From an uncultured Spartobacteria bacterium (lineage in GTDB: Bacteria > Verrucomicrobiota > Verrucomicrobiia > Chthoniobacterales > Chthoniobacteraceae): a stretch of DNA of 64,000 bases. Shown here one piece after another: positions 1 to 64,000 of this stretch. The notes beneath the pieces are model-generated. The model was given only the letters and a program-made list of their open reading frames with translations. It was not told the origin of the DNA and searched no databases. The DNA is taken from the NCBI GenBank assembly GCA_903901425.1, contig CAIURC010000207.1, forward strand, positions 62,001 through 126,000, in the 5' to 3' direction. A program made the position numbers and the translations under genes. Numbering within the stretch: the stretch's first letter is position 1; each line of letters opens with the position of its first letter.

Positions 1-1342
1 CCGGAGTGGACTTCACCTCGGCGCCAGTGGGGAAATCGTCGTCAATGACAACCACCGCCTCCTCCTTGGCAAGCACCGCCGGTGTGATCCCGGCAGGATC
101 CTGGTAATCGATCTCCCGCACCCCCGCCTGCAATGCGTCTGCAGCCTCCTGGATTTTGAGGTCCATGGCCGAAATCCGCGCCTTCTGCTGCGGCGTGGAC
201 AGTTTCACCATGGGCGCTGGAAGTGGCGCGTTCCCGTCGAATGCGGGATCCGCGCTCGAATTGTAGAACGCGTACAACTGGTAAAACTCGCGCTGGGTAA
301 GCGGGTCAAACTTGTGGTCATGACACGCCGCGCATCCCGCCGTCATCCCCAGCCACGTCTGGGCCAGCGTGGAGGTCCGGTCCACCGCATACCGGAACTG
401 AAACTCCTCCGCAATCGAACCGCCCTCGTTGGTGGTCACGTTGCACCGGTTGAATCCCGTGGCCACCAACTGCTCCAAAGCGGGAGAGGGAAGCAGGTCT
501 CCGGCAATCTGTTCCACCGTGAACTGGTCAAAAGACAGGTTCCGGTTGAAGGCGCCGATCACCCAGTCGCGGTAGGGCCAGATGGAACGCTCGTTGTCCA
601 GATGCAGTCCGTGCGTGTCCCCGTACCTTGCCAGGTCGAGCCAGTGCCGCGCCATCTGTTCCCCGTACCGGGGCGACCCCAAGAACCGGTCCACTACACG
701 CTCCTCGGCTCCCGGCGCGGTATCCCCCACAAAACTTTCCACCTCGGCAAGGGTCGGCGGCAGCCCGGTGAGCGCGAGCGCGACCCGGCGGATCCAAGCC
801 TCCCTGGAAGCACCTGATGAGAACCACAATCCCTCGGTTTTCAACCGTTCAAGGAGGAAGGCATCCACGGGGTTGGCGGCCCCAGACGGTACCGCCGGCT
901 TGACGGGCTTTTCAAAAGCCCAATGGCCCTGGTACTCGGCCCCCTGCTCGATCCAGATCCGCAAAAGCTCTTTCTCCCCGGCATCCAACGATTTGTGGGC
1001 TTTGGAGGGCGGCATCACCTCATCCCGGTCGCTGGAATTGACACGTTTCCAAAGCTCACTCTGGGAGGGGTTTCCCGGGACCACCGCAGGGTTCCCGCTC
1101 TCGCCCTTCCCGAAAGTTCCCTCCTTGGTGTCTAGGCGAAGACCGCCCTTGCGTTTGCGGGCGTCGAACCCATGGCAGGCAAAGCATTTGTCCGAAAGGA
1201 ACGGACGCACGTCCCTACTAAAGGTCAGCCGGCCCGCGGGTTTCTTCTGAAAAGATTCGACCGCACCCGCCTGCGGCCCGACAAAAAACAGGGCGGCAAC
1301 GAGTGCCCATCCGAATAATCTCCCCAAAGGTCGACCCCTCAT
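1..1342 (-). CDS. PSCyt1/DUF1549 planctomycete-type cytochrome protein (partial, C-terminus off window)
   Basis: The frame is open from the ATG at 1342 to the left edge, giving 447 residues without a stop. Residues 1-27 form a signal peptide. A class I haem-binding motif CFACH sits at about residues 53-57, followed by the PSCyt1 pattern around 'GGLRLDT' and 'VMPPS'. The rest matches DUF1549 (PSCyt2), including 'HWLDLARYGDTHG' and a second motif, CAACHDHKFDP. In this family a DUF1553 domain normally follows and would lie outside the window. Such proteins are exported multi-domain cytochromes of PVC bacteria, often found near sulfatases and glycan catabolism genes; their biochemical role is not settled. 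The gene is divergent from the sensor kinase gene, with 100 bp between the starts. Confidence 0.9.
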   Translation of the reverse strand, partial: MRGRPLGRLFGWALVAALFFVGPQAGAVESFQKKPAGRLTFSRDVRPFLSDKCFACHGFDARKRKGGLRLDTKEGTFGKGESGNPAVVPGNPSQSELWKRVNSSDRDEVMPPSKAHKSLDAGEKELLRIWIEQGAEYQGHWAFEKPVKPAVPSGAANPVDAFLLERLKTEGLWFSSGASREAWIRRVALALTGLPPTLAEVESFVGDTAPGAEERVVDRFLGSPRYGEQMARHWLDLARYGDTHGLHLDNERSIWPYRDWVIGAFNRNLSFDQFTVEQIAGDLLPSPALEQLVATGFNRCNVTTNEGGSIAEEFQFRYAVDRTSTLAQTWLGMTAGCAACHDHKFDPLTQREFYQLYAFYNSSADPAFDGNAPLPAPMVKLSTPQQKARISAMDLKIQEAADALQAGVREIDYQDPAGITPAVLAKEEAVVVIDDDFPTGAEVKSTP

Positions 1343-1442
1343 GTGCACCGATTCATTCCATGACAACTTGGCCCTGCCCACCACCCCCATTTTTGTGCGA
1401 CTGCCATTTGGTTTGCGCTAGTTTCATCCTGAGCACCAGCAC
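1343..1442. promoter_or_regulatory. Divergent intergenic region, PSCyt1 gene / sensor kinase
   Basis: These 100 bp separate two divergent starts, so both promoters should lie here or just inside the genes. I see no clean -35/-10 pair. A perfect 10-bp palindrome, AGCACGTGCT (1438-1447), overlaps the GTG start of the kinase and might be an operator or chance. Confidence 0.4.
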
Positions 1443-4400
1443 GTGCTGAAGTTGAACCCCTCCCCCACACTCCGGATCCTGCTGCTCTTCTGGGTCGCCG
1501 GATGCTTGTTCCCCCCCGCCCCCCTGAAAGCCGCGGAACGGTACGTGATCGACGGATGGGAGACCGACCGCGGCCTGCCTCAGAACATCGTGCGCTGCAT
1601 CGCTCAGACTCCAGACGGCTTCCTGTGGTGCGGAACCCCCAGTGGCATGGTCCGGTTCGACGGCAACCGGTTCCAAATCTTCAATGCCACAAACACCCCC
1701 GCACTCGGGTCCGCACGGATCCGGCAACTGCTCGCATCCCGGTCCGGGGCGTTGTGGATCAGCACCGAAGAAGGGGCGCTCATCCAGTACCACAACGGCA
1801 GCTTTCATCTGGCACACCCCGGTTCCACGGAGGGCAGCCGACAGGGATATGCCGGCATCGCCGAGGACGAACACGGCGGCCTCTGGCTCTCCACGGAAAC
1901 CGGATCTCTCAAACGCTTCAGGGAACAGTCTCTGACAGATTTCGCCGCTGAAAACGCGCGGGCGTCCGATTTTTTAGTCCAACGAGACCATTTAGGCCGG
2001 ATCTGGCTCCGGAACCGGCTGCAGCTCGCCCGGATCTTTGACGGGACGCCGCGACAGGTTCTGGAAGGCCCTTTTGGACAGTACCAGTTCCTTGCCCCGA
2101 GCCGGACCGAAGGATGGTGGATCCGGATGGGGGGACTGGTCCGGCGGTGGTCGTCCGGAATCTGGCCCGAGGAACGTTCGGCCCCGGCTTGGGGAGACCG
2201 GACGGTGACCTGCGCGCTGGAGGATCAGAACGGACAGCTTTGGATTGGATCTCGTGGACTCGGCCTTTTCAGGTACGGACCAGACGGCACGGTGGAAACG
2301 TTTTCCAGCCGGAATGGTCTGGGCAGCGACCTGGTCGACTGCCTCCACGAGGATGCCGAGGGAAACCTCTGGGTCGGCACCCATGGGGGCGGACTGCGCA
2401 GGATCCGCCGCGCGGCCCTCCAAGTTTTCGGGCGTGAACAGGGGATCACCTCAGGCCACGTCACATCCCTAGCCGAGGGCCCCAATTCCAGCCTCTGGGT
2501 GGGCACTGAAAATGACGGCCTTTTCCGCCTCGAAAAAGGCAAGGCCACGCTTCTGTCTGGCTCCAAACGGCTCACCATCCGGTCCGTGCTCCAGACGACC
2601 GACGGTCAGGTCTGGGTCGGCACCTCTCCCGGCGGCCTTTTAAAGCTCGAAAACGGCCAACTCGAACCCGAGGCGCCTGCTGGGTTGGAACCATTGGCCC
2701 CGGAAAACCATGTCTACAGCCTTCTGGAGGACTCCGCCCGGCGGCTCTGGGTAGGCACACTCGGAGCCACCGCCCTGACTTTCCGCGATGGTGCCCAATG
2801 GAATTCCGTGCCGCTCCCCACGGACAGACGCTGGGACATCGTTTCCATGGCCGAGGACTCCAGCGGCGCGCTCTGGATCGGCACCGATGGCCAGGGATTG
2901 CTCCGCTGGGAGGAAAACCAGTGGACCGTCTTCAATCGCTCGCACGGCCTCCCCAGCGCAACGCTCCGATCGCTGTTTGCTTCCAAGGACGGCTCGCTCT
3001 GGATCGGTACGGAAGGCGGCGGCATTTCCCGATTCAAGAATGGCGTTTTCTCAAAATGCAGCAGCCGGAACGGGCTCCCAGACGATTCCATCCAGTTCAT
3101 CACCGAAGACTTTAACGGCAACCTCTGGATGAGCTCGTTTCAGGGTGTTTTCTCCCTGCCCGGATCTCAAACCGAAGCTTTTTTCTCGGGGACAACCCCC
3201 CGGATCTCTCCGCTCACATTTTCCACTGCGGAAGGTTTGCCGTCCCTCGAGTGCACGGGGGGATTCCAACCCTCGGGGCTTTTAGACCGGAATGGCAAAC
3301 TCTGGATCCCGACCCTCCGCGGCCTGGCCCTCATTGATCCGACCAAACCTCGTCCACCGTTGCTGCCGCCCTCCGTCTACCTCGAAGCCATCGGGATCGA
3401 TGGCGCTCAGGAAGACCTCGGAAGATCTGCTTTTGGCCAGACCGCGCTCCGGTCGCTCAACCCTGGGAAACACCGGTGCGAAATCCGGTACAGTGCGGTT
3501 CAACTCACCGCACCGGGCAGGGTGCGGTTCAGGTACCGGATGCAGGGGGTCGATCCGGACTGGGTGGATGCCGGCTCCCGCCGGATCGCCATCTACAGCG
3601 TGGTGCCCCCTGGCGATCACCGCTTCGAGGTTCAGGCTCGTGTTCAGGACGGTCAGTGGAGTCCCACCGTCGCCTCGGTCCGACTCCTTGTCCCACCACT
3701 CTTCTGGGAACGCCCCGGGTTTCTCTGGGCCTGCGGCGTGTCTGCCGCTGCTCTGATTGCTTTCTCCGTCCGCAACAGCACCAAGCGCCGATTCCAAGCC
3801 CGGCTCCGTCAACTCGAAGCCCAACGCCAGCTCGAAGCCGAACGGACCCGGATTGCCCAAGACATCCATGACGACCTCGGCGCCGGCCTCACCCAGATCG
3901 GCTGGCTGGGGTCCATGACCGAAAAAAACCCGGATCATCCCGAATCTGTTCGCACCCACGCCCGGAAAATCTCATCCACCGCCCGTGAAATGGTGCGCTC
4001 CCTCGATGAAATTGTCTGGGCTGTCCGCCCCGAAAACGACTCCCTCCAGGCCCTCTTGGATTACTTCGGCCACCGGGTGGATGAATTCTCTGAGAACAGC
4101 CCGATCCGGGTCTGGTTTACCCCCCCAGCGTACATCCCCGCACTCACCGTTCCGGCCGAGGTCCGCCATAATTTTTACCTTTCCTGCAAGGAGTCCCTCA
4201 ACAACGCGCTCAAACACTCGCAGGCTTCGGAAATCCGGATCACGGTCCGGATTGTTGACCAACAACTCGAGGCTGAAATCCGGGATAACGGCCGCGGCTT
4301 TTCCCATGAAACCTCGCGCGGCAATGGGCTTCCCAACATGCGCAGCAGGATCCATTCTCTGGGCGGCTCCTTCGAAATCACGTCCACCCCGCAAAACGGG

Positions 4401-4457
4401 ACCGTGGTGCGCATCCGCGTGCCGCTCCCCGCCAGCACTCCAACCTCCTCCCCTTGA
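1443..4457 (+). CDS. Hybrid-type sensor histidine kinase: double beta-propeller (Reg_prop), Y_Y_Y, HisKA_3, HATPase
   Basis: This is a 1004-residue membrane sensor. An N-terminal signal sequence (about 1-31) is followed by about 13 propeller repeats of the type 'GxLWIGTxxGGLxRF' (Reg_prop, residues about 60-610). A Y_Y_Y immunoglobulin-like domain follows (about 675-750), then one membrane helix (about 758-776). The cytoplasmic kinase is of the NarX/LiaS class: HisKA_3 with phosphoacceptor His809 in 'AQDIHDDLG', an N-box near residue 920 ('ESLNNALKH') and a G-box 'DNGRGF'. Bacteroides enzymes with this front end are hybrid two-component systems sensing oligosaccharides, but here the receiver is the separate next gene. 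The GTG start has no obvious ribosome binding site; I chose it because it gives a clean signal peptide. Confidence 0.9.
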   Translation: MLKLNPSPTLRILLLFWVAGCLFPPAPLKAAERYVIDGWETDRGLPQNIVRCIAQTPDGFLWCGTPSGMVRFDGNRFQIFNATNTPALGSARIRQLLASRSGALWISTEEGALIQYHNGSFHLAHPGSTEGSRQGYAGIAEDEHGGLWLSTETGSLKRFREQSLTDFAAENARASDFLVQRDHLGRIWLRNRLQLARIFDGTPRQVLEGPFGQYQFLAPSRTEGWWIRMGGLVRRWSSGIWPEERSAPAWGDRTVTCALEDQNGQLWIGSRGLGLFRYGPDGTVETFSSRNGLGSDLVDCLHEDAEGNLWVGTHGGGLRRIRRAALQVFGREQGITSGHVTSLAEGPNSSLWVGTENDGLFRLEKGKATLLSGSKRLTIRSVLQTTDGQVWVGTSPGGLLKLENGQLEPEAPAGLEPLAPENHVYSLLEDSARRLWVGTLGATALTFRDGAQWNSVPLPTDRRWDIVSMAEDSSGALWIGTDGQGLLRWEENQWTVFNRSHGLPSATLRSLFASKDGSLWIGTEGGGISRFKNGVFSKCSSRNGLPDDSIQFITEDFNGNLWMSSFQGVFSLPGSQTEAFFSGTTPRISPLTFSTAEGLPSLECTGGFQPSGLLDRNGKLWIPTLRGLALIDPTKPRPPLLPPSVYLEAIGIDGAQEDLGRSAFGQTALRSLNPGKHRCEIRYSAVQLTAPGRVRFRYRMQGVDPDWVDAGSRRIAIYSVVPPGDHRFEVQARVQDGQWSPTVASVRLLVPPLFWERPGFLWACGVSAAALIAFSVRNSTKRRFQARLRQLEAQRQLEAERTRIAQDIHDDLGAGLTQIGWLGSMTEKNPDHPESVRTHARKISSTAREMVRSLDEIVWAVRPENDSLQALLDYFGHRVDEFSENSPIRVWFTPPAYIPALTVPAEVRHNFYLSCKESLNNALKHSQASEIRITVRIVDQQLEAEIRDNGRGFSHETSRGNGLPNMRSRIHSLGGSFEITSTPQNGTVVRIRVPLPASTPTSSP

Positions 4458-4467
4458 AAGGCCTCCC

Positions 4468-5106
4468 ATGAACCAAGAAAAAAACGTCCGCGTTGCTCTC
4501 GTGGAAGACAGCGCACGACTCCGGGAAAGCCTCGCCGAAATGCTTGCCTCGGCGCCCGGCTACGAACTGGTCGCCTCCTTTGCGGATGCCGAAACCGCGC
4601 TTCAACAGATCCCCGCTCTGTGCCCCGACGTGGTGCTCATGGACATTGGCCTCCCGAGGATGTCGGGGATCGAGTGCGTGCGCGCCCTCAAAGCCCAACT
4701 CCCCCAAATGCCGGTCCTTATGCTCACCGTCTACGACGAGGGCCCGTTCCTCTTCAACTCACTCAAAGCCGGTGCCAACGGGTACCTGCTCAAACGCACC
4801 GTTGCAGACAAACTCCTCGAATCCATCCGCGAAGCCCGCGAAGGCGGTGTACCACTCACTCGACAGATGGCAGCCAAGATCGCCGAGTACTTCCAACAAC
4901 TCGGAACCGTGGCCGCAGAAGTCGCCAGCCTCACCCGCCGCGAACGCGAAAGCCTCGAACTCCTGGCACAGGGATTCCTTTACAAAGAAATTGCCGACCG
5001 TCTTGGCATCAGCCTCGACACGGTCCGCGAATATGTCCGCAACATTTACGCCAAACTCCACGTGAGTTCCCGGACCGAAGCGGTCGTCAAATTCCTCGGA
5101 CACTGA
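4468..5106 (+). CDS. NarL/FixJ (LuxR-type) response regulator
   Basis: The protein has 212 residues. Receiver domain 1-125 has the acidic pair 'EDS', phosphoacceptor Asp59 in 'LMDIGLP', and the conserved Thr and Lys in 'MLTVYDEG' and 'LLKRT'. A C-terminal LuxR-type HTH ('LTRRERESLELLAQG' through 'TVREYVRNIYAKL') ends the protein. It starts 10 bp after the kinase stop, with GAAAGG just upstream. It is therefore almost certainly the cognate regulator of the HisKA_3 kinase, since this kinase class pairs with NarL-type regulators. The frame extends upstream inside the kinase gene, but only this ATG gives a normal receiver N-terminus. Likely targets are the adjacent cytochrome genes, by inference from position. 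Confidence 0.93.
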   Translation: MNQEKNVRVALVEDSARLRESLAEMLASAPGYELVASFADAETALQQIPALCPDVVLMDIGLPRMSGIECVRALKAQLPQMPVLMLTVYDEGPFLFNSLKAGANGYLLKRTVADKLLESIREAREGGVPLTRQMAAKIAEYFQQLGTVAAEVASLTRRERESLELLAQGFLYKEIADRLGISLDTVREYVRNIYAKLHVSSRTEAVVKFLGH

Positions 5107-5130
5107 CCGAGTCCCTGTCAGTTCCCGTTC

Positions 5131-5955
5131 ATGCCTCGAAAGACCCCCAATCTGTTCTGCTGCACCCTGCTTGCCAGTTTCCTCCCCCTTTCAGCCTACC
5201 CGGAACCCCCGCTCAGGGACCCCGCGGTTCCTTCATACTCCACTTCCACCGCCCCCATCGCAAACCTGCCCTCGGTTGAACTCCAGATCCGCAGCGGCTC
5301 CAACCGCTCACGGCAAAAAGCCGTCCTGACCCTCGGCCAAGTCGACCACCCCATGGCCGACAAAATCCTGCTCACGCTCCTCCGCCAACTCGAGGATGGA
5401 AAACTCCCCTCGTTTCTCTGGCTCGAAGTCCTCGAAGCCGCAGCCACAAAAACCGATCCCGAGGTCTCCTCACGGCTCACCCAAATCCGCCGCCAGAACC
5501 ACGAGGATCCCGTCCGCAACTATCTCGAATGCCTCGAAGGCGGCAGCGCCTACCGCGGCGAAGACATTTTCCTCGAGGAAGCCGCATGCGCAACCTGCCA
5601 CTCTTTCCGCGGAAAGGGCGGACACGTTGGCCCCGACCTCACCGGCATCGGCGGCACCCTGGAACGCATCTACATCCTCCAGTCCATCGTCGATCCCAAC
5701 GCCGTCACCGCGCCCGGCTTCCAAAATGTGCTGCTCCACCTCCAGAACGGCTCCGACCTCTCCGGAATCCTCAAGTCCGAGGACTCCGAATCCCTCAAAA
5801 TTTGTGTCCCGCCTGACGGAACCGTGCACACCGTCCCGGTTGAAAAGGTGCTCTCCAGAACGCCGCTCCCCAGCGCCATGCCGCCCGGACTCGCTGACGT
5901 CCTCGGCCGCCGCAAACTGCGCGACCTGATCGAATTCCTCGCCGCACCGCGGTGA
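5131..5955 (+). CDS. Exported haem-binding protein with single c-type cytochrome motif
   Basis: The product has 274 residues. It has an N-terminal signal peptide (about 1-24), a helical HEAT-like segment with a 'SGSNRSRQKAVLTLGQ' stretch, and a C-terminal cytochrome domain with CATCH near residue 152. Around this are 'GRGxxxF', 'VGPDLTGIG' and 'ILQSIVDPN', which match the haem-binding domain known as TIGR02603 in Pirellula and Verrucomicrobium. That family often sits at the C-terminus of large membrane-bound dehydrogenase-like proteins; here it is nearly stand-alone. The gene begins 24 bp after the response regulator and is probably co-transcribed with the two-component system. The electron donor is unknown. 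Confidence 0.82.
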   Translation: MPRKTPNLFCCTLLASFLPLSAYPEPPLRDPAVPSYSTSTAPIANLPSVELQIRSGSNRSRQKAVLTLGQVDHPMADKILLTLLRQLEDGKLPSFLWLEVLEAAATKTDPEVSSRLTQIRRQNHEDPVRNYLECLEGGSAYRGEDIFLEEAACATCHSFRGKGGHVGPDLTGIGGTLERIYILQSIVDPNAVTAPGFQNVLLHLQNGSDLSGILKSEDSESLKICVPPDGTVHTVPVEKVLSRTPLPSAMPPGLADVLGRRKLRDLIEFLAAPR

Positions 5956-5992
5956 TCCCGCCGCTCTTGCCGCACCGGCTGTTCATTCCGCA

Positions 5993-7285
5993 TCACCCCG
6001 CCTCCAACCGGACGTTCCCCCCCGTTTTCTGGCCGGCCCCCACTTTGGAGCCCATCGGGGATCCCATCTTGGGGCCCATCTTGGATCCCGTGCGGGCTGA
6101 CTGCCGCAACTCCGCTTCCACCGCCTCCGCGACCTCCGCCTGAGGCTCACACAGCACCACCCCGGCCAGCCCTCGATCCCCGTACCGCCGCAGCACAAAC
6201 CCTTCCCCGGGCCGCCCCTCCCGCTCCCACCGCCGCGCCGGCGCCTCGCAGTCCCCCAGAAACTCAAAACGCAGCCCCAAAAACTCCACCCGCCTTCGGT
6301 ACACCCACTCAAACCGGCGCCGTTCACGCCCGGTCATGTTCCACGCCGCCACGTCCGCCTGCCTGAGGATCCCCTCCTTCACGTCCACCCTAAGCCCCCC
6401 CCCAGGGGGACAGGCCGCAACCTCGCCCACTGCGTACACCCCCTTCTCCTCGGTCTCCAGAAAGTCGTCCACCGGAATGCCCTGCGGGTACCCCAGAGGC
6501 GTTCCCTCCACCAACTCCAACCGGGGCCGGGTCCCCCAGCCCACCAGACCCAGCGCCGCCGCAAACCGGTGCCCGGACTTGGTCTGCACGTTCCTGAGCA
6601 GCAACCGCCCCTCCAACCCCTTGACCTCCTCGCGCATCCGCATCTCCACGCCCAGCGCCCCAATCTGTTGCGTCATCCATTCCGCGGTTTCCTCATCCAG
6701 CCAACGCCCCCAGAAATGCCGGCGCCGGTGCAGCAGCATCACCCGCCCGGCCCAGTTCCCACCCAAAAGACCGCCCATTCCTCCTGCCTTGGCCAGGATC
6801 CGGTTGAGAAAATCCGCCGCCTGGCACCCCCCCCCGAACACCACCACCCGGCCACGTCCGGCCGCCGCCAACTCCCCCAGCAGCACCTCCACGCGCGCCT
6901 CGTCCACCGCACTCCGGCAGACACACACGTGCCCCAGACTGCCCCCCGCAAACTCCGGGCGCACCGGCTTTGCCCCCGTGCACAGACAGAGCCGGCGGTA
7001 TTCCACCACCTGTCCGCCTTCCAGCAACGCCTGACGCCGCTCCAGATCCAGGCGCGACACCCAGTCCAGCCCCCCGGGCTGATCCCCGGAGCCCACCCCG
7101 GAGTCCGGGGGGGCAGTGGCATCGGCGGATTCGGCTCCGGAGGCGGCCGCCCGCTGGAAAGACCGGCTGCCCGCCCCTCCGCCCACCTGCAGGAGCGCCG
7201 CCCCAGGCTCCAGACCGGCAATCCGTTCCGCCACAGCCCGTCCAGCCAAGCCGCAACCCACCACCAGATACTCCACGCGCACCAT
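5993..7285 (-). CDS. FAD-dependent pyridine nucleotide-disulphide oxidoreductase-like protein
   Basis: The 430-residue protein begins with a Rossmann FAD motif, GCGLAG at 10-15. 'CLCTGAKPVRP' (about 100-110) and the NAD(P)-binding 'VVVFGGGCQAADF' (147-159) follow, and the FAD-closing motif 'GVYAVGEVA' is at 282-290. This is the order of the NADH:rubredoxin/AIF-type oxidoreductases. The segment normally holding the FAD-ribose Glu is degenerate (Ala/Gly/Ser-rich, 35-70), so cofactor binding is less certain than the fold. The C-terminus carries a Gly-Ser-Lys-Met repeat (about 400-415) coded by a 12-bp tandem repeat. A GGGGGAG ribosome site lies just upstream of the ATG. The tail is convergent with the cytochrome gene. 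Confidence 0.8.
   Translation of the reverse strand: MVRVEYLVVGCGLAGRAVAERIAGLEPGAALLQVGGGAGSRSFQRAAASGAESADATAPPDSGVGSGDQPGGLDWVSRLDLERRQALLEGGQVVEYRRLCLCTGAKPVRPEFAGGSLGHVCVCRSAVDEARVEVLLGELAAAGRGRVVVFGGGCQAADFLNRILAKAGGMGGLLGGNWAGRVMLLHRRRHFWGRWLDEETAEWMTQQIGALGVEMRMREEVKGLEGRLLLRNVQTKSGHRFAAALGLVGWGTRPRLELVEGTPLGYPQGIPVDDFLETEEKGVYAVGEVAACPPGGGLRVDVKEGILRQADVAAWNMTGRERRRFEWVYRRRVEFLGLRFEFLGDCEAPARRWEREGRPGEGFVLRRYGDRGLAGVVLCEPQAEVAEAVEAELRQSARTGSKMGPKMGSPMGSKVGAGQKTGGNVRLEAG
6045..6092. repeat. Four 12-bp tandem units inside the oxidoreductase gene
   Basis: The units TTGGAGCCCATC, GGGGATCCCATC, TTGGGGCCCATC and TTGGATCCCGTG follow head to tail. They are in frame and code, on the minus strand, for four Gly-Ser/Pro-Lys/Pro-Met/Val blocks near the protein's C-terminus. 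The 12-bp period keeps the frame whatever the copy number. Confidence 0.85.
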
Positions 7286-7389
7286 GCACTCCCCCTTTTT
7301 TTAAAAAGCTCCCCTAACTCACACTGGGTTCAATGCCGCCATCAACACCGCCGGAGCCAGAACCGGCCAGCGAACCGCCCGCCAGAGTC

Positions 7390-7443
7390 CTCGATGGACT
7401 CGATGGACTCGATGGTCTCGATGGACTCGATGGACCTGATGGA
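7390..7443. repeat. Six 9-bp tandem repeats (CTCGATGGA)
   Basis: There are six consecutive units: CTCGATGGA twice, CTCGATGGT, CTCGATGGA twice and CCTGATGGA. The arrangement is uninterrupted and non-coding as far as I can tell. It looks like a simple variable-number repeat produced by slippage. Confidence 0.9.
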
Positions 7444-7483
7444 CTTCCAGTGACCCGACAGCAGCCGACCGCGGGCATTCACC

Positions 7484-7516
7484 CGCGATTTACCGGCGAT
7501 CTACCGGCGATTTACC
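7484..7516. repeat. Three 11-bp tandem repeats (GGCGATTTACC)
   Basis: The units CGCGATTTACC, GGCGATCTACC and GGCGATTTACC lie head to tail about 40 bp from the 9-bp repeat array, in the same intergenic region. An 11-bp period puts each copy on the same face of the helix, which could suit a binding protein, but slippage is the simpler explanation. Confidence 0.8.
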
Positions 7517-7633
7517 CTCTCCAGAGCACAGCCACCCGGCACATGCCCCCCCTCGATCCAGAGTATCGCATTCCAAGGGGGAAAAGGCCATTCGGGTGGC
7601 ACCCCGGAAAACGCCTCCGGAAGGCCGCACCGC

Positions 7634-9133
7634 TCAACGGATCTTCTGGTCCGGCAACTCTTTCTTGATCCCCTCGTCCAACGGCATCGCATCCCGCTCC
7701 ACACCCGTCGCCGCCATCAGTTCCTTCAGCCGCGCCTTCAAACCGGGAACCACCTCCGCAGATACCGGTTCCCCAATCAAATTTCGCAGTTCCCCCGGGT
7801 CCTGCTCCAGATCGTACAACTCCGCCATGTGCCGGTCCTCCCCGCCATCGCCATGCGGATAGTGGATGTATTTCCACCGGTCAGTCCGCAGCGCCCGCAC
7901 GTTGGGGGTGTAGGGAAACTGCTTTTCGTAATTGTACTCGTAAAACCAAGCGTTCCGCCATGCCGGATCCCCTTCCTGCAGCAGCTTCACCCAGGAGCGC
8001 CCGTGGATCCCCTTCAAGCCGGCGGCTCCACACAACTCGAGCAGGCTGGGCGCCACGTCGAGGGTGAGGGCCTGCTCAGAAACCACGCGGCCCTTTGCCA
8101 GAGCCGGATACCGCACCAGAAGCGGGACCCGCATTGAAGGCTCGTGTCCGGTGCGCTTGTCCACCATCCCGTGCTCGCCCTCCAGGAGGCCGTTGTCGCC
8201 CATGAAAACCACCACCGTGTTGTCCAACTGCCCCGTGGTTTCCAGAAAACCCAGAAGCAGGCCCACGCTGTCATCCACGCTCAGAATCGTTCCCCAGTAC
8301 CCGTGGACCATCGCCTCAAAATCCTTCACGGCCGCAGGACGATCGTCCGGGAACTGTTTGCGCCACTCGAAGAGCGGTCCGAAAATGCCGTGCCACGTGT
8401 AAAGACGCTCCCGGATCCAGCCCGGTTTTTTTTCGAGAGCGAATGCGCTGGGCGGATACGGGACCGGCACCTGATCAAAGGCATGGGCGTATTTTTCCTC
8501 AGGCGTATAGAAACTGTGGGGCGCCTTGTGCCCGATGCACAACGCCCAGGGCTTGCCCCCGTGATCCCTCCGAAGCCATTCCAAGGCCATGTCCGTCACC
8601 ACCGTCGTGTAATAACCGGGCACCACCTTCGCTCCCGTCCCGTTCACATTCCATTCCGTGTCAAAATACTTGCCCTGCCCGCGGTGACTGGCGAAGTGAT
8701 CGAACCCGGGACGCGGGGCATCGTTGTCTTCTCCCATGTGCCATTTGCCCATGTAAGCCGTGGTGTAGCCGCTGTCCCGGAGCCGCATCGGCCAGTGCAC
8801 AAAGTTTTCGGGCACCTCGGTGAAATTGTTCACCACCCCATGCGTGTGGGCATACAGGCCGGTCAAAATCGAGGCGCGGCTCGGCGAACAGAGCGAGGTG
8901 GTGCAGAACATGTTCGCAAACCGCACACCTTCCTTTGCTATCCGGTCGATGTTTGGCGTCTTCAACGCCGGATGCCCCGCGCAACTCATTGCGTTCCAGC
9001 GGATGTCGTCACAGAGCACAAACAGGACGTTTGGGCGTTTGCCAGCGCCGGATTTCGTCTCGGCACCCTCGGCATTCCACACCGCAGGCAGCACCATCAA
9101 AAACGCAAACACAGCAGACTTCGGAGTTTTCAT
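7634..9133 (-). CDS. Exported type I (FGly) sulfatase
   Basis: The 499-residue alkaline-phosphatase-fold sulfatase has a signal peptide at about 1-23. Metal ligands 'CDDIRW' sit near 41-46. The formylglycine signature is CSPSR with Cys82, followed by 'ASILTGLY'; 'GKWHMG' and '[11 protein letters not shown]' supply further active-site residues. Cys82 would be oxidised to formylglycine by a sulfatase-modifying enzyme that is not in this window. The sequence resembles sulfatases acting on N-acetylglucosamine-6-sulfate or similar glycans, but the substrate cannot be fixed. I chose the ATG at 9133 because it gives a good signal peptide; the frame is open for another 132 bp upstream. It is divergent from the ADP-ribosylglycohydrolase-like gene. 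Confidence 0.9.
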
Positions 9134-9236
9134 AAGGGGAATCACGACCGGTGGAGATTGCGGAGCAAGCCCCCGGTCGAACAAGCACATTTCAGGCTCG
9201 CGGTCGGCACCCGGGTTCTGATTGGGTGCGGGACGC
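9134..9236. promoter_or_regulatory. Divergent intergenic region, sulfatase / ADP-ribosylglycohydrolase-like operon
   Basis: These 103 bp separate the divergent starts, so both promoters are expected here. I see no convincing -35/-10 pair or operator palindrome. Confidence 0.35.
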
Positions 9237-10259
9237 ATGGCGCCCTCCCTCGAAAGACGCATCACCGCCCTCTGGGCGTCCTTTGTCGGCGACGCCCTCG
9301 CGATGCCCGTCCACTGGTACTACGACCGCGCCGCGCTCCAGCGCGACTACGGCCCACTGGAGGGGTTTTGCGCCCCGCGGAACCCGCACCCGGACTCGAT
9401 CCTGTGGAGGAGCCAACCCGAGCCGCGCGCCATCCTCCACAGCCAGGCCGTCTACTGGGGACAACCCGGCATCCACTATCACCAGTTTCTGAAGGCAGGC
9501 GAAAACACCCTCAACCTTCAACTCGTCCGGCTCCTTCTCCAGTCCCTTCAGGACTCCAACGGGTACACCCCCGAGGACTACCTCCAACGCTACCTCCGAT
9601 TCTTCGCCACCCCGGACTCCCACCGCGACACCTACGTTGAGGAATGCCACCGCAATTTTTTCCGGCGCCACGCCCAGGGGATTCCCCCGGAACGCTGCGG
9701 CGCCGAGGACATCCACATCGGCGGCCTCGCACCGGTCCCGGCACTGGCCTGTTTTCTGGCGGGTTCCCCTGCAAACGCCGAAACCGCGGTACGATCCCAT
9801 GTCGGGCTCACCCATCGCTCGGCGGAAACTCTGGAGGCCGCAACCGGCATGACCCGGCTTCTTCTGGCGCTTTTTTCGGGAACGCCCTTGGAGACGGCCC
9901 TCGCAGAGCACGCCTCCCACTGGTTTTCCCTCCGCAGAGCGCGTTCCTGGGCGGGACAACCCGACTCCACCGTGATCGGCAACCACCTCAGTCCCGCCTG
10001 TTACCTCCGGGACGCCCTTCCCGCCACTCTGTATCTGGCATGGAAATATGCCGGCAACCTCAGGGCCGGTCTGCTTGCCAACGCCCGGGTCGGCGGCGAC
10101 AACTGCCATCGGGGCGTGCTGCTGGGTGCCATTCTCGGGGCCGTTCAACCCGGCGGACTGCCCAACGAATGGAAAAACGGCCTACTCTGCGCCGATTTCC
10201 TCAGCTCCGTCCGGTTTCCAGACGAGGACCCGGTTGAACTTCCCGCCCCAGAGCGGTAA
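9237..10259 (+). CDS. ADP-ribosylglycohydrolase-family protein with altered metal-site residues
   Basis: The 340-residue all-helical protein has '[13 protein letters not shown]' near the N-terminus (15-27) and '[21 protein letters not shown]' near the C-terminus, the two hallmark regions of the family that removes ADP-ribose from proteins (DraG, ARH). In canonical enzymes the first metal motif is S/T-D-D-T and the second is D-x-D. Here they read 'AGENTLN' (about 87-93) and 'GGDNCHRG', so several Mg-coordinating Asp residues are replaced by Glu, Asn and Cys/His. It may bind a different metal or act on another substrate. I chose the ATG at 9237; a TTG at 9222 would add five residues. It is first in a three-gene operon with gaps of 19 and 9 bp. 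Confidence 0.85.
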
Positions 10260-10278
10260 CCTTCAAAAAACACTGCCC

Positions 10279-10563
10279 ATGCCTCAGACACCGCTGGATC
10301 CGGAACAAGTCCGCAAACTCGCCAATGAACTTCAGGAGTTCAACTCCGACCTAAAGCAAAAGGCCGATGCGCTCCGGCAAAGGATTGAGCAGGTGCGCGC
10401 CTCGACCCCACCCGAGGCACTTGGGGCTGTTGCAGAAGAACTGGACGCCTCGCTCCGGGCGCTGGAACGGTTCATGCAGATTGCCGACTCGGAAACGCCC
10501 CGGGCGCTCCAGCGGGCAGAGCAGATCGAGAAACAACTGCGGCAACCGCCCGGAACCCCCTGA
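10279..10563 (+). CDS. Small coiled-coil protein, unknown function
   Basis: The 94-residue product is almost wholly helical and charged, with heptad-like spacing from 'VRKLANELQEFNSDLKQK' onward. It has no signal peptide, membrane span or cysteine. I do not recognise the family. It lies 19 bp after the ADP-ribosylglycohydrolase-like gene and 9 bp before the racemase gene, so it is translated as part of that operon. The frame is open far upstream inside the previous gene; the ATG at 10279 is the first that avoids a long overlap. Confidence 0.75.
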   Translation: MPQTPLDPEQVRKLANELQEFNSDLKQKADALRQRIEQVRASTPPEALGAVAEELDASLRALERFMQIADSETPRALQRAEQIEKQLRQPPGTP

Positions 10564-10572
10564 CACCTCCGC

Positions 10573-11835
10573 ATGCAAATCCCACTCGCCTACGGCAGGG
10601 GCCACCAGACAGTCGAGCTTCCGGCGGCTCAAACAACGGTCATTCTTCCGGCACCAAACCCGGGACTGGCGGACGAAAAAGCCGCGCTTCACGCGGCACT
10701 CGATGCCCCCCTGAATGCAGTCCCGCTGGCCAGCCAAGTCACGCCCGACACGCGGATTACGATTGTCCACACCGACATCACCCGGCCGACCCCGAACGAC
10801 CGGCTCATTCCCTGGCTCCTGCAGTACCTCGAGGCAGCTGGCGCTTCCGATTCCCACATCACCCTGCTCAACGCCCTCGGAACCCATCGCCCCAACTCCC
10901 GGGCCGAACTTGAACAGATGCTCACCCCAGCGGTCGTGGCACGCTACCGCTGCCTGAACCATGAGCCCGAAAACCCGGCAGCACACCGACAGTTCGGAGT
11001 CACACGTTCCGGCGCGCCGGTCCTCATCAACAAACACCTCGCGGACGCCGATCTGCGCATCGTTACCGGGTTCATTGAACCGCACTTCTTCGCGGGATTT
11101 AGCGGCGGTCCGAAGGGAATCATGCCCGGTGTCGCGGCGCTTTCCACGGTCCAGTCCAACCACGGCCATTCCCAGATCAACTCTCCCTCCGCCACATTCG
11201 GCTCCACAGAAGGCAACCCCGTCTGGGAGGAAATGCGCGACATCGCCCTCCGCATCGGTCCCAGTTTCCTGCTCAATGTCACCCTCAACGATGAACGCCA
11301 GATCACCGGCTACTTCGCGGGCGACCTCCTTTCCGCCCACAAGGCCGGCACCGAATTCGTCCGGGCCAGCGCCATGCAGCCAGTCGACCACCTGTTTGAC
11401 ATCGTCCTGACCACCAACAGCGGGTACCCGCTCGACATGAACCTCTATCAGGCCGTCAAGGGGATGCGCGCCGCCGAGCGCATCGTCCGCCCGGGCGGCC
11501 TTATCCTCCTCGCTGCGGAATGCTCCGAGGGAGTGCCGGCAGACAGCCCACACGACCGGCTCCTACGAAATTTTCCAGACGGCGAGTCCCTCCTCCAACG
11601 TCTCTCTGAGCCCGGGTTCGCTTTCCCCGAACAGTGGCAGAGCCAGATCCAAGCCCTCATCCAGCGCAGGGCCGAAATCCAGGTCTTCAGCTCCCTGGAC
11701 GATGCCGTGGTCCGGGCCGCGCATCTGGTTCCCTGCAAAAACATCGAGGGCGCCATCGCCGCGCGGCTGACTCCCGAAACACGAATCGCCGTCCTGCCCC
11801 AAGGCCCGCTCACCGTGCCTTACATCCGTACCTGA
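10573..11835 (+). CDS. larA: LarA-type nickel-pincer lactate racemase / epimerase homologue
   Basis: The 420-residue protein has the LarA (DUF2088) N-terminal domain with 'TDITRPTPN' (67-75) and 'GTHR' (103-106), and the C-terminal LarA domain. The pincer cofactor residues can be placed by alignment with the Lactobacillus plantarum enzyme (His108, His174, Lys184, His200): here they are His105, His171 in 'IEPHFFAGF', Lys181 in 'SGGPKGIMPG' and His197. All four are present, so catalysis is plausible. The family includes racemases of lactate, malate, phenyllactate and other 2-hydroxy acids, so the substrate is open. The cofactor-building genes larB, larC and larE are not in the window. It is the last gene of the operon. 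Confidence 0.9.
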   Translation: MQIPLAYGRGHQTVELPAAQTTVILPAPNPGLADEKAALHAALDAPLNAVPLASQVTPDTRITIVHTDITRPTPNDRLIPWLLQYLEAAGASDSHITLLNALGTHRPNSRAELEQMLTPAVVARYRCLNHEPENPAAHRQFGVTRSGAPVLINKHLADADLRIVTGFIEPHFFAGFSGGPKGIMPGVAALSTVQSNHGHSQINSPSATFGSTEGNPVWEEMRDIALRIGPSFLLNVTLNDERQITGYFAGDLLSAHKAGTEFVRASAMQPVDHLFDIVLTTNSGYPLDMNLYQAVKGMRAAERIVRPGGLILLAAECSEGVPADSPHDRLLRNFPDGESLLQRLSEPGFAFPEQWQSQIQALIQRRAEIQVFSSLDDAVVRAAHLVPCKNIEGAIAARLTPETRIAVLPQGPLTVPYIRT

Positions 11836-12002
11836 GGGCCACAGTTTACCGTCCGATCCGATCCTTTTTCGAGTAACGCCCACGGATGGCGCACGGATGG
11901 AAATCCGCTCCCCTGAACGAGCAGCGCTGTAACCCCCTAGCCCCCCCCAGGCCGAGCTCCCGTTTAAATCAGCAGCCGCAGGGATCCCCGAGCCGTTGCC
12001 CG
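11836..12002. other. Intergenic stretch after larA
   Basis: Nothing recognisable is present apart from a 9-bp direct repeat, CACGGATGG, at about 11880-11899. No strong terminator was found after larA. Confidence 0.5.
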
Positions 12003-12185
12003 ATGAAAGATTTACTCGCCAACAACGGTTTCAAAATCGTTCAGGAACCGGTGTCGTCTCCGCATGCTGACTCCGGCGCGAAGTCCCGAGAAATTGGCCT
12101 CTCTCACCCGGGCCTTGCACTCCAGCTTCGCATCCCTGAAATCCGATCATGGATAGGCAGCCCCGAACCCGCCTCGATCCCATGA
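12003..12185 (+). CDS. Possible 60-residue small protein, coupled to next gene
   Basis: A 60-codon frame starts at an ATG ('MKDLLANNGF') and stops in an ATGA overlap with the start of the next gene, the junction type seen at several certain gene pairs here. The product is weakly basic and has no recognisable motif. It could be a leader peptide, a real small protein or a chance frame; the overlap is the only positive evidence. Confidence 0.3.
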   Translation: MKDLLANNGFKIVQEPVSSPHADSGAKSREIGLSHPGLALQLRIPEIRSWIGSPEPASIP

Positions 12186-12616
12186 CTACTACCGAACTCA
12201 AAGCGGCCCTGATTGCCGAAGGCTGCAACGAAAACACCTTTGCCATCGGAAACCGAGGAACGGCCTCTGACACATTTTGCCTGATCCACCAAAACGGCAG
12301 GTGGGAGGTTTTTTACACCGAAAGAGGCTCCGATGATCCTCCTATTTACACCGGAACCTCCGAGCACGACGCCTGCGTTTTTTTCAAGCACCACATCCTT
12401 TCCCAGCAGCACTGGCACATGGTGGGATTTTTCACCGAGGAATCCGAGGCCATTGCCCTTGAGGAAAGGATCCGCGCCCTGGGTGTTCAACCGGTCCGCA
12501 ACGACATCCCGGCCTTCCACCAACCGGGCGACGCGCGCTACCGGGTTTTTGTCATGGGAAAAGATATCTTTCCCGTCCGTCAGGCGATCGCCGGGGTGCC
12601 AATCAGGCGGGACTAG
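12182..12616 (+). CDS. Unknown 144-residue protein, two-part (WxVFYxERG motif plus SPOR-like tail)
   Basis: The N-terminal half carries 'FCLIHQNGRWEVFYTERG' and 'SEHDACVFFKHHI', a pattern I associate with small uncharacterised proteins of about 70-100 residues in many bacteria, some found next to toxins as possible immunity proteins. The C-terminal half ('VGFFTEESEAIALEERI' to 'RYRVFVMGKD') has the beta-alpha-beta look of a SPOR-like domain. There is no signal peptide, so it is probably cytoplasmic. No toxin is adjacent, so an immunity role is not supported here. The start is the ATG opening the ATGA overlap; the frame is open 33 bp further upstream. Confidence 0.65.
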   Translation: MTTTELKAALIAEGCNENTFAIGNRGTASDTFCLIHQNGRWEVFYTERGSDDPPIYTGTSEHDACVFFKHHILSQQHWHMVGFFTEESEAIALEERIRALGVQPVRNDIPAFHQPGDARYRVFVMGKDIFPVRQAIAGVPIRRD

Positions 12617-12836
12617 GAGTTCCGCCTCCTTCCCATTCCCTCACGCGTGCCCCCACCAGTCGCATCGGGGCGGAAACGCGCTTGCACCGGGCGCCTGAGG
12701 GTTTCCCCGGCCCGGCAAAAGCACTGCAGCAAGTTGCTCACTTTTTTAGAGATTTTGGCCGCACATTCCGACTAAGGTCGAAACCATCGTCCCGGTTACT
12801 CTGCCGGGGCAGATCCCCCACAAGTCCAGAATACCC

Positions 12837-14177
12837 ATGAATCCAACCTCTATCCTTGTCCCCTCACTCTCACGCCGCCACTTTCTGAAGCGGGGTTCCG
12901 CGCTAGTCGCCGGATCCACGGTGCTCGGATCGCTTGCGGCCGAACGCTTTGCCCTGGGCGCCTCGGGCAACGACACCCTCAAGGTTGCGCTGATCGGCTG
13001 CGGCGGCCGCGGGTCCGGAGCCGCCAACCAGGCGCTGAGCACCTACAACATCGGTCCCGTCAAACTGGTGGCCATGGCCGACGTCCATGAGGACCGCCTG
13101 ACTGGTGCCCTGAACAACCTTCAGAAAAACCATGCGGACCGGATCGACGTCCCGAAGGAACGCCAGTTCATCGGATTCGACAAGTTCAAGGAGGCGATTT
13201 CCCTGTGTGACGTAGCCATCCTGGCCACCCCCCCGGGATTCCGGCCTGCGCACTTCGAAGAAGCCATCCGTCAGGGAAAACATGTGTTCATGGAAAAGCC
13301 CGTGGCGTCCGATGCCGCAGGCGTGCGCCAGGTGCTTGCCGCTGCCGAGGAAGCCAAGAAAAAGAACCTCAAGGTTGGCGTGGGTCTCCAGCGCCACCAC
13401 CAGCTTTCCTATCAGGAAACCATGAAGCGGATCCACGGGGGCGACATCGGCGACATCGTCTCCGCCCGCTGCTACTGGAACGGGAACCGGCCTTGGCAGA
13501 AAAAGCGGCTCGACCTCGAAAAACAGTACGGCCCCATGACCGAGATGCAGTACCAGCTCCGCAACTGGTACTACTTCACCTGGTTGAGCGGCGATCACAT
13601 CGCCGAACAGCACATCCACAACATCGACGTCATCAACTGGGCCAAGAACGCGCACCCGGTCAAAGCCCGCGCCATGGGCGGCCGCGAAATCACCAACGGA
13701 CCCGATGACGGCGAAATCTACGACCATTTCGCCTGCGAATTTGAGTACGAAGATGGATCCGTGTGCTTCAGCTACTGCCGCCACCAACCCGGGTGCTGGA
13801 ACTCCGTGAGCGAATACGTTCAGGGCACCAAGGGCCGTGCCGAAGTCAACGGCGGCAAAATCTATGGCGACAATCAATGGCGCTTCAAAGCCGAGGGTGC
13901 CAAGGACCCCTACCAGCAGGAGCACGACGACCTCTTCACCGCCATCCGCAAGGACCTCCCGTTCAATGAGGCTTTCTACGGCGCGGAAAGCACCATGACC
14001 GCCATCCTCGGACGCATGGCCGCCTACTCCGGCAAAGAACTGGAGTGGAATGCCGCCCTCAACTCCAAGATCGCTCTGGTCCCAACCAAACTCGCTTGGG
14101 ACGCCGAGGCGCCCGTCAAACCCGGCGCCGACGGCTTCTACCAGAAGGCAATCCCCGGCAAGACCGCGGTCCTCTAA
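12837..14177 (+). CDS. Tat-exported Gfo/Idh/MocA-family oxidoreductase
   Basis: The 446-residue NAD(P)-dependent sugar oxidoreductase-like protein starts with a twin-arginine signal, 'SRRHFLKRG' (12-20), and a hydrophobic segment. The Rossmann motif 'VALIGCGGRGSG' follows (50-61), and 'HVFMEKPVASD' carries the family's EKP catalytic Lys. A C-terminal alpha/beta domain includes 'HIHNIDVINWAKN'. PVC bacteria carry many such exported members; in this family the cofactor often folds in before Tat export. The substrate is unknown. It is followed by an inverted repeat and a strong hairpin terminator, so it is probably monocistronic. Confidence 0.92.
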   Translation: MNPTSILVPSLSRRHFLKRGSALVAGSTVLGSLAAERFALGASGNDTLKVALIGCGGRGSGAANQALSTYNIGPVKLVAMADVHEDRLTGALNNLQKNHADRIDVPKERQFIGFDKFKEAISLCDVAILATPPGFRPAHFEEAIRQGKHVFMEKPVASDAAGVRQVLAAAEEAKKKNLKVGVGLQRHHQLSYQETMKRIHGGDIGDIVSARCYWNGNRPWQKKRLDLEKQYGPMTEMQYQLRNWYYFTWLSGDHIAEQHIHNIDVINWAKNAHPVKARAMGGREITNGPDDGEIYDHFACEFEYEDGSVCFSYCRHQPGCWNSVSEYVQGTKGRAEVNGGKIYGDNQWRFKAEGAKDPYQQEHDDLFTAIRKDLPFNEAFYGAESTMTAILGRMAAYSGKELEWNAALNSKIALVPTKLAWDAEAPVKPGADGFYQKAIPGKTAVL

Positions 14178-14193
14178 ACCTTGCCAGATACTT

Positions 14194-14212
14194 GGGCGTT
14201 CCCAGAACGCCC
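14194..14212. repeat. 8-bp inverted repeat after the oxidoreductase gene
   Basis: GGGCGTTC-CCA-GAACGCCC is perfect, with a 3-base loop, 17 bp after the stop codon. A partly matching copy, sharing ACTTGGGCGTTCC, lies upstream of the MoxR gene at 17323. It could be an mRNA 3' end stem or a protein-binding site. Confidence 0.6.
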
Positions 14213-14254
14213 CACACCGGTCCCTGACCAGTCCCTGACCGGTTCTGAAATCGC

Positions 14255-14289
14255 CGCCCCCGCCCCAAAAAGGCGGGGGCGACCCTTTT
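14255..14289 (+). terminator. Intrinsic terminator of the oxidoreductase gene
   Basis: Arms CGCCCCCGCC (14255-14264) and GGCGGGGGCG (14272-14281) form a 10-bp stem around CCAAAAA. ACCCTTTTC follows, ending in a short T run on the plus strand. Confidence 0.75.
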
Positions 14290-14303
14290 CAGGACCGCCC
14301 CCG
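14267..14303 (-). terminator. Intrinsic terminator of rnpB
   Basis: Read on the minus strand, CGGGGGCG (14303-14296) pairs with CGCCCCCG (14281-14274) and is followed by CC and TTTTT (14271-14267). It begins at the base after the RNase P RNA end. It shares bases 14274-14281 with the plus-strand terminator. Confidence 0.7.
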
Positions 14304-14755
14304 TTCGAGGACTGTAAGCCGGATTCTGTTCCTCCGCCCCGGCCCGGCGGATTCGGCAACCATTTCTCTCAGGCGAAAAACCCCGGTTACCCGGGGCTTC
14401 CGCCCGCCCTGCCAGAGGCAGGATGCGACTAATACCCGGGAGCAGCCTGTTTCCAGGCGGGTCCGGCAACCACGGCTCCCTGTTCTGTCTTGCACCGCAT
14501 GGGGTTTTTCATGCCCCGGGATTTACACCCCGGGCGGTGGGCTCTTACCCCGCCTTTTCACCCTTACCGGCCCAAACCTCCCGCACCTTTGCAGGCGCAG
14601 GAAAATCCGGGTCGGCGGTATTTTCTCTGTGACACTTTCCGTCCCGGGCCGCTTTCACGAACCCGGCCCCGCGCATTCTACGCGGCATGCTGCCGGAGGG
14701 TGTCCGGACTTTCCTCAAGACCAGTTTCCTAGCCCAGCGATCGCCCGTCCCCGAC
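14304..14755 (-). ncRNA. rnpB: RNase P RNA (bacterial type A)
   Basis: The minus strand carries the universal P4 core near the 5' end, GAGGAAAGTCCGGAC (about 14717-14703), and its 3' partner, ACAGAATCCGGCTTA (about 14330-14316). These are the diagnostic conserved blocks of the ribozyme that matures tRNA 5' ends. I set the ends from the closing helices: P1 pairs TCGGGGAC (14754-14747) with GTCCTCGA (14312-14305), and P2 pairs GGCGATC with GGTTGCC. The length, about 450 nt, suits type A from a GC-rich bacterium. A GC-rich hairpin extends the region just before the 3' core. It is transcribed away from the methyltransferase genes. Confidence 0.95.
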
Positions 14756-14771
14756 ACCCCCAACCTCCGCC

Positions 14772-16007
14772 ATGTCTGCGTCGCGCACAAGCCCGAACCC
14801 GGTTTCGATTGAACTCCCTGCAGCAACCGCCGACTTTATCCCTGCCATGAATGCCTTTCTCGAAAAACTCCGCGCGGCCCTGCACTCGGGCTCATTCGTG
14901 AAAGCCACCCTCGGCAAACCTCTTTCCGGTCAGATCCGCCAGATCGCCCTCCGCATGGTCACGCTCCGTTCCGGTCCCCACCTGTGCTTTGTCCACAAAC
15001 TTGACCGCCAGGAGACCACCAAAAACTTTCCCGTTGAAGAGGGAATCGCCCAGGTCGGCTCCCTTCTTGGCGCCCCGTTTGCACATGCCCATCTCTTCAC
15101 CACAGAGGGCGATTTTCTCTGGCGCCATTCCCATCCAGGCTCCCTTCAGGCTGCACGTCCCACATTTCAAACCGCCCCGGATCCCAGCCACGACCGGTCC
15201 AAAAAAAGGATCCTTCCGCCCAACGCTCCCTTCCTCCATTTCCTCGGCCTCACCACTGCCGAGGGACGCCCCCTGGCGGGAAAATCCGACAAACTCCGCC
15301 AGGTCCAACACTTCGTCGAAATCCTCAACCACCATTCCAGCCATGCCGGGCTCCTCGAAAAAAAGGGACTCACGCTCCGGGACATGGGTTCAGGACGCGG
15401 CACTCTTACCTTTGCCGCCCATGCGTTCTTCCACCAACTCGGCCTTGAACCCGTCACGCTCGGCGTTGAACAACGCCCGGAACTGGTCGCGTTCACCCAA
15501 GACGCCGCCCAAAAAGCCGGGTTCACCCAACTCCGCTTCACCCAGGGCCAAATCGCCGACTTCCCGCCAGAAAAGCCTCTGGACGTGCTTCTCGCTCTCC
15601 ACGCCTGTGACACCGCCACCGACGACGCCCTCTTCCACGGCATCCGATCCAACGCCACGCTCCTTCTGACTGCACCCTGTTGCCACCGGGAAATCCGATC
15701 CCGGATGCCCGCCGTCCCCCTGTTCGAACCCATTCTCCGCCATGGCATCCTGCTGGAGCGCCAAGCCGAGATTCTCACGGACACCATCCGCGCGCTCCTC
15801 CTCGAAATCCACGGATACCGGGCATCCGTCTTTGAGTTCATCTCGAGCGAACACACCGCCAAAAACCTGCTCCTTGCCGCCATCAAACGGGAAACGCCCG
15901 CCGACCCCGCCCCACTCCGTGCAAAACTCCTGTCCCTCTGTGCCGCCTTCAGCATCCGCTCTCATCACCTCGCGCGTCTTTTGGAGGAACCCCTGTGTAC
16001 CCCGTGA
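14772..16007 (+). CDS. Class I SAM-dependent methyltransferase (GSTCD / Methyltransf_32-like)
   Basis: The product has 411 residues. An N-terminal domain of unknown type (1-170) precedes a Rossmann methyltransferase core with motif I 'DMGSGRGTLTF' near 204-214. The later motifs are 'LHACDTATDDAL' and 'TAPCCHREIRSRM'. The HACD-plus-APCCH pair is typical of proteins related to human GSTCD, thought to act on RNA or protein. There is no signal peptide, so it is cytoplasmic. It overlaps the next gene by 13 bp, and that gene is also a translation-linked methyltransferase homologue, which suggests a shared role in rRNA or ribosome maturation. The start lies 17 bp from the 5' end of rnpB, divergently. 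Confidence 0.8.
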   Translation: MSASRTSPNPVSIELPAATADFIPAMNAFLEKLRAALHSGSFVKATLGKPLSGQIRQIALRMVTLRSGPHLCFVHKLDRQETTKNFPVEEGIAQVGSLLGAPFAHAHLFTTEGDFLWRHSHPGSLQAARPTFQTAPDPSHDRSKKRILPPNAPFLHFLGLTTAEGRPLAGKSDKLRQVQHFVEILNHHSSHAGLLEKKGLTLRDMGSGRGTLTFAAHAFFHQLGLEPVTLGVEQRPELVAFTQDAAQKAGFTQLRFTQGQIADFPPEKPLDVLLALHACDTATDDALFHGIRSNATLLLTAPCCHREIRSRMPAVPLFEPILRHGILLERQAEILTDTIRALLLEIHGYRASVFEFISSEHTAKNLLLAAIKRETPADPAPLRAKLLSLCAAFSIRSHHLARLLEEPLCTP

Positions 16008-17038
16008 AAAGCCGCTTCTCCACCGCTGAACTGAACACGCTGCGCCGGCTTCGCGCCGGTTTTCTGGACGGATCCGCTGGTCTGAGTGACTACTGGCGCT
16101 CCGAATCCGACCTCGCGCTGTACGACGCCACGTTCGCCCAACGGATCGGCTGGAAATGGGACGCCGTTCTCCGCGAACTCCAGCTCCGCCAGTGGCAGCC
16201 CGCCTCCGAACACGTTCTGGACTGGGGCTGTGGAACTGGCATCGCCTCCCGCGCATTCCTTGCCGCATTTCCAAACACGCGCTCGGTGCAACTCCACGAC
16301 CGCTCCCAAGAGGCGCGCCGGTTTGCTTCGGCGCGGCTCCACGAAACCTTCCCGTCAGTCACCGCAGATCTTTCGCGTCCAGACGCAACGGACAAGACCG
16401 TGCTGCTCAGCCATGTCTTGAACGAACTGCCTGCCCACGCGCTTCAACAACTCATTGCCCTTCTCCGGAATGCCGCCGCCGTCGTCTGGGTCGAGTCCGG
16501 CACCCACACCACCAGCAGGCTTCTGAGCGAAGCCCGGGCGACCCTTCTCGGGACCGGGTTCGAACCCGTGGCGCCGTGTCCGCACTCCAGTCCGTGTCCC
16601 ATGCTGGACCCGAAAAACGCGCGCCACTGGTGCCATCATTTCGCTCAGCCGCCCCCGGCTGCATTTCAAGATGCGCGCTGGGAACAGTTCCGGCGCGAAC
16701 TCGGGATCGACCTGCGTTCACTTCCCTACAGTTTTGTTGTGCTCCAACGCCCGACTCCCTCCCCCCAGGCTCAACACCCCGAGGCAGAACGCCCGGAGGC
16801 AACTCCGTTCCGGCACAGGCTCATTGGCAAACCTCGGGAGTTTAAGGGGCACGACAAAGTACTCACCTGCCAGGAGGAGGGGCTCACCGAATGGATGCTC
16901 CAAAAACGGGATGCCCCGGAGCTCCTCTCCGAAATGCGCGCCCCCTCCGGCGTACCCAGCTACCAGCTTTCGACGCAGAACGGCAAAATCCTCTCCGGCA
17001 CCGCTTTTTCTCCTCCTGAAGCCCCTCGTTGGGACTGA
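15995..17038 (+). CDS. Rsm22/METTL17-family methyltransferase-like protein with four candidate Fe-S cysteines
   Basis: The 347-residue protein has a methyltransferase fold, with motif I 'VLDWGCGTGIASRAFL' (74-89) and 'LLSHVLNELP' (137-146). The Rsm22 signature follows: 'CPHSSPCPM' (Cys195, Cys201) and 'HWCHHF' (Cys213). A fourth cysteine, Cys292, is in 'KVLTCQEEG'. In mitochondrial METTL17/Rsm22, four such cysteines bind a 4Fe-4S cluster and the protein assists small-subunit assembly. The GTG at 15995 is preferred because GGAGG lies 7 bp upstream; a GTG at 16004 in a GTGA overlap is the alternative. It is translationally coupled to the preceding methyltransferase gene. Confidence 0.87.
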   Translation: MYPVKSRFSTAELNTLRRLRAGFLDGSAGLSDYWRSESDLALYDATFAQRIGWKWDAVLRELQLRQWQPASEHVLDWGCGTGIASRAFLAAFPNTRSVQLHDRSQEARRFASARLHETFPSVTADLSRPDATDKTVLLSHVLNELPAHALQQLIALLRNAAAVVWVESGTHTTSRLLSEARATLLGTGFEPVAPCPHSSPCPMLDPKNARHWCHHFAQPPPAAFQDARWEQFRRELGIDLRSLPYSFVVLQRPTPSPQAQHPEAERPEATPFRHRLIGKPREFKGHDKVLTCQEEGLTEWMLQKRDAPELLSEMRAPSGVPSYQLSTQNGKILSGTAFSPPEAPRWD

Positions 17039-17376
17039 GCGCGTTGAATTGCGCACCGCAGATTCAGACGCCCCCCCAAAGTGGCGGGTCGGTTTTGGCT
17101 GGAGGATAAAATTTCCTTCTAAGAAAAACGGAAGCTCCGGAATCGGTGGGCGTTAGCCGACTGATTCTGCGGCCTCACAGTTCGCTCTCCCGAGAAACCA
17201 ACCGATCAGGCGTTCCGCCCAGACAAACCTGTTCAGCACCACGGATCCCCACAAGGCCTGCAATCCCGCAGGCCTCCGTAGCAACTCGGAAACTCACCCC
17301 CGTTTTCACAAACCAAGCCAGGACTTGGGCGTTCCTAAAACGCACACAGATCCACACAACCCCTGAATCCGCGTCC
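17039..17376. other. Intergenic stretch upstream of the MoxR operon
   Basis: These 338 bp should contain the promoter of the eight-gene operon. They include a perfect 7-bp stem, GGCCTGC/GCAGGCC (17255-17274), and ACTTGGGCGTTCC at 17323-17335, which is shared with the region after the oxidoreductase gene. I see no confident -35/-10 pair. The frame of the MoxR gene is open through much of it, but the extra residues resemble no MoxR protein. Confidence 0.5.
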
Positions 17377-18402
17377 ATGCCATTAGAACCCAACCAACCC
17401 GCTTCCCCACTTCCCAAGGATGACGTTGATGCCGTGGACCATCTCCGCGAAGTCTATCGCGAACTCAAGACCGAGCTGGCCAAGGTCATCGTGGGCCAGG
17501 ACCAAGTTATTGAACAACTGTCCATCTGTCTGTTTGCCCGGGGCCATGCCCTCCTCATGGGCGTCCCGGGCCTGGCCAAAACCCTCCTCATCAGCCGACT
17601 GGCCGAAACCCTGTCCCTGAGCTTCAGCAGAATCCAATTCACCCCGGATCTGATGCCCATGGACATCACTGGAACCGACATCCTCCAAGAACTGCCCGGA
17701 GGAAAACGCGCCTTCGAATTCCACAAGGGGCCGGTCTTTGCGCACATTGTCCTCGCCGACGAAATCAACCGTGCGCCGGCCAAAACCCAGGCCGCCATGC
17801 TGGAGGCGATGCAGGAACACCGCGTCACTGTGGCGGGGCGCCCGTACGTTCTTGAATCCCCCTTCTTTGTGCTCGCCACGCAGAACCCGGTAGAACAAGA
17901 GGGCACCTACCCGCTGCCTGAGGCGCAACTGGACAGGTTCATGTTTATGATCGGCGTCGATTACCCCTCCAGAGCCGAGGAAATCACGATCGCCAAGAAC
18001 ACCACGGGCCAGTCCCTTCCCAGCCTCCGTCATATTCTCGATGGCCCGAAGGTCCTCGCCTTCCAAGATCTCGTGCGCCGAATTCCCGTGCCCGAGCACC
18101 TCTATGAGTTCGCCGTTGACCTTGTCCGGCGCTCCCGTCCCTCCGGACAGGAAGCACCACAGTGGATCCGACCGCTGGTCAACTGGGGCGCAGGCCCACG
18201 CGCCATCCAATACCTGATCTTGGGGGCAAAAGCCCGGGCTGCCCTCCACGGAAGCTACGTGGTGCGTCTGGAAGATCTGGTGGAAGTCGCCGACCCCGTG
18301 CTCCGCCACCGGGTCATGACCACCTTCACAGCTGAAAGTGAAGGGGTCTCCAGTCGCGACATCACACGGCGCCTCGTCGAGGAACTCGCCAAGGAAGCCT
18401 GA
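17377..18402 (+). CDS. MoxR-family AAA+ ATPase
   Basis: The 341-residue ATPase has Walker A 'GVPGLAKT' (62-69), Walker B 'VLADEINRAPAKTQAAMLEAM' with its acidic pair, sensor 1 'FVLATQNPVEQ', and a C-terminal lid domain with 'PRAIQYLILGAKARA'. MoxR ATPases act as chaperones for VWA-domain partners, and this one heads an operon with three VWA or VWA-like genes, the classic arrangement. It is cytoplasmic. The ATG at 17377 gives the usual family length. The next gene begins 22 bp on. Confidence 0.95.
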   Translation: MPLEPNQPASPLPKDDVDAVDHLREVYRELKTELAKVIVGQDQVIEQLSICLFARGHALLMGVPGLAKTLLISRLAETLSLSFSRIQFTPDLMPMDITGTDILQELPGGKRAFEFHKGPVFAHIVLADEINRAPAKTQAAMLEAMQEHRVTVAGRPYVLESPFFVLATQNPVEQEGTYPLPEAQLDRFMFMIGVDYPSRAEEITIAKNTTGQSLPSLRHILDGPKVLAFQDLVRRIPVPEHLYEFAVDLVRRSRPSGQEAPQWIRPLVNWGAGPRAIQYLILGAKARAALHGSYVVRLEDLVEVADPVLRHRVMTTFTAESEGVSSRDITRRLVEELAKEA

Positions 18403-18424
18403 CCGCCCAGCGCCGCACGGTCCC

Positions 18425-19345
18425 ATGCGCGAGTCCCGGTCGTTTCTCGATCCCGCGGTTTTGGCCCGCCTGATGGCTCTGCCCCTGCATGCGCGGCATG
18501 CGATGCTCGGCAGCGTTTCGGGAAAACACCGCAGCCCGGTCCGGGGCTCCTCCCTCGAATTCGCCCAGTACCGCAAATACGTACCCGGCGATGACACCCG
18601 ACGTCTGGACTGGCGCACATGGGGCCGCAGCGACCGCTTTTACATCAAGGAATTTGAGGCCGACACCAACCTCCGCCTCTGTCTCCTCCTAGACACCAGC
18701 GGCTCGATGGCGTTCCGCCCTGCCCCCCCGATGCCCACCGAACTTTCGCGTCTGGAGTTCGCCCTCCGGATTGCCGGCAGTCTGGCCTACCTGGCCGCCA
18801 AACAAGGCGACGCCGTTGGACTCTCCTCCATGTCTGATACCGGCACCCCTGTGAGCATCCCCGCGCGCCGCGGGGCCGGTCACCTCGGGTTGGTGCTCGA
18901 CCAAATGTCTAAACTGACTCCGGCGGGAGGCACCACCCTTGTCGAATCCCTGCATCGCGTGGCTGAAACCCTGCGCCAACGGGCTCTGGTACTGATCGTT
19001 TCCGACTTCTTTGTTCCCACGGCCGAACTCCATCACGCCATCCAGCACCTGCGCTTCAGGAAACACGACATCGCCGCCTTTCACCTTCTTGACCGTCAGG
19101 AGCTCGAATTCGACTTCGAGAAACCCGCCCGCTTTGTAGATCTCGAAGGCGGCGAAAGCCTACTTGCGGATCCCACCCTGATCGCCCGCAACTACCGGGC
19201 TGCGGTCGCCGAATACCTGAGCGCGCTCGACTCTCTGGTGCGCAATTCCGGCATCGATTACCACCGGGTCCTTCTCCATGAACCCTACGAGCCCGCGCTT
19301 GCCAAGTTTCTCCTGGGCAGATCCCCCAAAAAAGCCGGCCGATGA
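18425..19345 (+). CDS. DUF58 / VWA-like protein
   Basis: The 306-residue protein carries the DUF58 signature 'YVPGDDTRRLDWRTWGR' (52-68) and a VWA fold with MIDAS motif 'LDTSGSM' (89-95), so a divalent ion is probably bound. It is the standard partner encoded after MoxR ATPases in aerotolerance (Bat) and related operons. There is no signal peptide or membrane helix, unlike some DUF58 proteins. The stop codon overlaps the next start by 4 bp (ATGA), showing translational coupling. The ATG at 18425 is chosen from family length; the frame is open upstream. Confidence 0.93.
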   Translation: MRESRSFLDPAVLARLMALPLHARHAMLGSVSGKHRSPVRGSSLEFAQYRKYVPGDDTRRLDWRTWGRSDRFYIKEFEADTNLRLCLLLDTSGSMAFRPAPPMPTELSRLEFALRIAGSLAYLAAKQGDAVGLSSMSDTGTPVSIPARRGAGHLGLVLDQMSKLTPAGGTTLVESLHRVAETLRQRALVLIVSDFFVPTAELHHAIQHLRFRKHDIAAFHLLDRQELEFDFEKPARFVDLEGGESLLADPTLIARNYRAAVAEYLSALDSLVRNSGIDYHRVLLHEPYEPALAKFLLGRSPKKAGR

Positions 19346-21369
19346 CCTTCCTCGAACCCATTTACCTCGTCGGGCTGCCTCTGGCCGCTTTGCCCGTGGT
19401 GATCCATCTGGTCCATCTCTGGCGCCGCAAACCCATCCCATGGGCAGCCATGATGTTCCTCCGCATCGCCCAACAGCGCCACCGGGGGCTCTCGCAACTC
19501 CGCCAAATCCTCGTGCTCGCATTGCGCGTGCTCGCCGTCGCCTGCGTTCTACTCTCCATCGCACGCCCCCTGGCCGGAGGCTGGCTCGGACTCACCGGAG
19601 GCGCGCCCGACTCCGTACTCGTGCTCCTTGACCGCTCCGCCAGCATGGAGCAGCACCCCACCTCGCTACCCACCAGCAAACGCCAAGCCGCCCTCCAAAA
19701 AGTCTCCAAAACCATCCGCCAATCCTCGGGAGACCGCTCCAAGGTCATCCTCCTCGACAGCGCCTCTCTCCACCCCCTCCTCCTCACCCAACCCGAGGCC
19801 CTTCTCGACGTCCCGCACTCCGGCCCCACCGACACCCATTCCGATCTTCCCGCACTACTCCAAGGCGCACTCGACTATCTCGCCTCCCACCCGTCCGGTC
19901 GCACCGACCTCTGGGTCCTGAGCGATCTCCAAAAAACCGACTGGGACCGTTCCAGCGGCCGCTGGCAAAATCTCCGGTCCGCCTTCGCCGCACTCCCAGG
20001 GGTCCGGTTCCACCTCTTCGCCCTGCCGCAGCCCCCCGAGGACGACCTCGGTATCCGCCTTGAAAACGTCTCCCGCAAAACAGGCGGAGACCGCGCTGAA
20101 CTCCAGTTCGACCTCTTCCTCCAACGCCAGTCCGCTCCCACTTCCCCCCAGAAAATCCCGCTGCGCTTCATCATCAATGGCGTCGCCACCACCTCCAATC
20201 TGACACTCAAAGATTCCCAGACCGCCGTCCACGCGTTCTCTCTGCCGCTCGACAAATCGCTGCTCCGCGGCTGGGGCCGCGTTGAACTCCCCGCAGACTC
20301 TAACCCCTCCAACAACACCTTCCATTTTGTCTTTGAACCGCCTCCGCCCCTCCGTTCCGTGATCGTCTCCGAGGATCCCGATGCGACTGTCCCGCTTCAG
20401 GCCGCGCTCTCCTCACCGCCCGAGCCCGGCCGCGAATTTCCCTCCACCCTCCTGTCCCCCGACCGCGCCCATGAAATCCCATGGGACGACACTGCCCTCC
20501 TCGTCTGGAACGCCCCCTTCCCAAAACCCGGCACGCCACTCCACCACCAATTCCTCGATCACGTCGCCGCGGGACGCGCGCTTCTTCTTCTCCCGCCGCA
20601 AACCCCGGAGGACTCGGAGCTTTTCGGGCTCCGCTGGACCCGGTGGGAAGAAGCTGCCCGGCCCGTCTCGCCCGACTGGTGGAAAAACGATTCCGATCTG
20701 CTTGCCAACACTCGCGATGGCACCGCCCTGCCTGTTGGCACCCTCGAAATCCAACGCTTCTGCGGAGTCTCCGGAGCGTTCATCCCGCTTGCCCTCCTGC
20801 CCGGGCGTCTCCCCCTGCTCCTGCGACCAGCCACCGAAAAAAACGTGTTCTTCCTCGCCACACACCCCAACCCAGGCGGATCCAGTCTTTCCCGGGACGG
20901 CGTTGTTCTCTTTGCACTGCTGCATCGCGCCCTTGCTGAGGGGGCCCAATCTCTGGGTCAGGCACAGCATCGCATCGCCTCCGCCCTCCCCGACTCCACG
21001 ACCGCCCCATGGAAACCCGTGGACGGAAGCACGCCCCTTGGAACGCCATCCGACCAACTCGCACTCCGTGCCGGTATCCTCCAGTCCGGATCACACCTCC
21101 TCGCCCTCAACCGTGCACCCGCCGAGGATCTCCACGAATATCTCTCCCCCGAAACCCTCCGCGAACTTTTTGCCGGACTCGATGCCCGCGTTCTCACCGA
21201 CACCCTTGAGGACAGCCGGGACCTGACCTCCGAGATCTGGCGCACATTCCTTTTCGGAATGGCCCTCGCACTTCTGGCCGAAGCAATCCTTTGCCTGCCT
21301 TCTTCCACGCGTCCCCAGCGTCAGGACTCTCCTACCGCAGGCTTCGCGACTGCCCCACCCTCCCGATGA
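19342..21369 (+). CDS. BatA-like membrane protein with VWA domain
   Basis: The 675-residue protein begins with the double-membrane-helix N-terminal domain typical of BatA-type proteins (TIGR02226): 'LEPIYLVGLPLAALPVVIHL' and 'ILVLALRVLAVACVLLSIA'. A periplasmic VWA domain follows with 'LLDRSASM' (95-102), a partial MIDAS. A beta-rich middle region and an amidotransferase-like segment precede a last helix near 635-655. It is anchored in the inner membrane with most of its mass outside. ATGA overlaps join it to both neighbours. The target of such proteins is unknown; the phenotype known from Bacteroides is oxidative-stress tolerance. Confidence 0.88.
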   Translation: MTFLEPIYLVGLPLAALPVVIHLVHLWRRKPIPWAAMMFLRIAQQRHRGLSQLRQILVLALRVLAVACVLLSIARPLAGGWLGLTGGAPDSVLVLLDRSASMEQHPTSLPTSKRQAALQKVSKTIRQSSGDRSKVILLDSASLHPLLLTQPEALLDVPHSGPTDTHSDLPALLQGALDYLASHPSGRTDLWVLSDLQKTDWDRSSGRWQNLRSAFAALPGVRFHLFALPQPPEDDLGIRLENVSRKTGGDRAELQFDLFLQRQSAPTSPQKIPLRFIINGVATTSNLTLKDSQTAVHAFSLPLDKSLLRGWGRVELPADSNPSNNTFHFVFEPPPPLRSVIVSEDPDATVPLQAALSSPPEPGREFPSTLLSPDRAHEIPWDDTALLVWNAPFPKPGTPLHHQFLDHVAAGRALLLLPPQTPEDSELFGLRWTRWEEAARPVSPDWWKNDSDLLANTRDGTALPVGTLEIQRFCGVSGAFIPLALLPGRLPLLLRPATEKNVFFLATHPNPGGSSLSRDGVVLFALLHRALAEGAQSLGQAQHRIASALPDSTTAPWKPVDGSTPLGTPSDQLALRAGILQSGSHLLALNRAPAEDLHEYLSPETLRELFAGLDARVLTDTLEDSRDLTSEIWRTFLFGMALALLAEAILCLPSSTRPQRQDSPTAGFATAPPSR

Positions 21370-23570
21370 CCCCGAGCACCCAGTCGCTCACATTCACGCA
21401 CACCCCCCTATCCCTCGGACTGGGCGCGGCATTCGTAATCGCTATCGCGGCACTGGGCTACCTCGCCGCAAAACGGACCCGGTTCCGCACCTCCACCTGC
21501 CTGCTCGAATCCCTCCGCCTTTTTATCGCCTGCGCGATCGCAGTCTCCCTCAACCAACCCGAGTGGAGACAAATTTTCCTTCCTGAATTCAAACCCACCC
21601 TGGCCCTGCTGCCAGACGTGTCCCGCTCGATGGAGACCCGCGATGTGACCGATCCCCAGAATCCCTCGGCTGAACCCGGCTCGCGCTCCGAAACTGTCCG
21701 GCGCCTGATCGACCCCGGCCTCTGGCAGGCACTTTCCTCCAAGTTTGACATTGTTCAGGAACCGTTCGCTTCCTCCCAAAATCCCACCCCGGAAGGCACC
21801 GACATTCACGCAGCCCTGAGCCAGACCGCTGAGAAACACCCCCACCTCAAAGCCATCATCCTTCTGAGCGACGGCGACTGGAACTCTGGCCCAGCTCCCA
21901 CCCAAGCCGCCACCCCGCTGCGCATGCGCAACGTGCCTGTTTTTGCCGTCCCCATCGGGGCCGAGACTAGGCTGCCCGACGTGCAACTCTCCAGCTTCGA
22001 AGTTCCCACCTTTGCGATTGCCGGAAAACCCCTGCGCATCCCATTCACCATCCACAGCTCTCTCCCCCGCGAGGAGTCCGTGGAGCTCAAATTTTTGACC
22101 TCCGCAGGCGAACGCCTCACCAAAACCGTTCTGCTCCCTGCAATGGGCCATCTTCAGGATGTCCTCGTCTGGAAACCTGAAACCCTCGGCGAACTCTCCC
22201 TCACCCTCTCCGCCCCCCCCACCGGCGGCGAACGCATCCTCGATAACAACTCCGTCACCGTTCCGGTAGCCATCCGCAAAGAACAACTGCGCGTGCTCGT
22301 TGTGGACACCCTGCCCCGCTGGGAATTCCGCTACCTTCGGAACGCGCTCGAACGCGATCCCGGCGTTCTGGTCCAGTGCCTGCTCCTGCACCCCGACCTC
22401 GGCAAGGCTGGCAACGGACGCGGCTACCTCCCCGCGCTCCCCTGCGACGATGAACTCGCCAAGTACGATGTCGTTTTTCTCGGCGATATCGGCCAATCCC
22501 CAGGGCAACTCTCCCCCGAACAGTGCGCCGCCCTCCAAAAACTCGTCCGCGACCAAGCCTCCGGACTCGTCTTTCTCCCCGGATTGCGCGGATTCCAGAT
22601 CTCCCTTCAGCAGAGCCCACTCGCTGACCTGCTCCCGGTTTCCTACGATGACAGCCAGCCGCGCGGCTGGGGCACTTCACATCCAGGGCGCCTGACCCTC
22701 ACCGACTCCGGTTCATCGAGCCTTCTGACCCAACTCGAGGACTCTGAAGAAGCTAACCTCCGGGTCTGGCAAAACCTTCCTGGGTTTCAGTGGTTCGCCC
22801 CCGCCGCCCGCGCCAAGGCCGGCGCCGAGGTTCTGGCCACCCATGATACTGAATCCAACCGTTTTGGGCGCGTCCCATTGCTCGTCACAAAAACCTATGG
22901 AGCCGGCAAAATCCTCTACCTTGGCACTGACGGTGCCTGGCGGTGGCGCAAGGGGGTAGAAGACCGTTTCCATTACCGTTTCTGGGGACAGGTCGTCCGC
23001 TGGATGGCCTACCAGCGCTCCATGGCACAGGGCGAAAAAATGCGCCTCTTTTACTCCCCGGACCGCCCCAAAACGGGCGCTTCACTCACACTCAACGCCA
23101 ATGTCTCTAGCGCCTCTGGAGAACCCCTCCGACAGGGCACCGTCTTGATTCAAGCCACAGCACCCTCGGGCAAAACCGTCTCCCTTCGTCTGAACCCCGC
23201 CGGCGCGGATGCATGGGGCCTTTTCTCCGGCGTCTTCACCCCGCAGGAACACGGCGAGTACCGACTCCATCTCCTCTGCACCGAAGCTGGCGCCACCCTC
23301 GACTCTGTGGTCTCTGTTCAAGGCACACCCCGCGAAAAAATCGGCCAACCCGCCCGTCCCGATGTTCTCCGCGAAATCGCCGAAATCACCCGTGGCTGCG
23401 TCCTCGAAAACGCCTCCCAGGAAAAACTCCTCACCGCCATTTCAGCGCTTCCAGCTCAGGAACCGGTGGAAAAACGCATCGCGCTCTGGGCCCACCCTGC
23501 ATGGGCTGGCTCCCTGATTCTGCTGATGGGCATCTTCTGGTTTGCACGCAAATCCGCTGGCTCCTTCTGA
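21366..23570 (+). CDS. Membrane VWA / glutamine amidotransferase-like protein
   Basis: The 734-residue protein has two N-terminal helices (about 15-35 and 48-62), then a VWA-like domain with a degenerate MIDAS 'LLPDVSRSMETRD' and 'AIILLSDGDWN'. A class I amidotransferase-like fold around 'LRVLVVDTLPRWEFRYLRNAL' and 'DQASGLVFLPGLRGF' follows. A beta-domain and a single C-terminal helix (about 713-731) finish it. This layout is common in PVC proteins encoded after BatA-type genes. No nucleophilic cysteine motif (GxCxG) is visible in the amidotransferase part, so it is probably structural. ATGA coupling with the upstream gene fixes the start. Confidence 0.85.
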   Translation: MTPSTQSLTFTHTPLSLGLGAAFVIAIAALGYLAAKRTRFRTSTCLLESLRLFIACAIAVSLNQPEWRQIFLPEFKPTLALLPDVSRSMETRDVTDPQNPSAEPGSRSETVRRLIDPGLWQALSSKFDIVQEPFASSQNPTPEGTDIHAALSQTAEKHPHLKAIILLSDGDWNSGPAPTQAATPLRMRNVPVFAVPIGAETRLPDVQLSSFEVPTFAIAGKPLRIPFTIHSSLPREESVELKFLTSAGERLTKTVLLPAMGHLQDVLVWKPETLGELSLTLSAPPTGGERILDNNSVTVPVAIRKEQLRVLVVDTLPRWEFRYLRNALERDPGVLVQCLLLHPDLGKAGNGRGYLPALPCDDELAKYDVVFLGDIGQSPGQLSPEQCAALQKLVRDQASGLVFLPGLRGFQISLQQSPLADLLPVSYDDSQPRGWGTSHPGRLTLTDSGSSSLLTQLEDSEEANLRVWQNLPGFQWFAPAARAKAGAEVLATHDTESNRFGRVPLLVTKTYGAGKILYLGTDGAWRWRKGVEDRFHYRFWGQVVRWMAYQRSMAQGEKMRLFYSPDRPKTGASLTLNANVSSASGEPLRQGTVLIQATAPSGKTVSLRLNPAGADAWGLFSGVFTPQEHGEYRLHLLCTEAGATLDSVVSVQGTPREKIGQPARPDVLREIAEITRGCVLENASQEKLLTAISALPAQEPVEKRIALWAHPAWAGSLILLMGIFWFARKSAGSF

Positions 23571-23586
23571 ACGGCCCTCTGATTCC

Positions 23587-26500
23587 ATGAACCGCTCCCT
23601 GCCTCCGCTGCTCCATTCCAAGCTGAGCGCATTTCTGCGCCGCGTCTGGCTGCTCAAACTCCTCGAGGGCCTTCTCCGGGCTGTCGCTGCGCTCGCGTTC
23701 ACCTACCTTGTTGTCCTGGCACTGGACCGCCTCTTTGAAACCCCGCCCCTCCTGCGAGCCACATTTCTGGCCGCTGGGTCCGGTGCGCTCCTTCTGGGAC
23801 TGCCCATCCACGCCTACCGCTGGGTCTGGAAACAACGTTCCCTTGAGGACGCCGCACGCCTGCTCCGCCGCTCATTCCCAACACTCGGCGACCAACTCCT
23901 CGGGATTGTCGAACTCGTCAAAGCCCCCGACTCCTCACGTTCCGAGCGCCTTGTCCAGGCCGCGATTGAACAGGCGGCCGCCGCCGTTCAGGACCGGGAC
24001 TTCTCCCATGCCGTTCCTGACCAGGCCCACCGCTTCTGGACTGCCACCGCAGCCCTCCTGATCACCCCGACTCTCCTCGCATTTCTCCTCATCCCGGATG
24101 CCGCACAGAATGCCTTCGCCCGCTGGCTCAAACCCTGGGAGCCCAACACACGCTACACCTTCGCCAGAATCCAACCGCTCCCAGCCAGACTCGTCATTCC
24201 TGTCTCCGAACCGTTTACGCTCCCCGTCCAACTTGATCCTCTCACTCGCCTTGCCCCTGCCTCCTCCACCGCAGTTCTGCCCAAACTCCCGCCACTGTCC
24301 GCCCCGCTTTCCGCCGGCTCCTATCACCTCTCCATTCCTCCACAGAAAGATGAAACTCCCCTGCTCATCCGCCTCGGCGATGCCCGGAAGTCCCTCGCCC
24401 TCCTCCCTCGCCCACGCCCCGAACTGACCGAACTCTCCATCCGCCTCCGACTCCCCGACTACCTCCAGTACCGTTCCGAACCACGCATCCCGGTGCGGAG
24501 CGGATCCATTCCCGTTCTTCGAGGGACCCACACCGCACTCGAAGCCACCATAAACCGCCCCCTCGCCTCTGCCTTTTTCAACGACACTCCGCAGCAAATC
24601 CAAGACCAGCGAATCCTCACCCCTTTCTCCCTCGTCCACGAATCCGTGTCCCACCGCCTTTCATGGACGGACACGGACGGTCTCACCCCAAAGGATCCGC
24701 TCCTTTTGAAAATCCGCGCCATCGAGGATGACCCTCCGCGGATCTCCGCCCGACGCGAATCCCTCGATACCGTTGTTCTAGAATCTGAAGTCCTCCGATT
24801 TGATGTCGCTTCCAGCGACGACTTTGGCGTTCAACGCATCGGCCTGGAATGGAAGCCCGCTTCCCAACAGGCACCACTCCGCCAAACCGTCTCTGGCGAA
24901 AAAATCTCTGCCGCTGGTGCCCCGGAAAAAACCGAACTCTCCTCGACTGCCACCTTCTGCGCCGCCCGCGAGGGAGTCCCCCCGCAGCCCCTTGAAATCC
25001 GGGCATGGTCCGAGGACTACCTTCCCGGACGCAAACGCACCTATTCTCCGCCCTTCCTAATTCACATCCTGAACAAAAACGAGCACGCCCTCTGGCTCAC
25101 AGAGCAACTTGCCAAATGGCTCTCCGCAGCCCGCGAAAGCTACGACCGCGAACAGCAACTCCATCAGGCGAATCAGGACTTGCGCGAGCTTTCCCCTGCG
25201 GAACTCGACCGCCCGGAAAATCGCCGCCGCATCTCGCTGCAGGCCGCCGCTGAAACCTCCAACGCCGCTCGGTTGGACTCCCTCACCCAGTCCGGCCGCC
25301 GGCTCGTTGAACTGGCCACACGCAACGACGAATTCGATGCCCCACGGCTGGAGTCCTGGGCCACGATGGTCCAGTCCCTTAAAAACATCTCCGCCCAACG
25401 GATGCCCAGCGTCGCTAATCTCCTCAAACAATCCTCCTCCGCCACCCCCTCCCCGAAGGATTCAGCCCCTCCGATCTCCACCGCAAACTCCGCACTCGCT
25501 GGGCAGTCCGTCCCCTCCACAGGCTCCCCGTCCAAACCCAGCTCCCCAAGCCTCTCCGACCGCGAGCCAACCCTCGCCCTGCCAGCCCCATCCTCTCCCA
25601 CCGATTCCCCGCCATCCACCACGGCCAATACCTCCAAACCTTCCCCGCTCAAACTCCCGCAAACCGTTCTTGATGCATCCCAAAATTCTGGAGCTCCCTC
25701 CGCATCCCCAGCCCAGCAAAAACTCGACACGGCTCTGGCCGAACAAAAGGATCTCCTCAAGGAATTCTCCAAGGTCGCAGAAGAACTCGATGGCATCCTC
25801 AAAAACCTCGAGACCAGCACCTTTGTCAAACGCCTGAAGGCTGCTTCCCGCGAACAGATCAAGGTCGCCAAAACCCTCTCCCAGTCCTCCCTTTCCTCCT
25901 TTGGTCTCACCCCCATCCCCTCCAAGGACTCCGAGCCCCTCGCTCAAAACGCCCAGACCCGCAGCGATTTTGTCAAACTCATCCAATCTGACCTCGATGC
26001 CTATGCCGCACGGAAACAGGACGGCCGCTTCAAAAAAGTCCTGCTCGAAATGCAAAGCTCCGAGGTCGTCCAATCCCTCGCTCAAGCCAAAAACAAACTC
26101 GAAGCCCATCTCCATGGCCAAACGTTCCATGGCGCCGAGTACTGGGCAGACACCCTCGACCGCTGGGCTGAAGAACTCGTTGCCGCCAGCAACTGTAAAA
26201 ACTGCTCCTCCTGCAGCAGCGAAAGCCTGCCCCCGGAAATCGTCCTCCAAGTGATGCAGGCCCTCCGCGAAGAAATGCAACTGCGTGACCAGACCCGCGA
26301 AGCGGAAAACGCAAAAGCCGCGCTCCACCCCGCCCAGCACCTCCATTCAGCAAAACTCCTCGAAACCCAACAACGCAACATCGCCGCCCTCACCCAGTCT
26401 GCTATGGACAACATCCGCAAAATTCAGGATGCACCAATAAAGTTTGGAAAGGAACTCCACCTGCTCAGGGCCGTCATGGAGGTCATGGGCGAGGCCTCCA

Positions 26501-26808
26501 CCCTCCTCGCCACCCCAGACACCGGAGCTCCAGCCGTCGCCGCTGAAACTGAAGCCATCGAACTCCTCCTCCAAACCAAACGCTCAAAGTCTGGCGGCGG
26601 CGGCGGCTCTTCTCCTGGCAACGGCAGCACCGCTGCAGCCGCTTCCTCGGCTGCCCTCGCTGAAATCGGCCCCGGCTCCGACGCAACTTCCATCGTGGCC
26701 GCGCGCCCCGTTGGACAGTCCACAGGACGCGCCGGGAAGGAGTTCCCCTCCGAATTCAAATCCGGGCTCGACGCCTACTTCAACCGCATCGAGTCCAACC
26801 AGAAATAA
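23587..26808 (+). CDS. Large DUF4175-like membrane protein
   Basis: The 1073-residue protein has three N-terminal membrane helices (about 26-44, 55-75 and 152-170) and a long periplasmic part. It resembles DUF4175 proteins: beta-rich segments such as 'PELTELSIRLRLPDYLQY' and 'FDVASSDDFGVQRIGLEW', then extended coiled coil. A Ser/Pro/Thr-rich linker lies near 610-710. A cysteine cluster 'NCKNCSSCSS' is in the C-terminal third, near residue 870. Close to the end comes a Gly-run 'KSGGGGGSS'. DUF4175 proteins regularly follow BatA/VWA genes in PVC and proteobacterial operons and have no known activity. The start at 23587 lies 16 bp after the previous stop. Confidence 0.8.
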   Translation: MNRSLPPLLHSKLSAFLRRVWLLKLLEGLLRAVAALAFTYLVVLALDRLFETPPLLRATFLAAGSGALLLGLPIHAYRWVWKQRSLEDAARLLRRSFPTLGDQLLGIVELVKAPDSSRSERLVQAAIEQAAAAVQDRDFSHAVPDQAHRFWTATAALLITPTLLAFLLIPDAAQNAFARWLKPWEPNTRYTFARIQPLPARLVIPVSEPFTLPVQLDPLTRLAPASSTAVLPKLPPLSAPLSAGSYHLSIPPQKDETPLLIRLGDARKSLALLPRPRPELTELSIRLRLPDYLQYRSEPRIPVRSGSIPVLRGTHTALEATINRPLASAFFNDTPQQIQDQRILTPFSLVHESVSHRLSWTDTDGLTPKDPLLLKIRAIEDDPPRISARRESLDTVVLESEVLRFDVASSDDFGVQRIGLEWKPASQQAPLRQTVSGEKISAAGAPEKTELSSTATFCAAREGVPPQPLEIRAWSEDYLPGRKRTYSPPFLIHILNKNEHALWLTEQLAKWLSAARESYDREQQLHQANQDLRELSPAELDRPENRRRISLQAAAETSNAARLDSLTQSGRRLVELATRNDEFDAPRLESWATMVQSLKNISAQRMPSVANLLKQSSSATPSPKDSAPPISTANSALAGQSVPSTGSPSKPSSPSLSDREPTLALPAPSSPTDSPPSTTANTSKPSPLKLPQTVLDASQNSGAPSASPAQQKLDTALAEQKDLLKEFSKVAEELDGILKNLETSTFVKRLKAASREQIKVAKTLSQSSLSSFGLTPIPSKDSEPLAQNAQTRSDFVKLIQSDLDAYAARKQDGRFKKVLLEMQSSEVVQSLAQAKNKLEAHLHGQTFHGAEYWADTLDRWAEELVAASNCKNCSSCSSESLPPEIVLQVMQALREEMQLRDQTREAENAKAALHPAQHLHSAKLLETQQRNIAALTQSAMDNIRKIQDAPIKFGKELHLLRAVMEVMGEASTLLATPDTGAPAVAAETEAIELLLQTKRSKSGGGGGSSPGNGSTAAAASSAALAEIGPGSDATSIVAARPVGQSTGRAGKEFPSEFKSGLDAYFNRIESNQK

Positions 26809-26843
26809 GACCCCTCTCGACTGAGCAGGCATCCAAACCCGCC

Positions 26844-28847
26844 ATGGCAAATACCGACCAGCCTTCCTTTTTTTACGACGCTCACTGGCGTACTCTGCAC
26901 CCCCTTAGGCTTGCTCTATTTGTCTGCAGCCTCACCACCGTTTCTCCTGCCCAGGAGCGCCCATCGCCGCCCATCGCTGCTCCGGAACCCGCCAGCAACC
27001 CTGAACTCGAAGATCTCCTCACAAACCTCGAAAAAAAGTGGACCGACACACTTGAGGATGAAATCCGCCACCTGCACGAATTTCTTCACCTCGACGCCCA
27101 GTCCGTTGATGCCTTGGAAGCACAGGTTTCAGCGTCAGTCCTTGCCCACCGAAACGAGTTTAAATCCCGGCTCCCGGCAATTAGCGAAAAACTTCGTTTC
27201 ATTCTCGGAACCTCCTCCCTGTCCACTTTGGTTCCATGGCTCGATAATGGTTTTTTGGCCCAAGAACTCCCACCTGTCTCCGAACAACTGCTCTGGTCTC
27301 GCACACTCCAACAAACCCTGTCCCGCGAACAGGCGGCGATTCTAGCCAATTCAGATCGCGAATTCAAAGAGAGCATCCCCGCACTTCTTGAGCGCCGCAA
27401 AGCTGCCTCCTTAACGCAGCTCGAAAACGGGTTTGCGTCACTGAACGCCCTTTTCGAAACCGCACTCCAACTCACAGAGGAGCGTTCCAGGGGATTTCAG
27501 GAACTGGCCAAAAATGCAGCCGCATCCGCTCTGAAAGACCTGCTCGCGTCAGAAACCCGTCGTTTGGAGTCCCTGCCCTACTCCAGAAGAAAAGTCACCA
27601 AACGCTTCGCGAATCAAAACCATCCGATATTTGATCCTTCCTTTAAATTGTCCGAGCAGCCGGACTGGAAAGAAGGCGTACTCAAACTGCTTTCCGCCGA
27701 GGAACAAAGAAAAGTGGAAGAACACCGGGCGGGCTTTCAGAAATCCCTGACCGCAGCAGTAGAAACCATCCTACTTCTCCACATGGATGAAGCCTGCGCC
27801 CTGAGTCCTGAGCAGCGGGAAAAAGCCCGGCCGATTCTCGGCGCTTTTGTTACCGCAAAATTCCAAGACACCACTCAGGTCAAGCACCTCCTGCAAGCCA
27901 ACACCCTTCACCCGTCCGAACTCAGCATTCTCAGCGATTTGATTTTCAAATCCCTTCCTGAGACCAGCCTTCAACCTCTCCTCGATCCCAACCAGATCAA
28001 ACTCTGGAAAACAAACGTCCAAACTGACCCGTCGACCCGCGAGCCAGAAAAACCCGACCCTTCTCCAGAAGCCGCCTCAGCGGCTCCCCTTACTGAAGAC
28101 ACCGAGCGTGCCATCGCCGATTTTCTCTCCGGTGTCGCAGAAAAAAACAGGGGCAGGCTGCGTTCCGAACTCTCCGCGCTGTGTGAGAATCTCATCCGTG
28201 TAACCCAACTCGAACCCGAACCCGCACAGCGCCTCCGCGTTGCCGCTGCAGGCACTGCGGATAGGCTCCTCCAAAAAGACCTCGCCGAAACCGAAAAGAT
28301 CGTCCGCTCTCATCTGCTCAGCAAACCGGGCCTTTCCCCCAAACTCAGCCTGGCTTCCCTTCCCTCATACCGATTCAACAACTCCCGCAAAAACAGTCCT
28401 GAGGACTCCCCGCTCTGGAAGACGGCGGTTAAAAACTCCCTCACTCCCGAGCAACTCGCGCTCTGGGAACGGTCCAAGGCAGCCCGCGAAGCGTTCCGAG
28501 TTGAAGCCATCTGCCAGATCCCCGTTCTCTTCCTCCAACACGCAGCGGGCCTGCGCCCCGAACAAATCCCATCTCTGGTGCCACTCATCGCCAACACCAT
28601 CCGGGAATATGAACCCGACATCCTCTCCGTTTTCAGCTTCGGAGATGGCAGCCCTTGGTACCGCCAAGAATGGATCGCCCTCCTCCCTCTTGCTTTGCTC
28701 CAAGAGTCTGAACTCAAAAACACCCTTTCCCCGGAACAATGGAAACGATGGTCCGATTCCAATGCCCACCAAACCGCTTTCATGCATGCAGACTCTGTGC
28801 GCACTGCGCACGAAAACCGCCTCAAGTCCGCCAAACCCACGCCGTAA
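26844..28847 (+). CDS. Exported helical repeat protein, unknown family
   Basis: I do not recognise this 667-residue protein. Residues 18-36 form a signal sequence preceded by a long polar N-region. The rest is predominantly helical, and two segments look duplicated: 275-335 ('LLSAEEQRKVEEHRAGF' to 'LSPEQREKARPIL') and 525-587 ('SLTPEQLALWERSKAAREAF' to 'LRPEQIPSLVPLI'). A third, weaker copy may begin near 151. The repeated 'LS/TPEQ' motif recalls helical LTxxQ-type periplasmic proteins such as Spy/CpxP, but the likeness is short. It sits between the DUF4175-like gene and the toroid protein gene with gaps of 35 and 6 bp, so it belongs to the same operon and compartment. Confidence 0.75.
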   Translation: MANTDQPSFFYDAHWRTLHPLRLALFVCSLTTVSPAQERPSPPIAAPEPASNPELEDLLTNLEKKWTDTLEDEIRHLHEFLHLDAQSVDALEAQVSASVLAHRNEFKSRLPAISEKLRFILGTSSLSTLVPWLDNGFLAQELPPVSEQLLWSRTLQQTLSREQAAILANSDREFKESIPALLERRKAASLTQLENGFASLNALFETALQLTEERSRGFQELAKNAAASALKDLLASETRRLESLPYSRRKVTKRFANQNHPIFDPSFKLSEQPDWKEGVLKLLSAEEQRKVEEHRAGFQKSLTAAVETILLLHMDEACALSPEQREKARPILGAFVTAKFQDTTQVKHLLQANTLHPSELSILSDLIFKSLPETSLQPLLDPNQIKLWKTNVQTDPSTREPEKPDPSPEAASAAPLTEDTERAIADFLSGVAEKNRGRLRSELSALCENLIRVTQLEPEPAQRLRVAAAGTADRLLQKDLAETEKIVRSHLLSKPGLSPKLSLASLPSYRFNNSRKNSPEDSPLWKTAVKNSLTPEQLALWERSKAAREAFRVEAICQIPVLFLQHAAGLRPEQIPSLVPLIANTIREYEPDILSVFSFGDGSPWYRQEWIALLPLALLQESELKNTLSPEQWKRWSDSNAHQTAFMHADSVRTAHENRLKSAKPTP

Positions 28848-28853
28848 ACTCCC

Positions 28854-29879
28854 ATGCGCTCCCTCCTTATGAGCGTTGTCCTCGCCGCCGCAGGGTTGTT
28901 CTCCCCCGCCGAGGCTCCCGCCCAGGACCCCACCCTCCGGTTCGGTGAAACCATCCCCGCCGAGCTCCAAGCCCTCTACGAGCGCGGCCTCGGATGGCTC
29001 GCCAACGCACAAACCGATTCAGGGTCTTGGACTGGCTCCCATCAGGGCAGTGGGCTCGACGGCATCTGCCTCATGGCTTTCCTCGCCTCCGGGGAAGATC
29101 CCAACTTCGGCAAATACGCCGCCAACGTGCGCCGCGCACTCCGCGCCCTCCTTTCCTCTCAAAACGGCGAAACCGGTTACCTTCCCAACAGCATGTACCA
29201 CCACGGCTTCGGGATGCTCGCCCTTTCCGAGGCTTATGGTTGCGTCGACGAATCTCTGCTCTGGGAGGGCAAAAAACCCGTCCGCTCGATTGCCCAAGCC
29301 CTCGAACTCGCCATCCGCTGCTCGGTGACGTCCCAGAAAAAGAATCGCTACGGCGGATGGCGCTACTCCCCGGACGCCACCGATGCCGACACCTCCGTCG
29401 TTGGGGCCATGCTCATGGGGCTGTTTGCTGCGCGCAACGCCGGCATGGAAGTTCCCGATGAGTGCATCCAATCCGCCCTCGAATACATGCGCCGTTCCAC
29501 AGGCAAAGACGGTTCCGTCGCCTACTCCGGCGGATTCGGCGGCCTGGGCGGTTCCCTCAACCTCACCGCCATCGCCACACTCCTAGGCGCCGTTTCCAAA
29601 TCCAAGGAAACCAACGAGTACAAGGCCGCCCTCGGCAGACTCCGTGAAAATCTCGAACACAAGGAGCCCAACTACGCCGAGTACTTCGGGTACTACGCCG
29701 CCCAAGCCCTTTTCCAATCCGACTATGCTGCATGGCAGAAATGGAACACCGCGAAAATCCGCGCACTCCATTCCGCTCAACGCAGTGACGGATCCTTCTC
29801 CGGAGGAGCCTACGAGACAGGAATGTCCCTCCTTGCTCTCGCACTCAATTACCGCTTCCTCCCCATCTACGAACGATGA
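28854..29879 (+). CDS. Exported alpha/alpha-toroid (prenyltransferase/squalene cyclase repeat) protein
   Basis: The 341-residue protein has a signal peptide (1-24). At least four repeats of the squalene/prenyltransferase type follow, recognisable by 'GLGWLANAQTDSGSW', 'ALLSSQNGETGYL', 'NRYGGWRYSPDATDADTSV' and 'LHSAQRSDGSFSGG'. The catalytic DxDD of squalene-hopene cyclase is not present ('DATDAD' is the nearest), so it is unlikely to be a cyclase. PVC genomes encode many such exported toroid proteins, probably protein- or glycan-binding. Its stop overlaps the next start by 4 bp (ATGA). Its position in a Bat-type operon suggests it is part of the envelope machinery there. Confidence 0.85.
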   Translation: MRSLLMSVVLAAAGLFSPAEAPAQDPTLRFGETIPAELQALYERGLGWLANAQTDSGSWTGSHQGSGLDGICLMAFLASGEDPNFGKYAANVRRALRALLSSQNGETGYLPNSMYHHGFGMLALSEAYGCVDESLLWEGKKPVRSIAQALELAIRCSVTSQKKNRYGGWRYSPDATDADTSVVGAMLMGLFAARNAGMEVPDECIQSALEYMRRSTGKDGSVAYSGGFGGLGGSLNLTAIATLLGAVSKSKETNEYKAALGRLRENLEHKEPNYAEYFGYYAAQALFQSDYAAWQKWNTAKIRALHSAQRSDGSFSGGAYETGMSLLALALNYRFLPIYER

Positions 29880-32800
29880 GCGCTCCACATTCCCGTCCGG
29901 GTTTCCAACTCCTGCTCGCCGCAACGGCACTCCTCGGGGCTCTCTTCCCGCCCCACCATGCCATGGCCGAGTCTCCCGAGACCACTCCACCTTCCGGCGA
30001 GTTGCGCTGGAAAAATGGCGATGCCCTCCAAGGCCAGATCCAGTCCGCTTCCGAACAGCAACTCCAGTGGAAATCCCCCCATTTCCAATCCCCGCTCTCC
30101 CTTTTCTGGGATGCCCTTCAACGCATCGATTTCGCCAGCCAAGCTGTCCCACAAAAAGACCCCTTTGCTTTCACCACCCGCGATGGATCCCACTTCTTTG
30201 GATCTCTGGAGTCTGTCTCCACGGACGCGGTCTTTATCCAGAGCCGCCGCCACGGCTCTTTTTCCCTTTCCCGCTCCGAACTGGTCTCCATCCGCCGCGT
30301 CCACCGATCCGCACCGCAATTCCTTCTTCAAGGCCCGCTGGGCGCTTCTCCTTGGAAACCGCTCCCGCAGCCCTCTCCCGCCCGTTCTTCCGGCCAGAAC
30401 TCTTCCAGGCCGACTCCCCTTTGGAGCCCGCTCTGGTTTGGCCCCGGCGGCGCCCTTGAACTCCCCTTCCTCAATCAGGCCGCTGTTCTGCCTGTCGAAC
30501 TCCCTAACCGCGGACAGATCGAGTGTGCCTTTCACGCAGACACAGCCCCCCAACTCCAACTCACCCTTCGAACCCCCGATCAACGCTCCTTTTCCCTCGA
30601 GTCTTGGGACTCCTTCTGGGTCCTCCACGCCGGCGATTCCTTTTCTGAAATCCCACTCCAAAAAGATTCCTCCCAGCCTTCCAATAGCCTTCGTTTCCGC
30701 CTCTTCTGGGATCTCGCCGCCAACTCCGTCCAAGCCCTGTCTGAGGACGGCTCCCCCATCGCAACCCTCTCCATCCCGGCACCCGCGCAGAGCAAGGAAT
30801 CCCCTGGCCTCCTGCTCACCAATAAAGGCCGCCGCCTCAGCCTTACGTCCCTCCGGATCCAGTCCACCGCATCCCCAACCCCCACACCTGTTTCCCAATC
30901 CATCCTCACCTCCGAAGGCCGCCTCCTCCACGCAAACATTGCCGCCCTTGCCAACGGAACGCTCACACTGCAACCCGCCGATTCCTCCAAGGAATCCTTG
31001 ATCCCTCTCGACTCTGTCGACGCCTTGGTGTTCCAAACAGATCCCTCTGCCACTCCCCGAAACAAAACGGAGTGGTCCTTCAATGATGGCACTTTCCTAG
31101 TCGGCGAGACCGATTCCATCCAGCAGGGCCGTGCACACCTGCGCACCGCATTCTCCCCCACCCCTTTTCCTACAGACCTCCAAGACCTCAGACTCCTCCG
31201 CTGCCGCCCCCTGCCGCCCGCTGCCAGCCCGGAACCTTCCGCACAAACGGATCTCCTAACCCTGAATGAATCCGTTCAACTCCGAGGCCGTTTCCAACCC
31301 GGAAACACCGCCACGGGCACATGGATTCCCCACGGCAGTGAGCACCCCGTTGCACCAGTCCCAGGCTCGCCCCTCACCGTCTCCCTAAAAAGCAGGCCAG
31401 CAGCTCTCCAACCCGCAGCACTTCTCCACACGCGCACCGGTGAAGTCCTCTCCGGTTCCATGCAATCTGTCTCCCCGAACTCATTTCTCTTTCAATCCTC
31501 GTTTTCGGAAAGCCGGGAATTTCCGATCCACCTCATCAGCGGAGTCATCCTCGCGCCCAGAATCGGTGCCCCAATCAGCGGCTTTTCCGATCCTGCATGG
31601 CAACTCCTCAAGGGCCCACCCCCAGAAATCGACCGGGAGACGGATAAACTGGAGATGAATCCGGGCACCGCACTCTTCCTCCCAAACGCGATGTCTCAAA
31701 CGGCACTCGAATTCGAAATCCACGCCTCCGGGTTCTCCGTCACCAGTCTCCGTTTTTTTGTGAACGGCGAAACCCCTGAAGCCCCTCAACTCAAAATCAT
31801 CTCCATGGGGAACTCGATCCGGCTCCTGGCCGAAAACGACCCAATGCTGGCGCAAACCGAGATCGGAACAACACCCGGGAAACCGGCCTTACTCCGCTTG
31901 GTGCCGGAAAAAAATGGCATATCCATCTTCTGCAACGGGGCGCCATCCGCAAGGTTCCAACTTCCTTCCGAACCCACGGGAACGGGAATGTGGATCGAAC
32001 CCGGCGAAGCTTGGGGCAATGGGATCAACCCCATCACGCTCGCCCGGTTTCGCTCAGAGGTCGGACCAAGCAGCATCCCCACACCGGTAGTTCCCAAGGA
32101 CGCCAGAAACCATGCACTCACCGTCCCACGCTTCCGCAAAGACTCCCCGCCCACTCACGCGCTCATCGCACCCAATGGCGATCTGCTCACCGGGATTGTC
32201 GAGTCCGCCACCGCATCACTGCTCACGCTCCGCTCCGGTTTGGAAACCTTCACCCTCCCTCTGAACCGCGTCCAAGCTCTGGTTTGGACCCGTCCACCCA
32301 ATCCGCCCGCTAACGCCGCATCTCCACTCCAGGTGCTCCGCAACCGGCTCGCCACCAAAATCGCCGCCCCCTATCAAGTCACCGGCACCTGGGAAACACA
32401 CGCCGCTCAATTCAGAAAAATCGCCCCTTTCCTCGATTTGCCCCCCCACCCAAAAGGAGGCACCAAATTCCCCAAACGCATCAGCCTCAGCGATGTCCCC
32501 CTTGCCTCGGTTCTTGAAAGCATTTGCACCGCATTTTCACTCCAGCACCGCCTGAATTCGGGGGGAAAGATCGAACTCGTTCCCGCTCCTTCCTCCCCCA
32601 ACGCCCCTCTGGAAACCCGATTTTTCTGGCTCCGGCAACCTCCATTCCCCGACTCCGAAGATCCCCAGTCTTTTCTCATGGAACAGGGCATCCCATTTCC
32701 ATCAGGCGCCGCCCTCTCGTGGGACCCCAACTCCGCTACCCTCACCCACACCAACACCGCCCACGGCCTCTACCTCCTCACCCAATATCTCAAGTCCAAA

Positions 32801-33490
32801 CCCAACAATCTCCTCGGCTCCCCAACCCACTGGCTCCTTCTGCACGATGGCAGCCGACTCCAGTTGCAAGTTGAAAACTTCGGTCCCGAATGCGTCACAG
32901 GCTTTCATCCCGTCCTCGGCAAGACCTCCATCCCCACTCCCCTCCTGAGCGAGATCCGCTCCACCCCTCCCCAGCGGACAAGCTCCTCCCTTTTCCTCGA
33001 CTCCTGGCAACTCGTCGCCGCACCTGAACCGATCATCCCCAGCGCCTCCGGAAACCCCTCTTCTCCGGTCCACAATGTGCCCGCCCCGGACTTTAAACTC
33101 CCCCTACTCGGTGGGGATGAATTTGACCTCTCCAAACACCGGGGAAAGGTCGTCATCCTGGACTTCTGGGCCTCGTGGTGCGGCCCCTGTGTGCGCGCAC
33201 TGCCTGAACTGATGGAGGCCGCTGCTCAGTTCCCAGCGGAGAAAGTTCTGCTCGTGGGCGTCAACCAGGCAGAGGCCGTCGACGCGGTCCAGACCTTCCT
33301 TCAAAAGCGCCGATGGACTCTAACCACCACCCTCGATGCCGCACAGTCCGTGGCCAAACAATACGGCGTGGATGGCATCCCTCACACCGTCGTAATTGCC
33401 CCCGACGGCACCATCGCTTCCGTCCAATCCGGCTACTCCCCCGAAGCCACACAGGCACTCCTACAAACCGTCCGCAGTCTTCTACCTTGA
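29876..33490 (+). CDS. 1204-residue exported protein: repeated small beta modules, STN-like region, C-terminal TlpA-type thioredoxin
   Basis: A signal peptide (1-31) precedes a series of beta modules beginning with a 'DG-x-x-L-x-G' turn and ending in a 'L-x-x-I/V' strand. I place them at about 41-86, 98-142, 344-387, 399-443, 516-560, 762-804 and 986-1028. Between 868 and 975 lies a region resembling the STN/secretin N-domains of PVC proteins ('LSDVPLASVLESICTAF', 'GIPFPSGAALSWDP'). Residues 1068-1204 are a TlpA/ResA-type thioredoxin domain with 'WASWCGPC' (Cys1102, Cys1105) and the cis-proline of 'GIPHT' (Pro1179). It should therefore act as a periplasmic disulphide reductant on a partner held by the beta modules. 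It is coupled by ATGA to the toroid gene and ends the operon. Confidence 0.85.
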   Translation: MSAPHSRPGFQLLLAATALLGALFPPHHAMAESPETTPPSGELRWKNGDALQGQIQSASEQQLQWKSPHFQSPLSLFWDALQRIDFASQAVPQKDPFAFTTRDGSHFFGSLESVSTDAVFIQSRRHGSFSLSRSELVSIRRVHRSAPQFLLQGPLGASPWKPLPQPSPARSSGQNSSRPTPLWSPLWFGPGGALELPFLNQAAVLPVELPNRGQIECAFHADTAPQLQLTLRTPDQRSFSLESWDSFWVLHAGDSFSEIPLQKDSSQPSNSLRFRLFWDLAANSVQALSEDGSPIATLSIPAPAQSKESPGLLLTNKGRRLSLTSLRIQSTASPTPTPVSQSILTSEGRLLHANIAALANGTLTLQPADSSKESLIPLDSVDALVFQTDPSATPRNKTEWSFNDGTFLVGETDSIQQGRAHLRTAFSPTPFPTDLQDLRLLRCRPLPPAASPEPSAQTDLLTLNESVQLRGRFQPGNTATGTWIPHGSEHPVAPVPGSPLTVSLKSRPAALQPAALLHTRTGEVLSGSMQSVSPNSFLFQSSFSESREFPIHLISGVILAPRIGAPISGFSDPAWQLLKGPPPEIDRETDKLEMNPGTALFLPNAMSQTALEFEIHASGFSVTSLRFFVNGETPEAPQLKIISMGNSIRLLAENDPMLAQTEIGTTPGKPALLRLVPEKNGISIFCNGAPSARFQLPSEPTGTGMWIEPGEAWGNGINPITLARFRSEVGPSSIPTPVVPKDARNHALTVPRFRKDSPPTHALIAPNGDLLTGIVESATASLLTLRSGLETFTLPLNRVQALVWTRPPNPPANAASPLQVLRNRLATKIAAPYQVTGTWETHAAQFRKIAPFLDLPPHPKGGTKFPKRISLSDVPLASVLESICTAFSLQHRLNSGGKIELVPAPSSPNAPLETRFFWLRQPPFPDSEDPQSFLMEQGIPFPSGAALSWDPNSATLTHTNTAHGLYLLTQYLKSKPNNLLGSPTHWLLLHDGSRLQLQVENFGPECVTGFHPVLGKTSIPTPLLSEIRSTPPQRTSSSLFLDSWQLVAAPEPIIPSASGNPSSPVHNVPAPDFKLPLLGGDEFDLSKHRGKVVILDFWASWCGPCVRALPELMEAAAQFPAEKVLLVGVNQAEAVDAVQTFLQKRRWTLTTTLDAAQSVAKQYGVDGIPHTVVIAPDGTIASVQSGYSPEATQALLQTVRSLLP

Positions 33491-33544
33491 ATCTCCGAAA
33501 CGCCAGCACTCCCTCCACGCCCCTCACCGCCGACAGGCATCCAC

Positions 33545-34348
33545 TCAGGGCGCCTTCGGAAGCTGGAGCCCCGCCGGAAGCGCAAAGGTGTTCTCCGGAA
33601 CCTCACTGTTCACCTCAATAGACTCCACGCTGAACTCTGTATCAGCGCTTCCCGCGGAATCATCCGCCTTCAGATCTCCCATCACAAGAGTGTGCGGATA
33701 CTGGGTCCCATTCACCTCTTTGTAGTCGGTGAATATGAGAAAAAAGCGGTGCCCGTCTTTGTCACCGTCCGCGTGGTGTGGACAGCTCCAATCTTTCCGC
33801 ATCAAGTGCCCTGTTTCCGAAGAAAAATAGAGCCGGATCGGCGGGAACTTCTCCCGCACGCATTCCACCACATGACAGGCGGTCCCCTCCACCTCCCGGG
33901 TTCCAACGCAACGCGTTTCCCCAAGCACCCCCCAGTGGCCTGAATCAGGAAAGATCAGGTTCCAAGGACTCACCATCTCCAAATGCGCCGCCTTTCCCTC
34001 CAAAACCTCGGGCTTTTTACCTTGGTCTTCCCAGAGGGTTTTTCCATCCCATCCACTCGAATAGACATCGCCCATTGAAAAAACGCTTCGCCGAGGCAGG
34101 GCGGCGACCCAAGATTTGAACGGGAACGTCTGCGGGGGGTCCTGAGCGCTGGTTTGCTTGACTTGTCCCGTCATCATCAGAGCGCGCACTGGGGCTGAAG
34201 CCGGGCTCGCGCCGACGGCACTAAAATGCCTTTTGAACAGCGCCTCAACACTCGGAAGAACCTCAGTGCCAGATACAGGCCTATCTTGGCCAGCAACCGG
34301 AAAGAGGGAAAAATGGAGAACTAACGCAAAGAGTGGGAGCAGTTTCAT
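33545..34348 (-). CDS. Exported protein of outer-membrane-lipoprotein-like fold, unknown function
   Basis: The 267-residue product has a signal peptide (1-20, ending 'FPVAG'). The body has the repeating amphipathic strands of LolA/LppX-like proteins or PVC zinc-peptidase-linked C-terminal domains: 'VRALMMTGQVKQ', 'HVVECVREKFPPIRLYF', 'HRFFLIFTDYKEVNGTQYPHTL' and 'VESIEVNSEVPENTFALP'. This 'x-G-x-Y-P' and 'P-x-x-x-F' pattern is common in exported lipid-binding-like proteins. The ATG at 34348 gives the signal peptide; the open frame extends 201 bp further. It is convergent with the thioredoxin gene, 54 bp away. Confidence 0.7.
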   Translation of the reverse strand: MKLLPLFALVLHFSLFPVAGQDRPVSGTEVLPSVEALFKRHFSAVGASPASAPVRALMMTGQVKQTSAQDPPQTFPFKSWVAALPRRSVFSMGDVYSSGWDGKTLWEDQGKKPEVLEGKAAHLEMVSPWNLIFPDSGHWGVLGETRCVGTREVEGTACHVVECVREKFPPIRLYFSSETGHLMRKDWSCPHHADGDKDGHRFFLIFTDYKEVNGTQYPHTLVMGDLKADDSAGSADTEFSVESIEVNSEVPENTFALPAGLQLPKAP

Positions 34349-34527
34349 TCCATGGCGGGCGTTCAAATCGAATGACATCCGATGGCCTCGAACTTCCCTA
34401 TCCGAACGAACTCCCGCTTGCAAACCAAGAGCGTGCCATGGGGTTGCACAATCGAATGTTTCCCGTTGAAACTCCAGAAAGGTCCTCGCCTTGGAACTTC
34501 GCCTGCAACCCGGTGTTTCAGAAAAGG

Positions 34528-35421
34528 ATGAGTCTACGCCCATTTTCACTCGGTTTGCTTTTGATCTGTTCGAGCCTTCTGGGTGCAGCCCCCTCCCAAC
34601 CCAACATCGTCTTCTTTCTGGTCGACGACTTGGGTTATTCGGATTGCGGATTCAACGGCGGCAGGGAGATCAAGACCCCTCACATTGACCGGCTCGCGAA
34701 ATCCGGGGCGGTTCTCGAACACCACTATGTTCAGCCGGTCTGTTCTCCAACCCGCTCCGCACTTCTCACCGGACGCTATCCCACACACACGGGGGTCTAC
34801 ACCGTTGTCCGACCAGGAGCCCACTGGGGGCTTCCAATCAACGAGCGCACCTGCCCCGGCGACGAGCGCAACACCAGTCCCTCCGTCGCCATCGATGTGT
34901 TCGCCGCCTCCGAGTGCGCCGACATGGATCAGATCCACGCCGCATGGAGTTCCACCCCGGTCTACGGACAGCGAACCAGTCCAGAACCGGTTCTGGGCGG
35001 GCTCTCGACCAAGGATCACTCGGGCCGCAGAGGCGTTTGGTGGACTTACCAGTTCTACGCCAAATCCACGGGCGACCGCCTCACGTGCCGGGAGGGCATG
35101 AGCGGCGGCGCCCATCTGGTGGGCCTCGCCTTTGCCGATGCCTCAGCCCGCAGAATCCGGGTCCTGGTCGGCACCCGCGATGGCTCACCCGATCAACCCG
35201 GCTCCCTGATCCAAATCGATCACATTCCCTAGGCCGCTCCCTACATTCTCAAAGACGGCAAAACTCGGGTAAGAATCCTCAGCAACCCTCAAACCGAGAC
35301 CGCCGTGGACCAACTCGCCTGTGTACTGGATGCCGTGCTCCCCCTTGTGGAAGGCACACTCAAAATTCCGGGGGACATTCCCAAATGGGGCGCGCTCTTG
35401 GTTGAACTCTCCAGCCCGTGA
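34528..35421 (+). pseudogene. Decayed chimera: sulfatase N-terminus joined to the C-terminus of another exported protein
   Basis: Codons 1-108 are a clear exported FGly sulfatase start: signal peptide, 'FFLVDDLGYSDCG', and CSPTR with Cys72, then 'SALLTGRYPTHTG' and 'GLPINERT'. After that the sulfatase homology stops abruptly. The following sequence ('VWWTYQFYAKSTGDRLTC', 'LAFADASARRIRVLVG') instead resembles the C-terminus of a glycoside-hydrolase-like protein. A TAG at 35230-35232 interrupts it, and the same frame continues with sensible sequence ('ILKDGKTRVRILSNPQTETA') to a stop at 35419-35421. The 9-mer ACGAGCGCA occurs at 34841 and 34862, close to the join. I read this as a deletion scar, with both parent genes lost. 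The 234-residue product before the stop could not be an active sulfatase. Confidence 0.8.
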
Positions 35422-35488
35422 AAGCCTGAGCCGTTGCCGGCGCCACGCCCCCCCCCATCGCCATGGCGACCGCTTTTTCCGGCTCGCA

Positions 35489-38158
35489 TCAACGGACACC
35501 CCGGAGTGGCCAAACTTTGACCGAGTCATACTCGCACTTCCCCGAATGTGCCATCTGCCGCAAACCCATCCATCCCGAATGCGTCCAGACCGGCCCAAAG
35601 GTCTTCCCGTCATCTTCCCATGCCGCTGACACCCGGTCATCCACCATTAAACGGATCGATCCGCCCCGCTTGTAGACACGGATTTTTTGGAAGGCATCCG
35701 CTCCACCCGCAGCAACCATCTCCCTCCCCTCAGAGACAAGGTGGAACCCTGCGTTTTTGCGGATGTGCGCCGTACCGCGCTCACCCGCCCAGTAGGAGAT
35801 GTGGTAGTTGTTCAAATCACCACTGTGGTACTGCTCGAACACCCCAGTGCGCGGCCGTAATCCGGAATCGAACACGCCTTCCCCGCGGACTCCCCTCGCA
35901 TTAAAGAATACGATGTTCAGTCCGCGATTCCGGTGCTCGGGACGCACACCAAACTCGAGCAGGAAATCTGCCGGCATCTCCCGGGTGAGCCAGCAGACCA
36001 GATGATTGTCTCCGGCCTTGGGTTTTCCGCCCGGATCCTCGCTTTCCAGAACTAGCCTTCCATTCTCGACCCCCATCCGACGGCCACCTTCCATCCGCCA
36101 GTCTTGGAGCGCGGCCGGGTTTTCAAACCCGCTCACGTACGCCGGATGCGCCCAGTCCACATCCGCCGGGATCCACAAATCTCCCAGCCCCGGCGTGCCG
36201 TCCGGATTGTTGAAATCCACAACCATCTTCCGAGCCCCCTTCTGAATTGTCACCACGCCGCTGTCCCATTCCGACTGGATAAACGGACTGTCGTACACCT
36301 TCGCAGGTGCGTAATTCACCACGCGCCCGTTGATTTCTGGCGGCCGTGTCTGGTCTGTGAAAAAACGAAACTCACCTCCCCCCAGTCCCGTGTATGAAAG
36401 ACAGCCGTCTGCGTGATTGAGAGGCCGCCCCAGCACCGCCTCTTGAAACGATTCCATCGTCGGGAAGTCCGCTTTCAAGGCCACTTCAAGGATCACCGGG
36501 GAAAAATCCTCGCTGCATTTCAGAACAAAACCGCCGCCTCCCGTCCCCCGCTTCTTTCTGTCCTGTGCCTCAATCGAAACTGTGCTCTGCGTCTCCATCG
36601 TCACCTCCCCGGAAACTACACGCACGGCCGCACGCGCACCTTCGGACTCAGAAAAAAACCAGTCTCCACGCTTCACAGGCACTGAAAGACCTTCCTTTGA
36701 AAACCAGACCCGCAACCCCAGCGTTTCCTTGCTCGTCTTCAGCTTCTGAGCGATGAGCGTGCCCTTTTCCTGTGCCGCCCACTGCGCGTTGTAGGAACTG
36801 TGCAGGCTCTCGCAATACGGAAAAATCCGGGCATCGGTTGCTCCTCGGAAAACCGCTCCGTGCCAGCGGTTCTGCGAACTAACCTGCGCCCAGTCCGAAG
36901 TGGGACGCGCCTCAAAGAGCAGCGAGCCCAAGATGAATTCCGGCGTGCAGTACCCGTACCGAACGATCCCCCCGACCTCCGGGCTTATCGGGCATCCCTC
37001 ATGACTCTGCTGCATCCCCTCCCTGAGCAGTCCTGGCCGCCGCTCCCGCACCTCGTAATTGGAGCGGCTTTTAACGTCCAATGCCAAGTCCCGTACCACA
37101 TCGGGCATTCGCCACGATGAAGTCAGGAACGGAACCATTCCGAAGTGTTCAAACTCAGGAATCCCCCGCCCCATCACGTACCATGCAATCCGCCCAATTG
37201 TGTCTGTCCCATGAGGCGCGTTTGCAGGATAACAGCGGGCCTTTCCTCCTCCGCTGACCCCGTCGATCTGATGCTGTGCCCACAACGCCCACCACAGGGT
37301 GATGTAGGCATCCGCCCGGTGTTTGAGCAGTGGGTCGTCTGCCAGTTCGTAGACTCCGTAGGCTGCGGAAAGCGTCACACCCGCATAGCTCGGAGACTGT
37401 ACCTCCGCCGTCATCCCCTTCTTTCCACGCTCCAAGTAGTACCGCCTCAGATACTCGGTCCATGCCTCAGCGTGCTCGGTGGCCGTGTGCCCATCTGCAA
37501 ACCGCCGGTCCCGATACTCTTCAGATCGGGCCAACGCCATGGATGAAGCCCAGCACGAACTGAAGAGGTTGGCATGATGGTTTTCGGAGGAAATCGTCGT
37601 CCACGTCTTCGACTCAAGAACCTCCGCATCACTCAGCTTCGACTTCTCACTCGCCCAGGCCCAGAGTGTTTTCAGGATCACTTGATGGGTGTCGGAAGAG
37701 ATGAGTCCCTTCACCCGCTTGCCTTCCGGCCCGTAGAGCCCGCAGAGATGCACCAGAGCCCGGGGCACATCCTGGAAACTATGGATCTCCAGCAATGTCT
37801 GGGGCCTTTCCAGATGATACTCGCACATCTCACGGAGGGCCACATTCACCTCTTCAAGCTGCTCATTGAGATGCAGGGCCCTCGCGGCAAACAATAGAAT
37901 CGACTGATTATAATTCCGCGTAAAATCCCCGCGGCTTTTCGTGCCTCTGCCACCCCAGTCCTTGTCAATGGACGCTTTGACCAGAGGCTTCCCGGCCTGG
38001 TTGCGGAAAAAAAGATCACACCGCTCTTCACACTCCAAACGTGCACGCTCCAACGCCGCATCACTCAAGACTGCCAGAGGAGCGCTTTCAGCAAACACGG
38101 CACGGACCGGCAGACTCGCCAGCAGCGCAGCAACACACAGGTTATGGAGGTTTTTCAT
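35489..38158 (-). CDS. Exported lyase-like alpha/alpha-barrel protein with C-terminal DUF1961
   Basis: The 889-residue protein has a signal peptide (1-24) and a large helical N-terminal part ('DFTRNYNQSILLFAARAL', 'SSENHHANLFSSCWASSM') like alginate- or heparinase-type polysaccharide lyases. A beta-sandwich middle follows. Residues about 674-889 are a clear DUF1961 domain, a concanavalin-like fold, with 'HLVCWLTREMPADFLLEF', 'FFNARGVRGEGVFD', 'FEQYHSGDLNNYHISYW' and 'GLRQMA'. The catalytic residues cannot be assigned by eye. It begins 69 bp after the upstream sulfatase gene in the same direction, so the pair probably acts on one sulfated, uronic-acid-bearing polysaccharide (inference). The start chosen gives the signal peptide. 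Confidence 0.83.
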   Translation of the reverse strand: MKNLHNLCVAALLASLPVRAVFAESAPLAVLSDAALERARLECEERCDLFFRNQAGKPLVKASIDKDWGGRGTKSRGDFTRNYNQSILLFAARALHLNEQLEEVNVALREMCEYHLERPQTLLEIHSFQDVPRALVHLCGLYGPEGKRVKGLISSDTHQVILKTLWAWASEKSKLSDAEVLESKTWTTISSENHHANLFSSCWASSMALARSEEYRDRRFADGHTATEHAEAWTEYLRRYYLERGKKGMTAEVQSPSYAGVTLSAAYGVYELADDPLLKHRADAYITLWWALWAQHQIDGVSGGGKARCYPANAPHGTDTIGRIAWYVMGRGIPEFEHFGMVPFLTSSWRMPDVVRDLALDVKSRSNYEVRERRPGLLREGMQQSHEGCPISPEVGGIVRYGYCTPEFILGSLLFEARPTSDWAQVSSQNRWHGAVFRGATDARIFPYCESLHSSYNAQWAAQEKGTLIAQKLKTSKETLGLRVWFSKEGLSVPVKRGDWFFSESEGARAAVRVVSGEVTMETQSTVSIEAQDRKKRGTGGGGFVLKCSEDFSPVILEVALKADFPTMESFQEAVLGRPLNHADGCLSYTGLGGGEFRFFTDQTRPPEINGRVVNYAPAKVYDSPFIQSEWDSGVVTIQKGARKMVVDFNNPDGTPGLGDLWIPADVDWAHPAYVSGFENPAALQDWRMEGGRRMGVENGRLVLESEDPGGKPKAGDNHLVCWLTREMPADFLLEFGVRPEHRNRGLNIVFFNARGVRGEGVFDSGLRPRTGVFEQYHSGDLNNYHISYWAGERGTAHIRKNAGFHLVSEGREMVAAGGADAFQKIRVYKRGGSIRLMVDDRVSAAWEDDGKTFGPVWTHSGWMGLRQMAHSGKCEYDSVKVWPLRGVR

Positions 38159-38227
38159 GGGGGATTTTGAATGGGCAAAAGAATCAGGAAACTTCAGGCA
38201 GAGAATCGACAGGTCCACGCACCCCAA

Positions 38228-39631
38228 TCAGGGGTGATGCCCGGCCAAGTCCACAGGCAGAACCGGGTTGTCCCGCGCCAACTCCGCATCCAGCATCCGG
38301 AGCATCCGCGTCACTATTTCCGGGTGCTGCGCTGAGCATTCGCGCTCCTCAAAAGGATCCTCCGTGATCCGAAACAACTCCAAAACACGTCCGGTGCGGA
38401 TCAGCTTCCACTCGCCCTGCCGCAGGCTCTGACCGTGCTTTGCCGCAATGTAAATCGAACGTTCCCCATCTCCAGAAACCGCTCCCGAGATCAACGGCCA
38501 TTGGTTCAGTCCGTCCCACTTCAAGCCTCCGTCCGGAACATACCCCGCTAGAGCCGCAACCGTGGGAAACCAGTCCACTGCGTGCATTGGCCCTGTGACC
38601 TTCGCAGGATTCAATTTCCCAGGCCAGTTCGCAAAGGCACACACACGCGTACCGCCCTCGTACAGGGTCGCTTTCTCACCGCGGAGCGGATGATTCTCGC
38701 TATTGAGCGGGGAGTGCCCCACCTGGCCCACATACGCGTTCTTGAGCGATTCCACACCGCCATTGTCGCTGGTGAACACCATCAACGTGTTGCCCCGTTG
38801 ACCGGTCCGTATCAATGCGTCCTCCAGTTGCCCCACCTTGGCATCCAACTGGCTCACCATCGCCGCCAACCGCAACCGCGAGTCCTGACGCTCCGGGTCC
38901 GAATCGAACACCACACCGTCATACAGTTTTTTGTAGGGCTCCGGAGCATCCACCGGTGTGTGGACCGCATGGAATGGCACGTACACAAACCATGGCTCAC
39001 GCTTTTCCTCAATGAAATGAACCGCCTCTGCCGCAACCAGCTCCGTTGCGTTCCCCTCCTCGTCCAGACGCACCCCGTTCCGGTGCCACGTGTCCTCAAA
39101 CGAGCCCTTCCGGTACTTGTGCGTCCACGGATCCGCGGCCCCGGTCAGCGTACCGTAAGCCTTTTCAAACCCATACGCCAAAGGGCCCCACTCCGGCAAT
39201 GCACCCAGATGCCATTTTCCTGCCATGGCCGTGAAATAGCCCACCGATTGAAGCGCAGACGCCATGGTACACGTCCCGATCGGCATCGCGCGGAGATTGG
39301 ATGGAATGAGCGCATGCGGCCCAAACCGTCCAGGATAACGCCCGCTCATCAATGCAGTCCGCGTTGGCGTGCACACCGGTTGCACATAATGCGCATCCAG
39401 TTCAACCCCGCCGCGGACCAGCGCGTCCATCCGAGGCGTCCTTGAAAAACCTCCATGCCATCCCACATCCCCCCAGCCTAGGTCATCAGCCACAATCAGC
39501 AGAATGTTCGGTCTTGCCGGCTCGGCCCCTCCCGCGCTCCGGAGCGGGGCCACTCCCAACGAAACCAACACGGAAACGGCCAATGCCAAGAACCAGTCCG
39601 GCCCGTTCGGGCTTTGATGGGGAGTGTGCAT
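38228..39631 (-). CDS. Exported FGly sulfatase (arylsulfatase A/B-like)
   Basis: The 467-residue protein has a signal peptide (about 1-36), metal ligands 'VADDLGWGD' (47-55) and formylglycine motif CTPTR with Cys87 followed by 'ALMSGRYP'. 'MAGKWHLG' and 'FTSDNGGVE' complete the active site. By motif it is closest to arylsulfatase A/B types acting on glycan sulfates. It is upstream of the lyase-like gene and probably co-transcribed. A perfect inverted repeat lies 8 bp before the start codon. Modification to formylglycine needs an enzyme not in this window. Confidence 0.92.
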   Translation of the reverse strand: MHTPHQSPNGPDWFLALAVSVLVSLGVAPLRSAGGAEPARPNILLIVADDLGWGDVGWHGGFSRTPRMDALVRGGVELDAHYVQPVCTPTRTALMSGRYPGRFGPHALIPSNLRAMPIGTCTMASALQSVGYFTAMAGKWHLGALPEWGPLAYGFEKAYGTLTGAADPWTHKYRKGSFEDTWHRNGVRLDEEGNATELVAAEAVHFIEEKREPWFVYVPFHAVHTPVDAPEPYKKLYDGVVFDSDPERQDSRLRLAAMVSQLDAKVGQLEDALIRTGQRGNTLMVFTSDNGGVESLKNAYVGQVGHSPLNSENHPLRGEKATLYEGGTRVCAFANWPGKLNPAKVTGPMHAVDWFPTVAALAGYVPDGGLKWDGLNQWPLISGAVSGDGERSIYIAAKHGQSLRQGEWKLIRTGRVLELFRITEDPFEERECSAQHPEIVTRMLRMLDAELARDNPVLPVDLAGHHP

Positions 39632-39638
39632 GGGGAGA

Positions 39639-39657
39639 TAGATCTCAGAAAGATCTA
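39639..39657 (-). promoter_or_regulatory. Inverted repeat at the sulfatase translation start (candidate operator)
   Basis: TAGATCT-CAGAA-AGATCTA is perfect over 7-bp arms and ends 8 bp before the ATG, over the ribosome binding region. It could be a repressor site, or an mRNA hairpin limiting translation. The LysR/NhaR-type regulator gene nearby is one candidate ligand. Confidence 0.45.
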
Positions 39658-39702
39658 GCTCACAGACTGCCCGCCTTCTGACCTCACGAAAAACACTTCT
39701 TT

Positions 39703-39724
39703 CCGATGCTTATCATCGGTTTTT
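39703..39724 (+). terminator. Orphan plus-strand intrinsic terminator
   Basis: CCGATG-CTTAT-CATCGG is followed directly by TTTTT on the plus strand, a textbook terminator shape. Both flanking genes are on the minus strand, and read that way the stem is not followed by a T run. No plus-strand gene ends here. Confidence 0.5.
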
Positions 39725-39755
39725 CCGTCAACTCTCTGGCAGGAACCCTACCCCC

Positions 39756-40730
39756 CTATTCCGTTTCAAAAATGCGGCCCGTGATCAGCGCGACCATCGG
39801 ATGGGCCACTCGCCGCTCCGCCGTGATCGCATAAAAATCACTCCGCACCTCGTCCGTCCTCCCAAGAACCTCAAATCCATACCTCTCTACCGCCTCCTTC
39901 TCGACCAACGTCGGCACCACTAAAAACCCCAGCCCTTCCGTGCCAGCAATCTTCGACAACGCCGCATCCTCAAACTCGCCAATCCGGTCAGGATCCAAAC
40001 CTTTCTGCCGAAACCATTTCTCGAGATCCCGCCGCAAAGTGCAGTTCTGAGTCGGCAGCAACGCCGGCGCACCATCCAAGTTCTTTGGAAAACCGGGTCC
40101 CATCTTCTGAACCAATTCTGGCATGGCGCAGAAACTGACTCCGCACCCTCCCAAGCGGTGGTTAAACACCCGCCCGCTCACGCTCGGAGAAGCCGGTTCG
40201 TCCGCCAGCACCACATCCAGCCGGTGCGCCGTCAGCATGCCCAAAAGATCCCCCACCTTCCCTTCGTGGCATGTCACCTGCACTTTGGAAGGATTCCGGA
40301 ACACCGGACTCAGAATCTCGTAACTCATCAGCTTTGGGAACGAATCGACAATCCCGGCGCTCAAACGCAGGCGCCTCTGAGGCATTGAAACACGCGCAGA
40401 CCGCAACACCTCCCCACCCAAGGCAAAAATCTCTTCCGCATACACCAAAACCATTTGTCCAAACTCAGTGAGTACCAAAGAACGCCCACTCACGCGAAAC
40501 AACTCCTGCCCCAACGCGGACTCCAAAAGCTTCACTTGAGCACAAATCGAGGGCTGTGAAACAGACAGCTTTTCCGCAGCCTTCTTTAACGTCCCCTCCT
40601 TTGCAACCGCCCAGAAATACCGCAGATGATGGAAATTCAAAAACTCCACCCCCGCCCCCTTCCCGGACGCCTCAGCCCGATCCCCTGGCTCGGGATTTCC
40701 TACGCTCCCACCTGCGGTCTTTTTTCCCAT
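39756..40730 (-). CDS. LysR-family regulator, NhaR-like
   Basis: The product has 324 residues from the ATG. Its winged HTH begins 'LNFHHLRYFWAVAKEGTLKKAAEKL' and continues 'SVSQPSICAQVKLLESALG'; the 'HHLRYFWAVAKEG' form is typical of NhaR-type LysR proteins. The C-terminal co-inducer domain covers about 115-320. The first 28 residues are a polar tail; a GTG 27 codons in, just before 'EFLNFHHL', is an alternative start and would remove a 31-bp overlap with the nucleosidase gene. NhaR proteins sense Na+ or pH in enterobacteria; the inducer here is unknown. It is probably co-transcribed with the nucleosidase gene. Confidence 0.85.
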   Translation of the reverse strand: MGKKTAGGSVGNPEPGDRAEASGKGAGVEFLNFHHLRYFWAVAKEGTLKKAAEKLSVSQPSICAQVKLLESALGQELFRVSGRSLVLTEFGQMVLVYAEEIFALGGEVLRSARVSMPQRRLRLSAGIVDSFPKLMSYEILSPVFRNPSKVQVTCHEGKVGDLLGMLTAHRLDVVLADEPASPSVSGRVFNHRLGGCGVSFCAMPELVQKMGPGFPKNLDGAPALLPTQNCTLRRDLEKWFRQKGLDPDRIGEFEDAALSKIAGTEGLGFLVVPTLVEKEAVERYGFEVLGRTDEVRSDFYAITAERRVAHPMVALITGRIFETE

Positions 40731-41263
40731 ATTCCAGCCTTCTGCAATTCACCAAGATACAGTCCTTCACCTTGCCGTATATTTGTCTTCCAGTCCGCCG
40801 TGGAAGCAGCGTCAGCCCGGTCGCTGACATACTTGTAACACCTGAATTCTACTCCGGCACTCCGGCACACTTTCGCAATCGCATACGCCTCCATGTCCAC
40901 AAGGTCGGCATCCCATTCTCCCCCGCCCTCCGTCACAAAACTGTCGCCCGTGCTGCAGGTCAGACCGCTTCCGCCAAGGTCCAAAACCAAACCCTCCTCG
41001 TAAGGCGTCTGACCAGGCGCAAACCCAAGCGCCATCACCCGCATGTCCCGTTGCAGAAAACGCACACAGCGGTGCAACCCAGATGAAACACTCAAGCCCC
41101 CTGCGGTTCCAAAATTCCATACCCTCTCAGGCCGGTACCGCTCCACCAACCGCGCAGCCACCATTGCTGCGTTTACCTTACCAACGCCAGTTTCAAATAC
41201 CCAAGGCTCAAGCGCCAGTTCCGGCGCCTCTGCCTTCAATGCAATCAGCACAATGTCACGCAT
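40700..41263 (-). CDS. Nucleosidase of the MTA/SAH-futalosine family
   Basis: The 187-residue protein has the nucleoside phosphorylase fold: 'ETGVGKVNAAM' (24-34), 'RVWNFGTAGGL' (47-57), substrate loop 'LVDMEAYAIAKVC' (121-133) and a catalytic Asp in 'YKYVSDRAD' (Asp148). It is shorter than MTA/SAH nucleosidase of E. coli (232), lacking part of the N-terminal half, so the exact substrate (methylthioadenosine, S-adenosylhomocysteine or futalosine) is uncertain. It is cytoplasmic. The ATG at 41263 is preferred; a further ten codons upstream are open but unlike the family. Confidence 0.8.
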   Translation of the reverse strand: MRDIVLIALKAEAPELALEPWVFETGVGKVNAAMVAARLVERYRPERVWNFGTAGGLSVSSGLHRCVRFLQRDMRVMALGFAPGQTPYEEGLVLDLGGSGLTCSTGDSFVTEGGGEWDADLVDMEAYAIAKVCRSAGVEFRCYKYVSDRADAASTADWKTNIRQGEGLYLGELQKAGIWEKRPQVGA

Positions 41264-41316
41264 CACACGCCCCAATCCTCCCACCACTCCCAAGGGAAAA
41301 TCAACCCCCGGGAACC

Positions 41317-41353
41317 GGAAAAAATGAAGCCCGGGCCTTTCGGCCCGGGCCTC
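41317..41353 (-). terminator. Intrinsic terminator of the ribosomal operon
   Basis: On the minus strand GCCCGGGCC (41350-41342) and GGCCCGGGC (41337-41329) form a 9-bp stem with a GAAA loop, followed by TTCATTTTTT. It lies 35 bp after the rpsD stop and marks the end of the cluster. Confidence 0.88.
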
Positions 41354-41387
41354 GCTTATAAACTGAACTGAATTTTCAGCAGCCCGA

Positions 41388-41999
41388 CTACCTCGAGTAC
41401 AACTCGACGATCAACTGCTCGTTCACAATCGGAGCGATCTCATCACGGCTCGGAACACGTGCCACTTCCCCGGTGAACTGCTCCTTATCCACCAAAAGCC
41501 AGTCAGGAACCGGCGTGATTTGGGTCAATTCAAGATTCTTCGCCGCAAGACTCCGCGACTTCGGATGGTTCCGGATAGAAATCTTGTCCCCAGTCTTCAA
41601 ATTGTAGGAGGAAATGTTCACCTTGCGACCGTTCACCTGAACGTGTCCGTGTGAAACCATCTGCCTTGAGGCACTCCGGCTACTCGCAAAACCAAGACGG
41701 TACACGACGTTGTCGAGACGGGTCTCAAGCAACTGGAGCAGGATCTCCCCGGTCACGCCACGACGCGTAAGTGCCGTGCTGAAATACCGACGAAACTGAC
41801 GCTCCAGAACACCGTACTGGAAACGGAGCTTCTGCTTCTCAGCCAACGCAACTGCATACTCAGACTGCTTCCGCCGTGAACCCTTGGGACCATGCATCCC
41901 GGGAGGATAATTCTTATTCTCCGTGGACTTCGTTGTCCCAAAAAGCGGGACTCCAAACCTACGGCTCAACTTGTCCTTAGGACCTGTGTAACGTGCCAT
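41388..41999 (-). CDS. rpsD: Small-subunit ribosomal protein uS4
   Basis: The 203-residue protein starts 'MARYTGPKDKLSRRFG' and contains the S4 RNA-binding domain 'RLDNVVYRLGFASSRSASRQMVSHGHVQVNG'-type region (about 92-125). S4 starts assembly of the 30S 5' domain and represses its own operon in E. coli. It is the last gene of the cluster; rpoA and rplQ, which normally follow, are absent and a terminator follows instead. It has no zinc-finger cysteines (C-minus form). Confidence 0.97.
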   Translation of the reverse strand: MARYTGPKDKLSRRFGVPLFGTTKSTENKNYPPGMHGPKGSRRKQSEYAVALAEKQKLRFQYGVLERQFRRYFSTALTRRGVTGEILLQLLETRLDNVVYRLGFASSRSASRQMVSHGHVQVNGRKVNISSYNLKTGDKISIRNHPKSRSLAAKNLELTQITPVPDWLLVDKEQFTGEVARVPSRDEIAPIVNEQLIVELYSR

Positions 42000-42040
42000 T
42001 TAAATCTCCTTTCCGAATCAAAAAAAATAGTGCTTCCGCA

Positions 42041-42604
42041 TCACACACGCCGCTGCTTCGGCGGGCGGCAACCGTTGTGAGGCACCGGCGTGACGTCCCG
42101 GATCAGAGTAATCTCCAAGCCAACAGCCTGAATCGCGCGAACGGCTGATTCCCGGCCGGCGCCCGGCCCCTTCACGCGGACCTCAACCTCACGCAAACCG
42201 TGACCCATCGCCTGCCTGCAGGCGTCTTGAGCCACCATCTGGGCTGCATAAGCGGTGCTCTTACGGGACCCCTTAAAGCCGACTTTCCCGGCGCTCGACC
42301 ACCCAATCACATGACCCACAGCGTCCGTGATGCTCACGATTGTGTTGTTGAAGCTAGCCTGAACGTGGGCAACCCCAGTGTGAACGTTCTTGCTCCCCTT
42401 CGCCTTGATCACCTTGATCGGCTCAACCACAGCATTCGGATCCAGAGAAAGGTTCTCGACCTTCTTCTCTGCTTCCGCTGCCGGTGCCGCATCCTTCTTC
42501 TTGGAAGCCTTCGGCTTCACAGCTGCCTTGGCAGCTTCGGGGGCCGCCGGAGCCGCAGCCGCAACTGCCTCCTCACCACCCACAGTCTTTTTGATCTCTG
42601 ACAT
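42041..42604 (-). CDS. rpsK: Small-subunit ribosomal protein uS11 with long N-terminal extension
   Basis: The 187-residue protein has a standard S11 core from about residue 69 ('[19 protein letters not shown]', '[12 protein letters not shown]'-type loop, '[18 protein letters not shown]'). An Ala/Lys/Glu-rich extension of about 65 residues comes first ('[17 protein letters not shown]'). E. coli S11 has 129 residues. S11 lines the mRNA exit on the 30S platform, so the extension should project there. The start is certain because no later Met precedes the core. Confidence 0.96.
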
Positions 42605-42631
42605 AAGATTGTTCTTTCTTGCTTCCCGGGA

Positions 42632-43015
42632 CTACTTCCCGTCTTTAGCCCGCTGCACACCAACGGTCTTCCGAGGCCCCTTCCGAGTCCGCGCATTCGT
42701 CGACGTCCGCTGACCCCGGACCGGCAACCCGCGCCGATGACGAATCCCACGATAGCAGTTAATTGCCTGGAGACGCTTCAGATTCGCCTGCAACTCCCGC
42801 CTCAGGTCACCTTCAATCGGAAGCTTGCTGGCCGTGATCGCCTGAATGATGTGGTTCAGCTGCTCAGGACTCAGATCCTTTGCACGCACATTCGGGTCCA
42901 CATTCGCCTGTTCAAGAATCTTACCGGCGGTGGTCGGTCCGATGCCATAAATGTACGGCAACGAAGCAACAATCCGCTTGTCTCCGGGAATTTCAACTCC
43001 AAGTAGTCGGGGCAT
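42632..43015 (-). CDS. rpsM: Small-subunit ribosomal protein uS13
   Basis: The 127-residue S13 starts '[14 protein letters not shown]' and contains the helix-hairpin-helix '[14 protein letters not shown]' and the basic tail '[22 protein letters not shown]'. It bridges the 30S head to the 50S subunit. GGAGAG lies 7 bp upstream, fixing the start although the frame is open for 34 more codons. The gene lies 17 bp after rpmJ. Confidence 0.97.
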
Positions 43016-43032
43016 AATTTCTCTCCTTAGTC

Positions 43033-43146
43033 CTAGCCTTGCCGCTGCTTGTGACGCGCGTTCTTGCAAATCACGCGCACAACATTCTTCCGCTTCACGA
43101 TGCGGCACGCCTCGCAAAGCCTTTTCACTGATGCTCTAACTTTCAT
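43033..43146 (-). CDS. rpmJ: Large-subunit ribosomal protein bL36
   Basis: The 37-residue protein starts '[14 protein letters not shown]' and ends '[11 protein letters not shown]'. It has the zinc-binding set Cys-x2-Cys, a further Cys and His of the C-plus form. L36 stabilises 23S rRNA near the peptidyl-transferase region. It sits between map and rpsM, its usual place, but infA, which normally precedes it, is missing. No Shine-Dalgarno site is close to the ATG. Confidence 0.95.
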
Positions 43147-43241
43147 AAGATCTAGCTGGTTCCAGACATCCTCCGGCCACCCGGAACGTCAATCCTTGGT
43201 GGTCACCGATTTTTTTGCAATACTAATTTAAAGTTTTCTAC

Positions 43242-44030
43242 TTAATTCCCGGCAGCTCCCGCCTCGACCGGCAGCAACGTTAAAATCTCAGGCTCGCCAC
43301 CCGTCACGAGGACGGTGTGCTCGAAATGGGCAGAAGGTTTTCCATCCATCGTCACAACTGTCCACTTGTCCGAGAGAACCTTCACACCCTCCGCGCCCAA
43401 GTTCACCATGGGCTCAATCGCAAGCGTCATTCCAGGCTTCAGCTTCGGCCCAGTCCCGCGCCTGCCATAATTCGGGATCTGAGGCTCCTCATGAAGCTTC
43501 CGACCGACCCCGTGCCCGACGAACTCTTTAACAACCGAATAACCTGCGCCCAAAACCTCCTCCTCAATCGCAGCACACATGTCACCCAAGCGCCGACCGG
43601 CAACCGCATATCGCACTGCCGTCATCAAAGCCTGCTGGGTCACCTGCAACAACCTCTGCAACGAAGGATCCAACGCCCCAGCCCCTACAGTCCGTGCGTT
43701 GTCCCCTACCCAACCGCCCTTAATCACACCAACATCCAACTTCACTACATCCCCGTACTGAATCCGGCGTGCGCCCCCAATGCCATGAACCACCTCCTCA
43801 TTCACCGAAATACAGATCTGCCCCGGAAACCCGCGGTACCCCAAAAAAGCACTGGTGCAACCCAGTTCCTTCATGTGCTCCCCAGCAGCTCTATCGATCT
43901 CGCCGGTGCTGACCCCTGGCCGCACCATCCCGCAAATCCGATCCAGCACCAAAGCCGCTGCCCGCCCGGCCTCCCGCATCCGCTCGATCTCGCGCTCGCT
44001 CTTGATCGGTATCATCTCCAACCCGATCAA
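43242..44030 (-). CDS. map: Type I methionine aminopeptidase
   Basis: The 262-residue enzyme removes the initiator Met from new proteins. Metal ligands are visible in 'VVKLDVGVIKGGWVGDNARTV' (two Asp), 'EFVGHGVGRKLHEEP' (His), 'TLAIEPMV' (Glu) and 'AHFEHTVLV' (Glu). I keep the TTG at 44030, in a TTGA overlap with the secY stop and 7 bp after GAGG; the ATG at 44015 is the alternative. It is translationally coupled to secY, the usual order. The 95 bp after it are AT-rich and separate it from rpmJ. Confidence 0.95.
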   Translation of the reverse strand: MIGLEMIPIKSEREIERMREAGRAAALVLDRICGMVRPGVSTGEIDRAAGEHMKELGCTSAFLGYRGFPGQICISVNEEVVHGIGGARRIQYGDVVKLDVGVIKGGWVGDNARTVGAGALDPSLQRLLQVTQQALMTAVRYAVAGRRLGDMCAAIEEEVLGAGYSVVKEFVGHGVGRKLHEEPQIPNYGRRGTGPKLKPGMTLAIEPMVNLGAEGVKVLSDKWTVVTMDGKPSAHFEHTVLVTGGEPEILTLLPVEAGAAGN

Positions 44031-45532
44031 CGGAACCTCGCGGCAATAAAAACGGTCATGCCAGCAACCACGAGAATCGCGACACCCACATACATCCAGA
44101 GCAGAGCCCGCTCCCCTACCGCGGCGCCGCCGGAAACCTGCGCCCGGTCGAAGCGGCCCCGGATCTTGCCCTTGCGAAGGAAGCCGTCGTAATGCCGCTG
44201 GATCAGATGGGTCTCAATCTGCCGCATGGTATCCAACACTACCCCGACAACGATCAACAGACTTGTTCCCCCAAAAAACTGGGCGGCGATGTAGGGAACC
44301 TTGAGCTGCTGGGACAGCATCTGAGGCAGAATCGCAATCACCGTCAGGAAAATCGCACCCGCAAAGGTCAGCCGGGTCATGGTAAAATCAAGAAAGTCCG
44401 CTGTCGGCTTCCCTGGCCGCACCCCTGGGATGTAACCCCCGTACTTCTTGAGGTCGTCTGCAATCTGCTGCGGTTGGAACTGAGTCGCCACCCAGAAATA
44501 GCTGAAGAAGAAAATCATCACCGCATACAGGGCGTAATGAACTGGTCCATCCGTAAGAGCAGCGGCGATCTTCCGCGCGATCGGAGCATTCTGAAGCATG
44601 TTCGCGATCGTTGATGGGAACACCAGCAGCGCCTGTGCAAAAATAATAGGCATCACACCCGCGTAGTTCACCTTCAGCGGCATATACTGGGTCTGCCCGC
44701 CGTAAACCTTTCTCCCCACAACGCGCTTTGCATACTGAACACTCACCTTCCGCTGAGCCTGGGTGACGCAGATGACTGCAGCGATCACGAGCAACAGGAA
44801 CGCGATCATCAAAACCAAAACCATCGGACTCACGGAACTGGAGGGAGCACCGCCCGAGGGAACAAATGTTCTCCAAGCCTGAATCAAAGCCGCTGGGAGA
44901 CGAGCGACGATGCCAACCGTGATGATCAAAGACATTCCATTGCCAATCCCCCTCTCCGTGATCTGATCCCCCAACCACATCAGGAACATCGTTCCGGCAG
45001 TCAACGTCACCACGGTGATCGCTCGGAAAATCGGGCCCGGATCCCCTACCAAAGGCGTTCCCAACCGGTTGATCGTATCCATGATCCCGGAAAGAAACGG
45101 ATTCGACTCAGGATGCTCAAATGACACCGCAAGCAGATACCCTTGGAAAATACAAAGGCCGATCGTTGCATACCGGGTGTACTGCATGATCTTCTGCCGC
45201 CCACCGTCCTCCTTGGCAAGCTTCCCCAGTTGGGGAATCACTGCCGTCAAGAGTTGGATCATGATGGAGGCACTGATGTAGGGCATCACACCCAGCGAAA
45301 AAATCGCGCAGTTTTCAAGAGCCCCACCACTGAAGATATTGAACAGAGCTGCAACACTGCCGCCGGCCTGACTGTTGACCTGCGATTCAAACCACTGCTG
45401 AAGGACCGACGCGCTGACCCCGGGACAGCTGATCGCTGCTCCGATGCGGACAACCACCAACATCAGAAGCGAAAACAGCACCCGGTTCCTCAACTCCGGT
45501 ATCTTAAGGGTGTTTTGAAAAGCAGAAATCAT
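44027..45532 (-). CDS. secY: Preprotein translocase subunit SecY
   Basis: The 501-residue protein has ten membrane helices, starting 'MISAFQNTLKIPELRNRVL', with plug-region 'FSGGALENCAIFSLGVMPYISASIMIQLL'-type sequence near 70-95 and 'VQYAKRVVGRKVYGGQTQYMPLKVN' in the cytoplasmic C4 loop region. It is longer than E. coli SecY (443). It forms the export channel used by the many signal-peptide proteins of this window. It follows rplO by 78 bp. Confidence 0.97.
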   Translation of the reverse strand: MISAFQNTLKIPELRNRVLFSLLMLVVVRIGAAISCPGVSASVLQQWFESQVNSQAGGSVAALFNIFSGGALENCAIFSLGVMPYISASIMIQLLTAVIPQLGKLAKEDGGRQKIMQYTRYATIGLCIFQGYLLAVSFEHPESNPFLSGIMDTINRLGTPLVGDPGPIFRAITVVTLTAGTMFLMWLGDQITERGIGNGMSLIITVGIVARLPAALIQAWRTFVPSGGAPSSSVSPMVLVLMIAFLLLVIAAVICVTQAQRKVSVQYAKRVVGRKVYGGQTQYMPLKVNYAGVMPIIFAQALLVFPSTIANMLQNAPIARKIAAALTDGPVHYALYAVMIFFFSYFWVATQFQPQQIADDLKKYGGYIPGVRPGKPTADFLDFTMTRLTFAGAIFLTVIAILPQMLSQQLKVPYIAAQFFGGTSLLIVVGVVLDTMRQIETHLIQRHYDGFLRKGKIRGRFDRAQVSGGAAVGERALLWMYVGVAILVVAGMTVFIAARFR

Positions 45533-45610
45533 GGGTCTTCCTCGTCGCCAGAAGACAAACAGCGACCGTCGGCGGCATCGCCCCGGTCGCAGCTTGAAAT
45601 CGAAAAAGCT

Positions 45611-46057
45611 CTAGCCAACCACTGCCACCGAACCACCCAGTTTCTCAATCTGAGTCCGTGCTGCAGCACTAATCTTGGTCACGGAAATCTTCAGAGCCTT
45701 TGTCAGGCTACCGCCGCCCAGAACCTTGACCCCGGCAACATTGCCACGGACCAAACCGGCCGCACGAAGCAGTTCCTCGGTCACTTCGGACCCTGCATCA
45801 AACCCCTCCAGGTCCGAGAGGTTGACCTCCGCATAGCGAACCTGAAACTGGGTGTTATTAAACCCGCGTTTCGGCATCCGCCGAATCAAAGGCATCTGGC
45901 CGCCCTCGAAACCGAGACGAATGCTGCCACCGGAGCGGGCCTTCTGACCCTTGTGACCTTTACCGCTGGTCTTGCCGTGCCCGCTGCTTTCGCCGCAGCC
46001 GAGCCGCTTGACCCGGTGCTTGGCCCCCGGGCGAGGCTTCAAATTTGTCAGATCCAT
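45611..46057 (-). CDS. rplO: Large-subunit ribosomal protein uL15
   Basis: The 148-residue L15 starts 'MDLTNLKPRPGAKHRVKRLG' and has the Gly-rich 'GESSGHGKTSGKGHKGQKARSG' arm and 'PLIRRMPKRGFNN'. It begins 4 bp after rpsE: the L30 gene (rpmD) that usually lies between is absent. Confidence 0.97.
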   Translation of the reverse strand: MDLTNLKPRPGAKHRVKRLGCGESSGHGKTSGKGHKGQKARSGGSIRLGFEGGQMPLIRRMPKRGFNNTQFQVRYAEVNLSDLEGFDAGSEVTEELLRAAGLVRGNVAGVKVLGGGSLTKALKISVTKISAAARTQIEKLGGSVAVVG

Positions 46058-46061
46058 AAAA

Positions 46062-46610
46062 TTAGCTAGCTACTGCCTCGGTGCGCGGGGCAATCCCACG
46101 TGTCTTGAAGATCTCCTCCCTGCGCCGGAGTTGCCCGAGCGCCTCGATCGTGGCCTTCACCACATTGGCGTGGTTGCTTGAACCAAGCGACTTCGCAAGG
46201 ACATCTTTGATTCCGACCGCCTCAATCACGGCACGCACGCCGCCGCCGGCAATCACCCCCGTCCCGGGGGAGGCAGGCCGAAGAAGCACCCGCCCGCCAC
46301 CGAACTCACCAACCACCTCATGCGGAATGGTGTTGTTCACGGTGGAAATCTTTACGAGGGCCTTCCGAGCGGACTCCGAAGCCTTCCGAATCGCCTCGGA
46401 GACTTCGTTTGCCTTCCCGAACCCGCAACCGACTTTACCGGCGCGATCCCCGGAAACAATCAGAGCACTGAAACTAAAACGCCGCCCACCCTTAACCACC
46501 TTGGCGCACCGATTAATAAACACCACCTTCTCCGTGAGATCGGACTGCTCCCTCTCCGGCTTGGGTTTCTCGCCGCGCCTAGGTCTGTTGCCTTGTTGAA
46601 CTGAAGCCAT
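46062..46610 (-). CDS. rpsE: Small-subunit ribosomal protein uS5
   Basis: The 182-residue S5 has a basic N-terminus ('[20 protein letters not shown]'), the dsRNA-binding-like core '[21 protein letters not shown]', and the C-terminal domain '[18 protein letters not shown]'. It is involved in translational accuracy. The ATG at 46610 lies 7 bp after rplR; the longer open frame runs back into rplR and is not used. Confidence 0.97.
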
Positions 46611-46617
46611 ATGTTTT

Positions 46618-46977
46618 TTAGAAATCCAAACCGCCTTCGCGCGCAGCATCCGCCAACGCCTTGACCTTGCCGTGATAAATGTAACCACCGCGGTCGAAAA
46701 CCACGGCACTCACATTCGCTTTCTTTGCCCGCTCCGCCACCAACTTCCCAACCTTCAAAGCCGTTTGAACATTGGGCCGACTCGATGCGTCGGAGCGGAA
46801 CGCTTCCTCGGTGGTGGACACAGATGCCACGGTGCGGCGCTCCTCGTCGTTCACGACCTGCGCGTAAATATGTTGGCCAGAAAAATGCACGGAAAGACGG
46901 GGCCGGGTTCCGGTACCGGAAACCTTCTTCCGGATGCGCTCGTGGCGCAACTTCAATGGGTTTGTTCGAGAAGCCAT
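46618..46977 (-). CDS. rplR: Large-subunit ribosomal protein uL18
   Basis: The 119-residue 5S rRNA-binding protein starts '[19 protein letters not shown]' and has '[18 protein letters not shown]' and '[27 protein letters not shown]'. The ATG at 46977 fits the family; a TTG two codons earlier is the alternative. It follows rplF within a few bases. Confidence 0.97.
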
Positions 46978-46985
46978 ATTCAAAA

Positions 46986-47525
46986 CTATTGCACTGTCTT
47001 GCCTTCTTTCCGGACGATCTGCTCGCCGGCATAACGCACTCCCTTGCCCTTGTACGGCTCAGGCGGGTAATACGCACGGATGTCAGCAGCCACTTGGCCC
47101 ACCAACTGCCGGTCAATCCCCTCAATTTTTACCTTCGTGTTTTCAGCCACGGTCACCTTGATTCCAGCGGGAATCGGGAAAAGGATGTCGTGGGAGAAGC
47201 CAAGATTCAGCTTCAAAGTGCTCCCCTGTACAGCCGCCTTGAAACCCACCCCCTGGATTTCAAGATCCTTAACGAAACCGGTGTTCACCCCGGTAACCAT
47301 GTTGTTGACTAGAGCCCTCGAAAGACCGTGCAATGCACGCACCGAGCGGTCCTCGCCACTGCGGATCAACTCAACCCGGCTGCCCTCCACCTTACCACTG
47401 ATCGCCTTGGGCAACTGCCAGCCGAGTTTGCCCTTCGGGCCCTCGACACTGACAGCACCAGAGGCGCTGATCGTCAACTTCACTTTCTCAGGAAGCTCAA
47501 TAGCCTTTTTTCCGATTCGCGACAT
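46986..47525 (-). CDS. rplF: Large-subunit ribosomal protein uL6
   Basis: The 179-residue L6 starts '[15 protein letters not shown]' and ends with the signature '[25 protein letters not shown]'. It has two duplicated folds and sits near the factor-binding site of the 50S subunit. It lies between rpsH and rplR in the conserved order. Confidence 0.97.
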
Positions 47526-47547
47526 AGAATCCTAATTCTGTCTCCGT

Positions 47548-47940
47548 TTACCAAACCAACGCAAGAACTTCCCCACCAACGTTCTGCTTCTTTGCCTCGC
47601 GGCCCGTCAGAACCCCTTTCGGCGTCGAAAGGATTGAAATCCCCAAACCACCGAGAACCCTGGGAATCTCGGTCGCCCCCACATATTTCCTGAGCCCGGG
47701 CTTGCTCACCCGCTTCAAGCCGGTGATCGCAGACTTCCGGTTAACAACCTTGTTGGTGACCTTGATCTGAGGGAAAGCACCGGTGCTGTCCAACTCGTAG
47801 TCTGCAATGTACCCCTCTTTCTTCAGGATCTGGGCGATCTGCGCCTTGATCTTCGAGTAGGGAACCAGCAACTCACGGTGCTGCGAGGCGTTCCTCAGCC
47901 GCGTGAGAAAATCGGCAATCGGGTCTGAAATGTTACTCAT
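47548..47940 (-). CDS. rpsH: Small-subunit ribosomal protein uS8
   Basis: The 130-residue S8 starts 'MSNISDPIADFLTRLRNA' and ends 'GVLTGREAKKQNVGGEVLALVW', the classic C-terminal motif. It binds 16S helix 21 and, in E. coli, represses the spc operon. It follows rplE directly: the S14 gene usually between them is missing, leaving a 34-bp gap. Confidence 0.97.
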   Translation of the reverse strand: MSNISDPIADFLTRLRNASQHRELLVPYSKIKAQIAQILKKEGYIADYELDSTGAFPQIKVTNKVVNRKSAITGLKRVSKPGLRKYVGATEIPRVLGGLGISILSTPKGVLTGREAKKQNVGGEVLALVW

Positions 47941-47974
47941 ATCTTACTTTGTCGTTTCAACTCCACTCTGCACC

Positions 47975-48547
47975 TTAAGCAGCCTTCTCGGCCGTGCGCT
48001 TTGCCCGGTCTGAGAACGGCATCCCGAGCTCCGACAGCAACGACTTCGCCTCAGCGTTTGTCGTGGCAGTGGTGACGATGGTCACGTCAAACCCGATGTT
48101 CCTCTTGATCTTATCCAACTCGACCTCAGGAAAAATCGACTGGTCCGTAACTCCCAACGTATAGTTCCCTTGGCCGTCGAAGGCACGTCCGGACACACCA
48201 CGAAAATCGCGAATCCTTGGCAACGCCATCTTAATCAAACGTTCCAAAAACTCAAACATCGGCTCCCCCCGAAGAGTCACCTTGGCGCCAATCGCCTGCT
48301 CCTTCCGAAGCTTGAAATTGGCGATGCTCTTCTTCGAGCGGGTCTCCGCAGGCTTCTGGCCCGTGATCAGAGCCAACTCAGCCTTGGCATCCTCCAGAGC
48401 CTGCTTCCCATCCGCCTGGGATCCAATACAGGTGTTGACGACCACCTTGGTGACCTTCGGTACCTGATGGACATTCTTATACCCGTGCTTCTCCACCAGC
48501 GCTGGAATAACGCGGGTTTTGTAGTGATTCAAAAGTTCAGCAGCCAT
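47975..48547 (-). CDS. rplE: Large-subunit ribosomal protein uL5
   Basis: The 190-residue 5S rRNA-binding protein has 'NVHQVPKVTKVVVNTCIGSQ', 'LITGQKPAETRSKKSIANFKLR' and 'NYTLGVTDQSIFPEV', all family hallmarks. It forms part of the central protuberance and bridges to S13. It starts 6 bp after rplX. Confidence 0.97.
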   Translation of the reverse strand: MAAELLNHYKTRVIPALVEKHGYKNVHQVPKVTKVVVNTCIGSQADGKQALEDAKAELALITGQKPAETRSKKSIANFKLRKEQAIGAKVTLRGEPMFEFLERLIKMALPRIRDFRGVSGRAFDGQGNYTLGVTDQSIFPEVELDKIKRNIGFDVTIVTTATTNAEAKSLLSELGMPFSDRAKRTAEKAA

Positions 48548-48553
48548 AAATAC

Positions 48554-48817
48554 TTACTCCTTGGAACCGGCCTTTGCCGCCTTTTCAACCAAGCGGACGT
48601 TGGACACATGGATAGGCCCCTCGCGCTGCGCGATGGAACCTTGAGGGTTGTCCTGGGACTTTCTGAGGTGCTTCTTGATCATCCGCACGCCTTCCACCAG
48701 CACTTGCTCACGATTGGCAATCACCTGGAGAACCTTCCCCTTCTGCCCGGAGTGATTGCCAGACACGACCTCCACCTGATCCCCCTTGGAAACATGAAAC
48801 TTCTTTCTGCTCATCAC
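48554..48817 (-). CDS. rplX: Large-subunit ribosomal protein uL24
   Basis: The 87-residue L24 has a KOW motif: '[22 protein letters not shown]'. It initiates 50S assembly. Its ATG overlaps the rplN stop (ATGA). It is somewhat shorter than E. coli L24 (104), ending in a lysine-rich tail. Confidence 0.96.
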
Positions 48818-49182
48818 AAAACCTCCGGCGCAAGAGACACAATCTTCATGAAATTCTTCTCCCGGAGCTCGCGCGCCACCGGGCCAAAAATGCGGGTACC
48901 CCTTGGGTTCTGGTCCTTGTCAATGATAACAATGGCGTTGTTGTCGAAACGCAGATAGCTGCCGTCTTCCCGCCGAATCGGCTGCTTGGTCCGCACGACC
49001 ACAGCCCGGACAACCTCGCCCTTCTTCACCGTGCCGCCGCTGTTTGCCTCACGGATATGGGCGGTGATCACATCACCCACCCCAGCCTCGAGGGCGTCCC
49101 CCTTGCCGATCACACCGATCATCTTTGCCAGACGAGCGCCCGTGTTGTCGGCCACATCAACCCTAGATCTTACTTGCAACAT
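48814..49182 (-). CDS. rplN: Large-subunit ribosomal protein uL14
   Basis: The 122-residue L14 starts '[18 protein letters not shown]' and has '[22 protein letters not shown]' and the C-terminal '[22 protein letters not shown]'. Its length is the exact family standard. It makes intersubunit contacts. Confidence 0.97.
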
Positions 49183-49188
49183 AAACTT

Positions 49189-49470
49189 TTAGTGTTTGAT
49201 AACCTCCACCAGACGCCACCGCTTGAGCTTGCTCAAAGGGCGAACCTCCATGATCCGCACGGTGTCCCCAACCTGCGCAACCGACTCCTCGTCATGCACG
49301 TAAAACCGTTTCACCTGCTTGATGATCTTTCCAAACTTCGGATGCGGGACCCGGGAAACGGTCTCCACAACTGCCGTCTTTGACATGCGGTTGGAGACGA
49401 CCTGACCCACGCGCTCTTTCCTCAGGTTTCTTGCCTCAGCCACACCGGACTCTTGATTTGCTTCGCTCAT
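49189..49470 (-). CDS. rpsQ: Small-subunit ribosomal protein uS17
   Basis: The 93-residue S17 has the OB-fold core 'KERVGQVVSNRMSKTAVVETV', 'YVHDEESVAQVGDTVRIMEVRPLSKLKRWRLVEV'-type region and a short acidic N-terminal tail. It starts 2 bp after rpmC. Confidence 0.96.
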   Translation of the reverse strand: MSEANQESGVAEARNLRKERVGQVVSNRMSKTAVVETVSRVPHPKFGKIIKQVKRFYVHDEESVAQVGDTVRIMEVRPLSKLKRWRLVEVIKH

Positions 49471-49472
49471 TG

Positions 49473-49679
49473 TTATGCCTTTTTCGGTTCGCTCACCCTC
49501 TTCTGTGTCAGCACGGTCTCCACCCTGGCAGCCTCACGCCGCAGGGCCTTCAGTTCGCTGGGCTTTTCGAGCTGCCCAGTCTTCTGCTTGACGCGCAGAT
49601 GGAAAATCTCCTCGCTCAACTGCCCGCGGCGAGCCGACAACTCGGAAAGGCTCAACTCTCGAATCTCCTGAATTTTCAT
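49473..49679 (-). CDS. rpmC: Large-subunit ribosomal protein uL29
   Basis: The 68-residue helical hairpin protein starts 'MKIQEIRELSLSELSARRG' and contains 'EEIFHLRVKQKTGQLEKPSEL'. It lies at the peptide exit tunnel, where trigger factor and SRP dock. It follows rplP by 7 bp. Confidence 0.96.
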   Translation of the reverse strand: MKIQEIRELSLSELSARRGQLSEEIFHLRVKQKTGQLEKPSELKALRREAARVETVLTQKRVSEPKKA

Positions 49680-49686
49680 AGTCTTA

Positions 49687-50109
49687 TCAAGCGGTAGCGC
49701 GGTGCCGGGTCAAGAACTTGGTCCGGATTGGCAGCTTATCAGCAGCCAGACGCAGCGATTCCCGCGCCAGGGACTCAGGAATCCCGTCCAGTTCGAACAG
49801 GATGTTTCCGGGCCTGACGGTCGCAACCCAATACTCAGGAGCCCCCTTACCTTTACCCATCCGGGTCTCAGGCGGACGAGCGGTCACCGACTTGTCTGGG
49901 AATACCCGAATCCAGAGCTTCCCCTTGCGCTTCATGTTGCGAGTGAGCGCCACACGGGCTGCCTCAATCTGCGTGTTGGTCACCCAAGCACGCTCCAACG
50001 TCTGGAGAGCAAACGCTCCGAAATCAATGTTCACATTCCGCGATGCAGTCCCTGCGCGACTGCCACGCTGAGTCTTGCGGTACTTCACCCTCTTGGGCAT
50101 CAAAGGCAT
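49687..50109 (-). CDS. rplP: Large-subunit ribosomal protein uL16
   Basis: The 140-residue L16 has '[13 protein letters not shown]' and '[23 protein letters not shown]'. It contacts tRNA in the A site. Two in-frame ATGs three codons apart are possible; AAGGAA is better placed for the first. Confidence 0.97.
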
Positions 50110-50152
50110 AATCTTATTCCTTCCTTTTTAAAAATAACTTTTGTGGACCCAA

Positions 50153-50827
50153 TCACGCAGCAGCACCGGAGTGCGCCTTCTCTGATTTTTCGGCCGCAGG
50201 AAGCTCAGGCTTCCGGCAGATCCAGCACTTCACACCAATCACGCCGTATGTGGTCTTCGCCTCTGCGAAACCATAATCGATTGGGGTGCGCAGGGTGTGC
50301 AGAGGGATTTTTCCCTCCCTGTACCACTCAGCCCGGCTGATCTCAGCGCCACCGAGTCGCCCCGAGCACCGAACCTTGATGCCGTCAGCCCCAAAATCCA
50401 TGGTCGTCTGAATGGCTTTCTTCATTGCACGCCGGAACGAAATGCGCCGCTCCATCTGAAGCGCGACGTTCTCTGCGACCAATTGCGCATCGAGTTCCGG
50501 AGTCTTGATCTCCTGAATATCAATCTTCACCGATTTGCCGCCCGACATGTCTGAGATGTCCTTGGTCAGCCCTTCAATCTCCGCCCCCTTACGACCGATC
50601 ACGATGCCAGGACGGGCGGTGTGAATGGTGACACGGATGCTGTTCCATGCCCGCTCGATCGTCACACGCGAGACAGCAGCCAAACGAAGCTTGTCCTTCA
50701 CGTACTGCCTGATCTTCAGGTCAGACTGCAGGAAGTCAGGCAACTCCTTTGGGGAAGCAAACCAGCGCGAACGCCAGTCCCTGCTCACTGCCAGACGATA
50801 ACCGATCGGATTGACTTTCTGTCCCAT
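50153..50827 (-). CDS. rpsC: Small-subunit ribosomal protein uS3
   Basis: The 224-residue S3 starts '[20 protein letters not shown]'. It has the KH domain '[18 protein letters not shown]' (GxxG loop) and C-terminal '[20 protein letters not shown]'. It guards the mRNA entry channel. AGGAG precedes the start, and the C-terminus ends in a short Ala/Lys/Glu tail. Confidence 0.97.
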
Positions 50828-50853
50828 AAAAACTCCTAGATCTTCTTTGCCAA

Positions 50854-51195
50854 TTAAGCCTTCACGCCATCACTCAAAACAATCCGGATGTGACTGGTCC
50901 GCTTTCGGATCGGTCCGGCACTGCCGCGCGCCTTTGGTTGGAACCGCTTAAACGTCGGCCCCTCACCCACGGTTGCCTCGAGGACCACCAGGTTCTCTGC
51001 CCGCAGATTGTTGTTATTCTCGGCATTCGCAACAGCGCTCTTCAGCGTCTTGGCGACCAAACCGGCAGCCTTTTTCGGGCTAAAGGTCACCACATCCAAG
51101 GCCGCTGAAACGCTCAAGCCTTGGATCTCGCGCGTCACCTCCCGCGCCTTGAAGGCGGAGATACGCGCACCTTTGTAAATTGATTTAATCTGCAT
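50854..51195 (-). CDS. rplV: Large-subunit ribosomal protein uL22
   Basis: The 113-residue L22 has '[21 protein letters not shown]', '[23 protein letters not shown]' and the tunnel-loop region ending '[12 protein letters not shown]'. The ATG at 51195 gives the family length; the open frame runs upstream into the inserted gene. A 41-bp gap separates it from that gene. Confidence 0.97.
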
Positions 51196-51236
51196 GGTAT
51201 ACGCTTTTGATTTTTCTAGTCCCTTTATTTCTAAAA

Positions 51237-52016
51237 TTAACGTCTTGCATCGACCCGGACCGAGTCCCCCTCTGTGATGCTGCCCTCCTGCAACCCGGCT
51301 AAACCGGAATTGTCTAGAAGAAGCGCACACACCCGAGCCCTTACATCCACAGCCCGGGCCCTGCCTATTACTTTGTCGCCACGCTCTATGACAAATGGTG
51401 TTCCGACCCGCACTTGGCTCTCAGCGCCAGTTGAGGCAACAATGACGCCTAAACCTCTCTCAATACTGAGAACAACAGCGCGGCTGCCTGCACCGGCACT
51501 ACCAGCGAACTCCAGTGGAAGTGAGCCCGCCCCCAGCGAACGATGCGCCGACTTTAACTGGCTCCTGACCACCACTGCCGCCTCAGCATCCGAGGATTCG
51601 AGTACCGGAAGGTAAACGGCCAGAGCATCCACCAAGGATTGCAACGAGTCCCTGAGCGCCTTTCTTTGAGCCTCACTATGCCGGAGATCATTCACTGCAC
51701 TGACCAACCGCTGTTCAACCAGAGACTCACCAGCTCCGCTGCCTCCCATCCCCAAGGCTTCTAACCGGAGACGGAGTGCTTCAATCTGACGAGCGAAAAC
51801 CTCGTTTTGTGCCGCCAGAGCAACGTGCTCCCGTTCAAGCGCCTCGGACCTAGACTCCACATCTAGAACCGCCGCAGCGGCCCCTGGCCCCTGCCGACTC
51901 GAAACTAACGTGACATCTTTAAAAGAACTATCCCCGCGCGCCGCCGGACTTGCCGACGCTAAACACGCAACCAGAAGACTGAAGCTGAGACGGAAGCCAC
52001 TGAAAGACCCGCTCAT
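51237..52016 (-). CDS. Exported coiled-coil protein with C-terminal beta domain, inserted in the S10 operon
   Basis: This 259-residue protein is not ribosomal. Residues 1-28 form a signal peptide ('LSFSLLVACLASASPAARG'). Residues 52-88 and about 100-131 are heptad-patterned coiled coil ('REHVALAAQNEVFARQIEAL'). Residues 178-257 form a compact beta domain: 'VVLSIERGLGVIVAS', 'QVRVGTPFVIERGDKVIG' and 'DSVRVDAR', a layout like the periplasmic MreC beta domain. I infer a periplasmic or envelope-anchored scaffold, but no family is certain. It lies 18 bp after rpsS and 41 bp before rplV, in the same direction, so it must be made with the ribosomal proteins unless it has its own control. No strong ribosome site precedes its ATG. 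Confidence 0.85.
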   Translation of the reverse strand: MSGSFSGFRLSFSLLVACLASASPAARGDSSFKDVTLVSSRQGPGAAAAVLDVESRSEALEREHVALAAQNEVFARQIEALRLRLEALGMGGSGAGESLVEQRLVSAVNDLRHSEAQRKALRDSLQSLVDALAVYLPVLESSDAEAAVVVRSQLKSAHRSLGAGSLPLEFAGSAGAGSRAVVLSIERGLGVIVASTGAESQVRVGTPFVIERGDKVIGRARAVDVRARVCALLLDNSGLAGLQEGSITEGDSVRVDARR

Positions 52017-52034
52017 GCACCAGCCAAGAGGGCA

Positions 52035-52313
52035 CTACTTCGACACCTTCGCGGTGTGTGAACCGTGCTTCTTGAAAATCCGAGTCGGAGAAAATTCCCC
52101 GAGTTTATGACCAACCATGTTTTCTGTGACAAAAACAGAGTTAAAGATCTTGCCGTTGTGAACAAGAAAAGTGTGGCCAACGAACTCAGGGGTGATTGTG
52201 GACCTGCGGGACCAGGTCTTAATGGGCTTTTTCACCCCTGCATCGTTGAGCTTATCGATCTTCTCGAACAAGTGCTGTTCGACAAACGGACCCTTCTTAA
52301 GTGAGCGACCCAT
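52035..52313 (-). CDS. rpsS: Small-subunit ribosomal protein uS19
   Basis: The 92-residue S19 starts '[19 protein letters not shown]' and contains '[23 protein letters not shown]' and '[12 protein letters not shown]'. It sits in the 30S head next to S13. It is the last ribosomal gene before the inserted coiled-coil gene. Confidence 0.97.
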
Positions 52314-52324
52314 ACTAGTAATCG

Positions 52325-53176
52325 TTATTTAGACTTCTTCTTGGAAACACGGCGTTCGACGATGAAATTGTTGCTCGTCTTGTGCTTGCGCCGCGTCTTG
52401 AACCCCTTCGACAACTGGCCCCAAGGCGACTCAGGATGCTGCCTACCACCACCACCTTTGGACTTACCCTGCCCCCCACCCATGGGGTGGTCCACAGGGT
52501 TCATCGCCATCCCTCGAACGGTCGGGCGCACACCGAGCCAGCGGCTACGGCCTGCCTTGCCAGAAGAGACGTTCATGTGGTCCACATTCCCGACCTGGCC
52601 GATCGTAGCGTAACAACCTTCATGCAACTTCCGGATCTCTCCAGAGGGCATCCGAACCAACGCGTACCCTGCCTCACGGTTGCTCAGGATAACCTGTTGG
52701 CCAGCGCTCCGTGCGATCTGACCACCACGACCGGGAACGAGTTCAACGTTGTGAATCGCGGTACCGAGAGGGATGTCGCGCAGCGGCATTGCGTTCCCGA
52801 CCTCTGGCGCACTGTTGTCGCCCGCGACAACCTTCGAACCAACCTGGAGACCGACCGGAGCAAGGATGTAAGCCTTTGCACCGTCAGGATACTGGAGTAG
52901 AGCAATCCGAGCGCTCCGGTTCGGGTCGTACTCAATGCCAACAACTTCCGCTGCCACCCCGCGCCTGCTGCGCTTGAAATCAATCACCCGATACTTCTGC
53001 TTGTGACCTCCACCAATGTGGCGGGCCGTCAGACGACCGTTGTTGTTCCGCCCACCGGACTTCTTTTTGGTTTCGAGGAGCGACTTCTCGGGGGTGTGCT
53101 TTGTGATCTCATCAAAAGCCGGCAGCGCCTTGAAGCGGTTTGTCGGTGTGAAAGGCCTGAATGTCTTAAGAGCCAT
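52325..53176 (-). CDS. rplB: Large-subunit ribosomal protein uL2
   Basis: The 283-residue L2 has the RNA-binding domain with '[20 protein letters not shown]' and the C-terminal '[23 protein letters not shown]', with the essential His of the peptidyl-transferase area. The end is very basic. It follows rplW by 24 bp. Confidence 0.97.
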
Positions 53177-53200
53177 AAAATTTCTGCTTTATACCCCGAA

Positions 53201-53485
53201 CTACGCGAGGTCGATTTTTTCTCCGGCCTTCAAGCGGACAATTGCCCGCTTCCAATGCGCCTTACGACCGAAAGCGGCCGTGCGCTCCCGCTTCTTCTTG
53301 CCGGCATAGTTGGAGGTGTTCACCGAAAGAACCTTGGTTTTGAACAGGTGCTCAACAGCGGACTTGATCTCAAGCTTGTTCGCTGAGGGGCTGACTCTGA
53401 AAAAGTAGCGGTTCTCCTTCTCACAAAGAAGCTGTGCCTTCTCGGTGAGGCTGATGTTTTGGATGATCTCGTGAGGGTGATTCAT
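53201..53485 (-). CDS. rplW: Large-subunit ribosomal protein uL23
   Basis: The 94-residue L23 has 'PHEIIQNISLTEKAQLL', 'YFFRVSPSANKLEIKSAVEHLF' and 'VNTSNYAGKKKR'. It marks the tunnel exit and docks trigger factor and SRP. Its ATG overlaps the rplD stop (ATGA). Confidence 0.96.
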   Translation of the reverse strand: MNHPHEIIQNISLTEKAQLLCEKENRYFFRVSPSANKLEIKSAVEHLFKTKVLSVNTSNYAGKKKRERTAAFGRKAHWKRAIVRLKAGEKIDLA

Positions 53486-54093
53486 TTTGAGGTCCTTGCT
53501 GCAAGTTGCTCCATTGCCCCCTGGGTGATGACGATCTTCTTAAACTTCAGAAGCTGCTCGGTGTTCACCTCGCTCGCAGTCATCAACAGCGCAGGCTGCA
53601 CATTCCGCGCGGCCAGCTTGGTGTTGTCGTCAAAGTCGGAGGATATGATCAAAACCTTTGACTCAGCGGTCACCGCCTGAAGAGCAGCCAAAAACTTCTT
53701 GGTCTTCGGCTCCGCCACCACAAAAGAATCAGCAACCAATACGTCACCGGCAATGATCCGGGAACTAAGAGCCTTTGAAAAGGCCAGACGCCGGACCCCG
53801 CGGGTCACTTTTTTACTGTAGTCGCGCGGCTTGGGCCCAAAGACCACGCCGCCACCAACCCACACGGGTGAAGACTTGTAGCCCGCACGAGCGCGGCCTG
53901 TGCCCTTCTGCCTCCATGGCTTGGCACCGCTCAGGGCAACCTCAGCCTTTGTCTTTGTGCAGGCGGTTCCGCTCCGGCGCGCTGCACGCATGGCCACTAC
54001 TACGTCGTGAACCGCCTGGGTCCCATGACCCGTCTCAACCACGGAAAGGTTGGCCTTTTTTGCGGCCTCAATTGTCAGAACTTGTGCGCTCAT
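53482..54093 (-). CDS. rplD: Large-subunit ribosomal protein uL4
   Basis: The 203-residue L4 has the tunnel loop 'GAKPWRQKGTGRARAGYKSSPVWVGGGVVFGPKPRDY', shown here in part, and 'ALSSRIIAGDVLVADSF'. In E. coli L4 represses the S10 operon, acting on a leader upstream of rpsJ; here rpsJ has only a 12-bp gap before it. It starts in a TAATG junction with rplC. Confidence 0.96.
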   Translation of the reverse strand: MSAQVLTIEAAKKANLSVVETGHGTQAVHDVVVAMRAARRSGTACTKTKAEVALSGAKPWRQKGTGRARAGYKSSPVWVGGGVVFGPKPRDYSKKVTRGVRRLAFSKALSSRIIAGDVLVADSFVVAEPKTKKFLAALQAVTAESKVLIISSDFDDNTKLAARNVQPALLMTASEVNTEQLLKFKKIVITQGAMEQLAARTSK

Positions 54094-54743
54094 TATTTGC
54101 TAGCCTCAGATTTCTTTGCTTTTTTTGCAGGCCGAACAACCACGTAGCTCCCGTTCGCTCCAGGAATCGCACCGGTCACGAGGATCACACCCTCTTCTGC
54201 CCGCACTTGGAGAACCCGAAGATTCTGCACCGTCACACGCTCATCACCCATGTGTCCGGGCATCCCCATGTTTTTCCAGATCCGCCCCGGTGTAGAGCGG
54301 TTCCCAATCGCGCCGTTCCTGCGGTGCATCATGGAACCGTGAGATGCAGGCTGACCAGCCATGCCATGCTTCCGAACGACACCCTGAAAACCCTTACCCT
54401 TCGAGCGGCCGATTACATCAATCAGATCGCCAGGCGCGAACTGCGCGACACTCAGGTCAAGAGTGGCGGCGCCCGCCGCACCTTCAGGAAGGGCGAACTC
54501 GCGGACGATCCGCTTCGGCTCGACTGCAGCCTTCTTGAAATGGCCATTCAACGCCTTGCTCAAGCGCTGAGGCTTCTGGGTGTCGAACCCAACCTGGACG
54601 GCAGAGTAACCGTCCTTTTCCTCCGTCTTCAACTGGGCCTGCACGTTACCACCGGCCTCAATGACCGTGGCCGCAGTGATTTTGCCCGCTGCATCATAGA
54701 CGCGGGTCATGCCGATTTTTTTGCCTAAAAGTCCAATCTTCAT
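54093..54743 (-). CDS. rplC: Large-subunit ribosomal protein uL3
   Basis: The 216-residue L3 starts 'MKIGLLGKKIGMTRVY' and has 'GKGFQGVVRKHGMAGQPASHGS', 'RRNGAIGNRSTPGRIWKNMGMPGHMG' in the central loop. It helps close the A-site. The tail is Lys-rich. Family members are usually 205-215 residues. Confidence 0.97.
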   Translation of the reverse strand: MKIGLLGKKIGMTRVYDAAGKITAATVIEAGGNVQAQLKTEEKDGYSAVQVGFDTQKPQRLSKALNGHFKKAAVEPKRIVREFALPEGAAGAATLDLSVAQFAPGDLIDVIGRSKGKGFQGVVRKHGMAGQPASHGSMMHRRNGAIGNRSTPGRIWKNMGMPGHMGDERVTVQNLRVLQVRAEEGVILVTGAIPGANGSYVVVRPAKKAKKSEASK

Positions 54744-54760
54744 GATCTATAGTTCTCCGA

Positions 54761-55069
54761 TCAGATCTTGATGGTGATGTCCACGCCGGCCGGGAGGTTG
54801 AGTTTCTTCAACTCATCCACGGTCTTCGCAGTGGGTTCAACGATGTCCAAAAGACGCTTGTGCGTCCGAACTTCGAACTGGTCCATCGACTTCTTGTCGA
54901 CGTGTGGGGACCTGTTGACGGTGAACTTCTCAATCCTTGTCGGAAGAGGGATCGGGCCGGAAACTTGGGCGCCGGTCCGCTTGGCTGTCTCAACAATCTC
55001 GGAGGCCGAGGAGTCCAGCATGCGGTAGTCGAACGCTTTAAGGCGGATGCGGATGCGTTGTCCTGTCAT
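54761..55069 (-). CDS. rpsJ: Small-subunit ribosomal protein uS10
   Basis: The 102-residue S10 (NusE) has '[25 protein letters not shown]' and '[21 protein letters not shown]'. It also works in transcription antitermination with NusB. It begins 12 bp after fusA, so no room is left for an S10 leader or for tuf. Confidence 0.97.
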
Positions 55070-55081
55070 AAATCTATGGGT

Positions 55082-57250
55082 TTACTTTCCTTTCTGATCG
55101 ATCACGGCGGCGAGGACCTGGGCCGGAACCTGTTCAAACTTCATGGGCTCCATGGAATAGCTCGAGCGGCCCTTCGAGAGAGACCGAATTGCCGTGGAGT
55201 AACCAAACATTTCAGCGAGCGGCACCTCAGCATTGATCACGTTCAGGTTGCCCTTGGACTCAATGTTCATGATCTTTCCGCGCCGGCGGTTCAGGTCACC
55301 CATGATATCCCCTTGGAATTCCTCAGGAGTGGTGTTCTCAACCTTCATGATGGGCTCGAGCAAAATTGCTCCAGCCTTCTTAAAGGCATCCTTTACCGCG
55401 AAAATAGCCGCCATTTTGAACGCGAGTTCGTTGGAATCGACGTCATGGTAACTCCCGTCGATGATGTCCACCTCGACATCGATCACTGGATACCCCCCGA
55501 TCACGCCATTCAACACCGCCTCCTCGATGCCCTTCTTGCACGCCGGGATGTAATCCTTCGGAATCGTCCCGCCGACGACTTTGTTCTCAACCACGAGACC
55601 CTTGCCGCTCTCAGCGGGCCTGACATCCACAATCACGTGACCGTACTGACCGCGTCCACCGCTCTGCTTGATAAGCTTCCCTTCACCCTTCGCTGGAGAG
55701 GTGATCGTCTCCCGGTAAGCGATCTGGGGCTTACCTGCATTTGCGTCCACCTTGAACTCCCGCATGAGTCGGTCACGGATGATTTCCAAATGGAGTTCGC
55801 CCATCCCTGCGATGATCGTCTGGCCAGTGTCTTCGTCGGTGAAAACGCGGAAGGTTGGATCCTCTTCGGCAAGACGCTGCAGAGCATTCGCCATCTTCTC
55901 CTGGTCGATCTTCGTTTTTGGCTCGATCGCCATGGAAATGACGGGATCAGGGAACGAGGGCGGCTCAAGGAGGATCGGGTGATCCTCATCACAGAGGGTA
56001 TCACCGGTCGTGATGTTCTTGATCCCGACGATCGCTGCGATGTCACCGGAATAAACAACGTCGATGTCCTCCCGCTTGTCTGCCTGGATCTGAATCAAAC
56101 GGCTAATACGGTCCCGCTTGTTGGTCCGGGGATTGTAAACGGTATCACCCTTGGAGAGCTTTCCACTATAAACGCGGAAGAAAACCAGTTTACCAACGAA
56201 AGGATCGCTCCAGAGCTTGAACGCGAGTGAGCAGAAATTCGCCGAGTCGCTGGACTCTACGACGATTGGAGCGCCGTCATCCGGGTTCTGTCCGCGAGCC
56301 GGCGGAATGTCGAGCGGACTCGGGAGGTAGTCAATGACTGCATCAACCAAGTACTGAACACCCTTGTTCTTGAATGCCGACCCACCAACCACAGGAACAA
56401 ACTTGTTTGCAATCGTCTGCCTCCGGATCCCGGCTTTGAGCATCTCAGGCGTGATAGGCCGCTCCTCCAGGAAGGCCATCCCAACCTCTTCATCCAGATC
56501 CGAGATTGCGGAAACAAGATCACTGTAAGCGTTCTCTACGAGATCCACGCAGTCGGCCGGAATTTCTTCAACCTTGTAGGTAGATCCAAAAGCATCGCTG
56601 TCCGAGTAAAGGATGGCGCGCTTGTTAATGACATCCAACTGACCACGAAGATCATCTTCCTTCCCAAGGGGAATGAGAACCGGCCAAGCATTTGCGCCCA
56701 GCTTGGTACGCATATCGTTGATCGCGTTGTCAAAATTTGCCCCGGTACGATCCATCTTGTTCACGAAGGCGATCCTCGGAACCTCATACTTCGTGGCCTG
56801 GCGCCAGACCGTCTCGGACTGCGGCTGAACACCGGCAACCGCGCAGAAAACCGCAATAGCACCATCGAGAACCCGGAGGGAGCGCTCAACCTCAGCAGTG
56901 AAGTCAACGTGCCCAGGAGTGTCGATGATGTTCACCCGCATCTTGATGCTATCGAAAGCCTTGTAAACGCTCTCCTCGCGGCGCTGGGTCCAGAAGCAGG
57001 TCGTCGCGGCGGACGTGATGGTGATGCCACGTTCGCGCTCCTGCTCCATCCAGTCAGTGACGGTTGTCCCCTCATGGACCTCACCAATCTTGTGGATCAT
57101 CCCTGTGTAAAAGAGGATCCGTTCAGTCAGCGTGGTCTTGCCAGCGTCAATGTGCGCCGCAATCCCGATATTCCTGGTTTTTTCCAGAGGATACGCGCGA
57201 TCCGGTGAATTCGGGTTGGCTTTGGACTGAGACTCGGCAATGGCGGACAT
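55082..57250 (-). CDS. fusA: Translation elongation factor G
   Basis: The 722-residue GTPase drives ribosomal translocation. G1 is 'AHIDAGKTT', G3 'DTPGHVDF' and G4 'NKMDR', and domain IV carries 'GRGQYGHVIVDVRP' and 'GGYPVIDVEV'. The C-terminus ends 'LAAVIDQKGK'. The start has a short polar extension ('MSAIAESQSKANPNSPDRAY') before 'LEKTRNIGIAAHIDAG'. It lies 43 bp after rpsG in the classic str order. Confidence 0.98.
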   Translation of the reverse strand: MSAIAESQSKANPNSPDRAYPLEKTRNIGIAAHIDAGKTTLTERILFYTGMIHKIGEVHEGTTVTDWMEQERERGITITSAATTCFWTQRREESVYKAFDSIKMRVNIIDTPGHVDFTAEVERSLRVLDGAIAVFCAVAGVQPQSETVWRQATKYEVPRIAFVNKMDRTGANFDNAINDMRTKLGANAWPVLIPLGKEDDLRGQLDVINKRAILYSDSDAFGSTYKVEEIPADCVDLVENAYSDLVSAISDLDEEVGMAFLEERPITPEMLKAGIRRQTIANKFVPVVGGSAFKNKGVQYLVDAVIDYLPSPLDIPPARGQNPDDGAPIVVESSDSANFCSLAFKLWSDPFVGKLVFFRVYSGKLSKGDTVYNPRTNKRDRISRLIQIQADKREDIDVVYSGDIAAIVGIKNITTGDTLCDEDHPILLEPPSFPDPVISMAIEPKTKIDQEKMANALQRLAEEDPTFRVFTDEDTGQTIIAGMGELHLEIIRDRLMREFKVDANAGKPQIAYRETITSPAKGEGKLIKQSGGRGQYGHVIVDVRPAESGKGLVVENKVVGGTIPKDYIPACKKGIEEAVLNGVIGGYPVIDVEVDIIDGSYHDVDSNELAFKMAAIFAVKDAFKKAGAILLEPIMKVENTTPEEFQGDIMGDLNRRRGKIMNIESKGNLNVINAEVPLAEMFGYSTAIRSLSKGRSSYSMEPMKFEQVPAQVLAAVIDQKGK

Positions 57251-57293
57251 ACGTGGAAACTTGAGGTTCGTCGGATTGGTGAGCTAGCGCCGG

Positions 57294-57767
57294 TTAGAAC
57301 CGGAAATGAGCGAATGCGCGGTTAGCCTGAGCCATCTTGTGGGTGTCGTCCCGCTTCTTGATGGCATTCCCCTGACCAGCTGCGGCCTCTTTGATTTCGC
57401 TGGCAAGCGCCTTCCGGAGCGGCACGTTCTTACGCTTCTGGGCAAAGCTGACGATCCAGCGCATCGCGAGAGCAACCTGACGAGCCGGAGGAACTTCCAT
57501 CGGCACCTGGTAAGTAGCCCCGCCCACGCGGCGGCTTTTCACCTCCAACCGGGGCTTCACGTTCTCAAGAGCTTTGTGAAGGGTCTCAAGAGGGTCAACC
57601 GATTCCGTGTTGGCGCGGGTTTCCTCAATGGCAGTGTAGACGATCCGCTCTGCCAAAGATTTCTGACCGCTTTTCATGACGGTAGAAATCAACCGGGCCA
57701 CTACTGGGCTTGCGTAGCGGCTGTCCAACTTTTCGATCCTGTGAATTACTCGGCGACGACGCGACAT
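57294..57767 (-). CDS. rpsG: Small-subunit ribosomal protein uS7
   Basis: The 157-residue S7 starts 'MSRRRRVIHRIEKLDSRYAS' and has 'KVKPRLEVKSRRVGGATYQVP'-type core and C-terminal 'DDTHKMAQANRAFAHFRF'. It organises the 30S head and in E. coli is the str-operon repressor. It lies 19 bp after rpsL. Confidence 0.97.
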   Translation of the reverse strand: MSRRRRVIHRIEKLDSRYASPVVARLISTVMKSGQKSLAERIVYTAIEETRANTESVDPLETLHKALENVKPRLEVKSRRVGGATYQVPMEVPPARQVALAMRWIVSFAQKRKNVPLRKALASEIKEAAAGQGNAIKKRDDTHKMAQANRAFAHFRF

Positions 57768-57786
57768 ATATCAGAATTTCTCGAGA

Positions 57787-58200
57787 TTACTTCTTCTTGC
57801 CCTTGGCACCCTTGTCAGCCTCAGCGCCCGGCTTCGGCCGCTTAGCGCCATACTTGGAACGACTGCGGCGGCGACCATCAACCCCGAGGGCGTCAAGCGA
57901 CCCACGCACAATGTGGTAACGGACACCGGGCAAATCCTTCACACGCCCACCGCGCACAAGGACGATGGAGTGCTCCTGAAGATTGTGACCTTCACCAGGG
58001 ATGTAGGCGATGACCTCGTACCCGTTGGTGAGACGAACCTTTGCAACCTTACGCAAAGCCGAGTTGGGCTTCTTGGGCGTCCTCGTCATGACCTGGGTGC
58101 AGACCCCACGGCGGAACGGGCAGTTGGTCAGGGCCGGCGACTTGGATTTCACCGAGATCTTCTGGCGCCCTTTGCGGACAAGTTGGTTAATCGTTGGCAT
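57787..58200 (-). CDS. rpsL: Small-subunit ribosomal protein uS12 with basic C-terminal tail
   Basis: The 137-residue S12 starts '[20 protein letters not shown]' and has '[23 protein letters not shown]' with the decoding-site lysine, and '[29 protein letters not shown]' (abridged). It ends in a Lys/Gly-rich tail of about 13 residues beyond the E. coli length (124). The first ATG matching the family is at 58200; the open frame runs 32 codons further. It is the first gene of the cluster. Confidence 0.97.
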
Positions 58201-58348
58201 GCTGGAAAGGTTGGTTTTGTCCCACCGGCCCTTGGCTTCCGGAACCTCGGTGGACTGGGTTCCAGTGCTGCTCCGGGGTAAAATCCGCCGCAACAAGGGG
58301 CGCGAAGACTAGTCGCGACACCCGGGCTTGCAAGAGAATTCAACCCAA

Positions 58349-58378
58349 AGAGTCATGCCTGTCAGAGACAGACACTCT
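58349..58378 (-). promoter_or_regulatory. Two-part stem-loop in the rpsL leader
   Basis: AGAGT (58349-58353) pairs with ACTCT (58374-58378), and inside it CTGTC (58359-58363) pairs with GACAG (58367-58371) around an AGA loop. The asymmetric internal loop (CATGC opposite AC) is like sites read by ribosomal repressor proteins. It may be the autoregulatory site of the cluster. Confidence 0.4.
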
Positions 58379-58481
58379 TCATACGGCTCCCGCGGCATTC
58401 CTCGTCAGCGGACCATCCAGTTTCAAACCGGGAGCCGCGAGAGCGAGTGGAATCCACACGAGAGCGCGAAAAGGGACGGTC

Positions 58482-58510
58482 GGTATAGACAAACGGCGGA
58501 TGGCGCGCAA
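58482..58510 (-). promoter_or_regulatory. Candidate sigma-70-type promoter of rpsL cluster
   Basis: On the minus strand TTGCGC (58510-58505) and TATACC (58487-58482) are spaced by 17 bp, with an A/T-rich tract directly upstream. Transcription would begin near 58475, giving a leader of about 275 nt. The -35 match is only half. Confidence 0.4.
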
Positions 58511-58576
58511 GAAAAGTTTTGTTTTTTTTACAGCCTTTCCCAGTTGCCACCGACCGCAACCCGCATTCTCCCCTTG

Positions 58577-60484
58577 TTAATGGACCTCCGGAGTTTCCGA
58601 TGGATTCCGACAAACATCGGATTTCTGAGTTTCCGTTCCCCGGACATACCCCCACAGGAGGATTCCCATTGCCAGCCATCCTATCCCCAGCGGCATCAGA
58701 CTCCAGCGACTCTCTGGAAACAGAAATTCACCTGCGTTGAAGGATGCAAACCGAGTCTGCGGAGTTCCGGGTCCGAACATGCCATAGGTGAGAGCTCCCT
58801 CGTAGACACCCACGGGATTCACAGACACAGGCCCCCTGATTGAAGCCAGCAGGAACGGTGAGACCTCTCCGCGGCGCGCAATTTCATGCAACTCCTCCCC
58901 CCTTAAAATCCTCGCCTGAGGGTCCGCGCCTTCGGAACCCTCAAATTCCTTGGCCAACTGCAACTCAATTTGCTGCCGGAGGAGTGGCCACGCCCGTCCC
59001 TCACAGAGCAGGGGCCATGCGTATTCGGAAAGAAGGTTATAGGTCCACTCGGAGTGCGCACCCTCTGCCCGCGCAAATCCCCCGATCCCGGTGGGGTTCT
59101 GGGCATCGGTACACGTCAGGACCCCCTGGAACCCAACCGACAATGCGCACAACGCCGCCACCCAGCGAGCGCCGCGGGTAGCGGCATACACCATGGGCAA
59201 AACCAGAAACGGCAACGCAGGAATCAAGTAACGCGGCCCAGCAGAGTGGCCGGCGTGAAATCCATTGAAGGTGGCGTTTGCAAGGAAGAAGAAAAGCCCG
59301 ACTCCAAGGCACAACCGCGCCATCCAAACCTCCCGCCCCATGCGGAGCATGCAGAAGAAGCCCACCACGCCTGCAAGGAGAACTGGACAGAGGAAAAAAA
59401 GGCCTCGGATGGGAGAAAAAAGAAGGAGCGATGCCACGTACTGAATCCGAGCCAGATCCGCTGCTGACTGGGGGATGGCAAACATCCCCAGAAATGCCGG
59501 ACCTTGTTCCCTGAAGAGCGGGTTTTGGAAATCATTGTTGATTGCAAGAGGGGCCCCAAAGCAAGCCACCCCGTAAGCGGCCATGAGCAAAGCCAAGGGA
59601 AGTCCGCCCATGGCAAACCAAAAGCCGCGCGAGAGCCTTCCAGTACTCCCACGGGCCAAACACAAGTACGCTCCAATCAAAACAACCGCAACCGCAGCCA
59701 GATAATTGGTCAGCGTTGCGCATCCCGCCATGAATCCGGCTGCCGCCCAACCGCTCCTCACGTGTGTAACCCGGGCCAGATAAACCGAACACACCAGAAG
59801 GGCAGCGGTGGCAGAGTGGTCGAAAAAAAGCGTGGCGAATGGAAAGAAGGTGGTTCCCATCCCCAGCGATAGAGTTGCAAGGACCGCGTCCTGCACTCGG
59901 ACCCCATCCAGACTCCGGGCAAGCCTGAAAAACACGACGCACCCCGCGGCAGCGAGCACCCCAACGCTGCAGGCGGACGTCAACCACGCATTGATTGTCA
60001 TCACCCACCAGTGGTCGGGATCAATGCCGGCCCATCTTTCCCCGTGGTAAAGCACCCAGTACGCCGGCACCCCAAGAAAGGAGGTCCCAGGCGGCTTGTT
60101 GGGATGGAAATGCCCTGTGGCTGGCACGTACCCAATGTCGCCCGAGGCACACGCCTCCACCATGGGTGCCAGCTCGCCGCCCAACGCGGCTTCACTCGGA
60201 TCCACAGGCGCAAGGTTCCAGCCCCCGTCCACCCAAGCCAGATTGTAGCGAACGCCGTCCTTCAAATATGCTGCCTTTTCAACATTCAAACGGCGGACGC
60301 CGGCGGAACCGGGCAGAGTTTGATAGACTAGGTAATTGTCGATGGCGAAACGCCCCTCTTCCACGATCGCCCGGACCTCAGCAAACCGCGCGTTCTGGTT
60401 CCAACCGCCCCCTTGGTGGAAGTAGGCAAAGCTCAGGAAAAAAAGTGCGAAAAGACAGAGCTCGATTCTTTGGATGCGGGTCAT
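58577..60484 (-). CDS. Polytopic membrane protein, glycosyltransferase-C (ArnT/PMT)-like
   Basis: The 635-residue protein has about eleven membrane helices, such as 'LCLFALFFLSFAYFHQGG', 'WLTSACSVGVLAAAGCVVFF' and 'FLVLPMVYAATRGARWV'. A soluble loop of some 130 residues lies before the last helix, and an Asn/Asp-containing first loop follows helix 1 ('IVEEGRFAIDNYLVYQT'). This layout resembles GT-C glycosyltransferases that use lipid-linked sugars, but I see no certain catalytic aspartate. It lies next to the ribosomal cluster with no functional link. Its C-terminus ends at 376 bp before the rpsL start. Confidence 0.6.
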   Translation of the reverse strand: MTRIQRIELCLFALFFLSFAYFHQGGGWNQNARFAEVRAIVEEGRFAIDNYLVYQTLPGSAGVRRLNVEKAAYLKDGVRYNLAWVDGGWNLAPVDPSEAALGGELAPMVEACASGDIGYVPATGHFHPNKPPGTSFLGVPAYWVLYHGERWAGIDPDHWWVMTINAWLTSACSVGVLAAAGCVVFFRLARSLDGVRVQDAVLATLSLGMGTTFFPFATLFFDHSATAALLVCSVYLARVTHVRSGWAAAGFMAGCATLTNYLAAVAVVLIGAYLCLARGSTGRLSRGFWFAMGGLPLALLMAAYGVACFGAPLAINNDFQNPLFREQGPAFLGMFAIPQSAADLARIQYVASLLLFSPIRGLFFLCPVLLAGVVGFFCMLRMGREVWMARLCLGVGLFFFLANATFNGFHAGHSAGPRYLIPALPFLVLPMVYAATRGARWVAALCALSVGFQGVLTCTDAQNPTGIGGFARAEGAHSEWTYNLLSEYAWPLLCEGRAWPLLRQQIELQLAKEFEGSEGADPQARILRGEELHEIARRGEVSPFLLASIRGPVSVNPVGVYEGALTYGMFGPGTPQTRFASFNAGEFLFPESRWSLMPLGIGWLAMGILLWGYVRGTETQKSDVCRNPSETPEVH

Positions 60485-60641
60485 TGCCCATCCATGTTGC
60501 TCCGAAAACGAATCCCCTCAACCTGAAACATCCTGCCCAGAGGGCCACTGGCGCCATTGGGCTGGAGCGGCAAAAGCGCCCCAAAAATTCCGGTGGACAA
60601 ACCCCCTCTTCGTTGGGAGGCTTCAGGCCGTTGCCGCATCC

Positions 60642-60717
60642 GGGGGTATAGCTCAGTTGGTAGAGCGCTTCGTTCGCAATGAAGAGGCCAGGGGTTCGAA
60701 TCCCCTTACCTCCACCA
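60642..60717 (+). tRNA. tRNA-Ala (anticodon CGC)
   Basis: A full cloverleaf is present: acceptor GGGGGTA/TACCTCC with the G3:U70 wobble that identifies alanine tRNAs. The anticodon stem is CTTCG/TGAAG with loop TTCGCAA (anticodon CGC, codon GCG), and the T loop is TTCGAAT. The CCA end is encoded (60715-60717). It is the only plus-strand gene in this part of the window. Confidence 0.97.
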
Positions 60718-60783
60718 CGGCCTTCACGATCTCTCCTAGCCCACCGTGAAATGCCGTCACGTTGTGTGGGCGGCGAGGACGCA

Positions 60784-61815
60784 TCATCGGGGGGCAAGAC
60801 CTGCCGCCAGAAGAACAGTTTCGTGAACGGCGATGTCGTGCGCCGCGCTCCAGCCATAGGCTTTCTCTCCTCGGATCACACGCGCCAGTTCCACAAACTC
60901 TTCGTCATACCGACCCCGGGGCAGAGGGAGCTTCAAGTGCTGGACACCCTTTTTCATCCCCCCAGCAGACTCCACCAAGGACACAGAGAATTCGCCGGAT
61001 TCGAGGGGCTGGATTTCCACGGCCCCCTTGGTTCCTGTCACCTTAAACCTCCGGTGCGCGCTTCCGAACGGATCGGCATGGTTACACCGGATCGTCGCAG
61101 TCGCCCTCGGGTACACCAAAAGGGCGATTTGGTTGTCCCTGACAGAGTCATTGTTGGAGGGCGTCGATCTCGCCACCACCTCCGTGGGCTTGCCTAGAAT
61201 TGTGAGCACGGCGTCGATCAGATGGCACGCCAGCTCAAACATACCACCCCCTTCCAGAGCGCCAATCGCACTTCGGGTCTTTGGATCCGCCATCTTTCCC
61301 ATCGCGGCATCGATCTCTAAAACCTCGCCGAGCCAGCCCGCGCGTACCGCCTTGAAAAGCCATTCAAAAGCCGGATTGGCTCGCAGCATGTACCCCATCT
61401 GGAGACACAGCCCGCGCCGCTCCGCTTCAAGACGCATGGCGCGAAATTCCGGGTGGCTCAATGCGCCAGGCTTGTCGAGATGCACGTGTTTCCCGGCGCG
61501 CAAAGCCCTCAGAGCAGCCCCGCACGCTTCTTCCACGCGCGTCTCCACCGTCACCGCTTGTAAATCTGGAATTGCCAGCAACTCCGTCTCTTCCATCAGG
61601 GGAATTCCCGCATACACCGCCCCCGACGGCCTCCCTGCCGCTGAGACCGCCGCCACCTCGTACAAGCTGGTCAAATGCCGGAGCGCTTCGAGCTTTCCAC
61701 CGGCATGCGAGTGCTCCGCCCCAATCTGAGCGATCCGGATCAGCCTTGGCTGAAGCGCGAATGCAAGGGGCGAGATTCCGAGAAGGGTTCCTAGGAAAAA
61801 GCGCCGGGGAATCAT
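60784..61815 (-). CDS. Gfo/Idh/MocA-family oxidoreductase with N-terminal export signal
   Basis: The 343-residue protein has a signal-like N-terminus 'MIPRRFFLGTLLGISPLAFA', with an RR pair that may be Tat or Sec. The Rossmann fold follows, with the strand 'IRIAQIGAEHSHAGG' in place of the usual GxGxxG, and the family Lys in 'HVHLDKPGALS'. 'GGGMFELACHLIDAVLTILG' supplies the active-site His region. The changed Rossmann loop ('GAEHSHAGG') suggests altered nucleotide binding. The ATG at 61815 is preferred to a TTG six bases upstream. Confidence 0.88.
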   Translation of the reverse strand: MIPRRFFLGTLLGISPLAFALQPRLIRIAQIGAEHSHAGGKLEALRHLTSLYEVAAVSAAGRPSGAVYAGIPLMEETELLAIPDLQAVTVETRVEEACGAALRALRAGKHVHLDKPGALSHPEFRAMRLEAERRGLCLQMGYMLRANPAFEWLFKAVRAGWLGEVLEIDAAMGKMADPKTRSAIGALEGGGMFELACHLIDAVLTILGKPTEVVARSTPSNNDSVRDNQIALLVYPRATATIRCNHADPFGSAHRRFKVTGTKGAVEIQPLESGEFSVSLVESAGGMKKGVQHLKLPLPRGRYDEEFVELARVIRGEKAYGWSAAHDIAVHETVLLAAGLAPR

Positions 61816-61924
61816 GACCAACCAGTTACGCTCCTGACCCTAACCCTCCGGGGCACCCACTGGAAGCACAACTCTCCAGGCACCGCCGCGTGATGCGGCC
61901 ACACTCGGACCGCCGGGAAGAGCT

Positions 61925-63010
61925 TCAGCGCGCTGGGGATTGCTGAGGCTTCAGCATGCCTTGACCGCTGCTGATCGGTCGGATCCTCTGCCGAACCGAA
62001 GTCGGACCTGGCGCGGGCAAACTCCCGCTCTTTCCAGACAGCGGCGTGGCAGGGCGGCCAGCGCCGTTGATGGGCTGGGGCAACAAAGCCGTGCCGGCCG
62101 GCCGATTCGCGGGGCGTTGCCCGGAGACACCGGGAAACGGGGGAACAGCTCCGGACTTAATCCCCACTGCGGGCATCCCGGACGCTGCCCCCGGCGCCAC
62201 AGTCCCCCCAGGGGCACCAGCCCCACCGCGGACATTGGCCTGATCGAACTCCAAAGTACCCACCTCGCTCCCCTTCCTCAGACTGACCCGGCTTTTGAGT
62301 CCCTCCACCCACTCCACCCCCTCCAAGGCAATCCCATCCTTGTTGGGTGTGCTCCCCTCAAGCACAAACGTCGCGTTGTCCGAACGCGAAGTAATGCTCA
62401 CATAGTCGGTTTCACGACCATCCGGATACCGGAACTTGGCGATTCCCTTCACGTACAGGTTCATCGCGAAGTTCGGTTCTGGCTCAGCCGTGGCAGCCAC
62501 GGGAGTTGCAAGAGCAAAAGGGGACTGTTCGAGCATCTCCCGGTAACGCTCCGCCGGGTAGGGCCGGGGCACAATCCCAGCATCCTTGGTTGCAACCGGC
62601 GCCCCGCCTTCCGCAGCCGGCCTGCCTACCACCTCGCTGGGAGGTTCCAGCGCCCGGAGTGTATCGCTGTCCAAAGTGCCCGTCTGGGCGAGCCCAGCCC
62701 GCATCTGGAAACGCCGCAACGCGCCTGCAGTCGCCTCTGTCATCTGACCGTCCAGAGGCCCCGAGTAAAACCCCTCGGCCTTGAGCTTTGCCTGCATCCG
62801 TTCCACCGCTGGGGAATCCACGCCTGACTCTGCTTTCAGCGCCACTTTTTCGTCCCCGTTCGGGGCAGAGCCGGTTTCGCCCAGCGAAGTGCGGGAAATG
62901 CCCCATGCAACCAAACAAAACCCGGCTATCAACCACAGGCTTCCGCGGCGCACCCAGAAGCTGGCCGGTCGCCTCACAAATAGAGAAGATGAGCAGTTAA
63001 CGGGGTGCAT
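61925..63010 (-). CDS. Peptidoglycan-binding-domain protein of a type II secretion/pilus-like locus
   Basis: The 361-residue protein has one N-terminal membrane helix (about 24-43) and a PG_binding_1 domain (about 66-121, 'VERMQAKLKAEGFYSGPLDGQ' ending 'TLDSDTLRAL'). A beta-rich middle follows (about 180-255, 'FAMNLYVKGIAKFRYPDGR' and 'VSLRKGSEVGTLEFDQANV') resembling GspC/PilP periplasmic regions. A Pro/Gly-rich tail finishes it. It overlaps the upstream gene by 14 bp and belongs to the same operon. Its likely role is to hold the assembly to the cell wall. Confidence 0.75.
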   Translation of the reverse strand: MHPVNCSSSLFVRRPASFWVRRGSLWLIAGFCLVAWGISRTSLGETGSAPNGDEKVALKAESGVDSPAVERMQAKLKAEGFYSGPLDGQMTEATAGALRRFQMRAGLAQTGTLDSDTLRALEPPSEVVGRPAAEGGAPVATKDAGIVPRPYPAERYREMLEQSPFALATPVAATAEPEPNFAMNLYVKGIAKFRYPDGRETDYVSITSRSDNATFVLEGSTPNKDGIALEGVEWVEGLKSRVSLRKGSEVGTLEFDQANVRGGAGAPGGTVAPGAASGMPAVGIKSGAVPPFPGVSGQRPANRPAGTALLPQPINGAGRPATPLSGKSGSLPAPGPTSVRQRIRPISSGQGMLKPQQSPAR

Positions 63011-63518
63011 ACCATTTCGCCACGCGAAAAACTCCTTTCATTTGGGTCTTGTCCGCCGAATCCACCTGAAGCTGAGCCGATTCGAAGACCACAAACTTTT
63101 CCGGGTCCTGCATCTCTCGGAGAAAGGAGCACAGCGCCTTCCAACTGCCGCGCACCTCAAAGCTGACCAGAGCTGCGCTGCAATGAGGCCGGTTGTCAGG
63201 TTTATCGAACGTGGGCGCATCCAACTGAACCCCGGCCTTGGAGGCCACCTGCCTCACCGCCTCCAACAGGTCGGGCCCCGCCCGGTCGGGCTTCAACATC
63301 ACCGGCTGCCTTGAGCGAGCCCACTGCGCACGGCCCTCCCACAGCGCACGCTCCTCCAAAGACGCCGCCCTCCGCGCCAGCTCCACCGTTTTCCGGGTCC
63401 GCTCCTCGCGCAGTCGGAGCGATTCCTTCACAAAAAACTCGATGAGCAGGTAGTTGCCGATGAACAAAACCACGCACGCCACAGCAATCCCGAGCTTCTT
63501 CTCCCTTGGGGTCATCAT
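62997..63518 (-). CDS. GspM/PilO-like inner-membrane assembly protein
   Basis: The 173-residue protein has a single N-terminal helix ('KKLGIAVACVVLFIGNYLL'), a coiled coil (about 30-62) and a C-terminal ferredoxin-like domain 'FEVRGSWKALCSFLREMQDPEKFVVFESAQLQVD', as in PilO/GspM. Its start overlaps the upstream stop (ATGA). It is a scaffold subunit linking the cytoplasmic platform to the periplasm. Confidence 0.8.
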   Translation of the reverse strand: MMTPREKKLGIAVACVVLFIGNYLLIEFFVKESLRLREERTRKTVELARRAASLEERALWEGRAQWARSRQPVMLKPDRAGPDLLEAVRQVASKAGVQLDAPTFDKPDNRPHCSAALVSFEVRGSWKALCSFLREMQDPEKFVVFESAQLQVDSADKTQMKGVFRVAKWYAPR

Positions 63519-64000
63519 GGCTTCGCAAAAATACTGAACCGCGCCCCCCCATTCGAAAGCACCCCAGGGGGCGCCCCCTCAATCCGGTAGTTCGCAAGCC
63601 CGGGTTCGGCCTGCAGCTTCTCCATGAACTCCGCGCACTGGATGGGCGAAGGCGCTTCGCCCTCCACTCTGAACCCGCCCCCTTTCTGTTCAAAAATGGT
63701 GATCTTGACCTCCGGATTGGGCAGGCTCCGAAAAACCAGATGCAAGAGTTCGATGGTGTAGCTGGACGGATCAACCGCTGGAGCCAGCCCCCCCCAAAGC
63801 GCCTTCCGCTGGTTGATCTCCTCGATCACTGGCTGGATCTGGAGGAGTTGGGCATCCATCTTCCGCACCCCGTACTTCAGCCAAGCCAGAAAAAGAAAGG
63901 CGCCGGCCACCATGAGCAGGTAAACGGCAGCCGCCCCCTGAACACGCGCCTTCAAATCCCCCGTCTTGCGCGTTTTCTCCTGCTCCTGCCGCCATTGTCC
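63515..64000 (-). CDS. PilN/GspL-like protein (partial, N-terminus off window)
   Basis: The frame is open to the right edge, giving 161 codons before the stop at 63515. A lysine/glutamine-rich stretch precedes one membrane helix ('AAAVYLLMVAGAFLFLAWL'), then a coiled coil and a ferredoxin-like domain ending 'GARFSIFAKP'. This is the C-terminal half of GspL or PilN types, with the helix and periplasmic domain; the cytoplasmic actin-like half would lie beyond the window. A TTG at 63955 is not needed as a start because the reading continues upstream without a stop. Confidence 0.75.
   Translation of the reverse strand, partial: GQWRQEQEKTRKTGDLKARVQGAAAVYLLMVAGAFLFLAWLKYGVRKMDAQLLQIQPVIEEINQRKALWGGLAPAVDPSSYTIELLHLVFRSLPNPEVKITIFEQKGGGFRVEGEAPSPIQCAEFMEKLQAEPGLANYRIEGAPPGVLSNGGARFSIFAKP

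Follow-up and report, generated by a model that had tools for sequence, protein, structure and literature searches.

The gene at positions 15995 to 17038 of the window, the stretch of 64,000 nucleotides from an uncultured Spartobacteria bacterium that was analyzed here, encodes a true bacterial relative of the mitochondrial Rsm22/METTL17 proteins and is thus a member of a known family. Four cysteines that are presumed to hold a metal cluster, and a motif for binding of S-adenosylmethionine (SAM), are kept in this protein and its relatives. The gene overlaps another methyltransferase gene of the family PF13679, and this linkage is recurrent but not universal. As a whole, the data are best explained, with a probability of roughly 0.6, by an orthologue with domains closed by a cluster, a role at the head of the 30S subunit, and a partner in the same pathway. 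The features are listed in Table 1.

Table 1. Features of the Rsm22 gene and its upstream neighbor in the window
Feature	Position	Strand	Remarks
PF13679 (Methyltransf_32) class I methyltransferase, 411 aa, with N-terminal alpha/beta region	14772..16007	+	Pfam, 103.8 bits, cut-off 27
Junction: GGAGG site resembling a ribosome-binding site, candidate GTG starts 15995 and 16004, upstream stop TGA 16005-16007	15983..16007	+	
Rsm22/METTL17-family methyltransferase-like protein	15995..17038	+	347 aa; 344 aa from in-frame GTG 16004
SAM-binding motif I, D76-W-G-C-G-T-G82	16220..16240	+	Conservation in relatives
P194-C195-P-H197-x3-C201-x11-C213-H214, three of the four presumed cluster ligands	16574..16636	+	Conservation; yeast/human equivalence
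C292 codon, fourth presumed ligand	16868..16870	+	Aligned with yeast Cys513; model strand 286-293, C-terminal domain

Assignment to the Rsm22/METTL17 family

The open reading frame (ORF) starts with GTG and is uninterrupted over 347 codons on the plus strand. Its product matched PF09243 (Rsm22) in Pfam with 82 bits at a cut-off of 23 (E = 6.5e-23), and no NCBIfam model scored above its cut-off. This was the only PF09243 match in the 5.1-Mb draft genome that contains the window. When a profile of 19 relatives was compared with the sequences in the PDB, the best three were human METTL17 (2e-7), Trypanosoma brucei mt-SAF1/RSM22 (1.1e-6), and yeast Rsm22 (3.5e-5).

The AlphaFold model of the protein (pLDDT 85.7, pTM 0.85) predicts a Rossmann methyltransferase domain followed by an OB-like C-terminal domain. 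The top seven Foldseek matches of this model were all METTL17/Rsm22 chains, which after re-alignment gave Z scores of 19.9 to 23.9 and rmsd values of 4.0 to 4.8 with 292 to 321 aligned residues, within residues 1 to 333. Among them were human METTL17 (Z 23.9, rmsd 4.1, 295 aligned), yeast Rsm22 (Z 23.4, rmsd 4.5, 316 aligned), and the T. brucei protein (Z 21.1, rmsd 4.2, 318 aligned). The match of METTL17 spans both domains, from residue 5 to 327, whereas that of the best methyltransferase outside the family stops at residue 253 (range 5 to 253, Z 13.7, rmsd 3.5, 183 aligned). An earlier note on this DNA, made from the sequence alone, had named the protein an Rsm22/METTL17 homologue, and the Pfam score, the ranking of the PDB sequences, and the Z scores of 23.9 versus 13.7 bear this out.

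The solved relatives, which are described here from parts of the cited papers, resemble the window protein to different degrees. Human METTL17 (PDB 8csp chain 7 and others) has the same methyltransferase fold and C-terminal domain, with the four cysteines in the same order, but it is a mitochondrial protein with a presequence and a LYR motif. The pattern [ILV][FY][KR] did not occur anywhere in the window Rsm22. The LYR motif is reported as being needed in human METTL17 and as not conserved in all family members, incompletely even in mitochondria (PMC12375894), so that its absence was not treated as defining for membership. Yeast Rsm22 (8d8j, 8om2) shares the fold and possesses an extra N-terminal domain (PMC8171064), but has lost the SAM motif that is intact in the window protein. 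T. brucei mt-SAF1/RSM22 (6sg9) has the same fold and cysteine cluster, but with 1041 aa it is far bigger, and its metal was initially modeled as zinc.

PF09243 matches were present in 42 of 145 genomes from across the phylum Verrucomicrobiota, in 40 of them above the cut-off. With such a patchy distribution, the protein does not belong to the core factors of 30S assembly. Among the carriers is, by its genome record (locus L064), Chthoniobacter flavus Ellin428, a strain that is in culture. In Desulfovibrio piger, a prophage is listed as located in an Rsm22-family gene (PMC12724379), which hints that the gene can be dispensable there.

Of the 42 matching phylum genomes, 30 gave loci, and 29 of these were examined as distant relatives, leaving out the window's own. 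Together with one Nonomuraea sequence (L175, an 11.85-Mb record filed under plasmids), they form the distant set of 30 sequences; this actinobacterial sequence represents all other phyla. The named loci are the best 80 of 453 confirmed stretches, and some of them are the same records as loci numbered with G. Removal of near-identical sequences from a total of 110 (30 plus 80) left 85 window-type sequences, the window included. Some record titles look misassigned, for instance that of the “Klebsiella pneumoniae” MAG at L103. With L142 to L170 included, two Rsm22 subtypes seem to exist in the Verrucomicrobiota. One resembles the window protein, with GCG as part of the SAM motif and a stretch similar to HWCHHF. 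The other is distant and nearer to the form of Nonomuraea, and it carries stretches of CHDVRR or WCHEVRR.

Conservation of the four-cysteine site

The window Rsm22 possesses exactly five cysteines, at positions 79, 195, 201, 213, and 292, and the last four are indeed those that had been claimed as candidate ligands of an iron-sulfur cluster. All five were invariant in the window protein and 29 relatives (n = 30) and were present in 85 of the 85 nonredundant window-type sequences, with Cys-x5-Cys in all 85 and the 11-residue gap before the third cysteine in 84. In the distant set, which reaches down to about 22% identity, Cys195, Cys201, and Cys213 were each found in 30 of 30 sequences and Cys292 in 29; the one sequence without it (L151) has a gap at this position in a short ORF. 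A loss of the cysteines in close relatives, which the earlier note had regarded as evidence against its proposal, was looked for in these sets and did not occur.

Over 115 sequences, 21 of the 347 positions were conserved to at least 95%, the four cysteines among them. These positions include D76, G78, G80, G82, E144, E167, P194, C195, H197, C201, C213, H214, and C292. P194 and H197, the counterparts of cis-Pro372 and His375 in yeast, were conserved to at least 99%. At about 25% identity, little remains besides the SAM motif and the presumed cluster site, so that the alignment points to strong selection on both.

The cluster ligands are reported to be Cys333, Cys339, Cys347, and Cys404 in human METTL17 and Cys373, Cys379, Cys400, and Cys513 in yeast Rsm22, with cis-Pro372 and His375 beside the yeast cluster (PMC11046306). 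In the PDB profile alignments, from which the equivalent residues were counted by hand in the printed form, C195 and C201 were placed on human C333 and C339 and on yeast C373 and C379, with Pro and His likewise beside the first ligand in yeast, and C292 was placed on yeast C513. The equivalence of C213 comes from its order and invariance only, this residue lying outside the sequence alignments to solved relatives. With C213 assigned in this way, three presumed ligands are located in an insertion of the methyltransferase domain and one in the C-terminal domain.

The spacing of the cysteines had been said to match that of the mitochondrial protein. This holds for their order and for the identical Cys-x5-Cys, but not for the other gaps, with x5/x11/x78 in the window protein versus x5/x7/x56 in human METTL17 and the longer x5/x20/x112 in yeast Rsm22. 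Other bacterial PF09243 proteins, from Nonomuraea and distant Verrucomicrobiota, possess all four cysteines, Pro-Cys-x-His, and the SAM glycines as in the window protein, but are only about 22 to 28% identical to it (five compared) and have a gap of 5, 8, 9, or 11 residues between the second and third cysteine.

Ast et al. 2024 aligned six orthologues across bacteria, fungi, and humans and reported four conserved cysteines (PMC11046306). Because bacterial orthologues were included, the four-cysteine site in bacteria is not new. An experimental study of a bacterial Rsm22/METTL17 protein was not found in the open-licence literature, as judged by titles and beginnings of abstracts among the matches listed. 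The view that bacterial copies are little studied fits this literature but needs to consider that bacterial orthologues have already been aligned.

Cys79, which was not mentioned in the earlier note, is located inside the SAM motif. It was rejected as a fifth ligand, being Cys in 21 of the 30 distant relatives and Ala or Gly in the other 9; among the 80 named loci, its conservation is skewed by the search, as it was part of one of the two patterns used. Radical-SAM chemistry was also rejected, since a regular expression for CxxxCxxC gave no match over the protein; METTL17 has likewise been argued not to be a radical-SAM enzyme (PMC11046306). The genome of the window contains two PF01458 (SufB/SufD) matches.

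The overlapping PF13679 methyltransferase gene

With GTG 15995 as its start, which has GGAGG positioned 7 nt upstream, the Rsm22 gene overlaps the upstream ORF by 13 nt; a start at the in-frame GTG 16004 would reduce the overlap to 4 nt (GTGA). The earlier note had described the two genes as coupled, and the overlap of the ORFs together with the recurrence of the pair agrees with this.

Among 57 relatives, the window genome included, both genes were present in 32, Rsm22 without the partner in 4, the partner without Rsm22 in 3, and neither in 18; one genome with a single weak match of 91 residues (G005) was excluded from the partner count. The respective numbers for the 145 phylum genomes were 21, 21, 13, and 90. 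As read from the coordinates, 26 of the 32 relatives that possess the complete pair have the genes adjacent on one strand, and 6 (G007, G008, G017, G021, G025, and G035) have them on different contigs; in the phylum sample, the two genes share a strand and are no more than 4 kb apart in 11 of 21 genomes. The partner was found upstream of Rsm22 in 51 of the 80 named loci (the best 80 of 453) and was absent in 27 despite more than 1.3 kb of upstream sequence, with insufficient room in 2. It was located at a distance of up to 200 nt in 47 of the 51 linked loci and further away in 4; the overlap was 4 nt in 27 of the 51, with start codons chosen by a script.

These numbers have to be read with regard to the possibility, real but somewhat short of even odds, that the gene pair is a mere conserved neighborhood and that the PF13679 enzyme acts on something unrelated to Rsm22. 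The six relatives with separated genes would agree with such an explanation, as would the genomes with only one of the two genes in either sample. Against it, co-occurrence was above expectation in both samples, in counts that ignore shared ancestry, the 4-nt overlap is present in about half of the linked named loci, and the partner persists in the six genomes with a split pair. A common pathway of both proteins is therefore preferred here, and the two-protein ribosome maturation unit suggested in the earlier note may serve as a hypothesis, with some genomes carrying one gene only.

In the partner, C279, C303, and C304 were invariant in 64 of 64 sequences, a PCC motif was invariant, and HACxTATDD was near-invariant; the three cysteines could possibly form a second metal or catalytic site. 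At motif I, the window partner deviates from its family in two residues, R209 (K in 62 of 64 sequences) and T211 (Y in 62 of 64). A close relative of the partner was not found among the solved structures by sequence. Its model (pLDDT 85.6, pTM 0.63) matched many kinds of class I methyltransferases, the best with a Z score of 15.1 and an rmsd of 3.4 over 172 aligned residues. RNA, protein, and small-molecule methyltransferases were mixed with similar scores in the listed fold matches, so that the label of an “RNA-type” methyltransferase, as used in the earlier note, is unproven. The N-terminal region had no clear structural match among the listed folds, which is no proof of a new fold. The partner may bear a METTL25/TRM13-like resemblance; a TRM13 family was not among the Pfam matches listed at an E value of 0.01. 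No literature naming PF13679 was found, a search for Methyltransf_32 turned up only plant triterpenes, and none of the publications on METTL25 and the ribosome was, by title, about a bacterial protein.

Gene neighborhood

A gene on the same strand and within about 3 kb downstream of Rsm22 in 13 of the 80 named loci was recognized from its sequence and is presumably rimO, for the ribosomal protein S12 methylthiotransferase. This proximity is a weak link to the ribosome and may reflect the gene order of one clade, yet it fits the theme of the decoding region.

A LarC-like gene, recognized from the sequence, was convergent and downstream of Rsm22 in L086, L098, L103, L106, L109, L112, L114, L118, L126, and L141. 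In place of this neighbor, the window contains a gene for a LarA-family racemase (10573-11835) about 3 kb upstream of the gene pair. Immediately after the Rsm22 gene and in the same orientation (17146-23570), genes for a MoxR-type AAA ATPase and a DUF58 protein and two large ORFs resemble an operon of the MoxR/vWA type. On the minus strand, a run of ribosomal protein genes with secY (41388-54093) has an order of the S10/spc/alpha type; secY, L22, S3, and S11 were assigned by Pfam and the remainder was recognized from the sequence. Within this run, an ORF of 259 aa (51237-52016) with a start like a signal peptide and without a Pfam match is located between the apparent rpsS and rplV, and the ORF of ribosomal protein S11 (42041-42604, minus strand) contains about 75 extra Ala/Lys-rich residues ahead of the S11 domain.

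The SAM motif and possible methylation

Asp76, Gly78, and Gly80 of the SAM motif were each conserved in 30 of the 30 distant relatives and Gly82 in 29. For the 85 window-type sequences, the numbers were 85 (Asp76), 82 (Gly78), 85 (Gly80), and 84 (Gly82), with one search pattern containing the motif. Because the motif is intact in the window protein and in nearly all relatives examined, the bacterial Rsm22 may have an enzymatic role in addition to that of a clasp.

This could be extended to an active SAM-dependent enzyme that methylates rRNA or tRNA. The cluster would then serve only to shape the substrate site, and the checkpoint would be a later mitochondrial addition. The retained SAM residues would agree with this, especially as yeast Rsm22 has lost SAM binding (PMC9892005), and methylation of mitochondrial tRNA by recombinant yeast Rsm22 in vitro has been reported (PMC8171064). 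A catalytic motif, however, could not be assigned in the window protein, the methyltransferase activity of Rsm22-METTL17 is disputed (PMC12375894), and the protein shows no sign of replacing RsmB or RsmD, which makes this explanation somewhat unlikely.

Such a replacement was rejected because no pattern of mutual exclusion was visible in the 57 relatives. RsmD-family matches (PF03602) were present in 57 of 57, and RsmB exceeded its cut-off in 37 of them, with 27 of the 36 carriers of Rsm22 in this number. The nine carriers without RsmB above the cut-off are G019 and G037 with matches in pieces, G035 with a match just below the cut-off, G026 and G029 with genomes that are 73% and 84% complete, respectively, and G043, G046, G053, and G054 with weak matches only. 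The latter four are also the Rsm22 carriers without the PF13679 partner.

Proposed mechanism

The preferred explanation, an orthologue with a cluster-closed structure that acts on the 30S head, takes its mechanism from the mitochondrial relatives as described in the available parts of PMC11046306 and PMC9892005. By homology, the window Rsm22 would bind a [4Fe-4S] cluster. That the four cysteines instead hold structural zinc in vivo, in a protein of the same family and ribosomal role but without any link to iron or redox state, is quite improbable: invariant cysteines cannot tell metals apart and the T. brucei relative was first modeled with zinc at the same residues (PMC8171064, PMC9892005), but this density was reinterpreted later (PMC9892005), and 3.7 Fe per chain and a band around 400 nm were reported for human METTL17 and a cubane in the yeast map (PMC11046306).

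In the model with a cluster, a methyltransferase fold of class I that carries a cysteine-rich insertion would close against the OB-like C-terminal domain via the metal cluster, held by Cys195, Cys201, Cys213, and Cys292. The cluster would most likely be [4Fe-4S] and act as a structural clasp. Without it, the two domains of the apo protein would not be held together, and no binding would occur. The holo protein should bind the immature 30S head near h31/h34 of the 16S rRNA, prevent opening of the mRNA channel and compaction of the head, and depart once maturation is complete. Due to the retained SAM residues, the protein may also methylate or may use SAM as a structural ligand. The enzyme encoded by the overlapping PF13679 gene would probably act in the same pathway. 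Overall, the earlier observation is sound, with an overstated claim on the spacing and a reasonable but hypothetical mechanism.

A wider reading would place the origin of an iron-sulfur checkpoint on small-subunit assembly before that of mitochondria. The Rsm22 of Verrucomicrobiota, binding [4Fe-4S] and SAM, would then be made together with a dedicated PF13679 methyltransferase, in some lineages beside rimO, and the two enzymes would form a module by which maturation and modification of the 30S head are coupled to the status of iron or oxygen. In its full extent, this reading is unlikely.

Significance

METTL17 is reported to be depleted when iron-sulfur cluster assembly fails, for instance in frataxin deficiency (PMC11046306). 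The gene pair is a testable bacterial counterpart of this known mitochondrial checkpoint and not a new kind of system. The recurrent PF13679 methyltransferase partner is the least-explored part of the finding. The bacterial protein, which combines the cluster site with an intact SAM motif and is encoded in a short gene pair, offers a simpler setting for the question of whether the ancestral role was that of a clasp, an enzyme, or both.

Follow-up and report, generated by a model that had tools for sequence, protein, structure and literature searches.

In its canonical form, which we used for comparison, the S10 operon has the gene order rpsJ-rplC-rplD-rplW-rplB-rpsS / rplV-rpsC-rplP-rpmC-rpsQ, and the junction between rpsS and rplV is one of the most conserved in bacteria. 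Among described envelope proteins, MreC (PF04085) combines a membrane-bound or exported N-terminus with a coiled coil and, behind the coil, two beta-barrel domains. The C-terminal domain of the flagellar protein FlgT (PF16538; Vibrio FlgT 3w1e and the LPHT ring 8z5n) has been reported to share the barrel topology of periplasmic adaptor proteins (review, PMC4446572).

The window (the whole 64,000-nucleotide stretch of DNA analyzed here) preserves the canonical S10 order, with the genes running rpsL-rpsG-fusA-rpsJ-rplC-rplD-rplW-rplB-rpsS-[slot gene]-rplV-rpsC-rplP and onward, but one more gene, whose product appears to be exported, separates rpsS from rplV. This slot gene is an intact open reading frame (ORF) of 259 aa with an ATG start at positions 51237 to 52016 of the minus strand, identified by ORF calling and by homologues in the same slot of other genomes. 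Upstream, rpsS (S19; 52035 to 52313, minus strand) ends at 52035, 18 bp from the slot gene; downstream, rplV (L22; 50854 to 51195, minus strand) starts with an ATG at 51195 after a gap of 41 bp. All three genes lie on one strand, and the ORF coordinates confirm the arrangement and the two gaps given in an earlier note on this DNA. No sigma-70-like promoter was found near the slot gene, no Rfam family of RNA leaders matched there, and the single terminator-like match around it (1.8 expected from shuffled sequence) was not convincing. By position, that is, the same slot and strand across the clade with vertical inheritance, the slot gene belongs to the S10 operon. Farther along the ribosomal gene cluster (45611 to 48547), rpsN (S14) is absent from its usual place between rplE and rpsH, and rpmD (L30) from its usual place between rpsE and rplO.

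Two parts of the slot protein are conserved, a putative signal peptide and a C-terminal barrel of six strands, while the coiled coil between them varies from long to absent. The three parts named in the earlier note (signal peptide, coiled coil, and beta domain) are supported by AlphaFold2 (AF2) models of two members, the first as a signal-peptide-like N-terminus. The window protein starts with a hydrophobic stretch that has an AxA-like site for a putative cleavage, followed by the motif SSFK at residues 30 to 33 (51918 to 52016, minus strand); this assignment draws on hydrophobicity and motif statistics. A hydrophobic N-terminus (nine-residue window above 2.0, a measure of hydrophobicity and not the output of a signal-peptide predictor) is found in 65 of 71 distinct slot proteins, and the AF2 model of the Chthoniobacter flavus Ellin428 orthologue (L060) has a helix at residues 7 to 20. 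Export by the Sec route is putative, as judged from the N-terminal sequence. The short post-signal motif [SRDGEC]S[LFV][TSKPNDQL] occurs in 48 of the 71 proteins, compared with a rate of 0.16 in shuffled segments, the same data having served both to find and to test it.

In the AF2 model of the window protein (mean pLDDT, 75), the helical region covers residues 46 to 160 or so (helices 46 to 87, 97 to 139, and 144 to 160; 51537 to 51881, minus strand), with pLDDT values of about 70 to 92 over most of it. Two of its helices are of similar length, with a packing that is predicted only (pTM, 0.37). The barrel follows at residues 177 to 259 (51237 to 51488, minus strand), accompanied by one short helix. 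The C. flavus orthologue (pLDDT, 80) is predicted to have a longer first helix (residues 33 to 105) and the same barrel. Since the pTM values of the models are 0.36 to 0.37, the arrangement of coil and barrel relative to each other is a prediction and not an established structure. The best structural match of the barrel is the FlgT C-terminal domain (8z5n, Z score of 11.6 to 11.7; 3w1e, Z score of 11.3), with a root mean square deviation of 1.8 to 1.9 over 75 to 77 residues at 12 to 21% identity. F1-type ATPase subunits, with their N-terminal barrel, also rank among the best matches. In line with the structural matches, FlgT_C was the most frequent Pfam family among 21 members, matching 13 of them at an E value of ≤1 (best, 6e-5; the curated cut-off of PF16538 is 27 bits). 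The window protein itself matched neither FlgT_C nor PF04085 at an E value of ≤1. Sequence searches of solved structures returned only chance-level coiled-coil matches (best E value, 0.013), and a viral structure library yielded only FlgT_C-like phage barrels.

The slot protein thus shares the six-stranded barrel fold with FlgT, but it has a long helical stalk where FlgT has other domains, and it shows no dependence on flagella. It also resembles periplasmic adaptors (AcrA/MexA/HlyD) in combining a helical stalk with a barrel; unlike in those proteins, the coil is dispensable and no efflux genes adjoin, and no lipoyl/HlyD family appeared among the Pfam matches listed (25 of 74 families). The same genome also encodes a 262-aa paralogue (locus L163, 1078 to 1866; G000:C203) with a single membrane anchor, a long coil, and the same C-terminal barrel (98% in hhalign). 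It differs from the slot protein in its locus, in its longer stalk, and in persisting in lineages without the slot gene. The paralogue adjoins a gene resembling a glycosyltransferase.

A single-sequence search of the window's genome and its relatives, 57 genomes in all, gave matches in 39. The loci of 29 relatives were examined, and every one of them has the match precisely at the rpsS-rplV junction. Within the Chthoniobacterales, 45 of 52 junctions carry a slot homologue, a count that includes all junctions read in the order, also those of genomes negative in the single-sequence search. The apparent absence of the gene from genus g4 proved to be a sensitivity artefact of that search: reading the junctions revealed short, diverged homologues of 160 to 192 aa, and a wider profile scores three further forms of this genus at E values of 1e-13 to 3e-15. 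One f6 genome has a diverged form of 242 aa at the junction. The junctions of family f5 measure only 9 to 28 bp and contain no gene, and those of small f7 genomes measure 148 to 313 bp, also without a gene.

To locate junctions elsewhere, we searched 150 genomes from the class and 115 from the phylum with rpsS and rplV fused into one query. The junctions read contain slot homologues in 16 families of the class (f14, f15, f16, f17, f18, f22, f25, f27, f30, f31, f35, f37, f39, f40, f44, and f50) and in four families of other Verrucomicrobiota classes (f62, f65, f67, and f74). In genus g31 of family f15, all five genomes read have a form of 235 to 240 aa, and the spacings in further genomes of the genus fit the same form; this genus is presumably Akkermansia-like, so the slot gene probably extends to the gut bacterium Akkermansia. 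With a profile built from the homologues of the order, the slot ORFs of other families and classes are recovered at E values from 1e-113 to about 1e-4, and a single match below 0.01 was seen among shuffled copies, so that homology of these ORFs goes beyond chance. The earlier note had pointed to the same insertion in a clade as the observation to look for; it is present in the order, in the class, and in other classes of the phylum, a wider distribution than expected. Two families (f53 and f69; L150 to L157) have an S10 operon that is broken precisely between rpsS and rplV. In three of the four rplV sides read (L151, L153, and L155), a slot ORF remains just upstream of rplV, at distances of 78, 117, and 15 bp and with order-profile E values of 1e-4, 4e-12, and 1e-6, respectively; none was seen in the fourth (L157). 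Across the junctions, the spacing between slot ORF and rplV is often under 40 bp.

The presence and absence of the slot gene require 8 changes on a ribosomal protein tree (S19, L22, S3, and L16 from 115 loci, one row each), compared with a mean of 31.7 after shuffling. The tree alone cannot separate gain from loss, but one old gain followed by repeated losses is the simplest reading because the homologues share one slot. The presence pattern fits an ancient, vertically inherited gene with a single origin and repeated losses. A clade of 20 rows accounts for one loss, and the others fall in family f20, in f5, in part of f13, in the small f7 genomes, and in some families of other classes; about eight losses, one of them affecting a large clade of the class, show that the gene is dispensable on an evolutionary time scale. 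Relocation in the loss lineages was considered and rejected: searches of their genomes found no slot orthologue elsewhere and returned only the membrane-anchored paralogue family of L163. The slot protein tree and the ribosomal tree have 27 of 55 splits in common, and their distances are correlated (Mantel r of 0.41; null maximum, 0.345).

The slot protein is under purifying selection. Seven close pairs gave dN/dS ratios of 0.05 to 0.16 (Nei-Gojobori; some dS values are near saturation), although the protein's rate of evolution is about 2.3 times that of its ribosomal neighbors. The earlier note had allowed for a recent neutral insertion, absent in close relatives; this is rejected by the homologues in the same slot of those relatives, by the wide distribution, and by the dN/dS ratios. 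Its related worry about poor expression is partly justified for the window genome. The terminal branch of the window copy (1.2) is the fifth longest of 58, and the ribosomal branch of the same genome is ordinary. Measured against ribosomal genes, the codon adaptation of the window copy is 0.598, whereas the ribosomal genes themselves reach 0.72 to 0.82 and 26 further long ORFs in the window 0.713 ± 0.045, with no value below that of the slot gene (the comparison was made within the 64-kb window, and some of the 26 ORFs may not be genes). No other gene in the comparison has so low a codon adaptation, which argues against very high expression in the window genome; expression or constraint of the slot gene may be reduced there, while the family as a whole is conserved.

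We propose that the slot gene encodes an exported envelope protein with a dosage that follows the S10 operon. This is the most likely reading, to which we give an even chance of being right, with export, cotranscription, an envelope role, and a partner all inferred. The location just before rplV would tie the dosage of the protein to ribosome synthesis and, via the linked spc genes, to that of SecY. In the envelope, the protein would probably act as a structural element or an adaptor, with the barrel docking on a partner and the conserved short motif behind the signal peptide as a possible second contact. The helical stalk could set the reach or the oligomeric state, and it can shorten or vanish.

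The main rival reading is that a useful envelope gene unrelated to the ribosome was captured once and has stayed because its removal would put the operon at risk, in which case coexpression would carry no meaning. The roughly eight losses, the range of protein lengths from 558 to 111 aa with a coil that varies strongly or is absent, and the low codon adaptation in the window genome all agree with such a passenger. However, the protein itself is under purifying selection, the ORF remains by rplV even where the operon has been broken, and the junctions of loss lineages are only 1 to 43 bp, which means that the gene can be removed. We regard this rival as rather unlikely, and as the strongest competitor to the dosage-linked envelope protein.

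The earlier note had described the beta domain as MreC-like and suggested a tie between envelope growth and ribosome synthesis. On the corresponding rival reading, the slot protein would be a divergent MreC paralogue, a part of the elongasome that couples wall elongation to ribosome production. A beta barrel behind a coil is indeed common to both, and the structural comparison with MreC gave a divided answer: MreC structures are among the top 50 Foldseek matches of the C. flavus orthologue (2j5u at an E value of 3.3e-4, 6zm0, and 7eft) but not among the top 50 of the window model. The domain is a fold-level neighbor of MreC in one orthologue, with the FlgT C-terminal domain as the better match. 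By sequence, an MreC identity was rejected. PF04085 matched weakly in 4 of 21 members (best E value, 0.026), and when profiles were compared with hhalign, 15 MreC proteins from the order reached a probability of 10 to 20% over 34 columns, against 98% for the L163 family as the positive control. Both AF2 models have a single barrel of about 80 residues behind the helices, where MreC has two, and the mini forms of the slot protein lack the coil. In addition, a genuine mreB-mreC-mreD locus is found elsewhere in the genome (G000:C182), apart from the slot gene, and each of the 22 relatives searched for MreC has it, even where the slot gene is missing. An MreC paralogue is accordingly improbable.

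A still more doubtful alternative places the function in the nascent chain: the emerging signal peptide would bring S10-spc polysomes to the Sec translocon, or gate the translation of rplV and later genes, so that ribosomal protein synthesis senses export capacity and any later role of the protein is secondary. The signal peptide is kept even in the mini forms, and the short spacing to rplV would allow translational coupling, yet the purifying selection and the conservation of a folded barrel speak for a role of the mature protein, and the gene has been lost in many lineages. A flagellar ring component like FlgT, suggested by the best fold match and the most frequent Pfam match, is effectively refuted because the slot gene is present in genomes without the P-ring gene: FlgI occurs in only 12 of 38 relatives without correlation to the slot gene, which many FlgI-negative genomes carry (e.g., G003, G004, G007, and C. 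flavus G018).

The S10 operon and the barrel fold are known; what is added here is a long-conserved extra member of the operon and a protein family on that fold. Much of a phylum has long kept the gene of an apparently exported protein in a nearly invariant junction. Either the building of the envelope is coupled to ribosome synthesis here, or an essential operon carries a frozen passenger, and these readings differ in what they predict. The family is under selection and unstudied; its members occur in gut bacteria that resemble Akkermansia and in relatives of Verrucomicrobium, for which genetic tools exist. For Verrucomicrobium spinosum, which probably carries the gene as its relatives do, a published transposon map of essential genes lists 100 essential proteins of unknown function (PMC12283558). 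We found no description of an insert in the S10 operon of Verrucomicrobiota in the open-access literature covered by the search and no informative mention of the slot protein in a paper on the Akkermansia outer membrane proteome. The published PVC signature protein CT421.2, a small protein of about 53 to 80 aa (PMC3444138), is distinct from the slot protein.

Several junctions depart from the common form. Mini forms of 111 to 124 aa occur in family f21 and in part of f24 (L185, L187, L190, and L195 to L198), with a signal peptide and a barrel but no coil (E values of 2e-7 to 5e-11). They look as if the slot gene shrinks before it is lost, and other f24 genomes keep only 26 to 218 bp. One f4 genome (G038; L043 and L133) has a 552-bp gap between rpsS and rplV, and related genomes carry the slot gene (L011 and L026); no recognizable homologue or remnant of it was detected in this gap, nor any remnant in the small f7 genomes. 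In an f16 genome (G105; L137), the slot ORF follows rpsS, the next long ORF is DUF1080-like, and the stretch contains no rplV, which reflects a rearrangement or a misassembly. In six slot proteins (L101, L103, L107, L109, L111, and L136), the post-signal motif is CSL[NKQSD], which places a cysteine close to where the signal peptide ends; these proteins from several families are possible lipoprotein forms, with a lipobox that is not typical. The longest form, 558 aa in family f39 (L135, G180), has an extension of roughly 300 residues rich in Pro, Ala, Ser, and Thr between the signal peptide and the coil.
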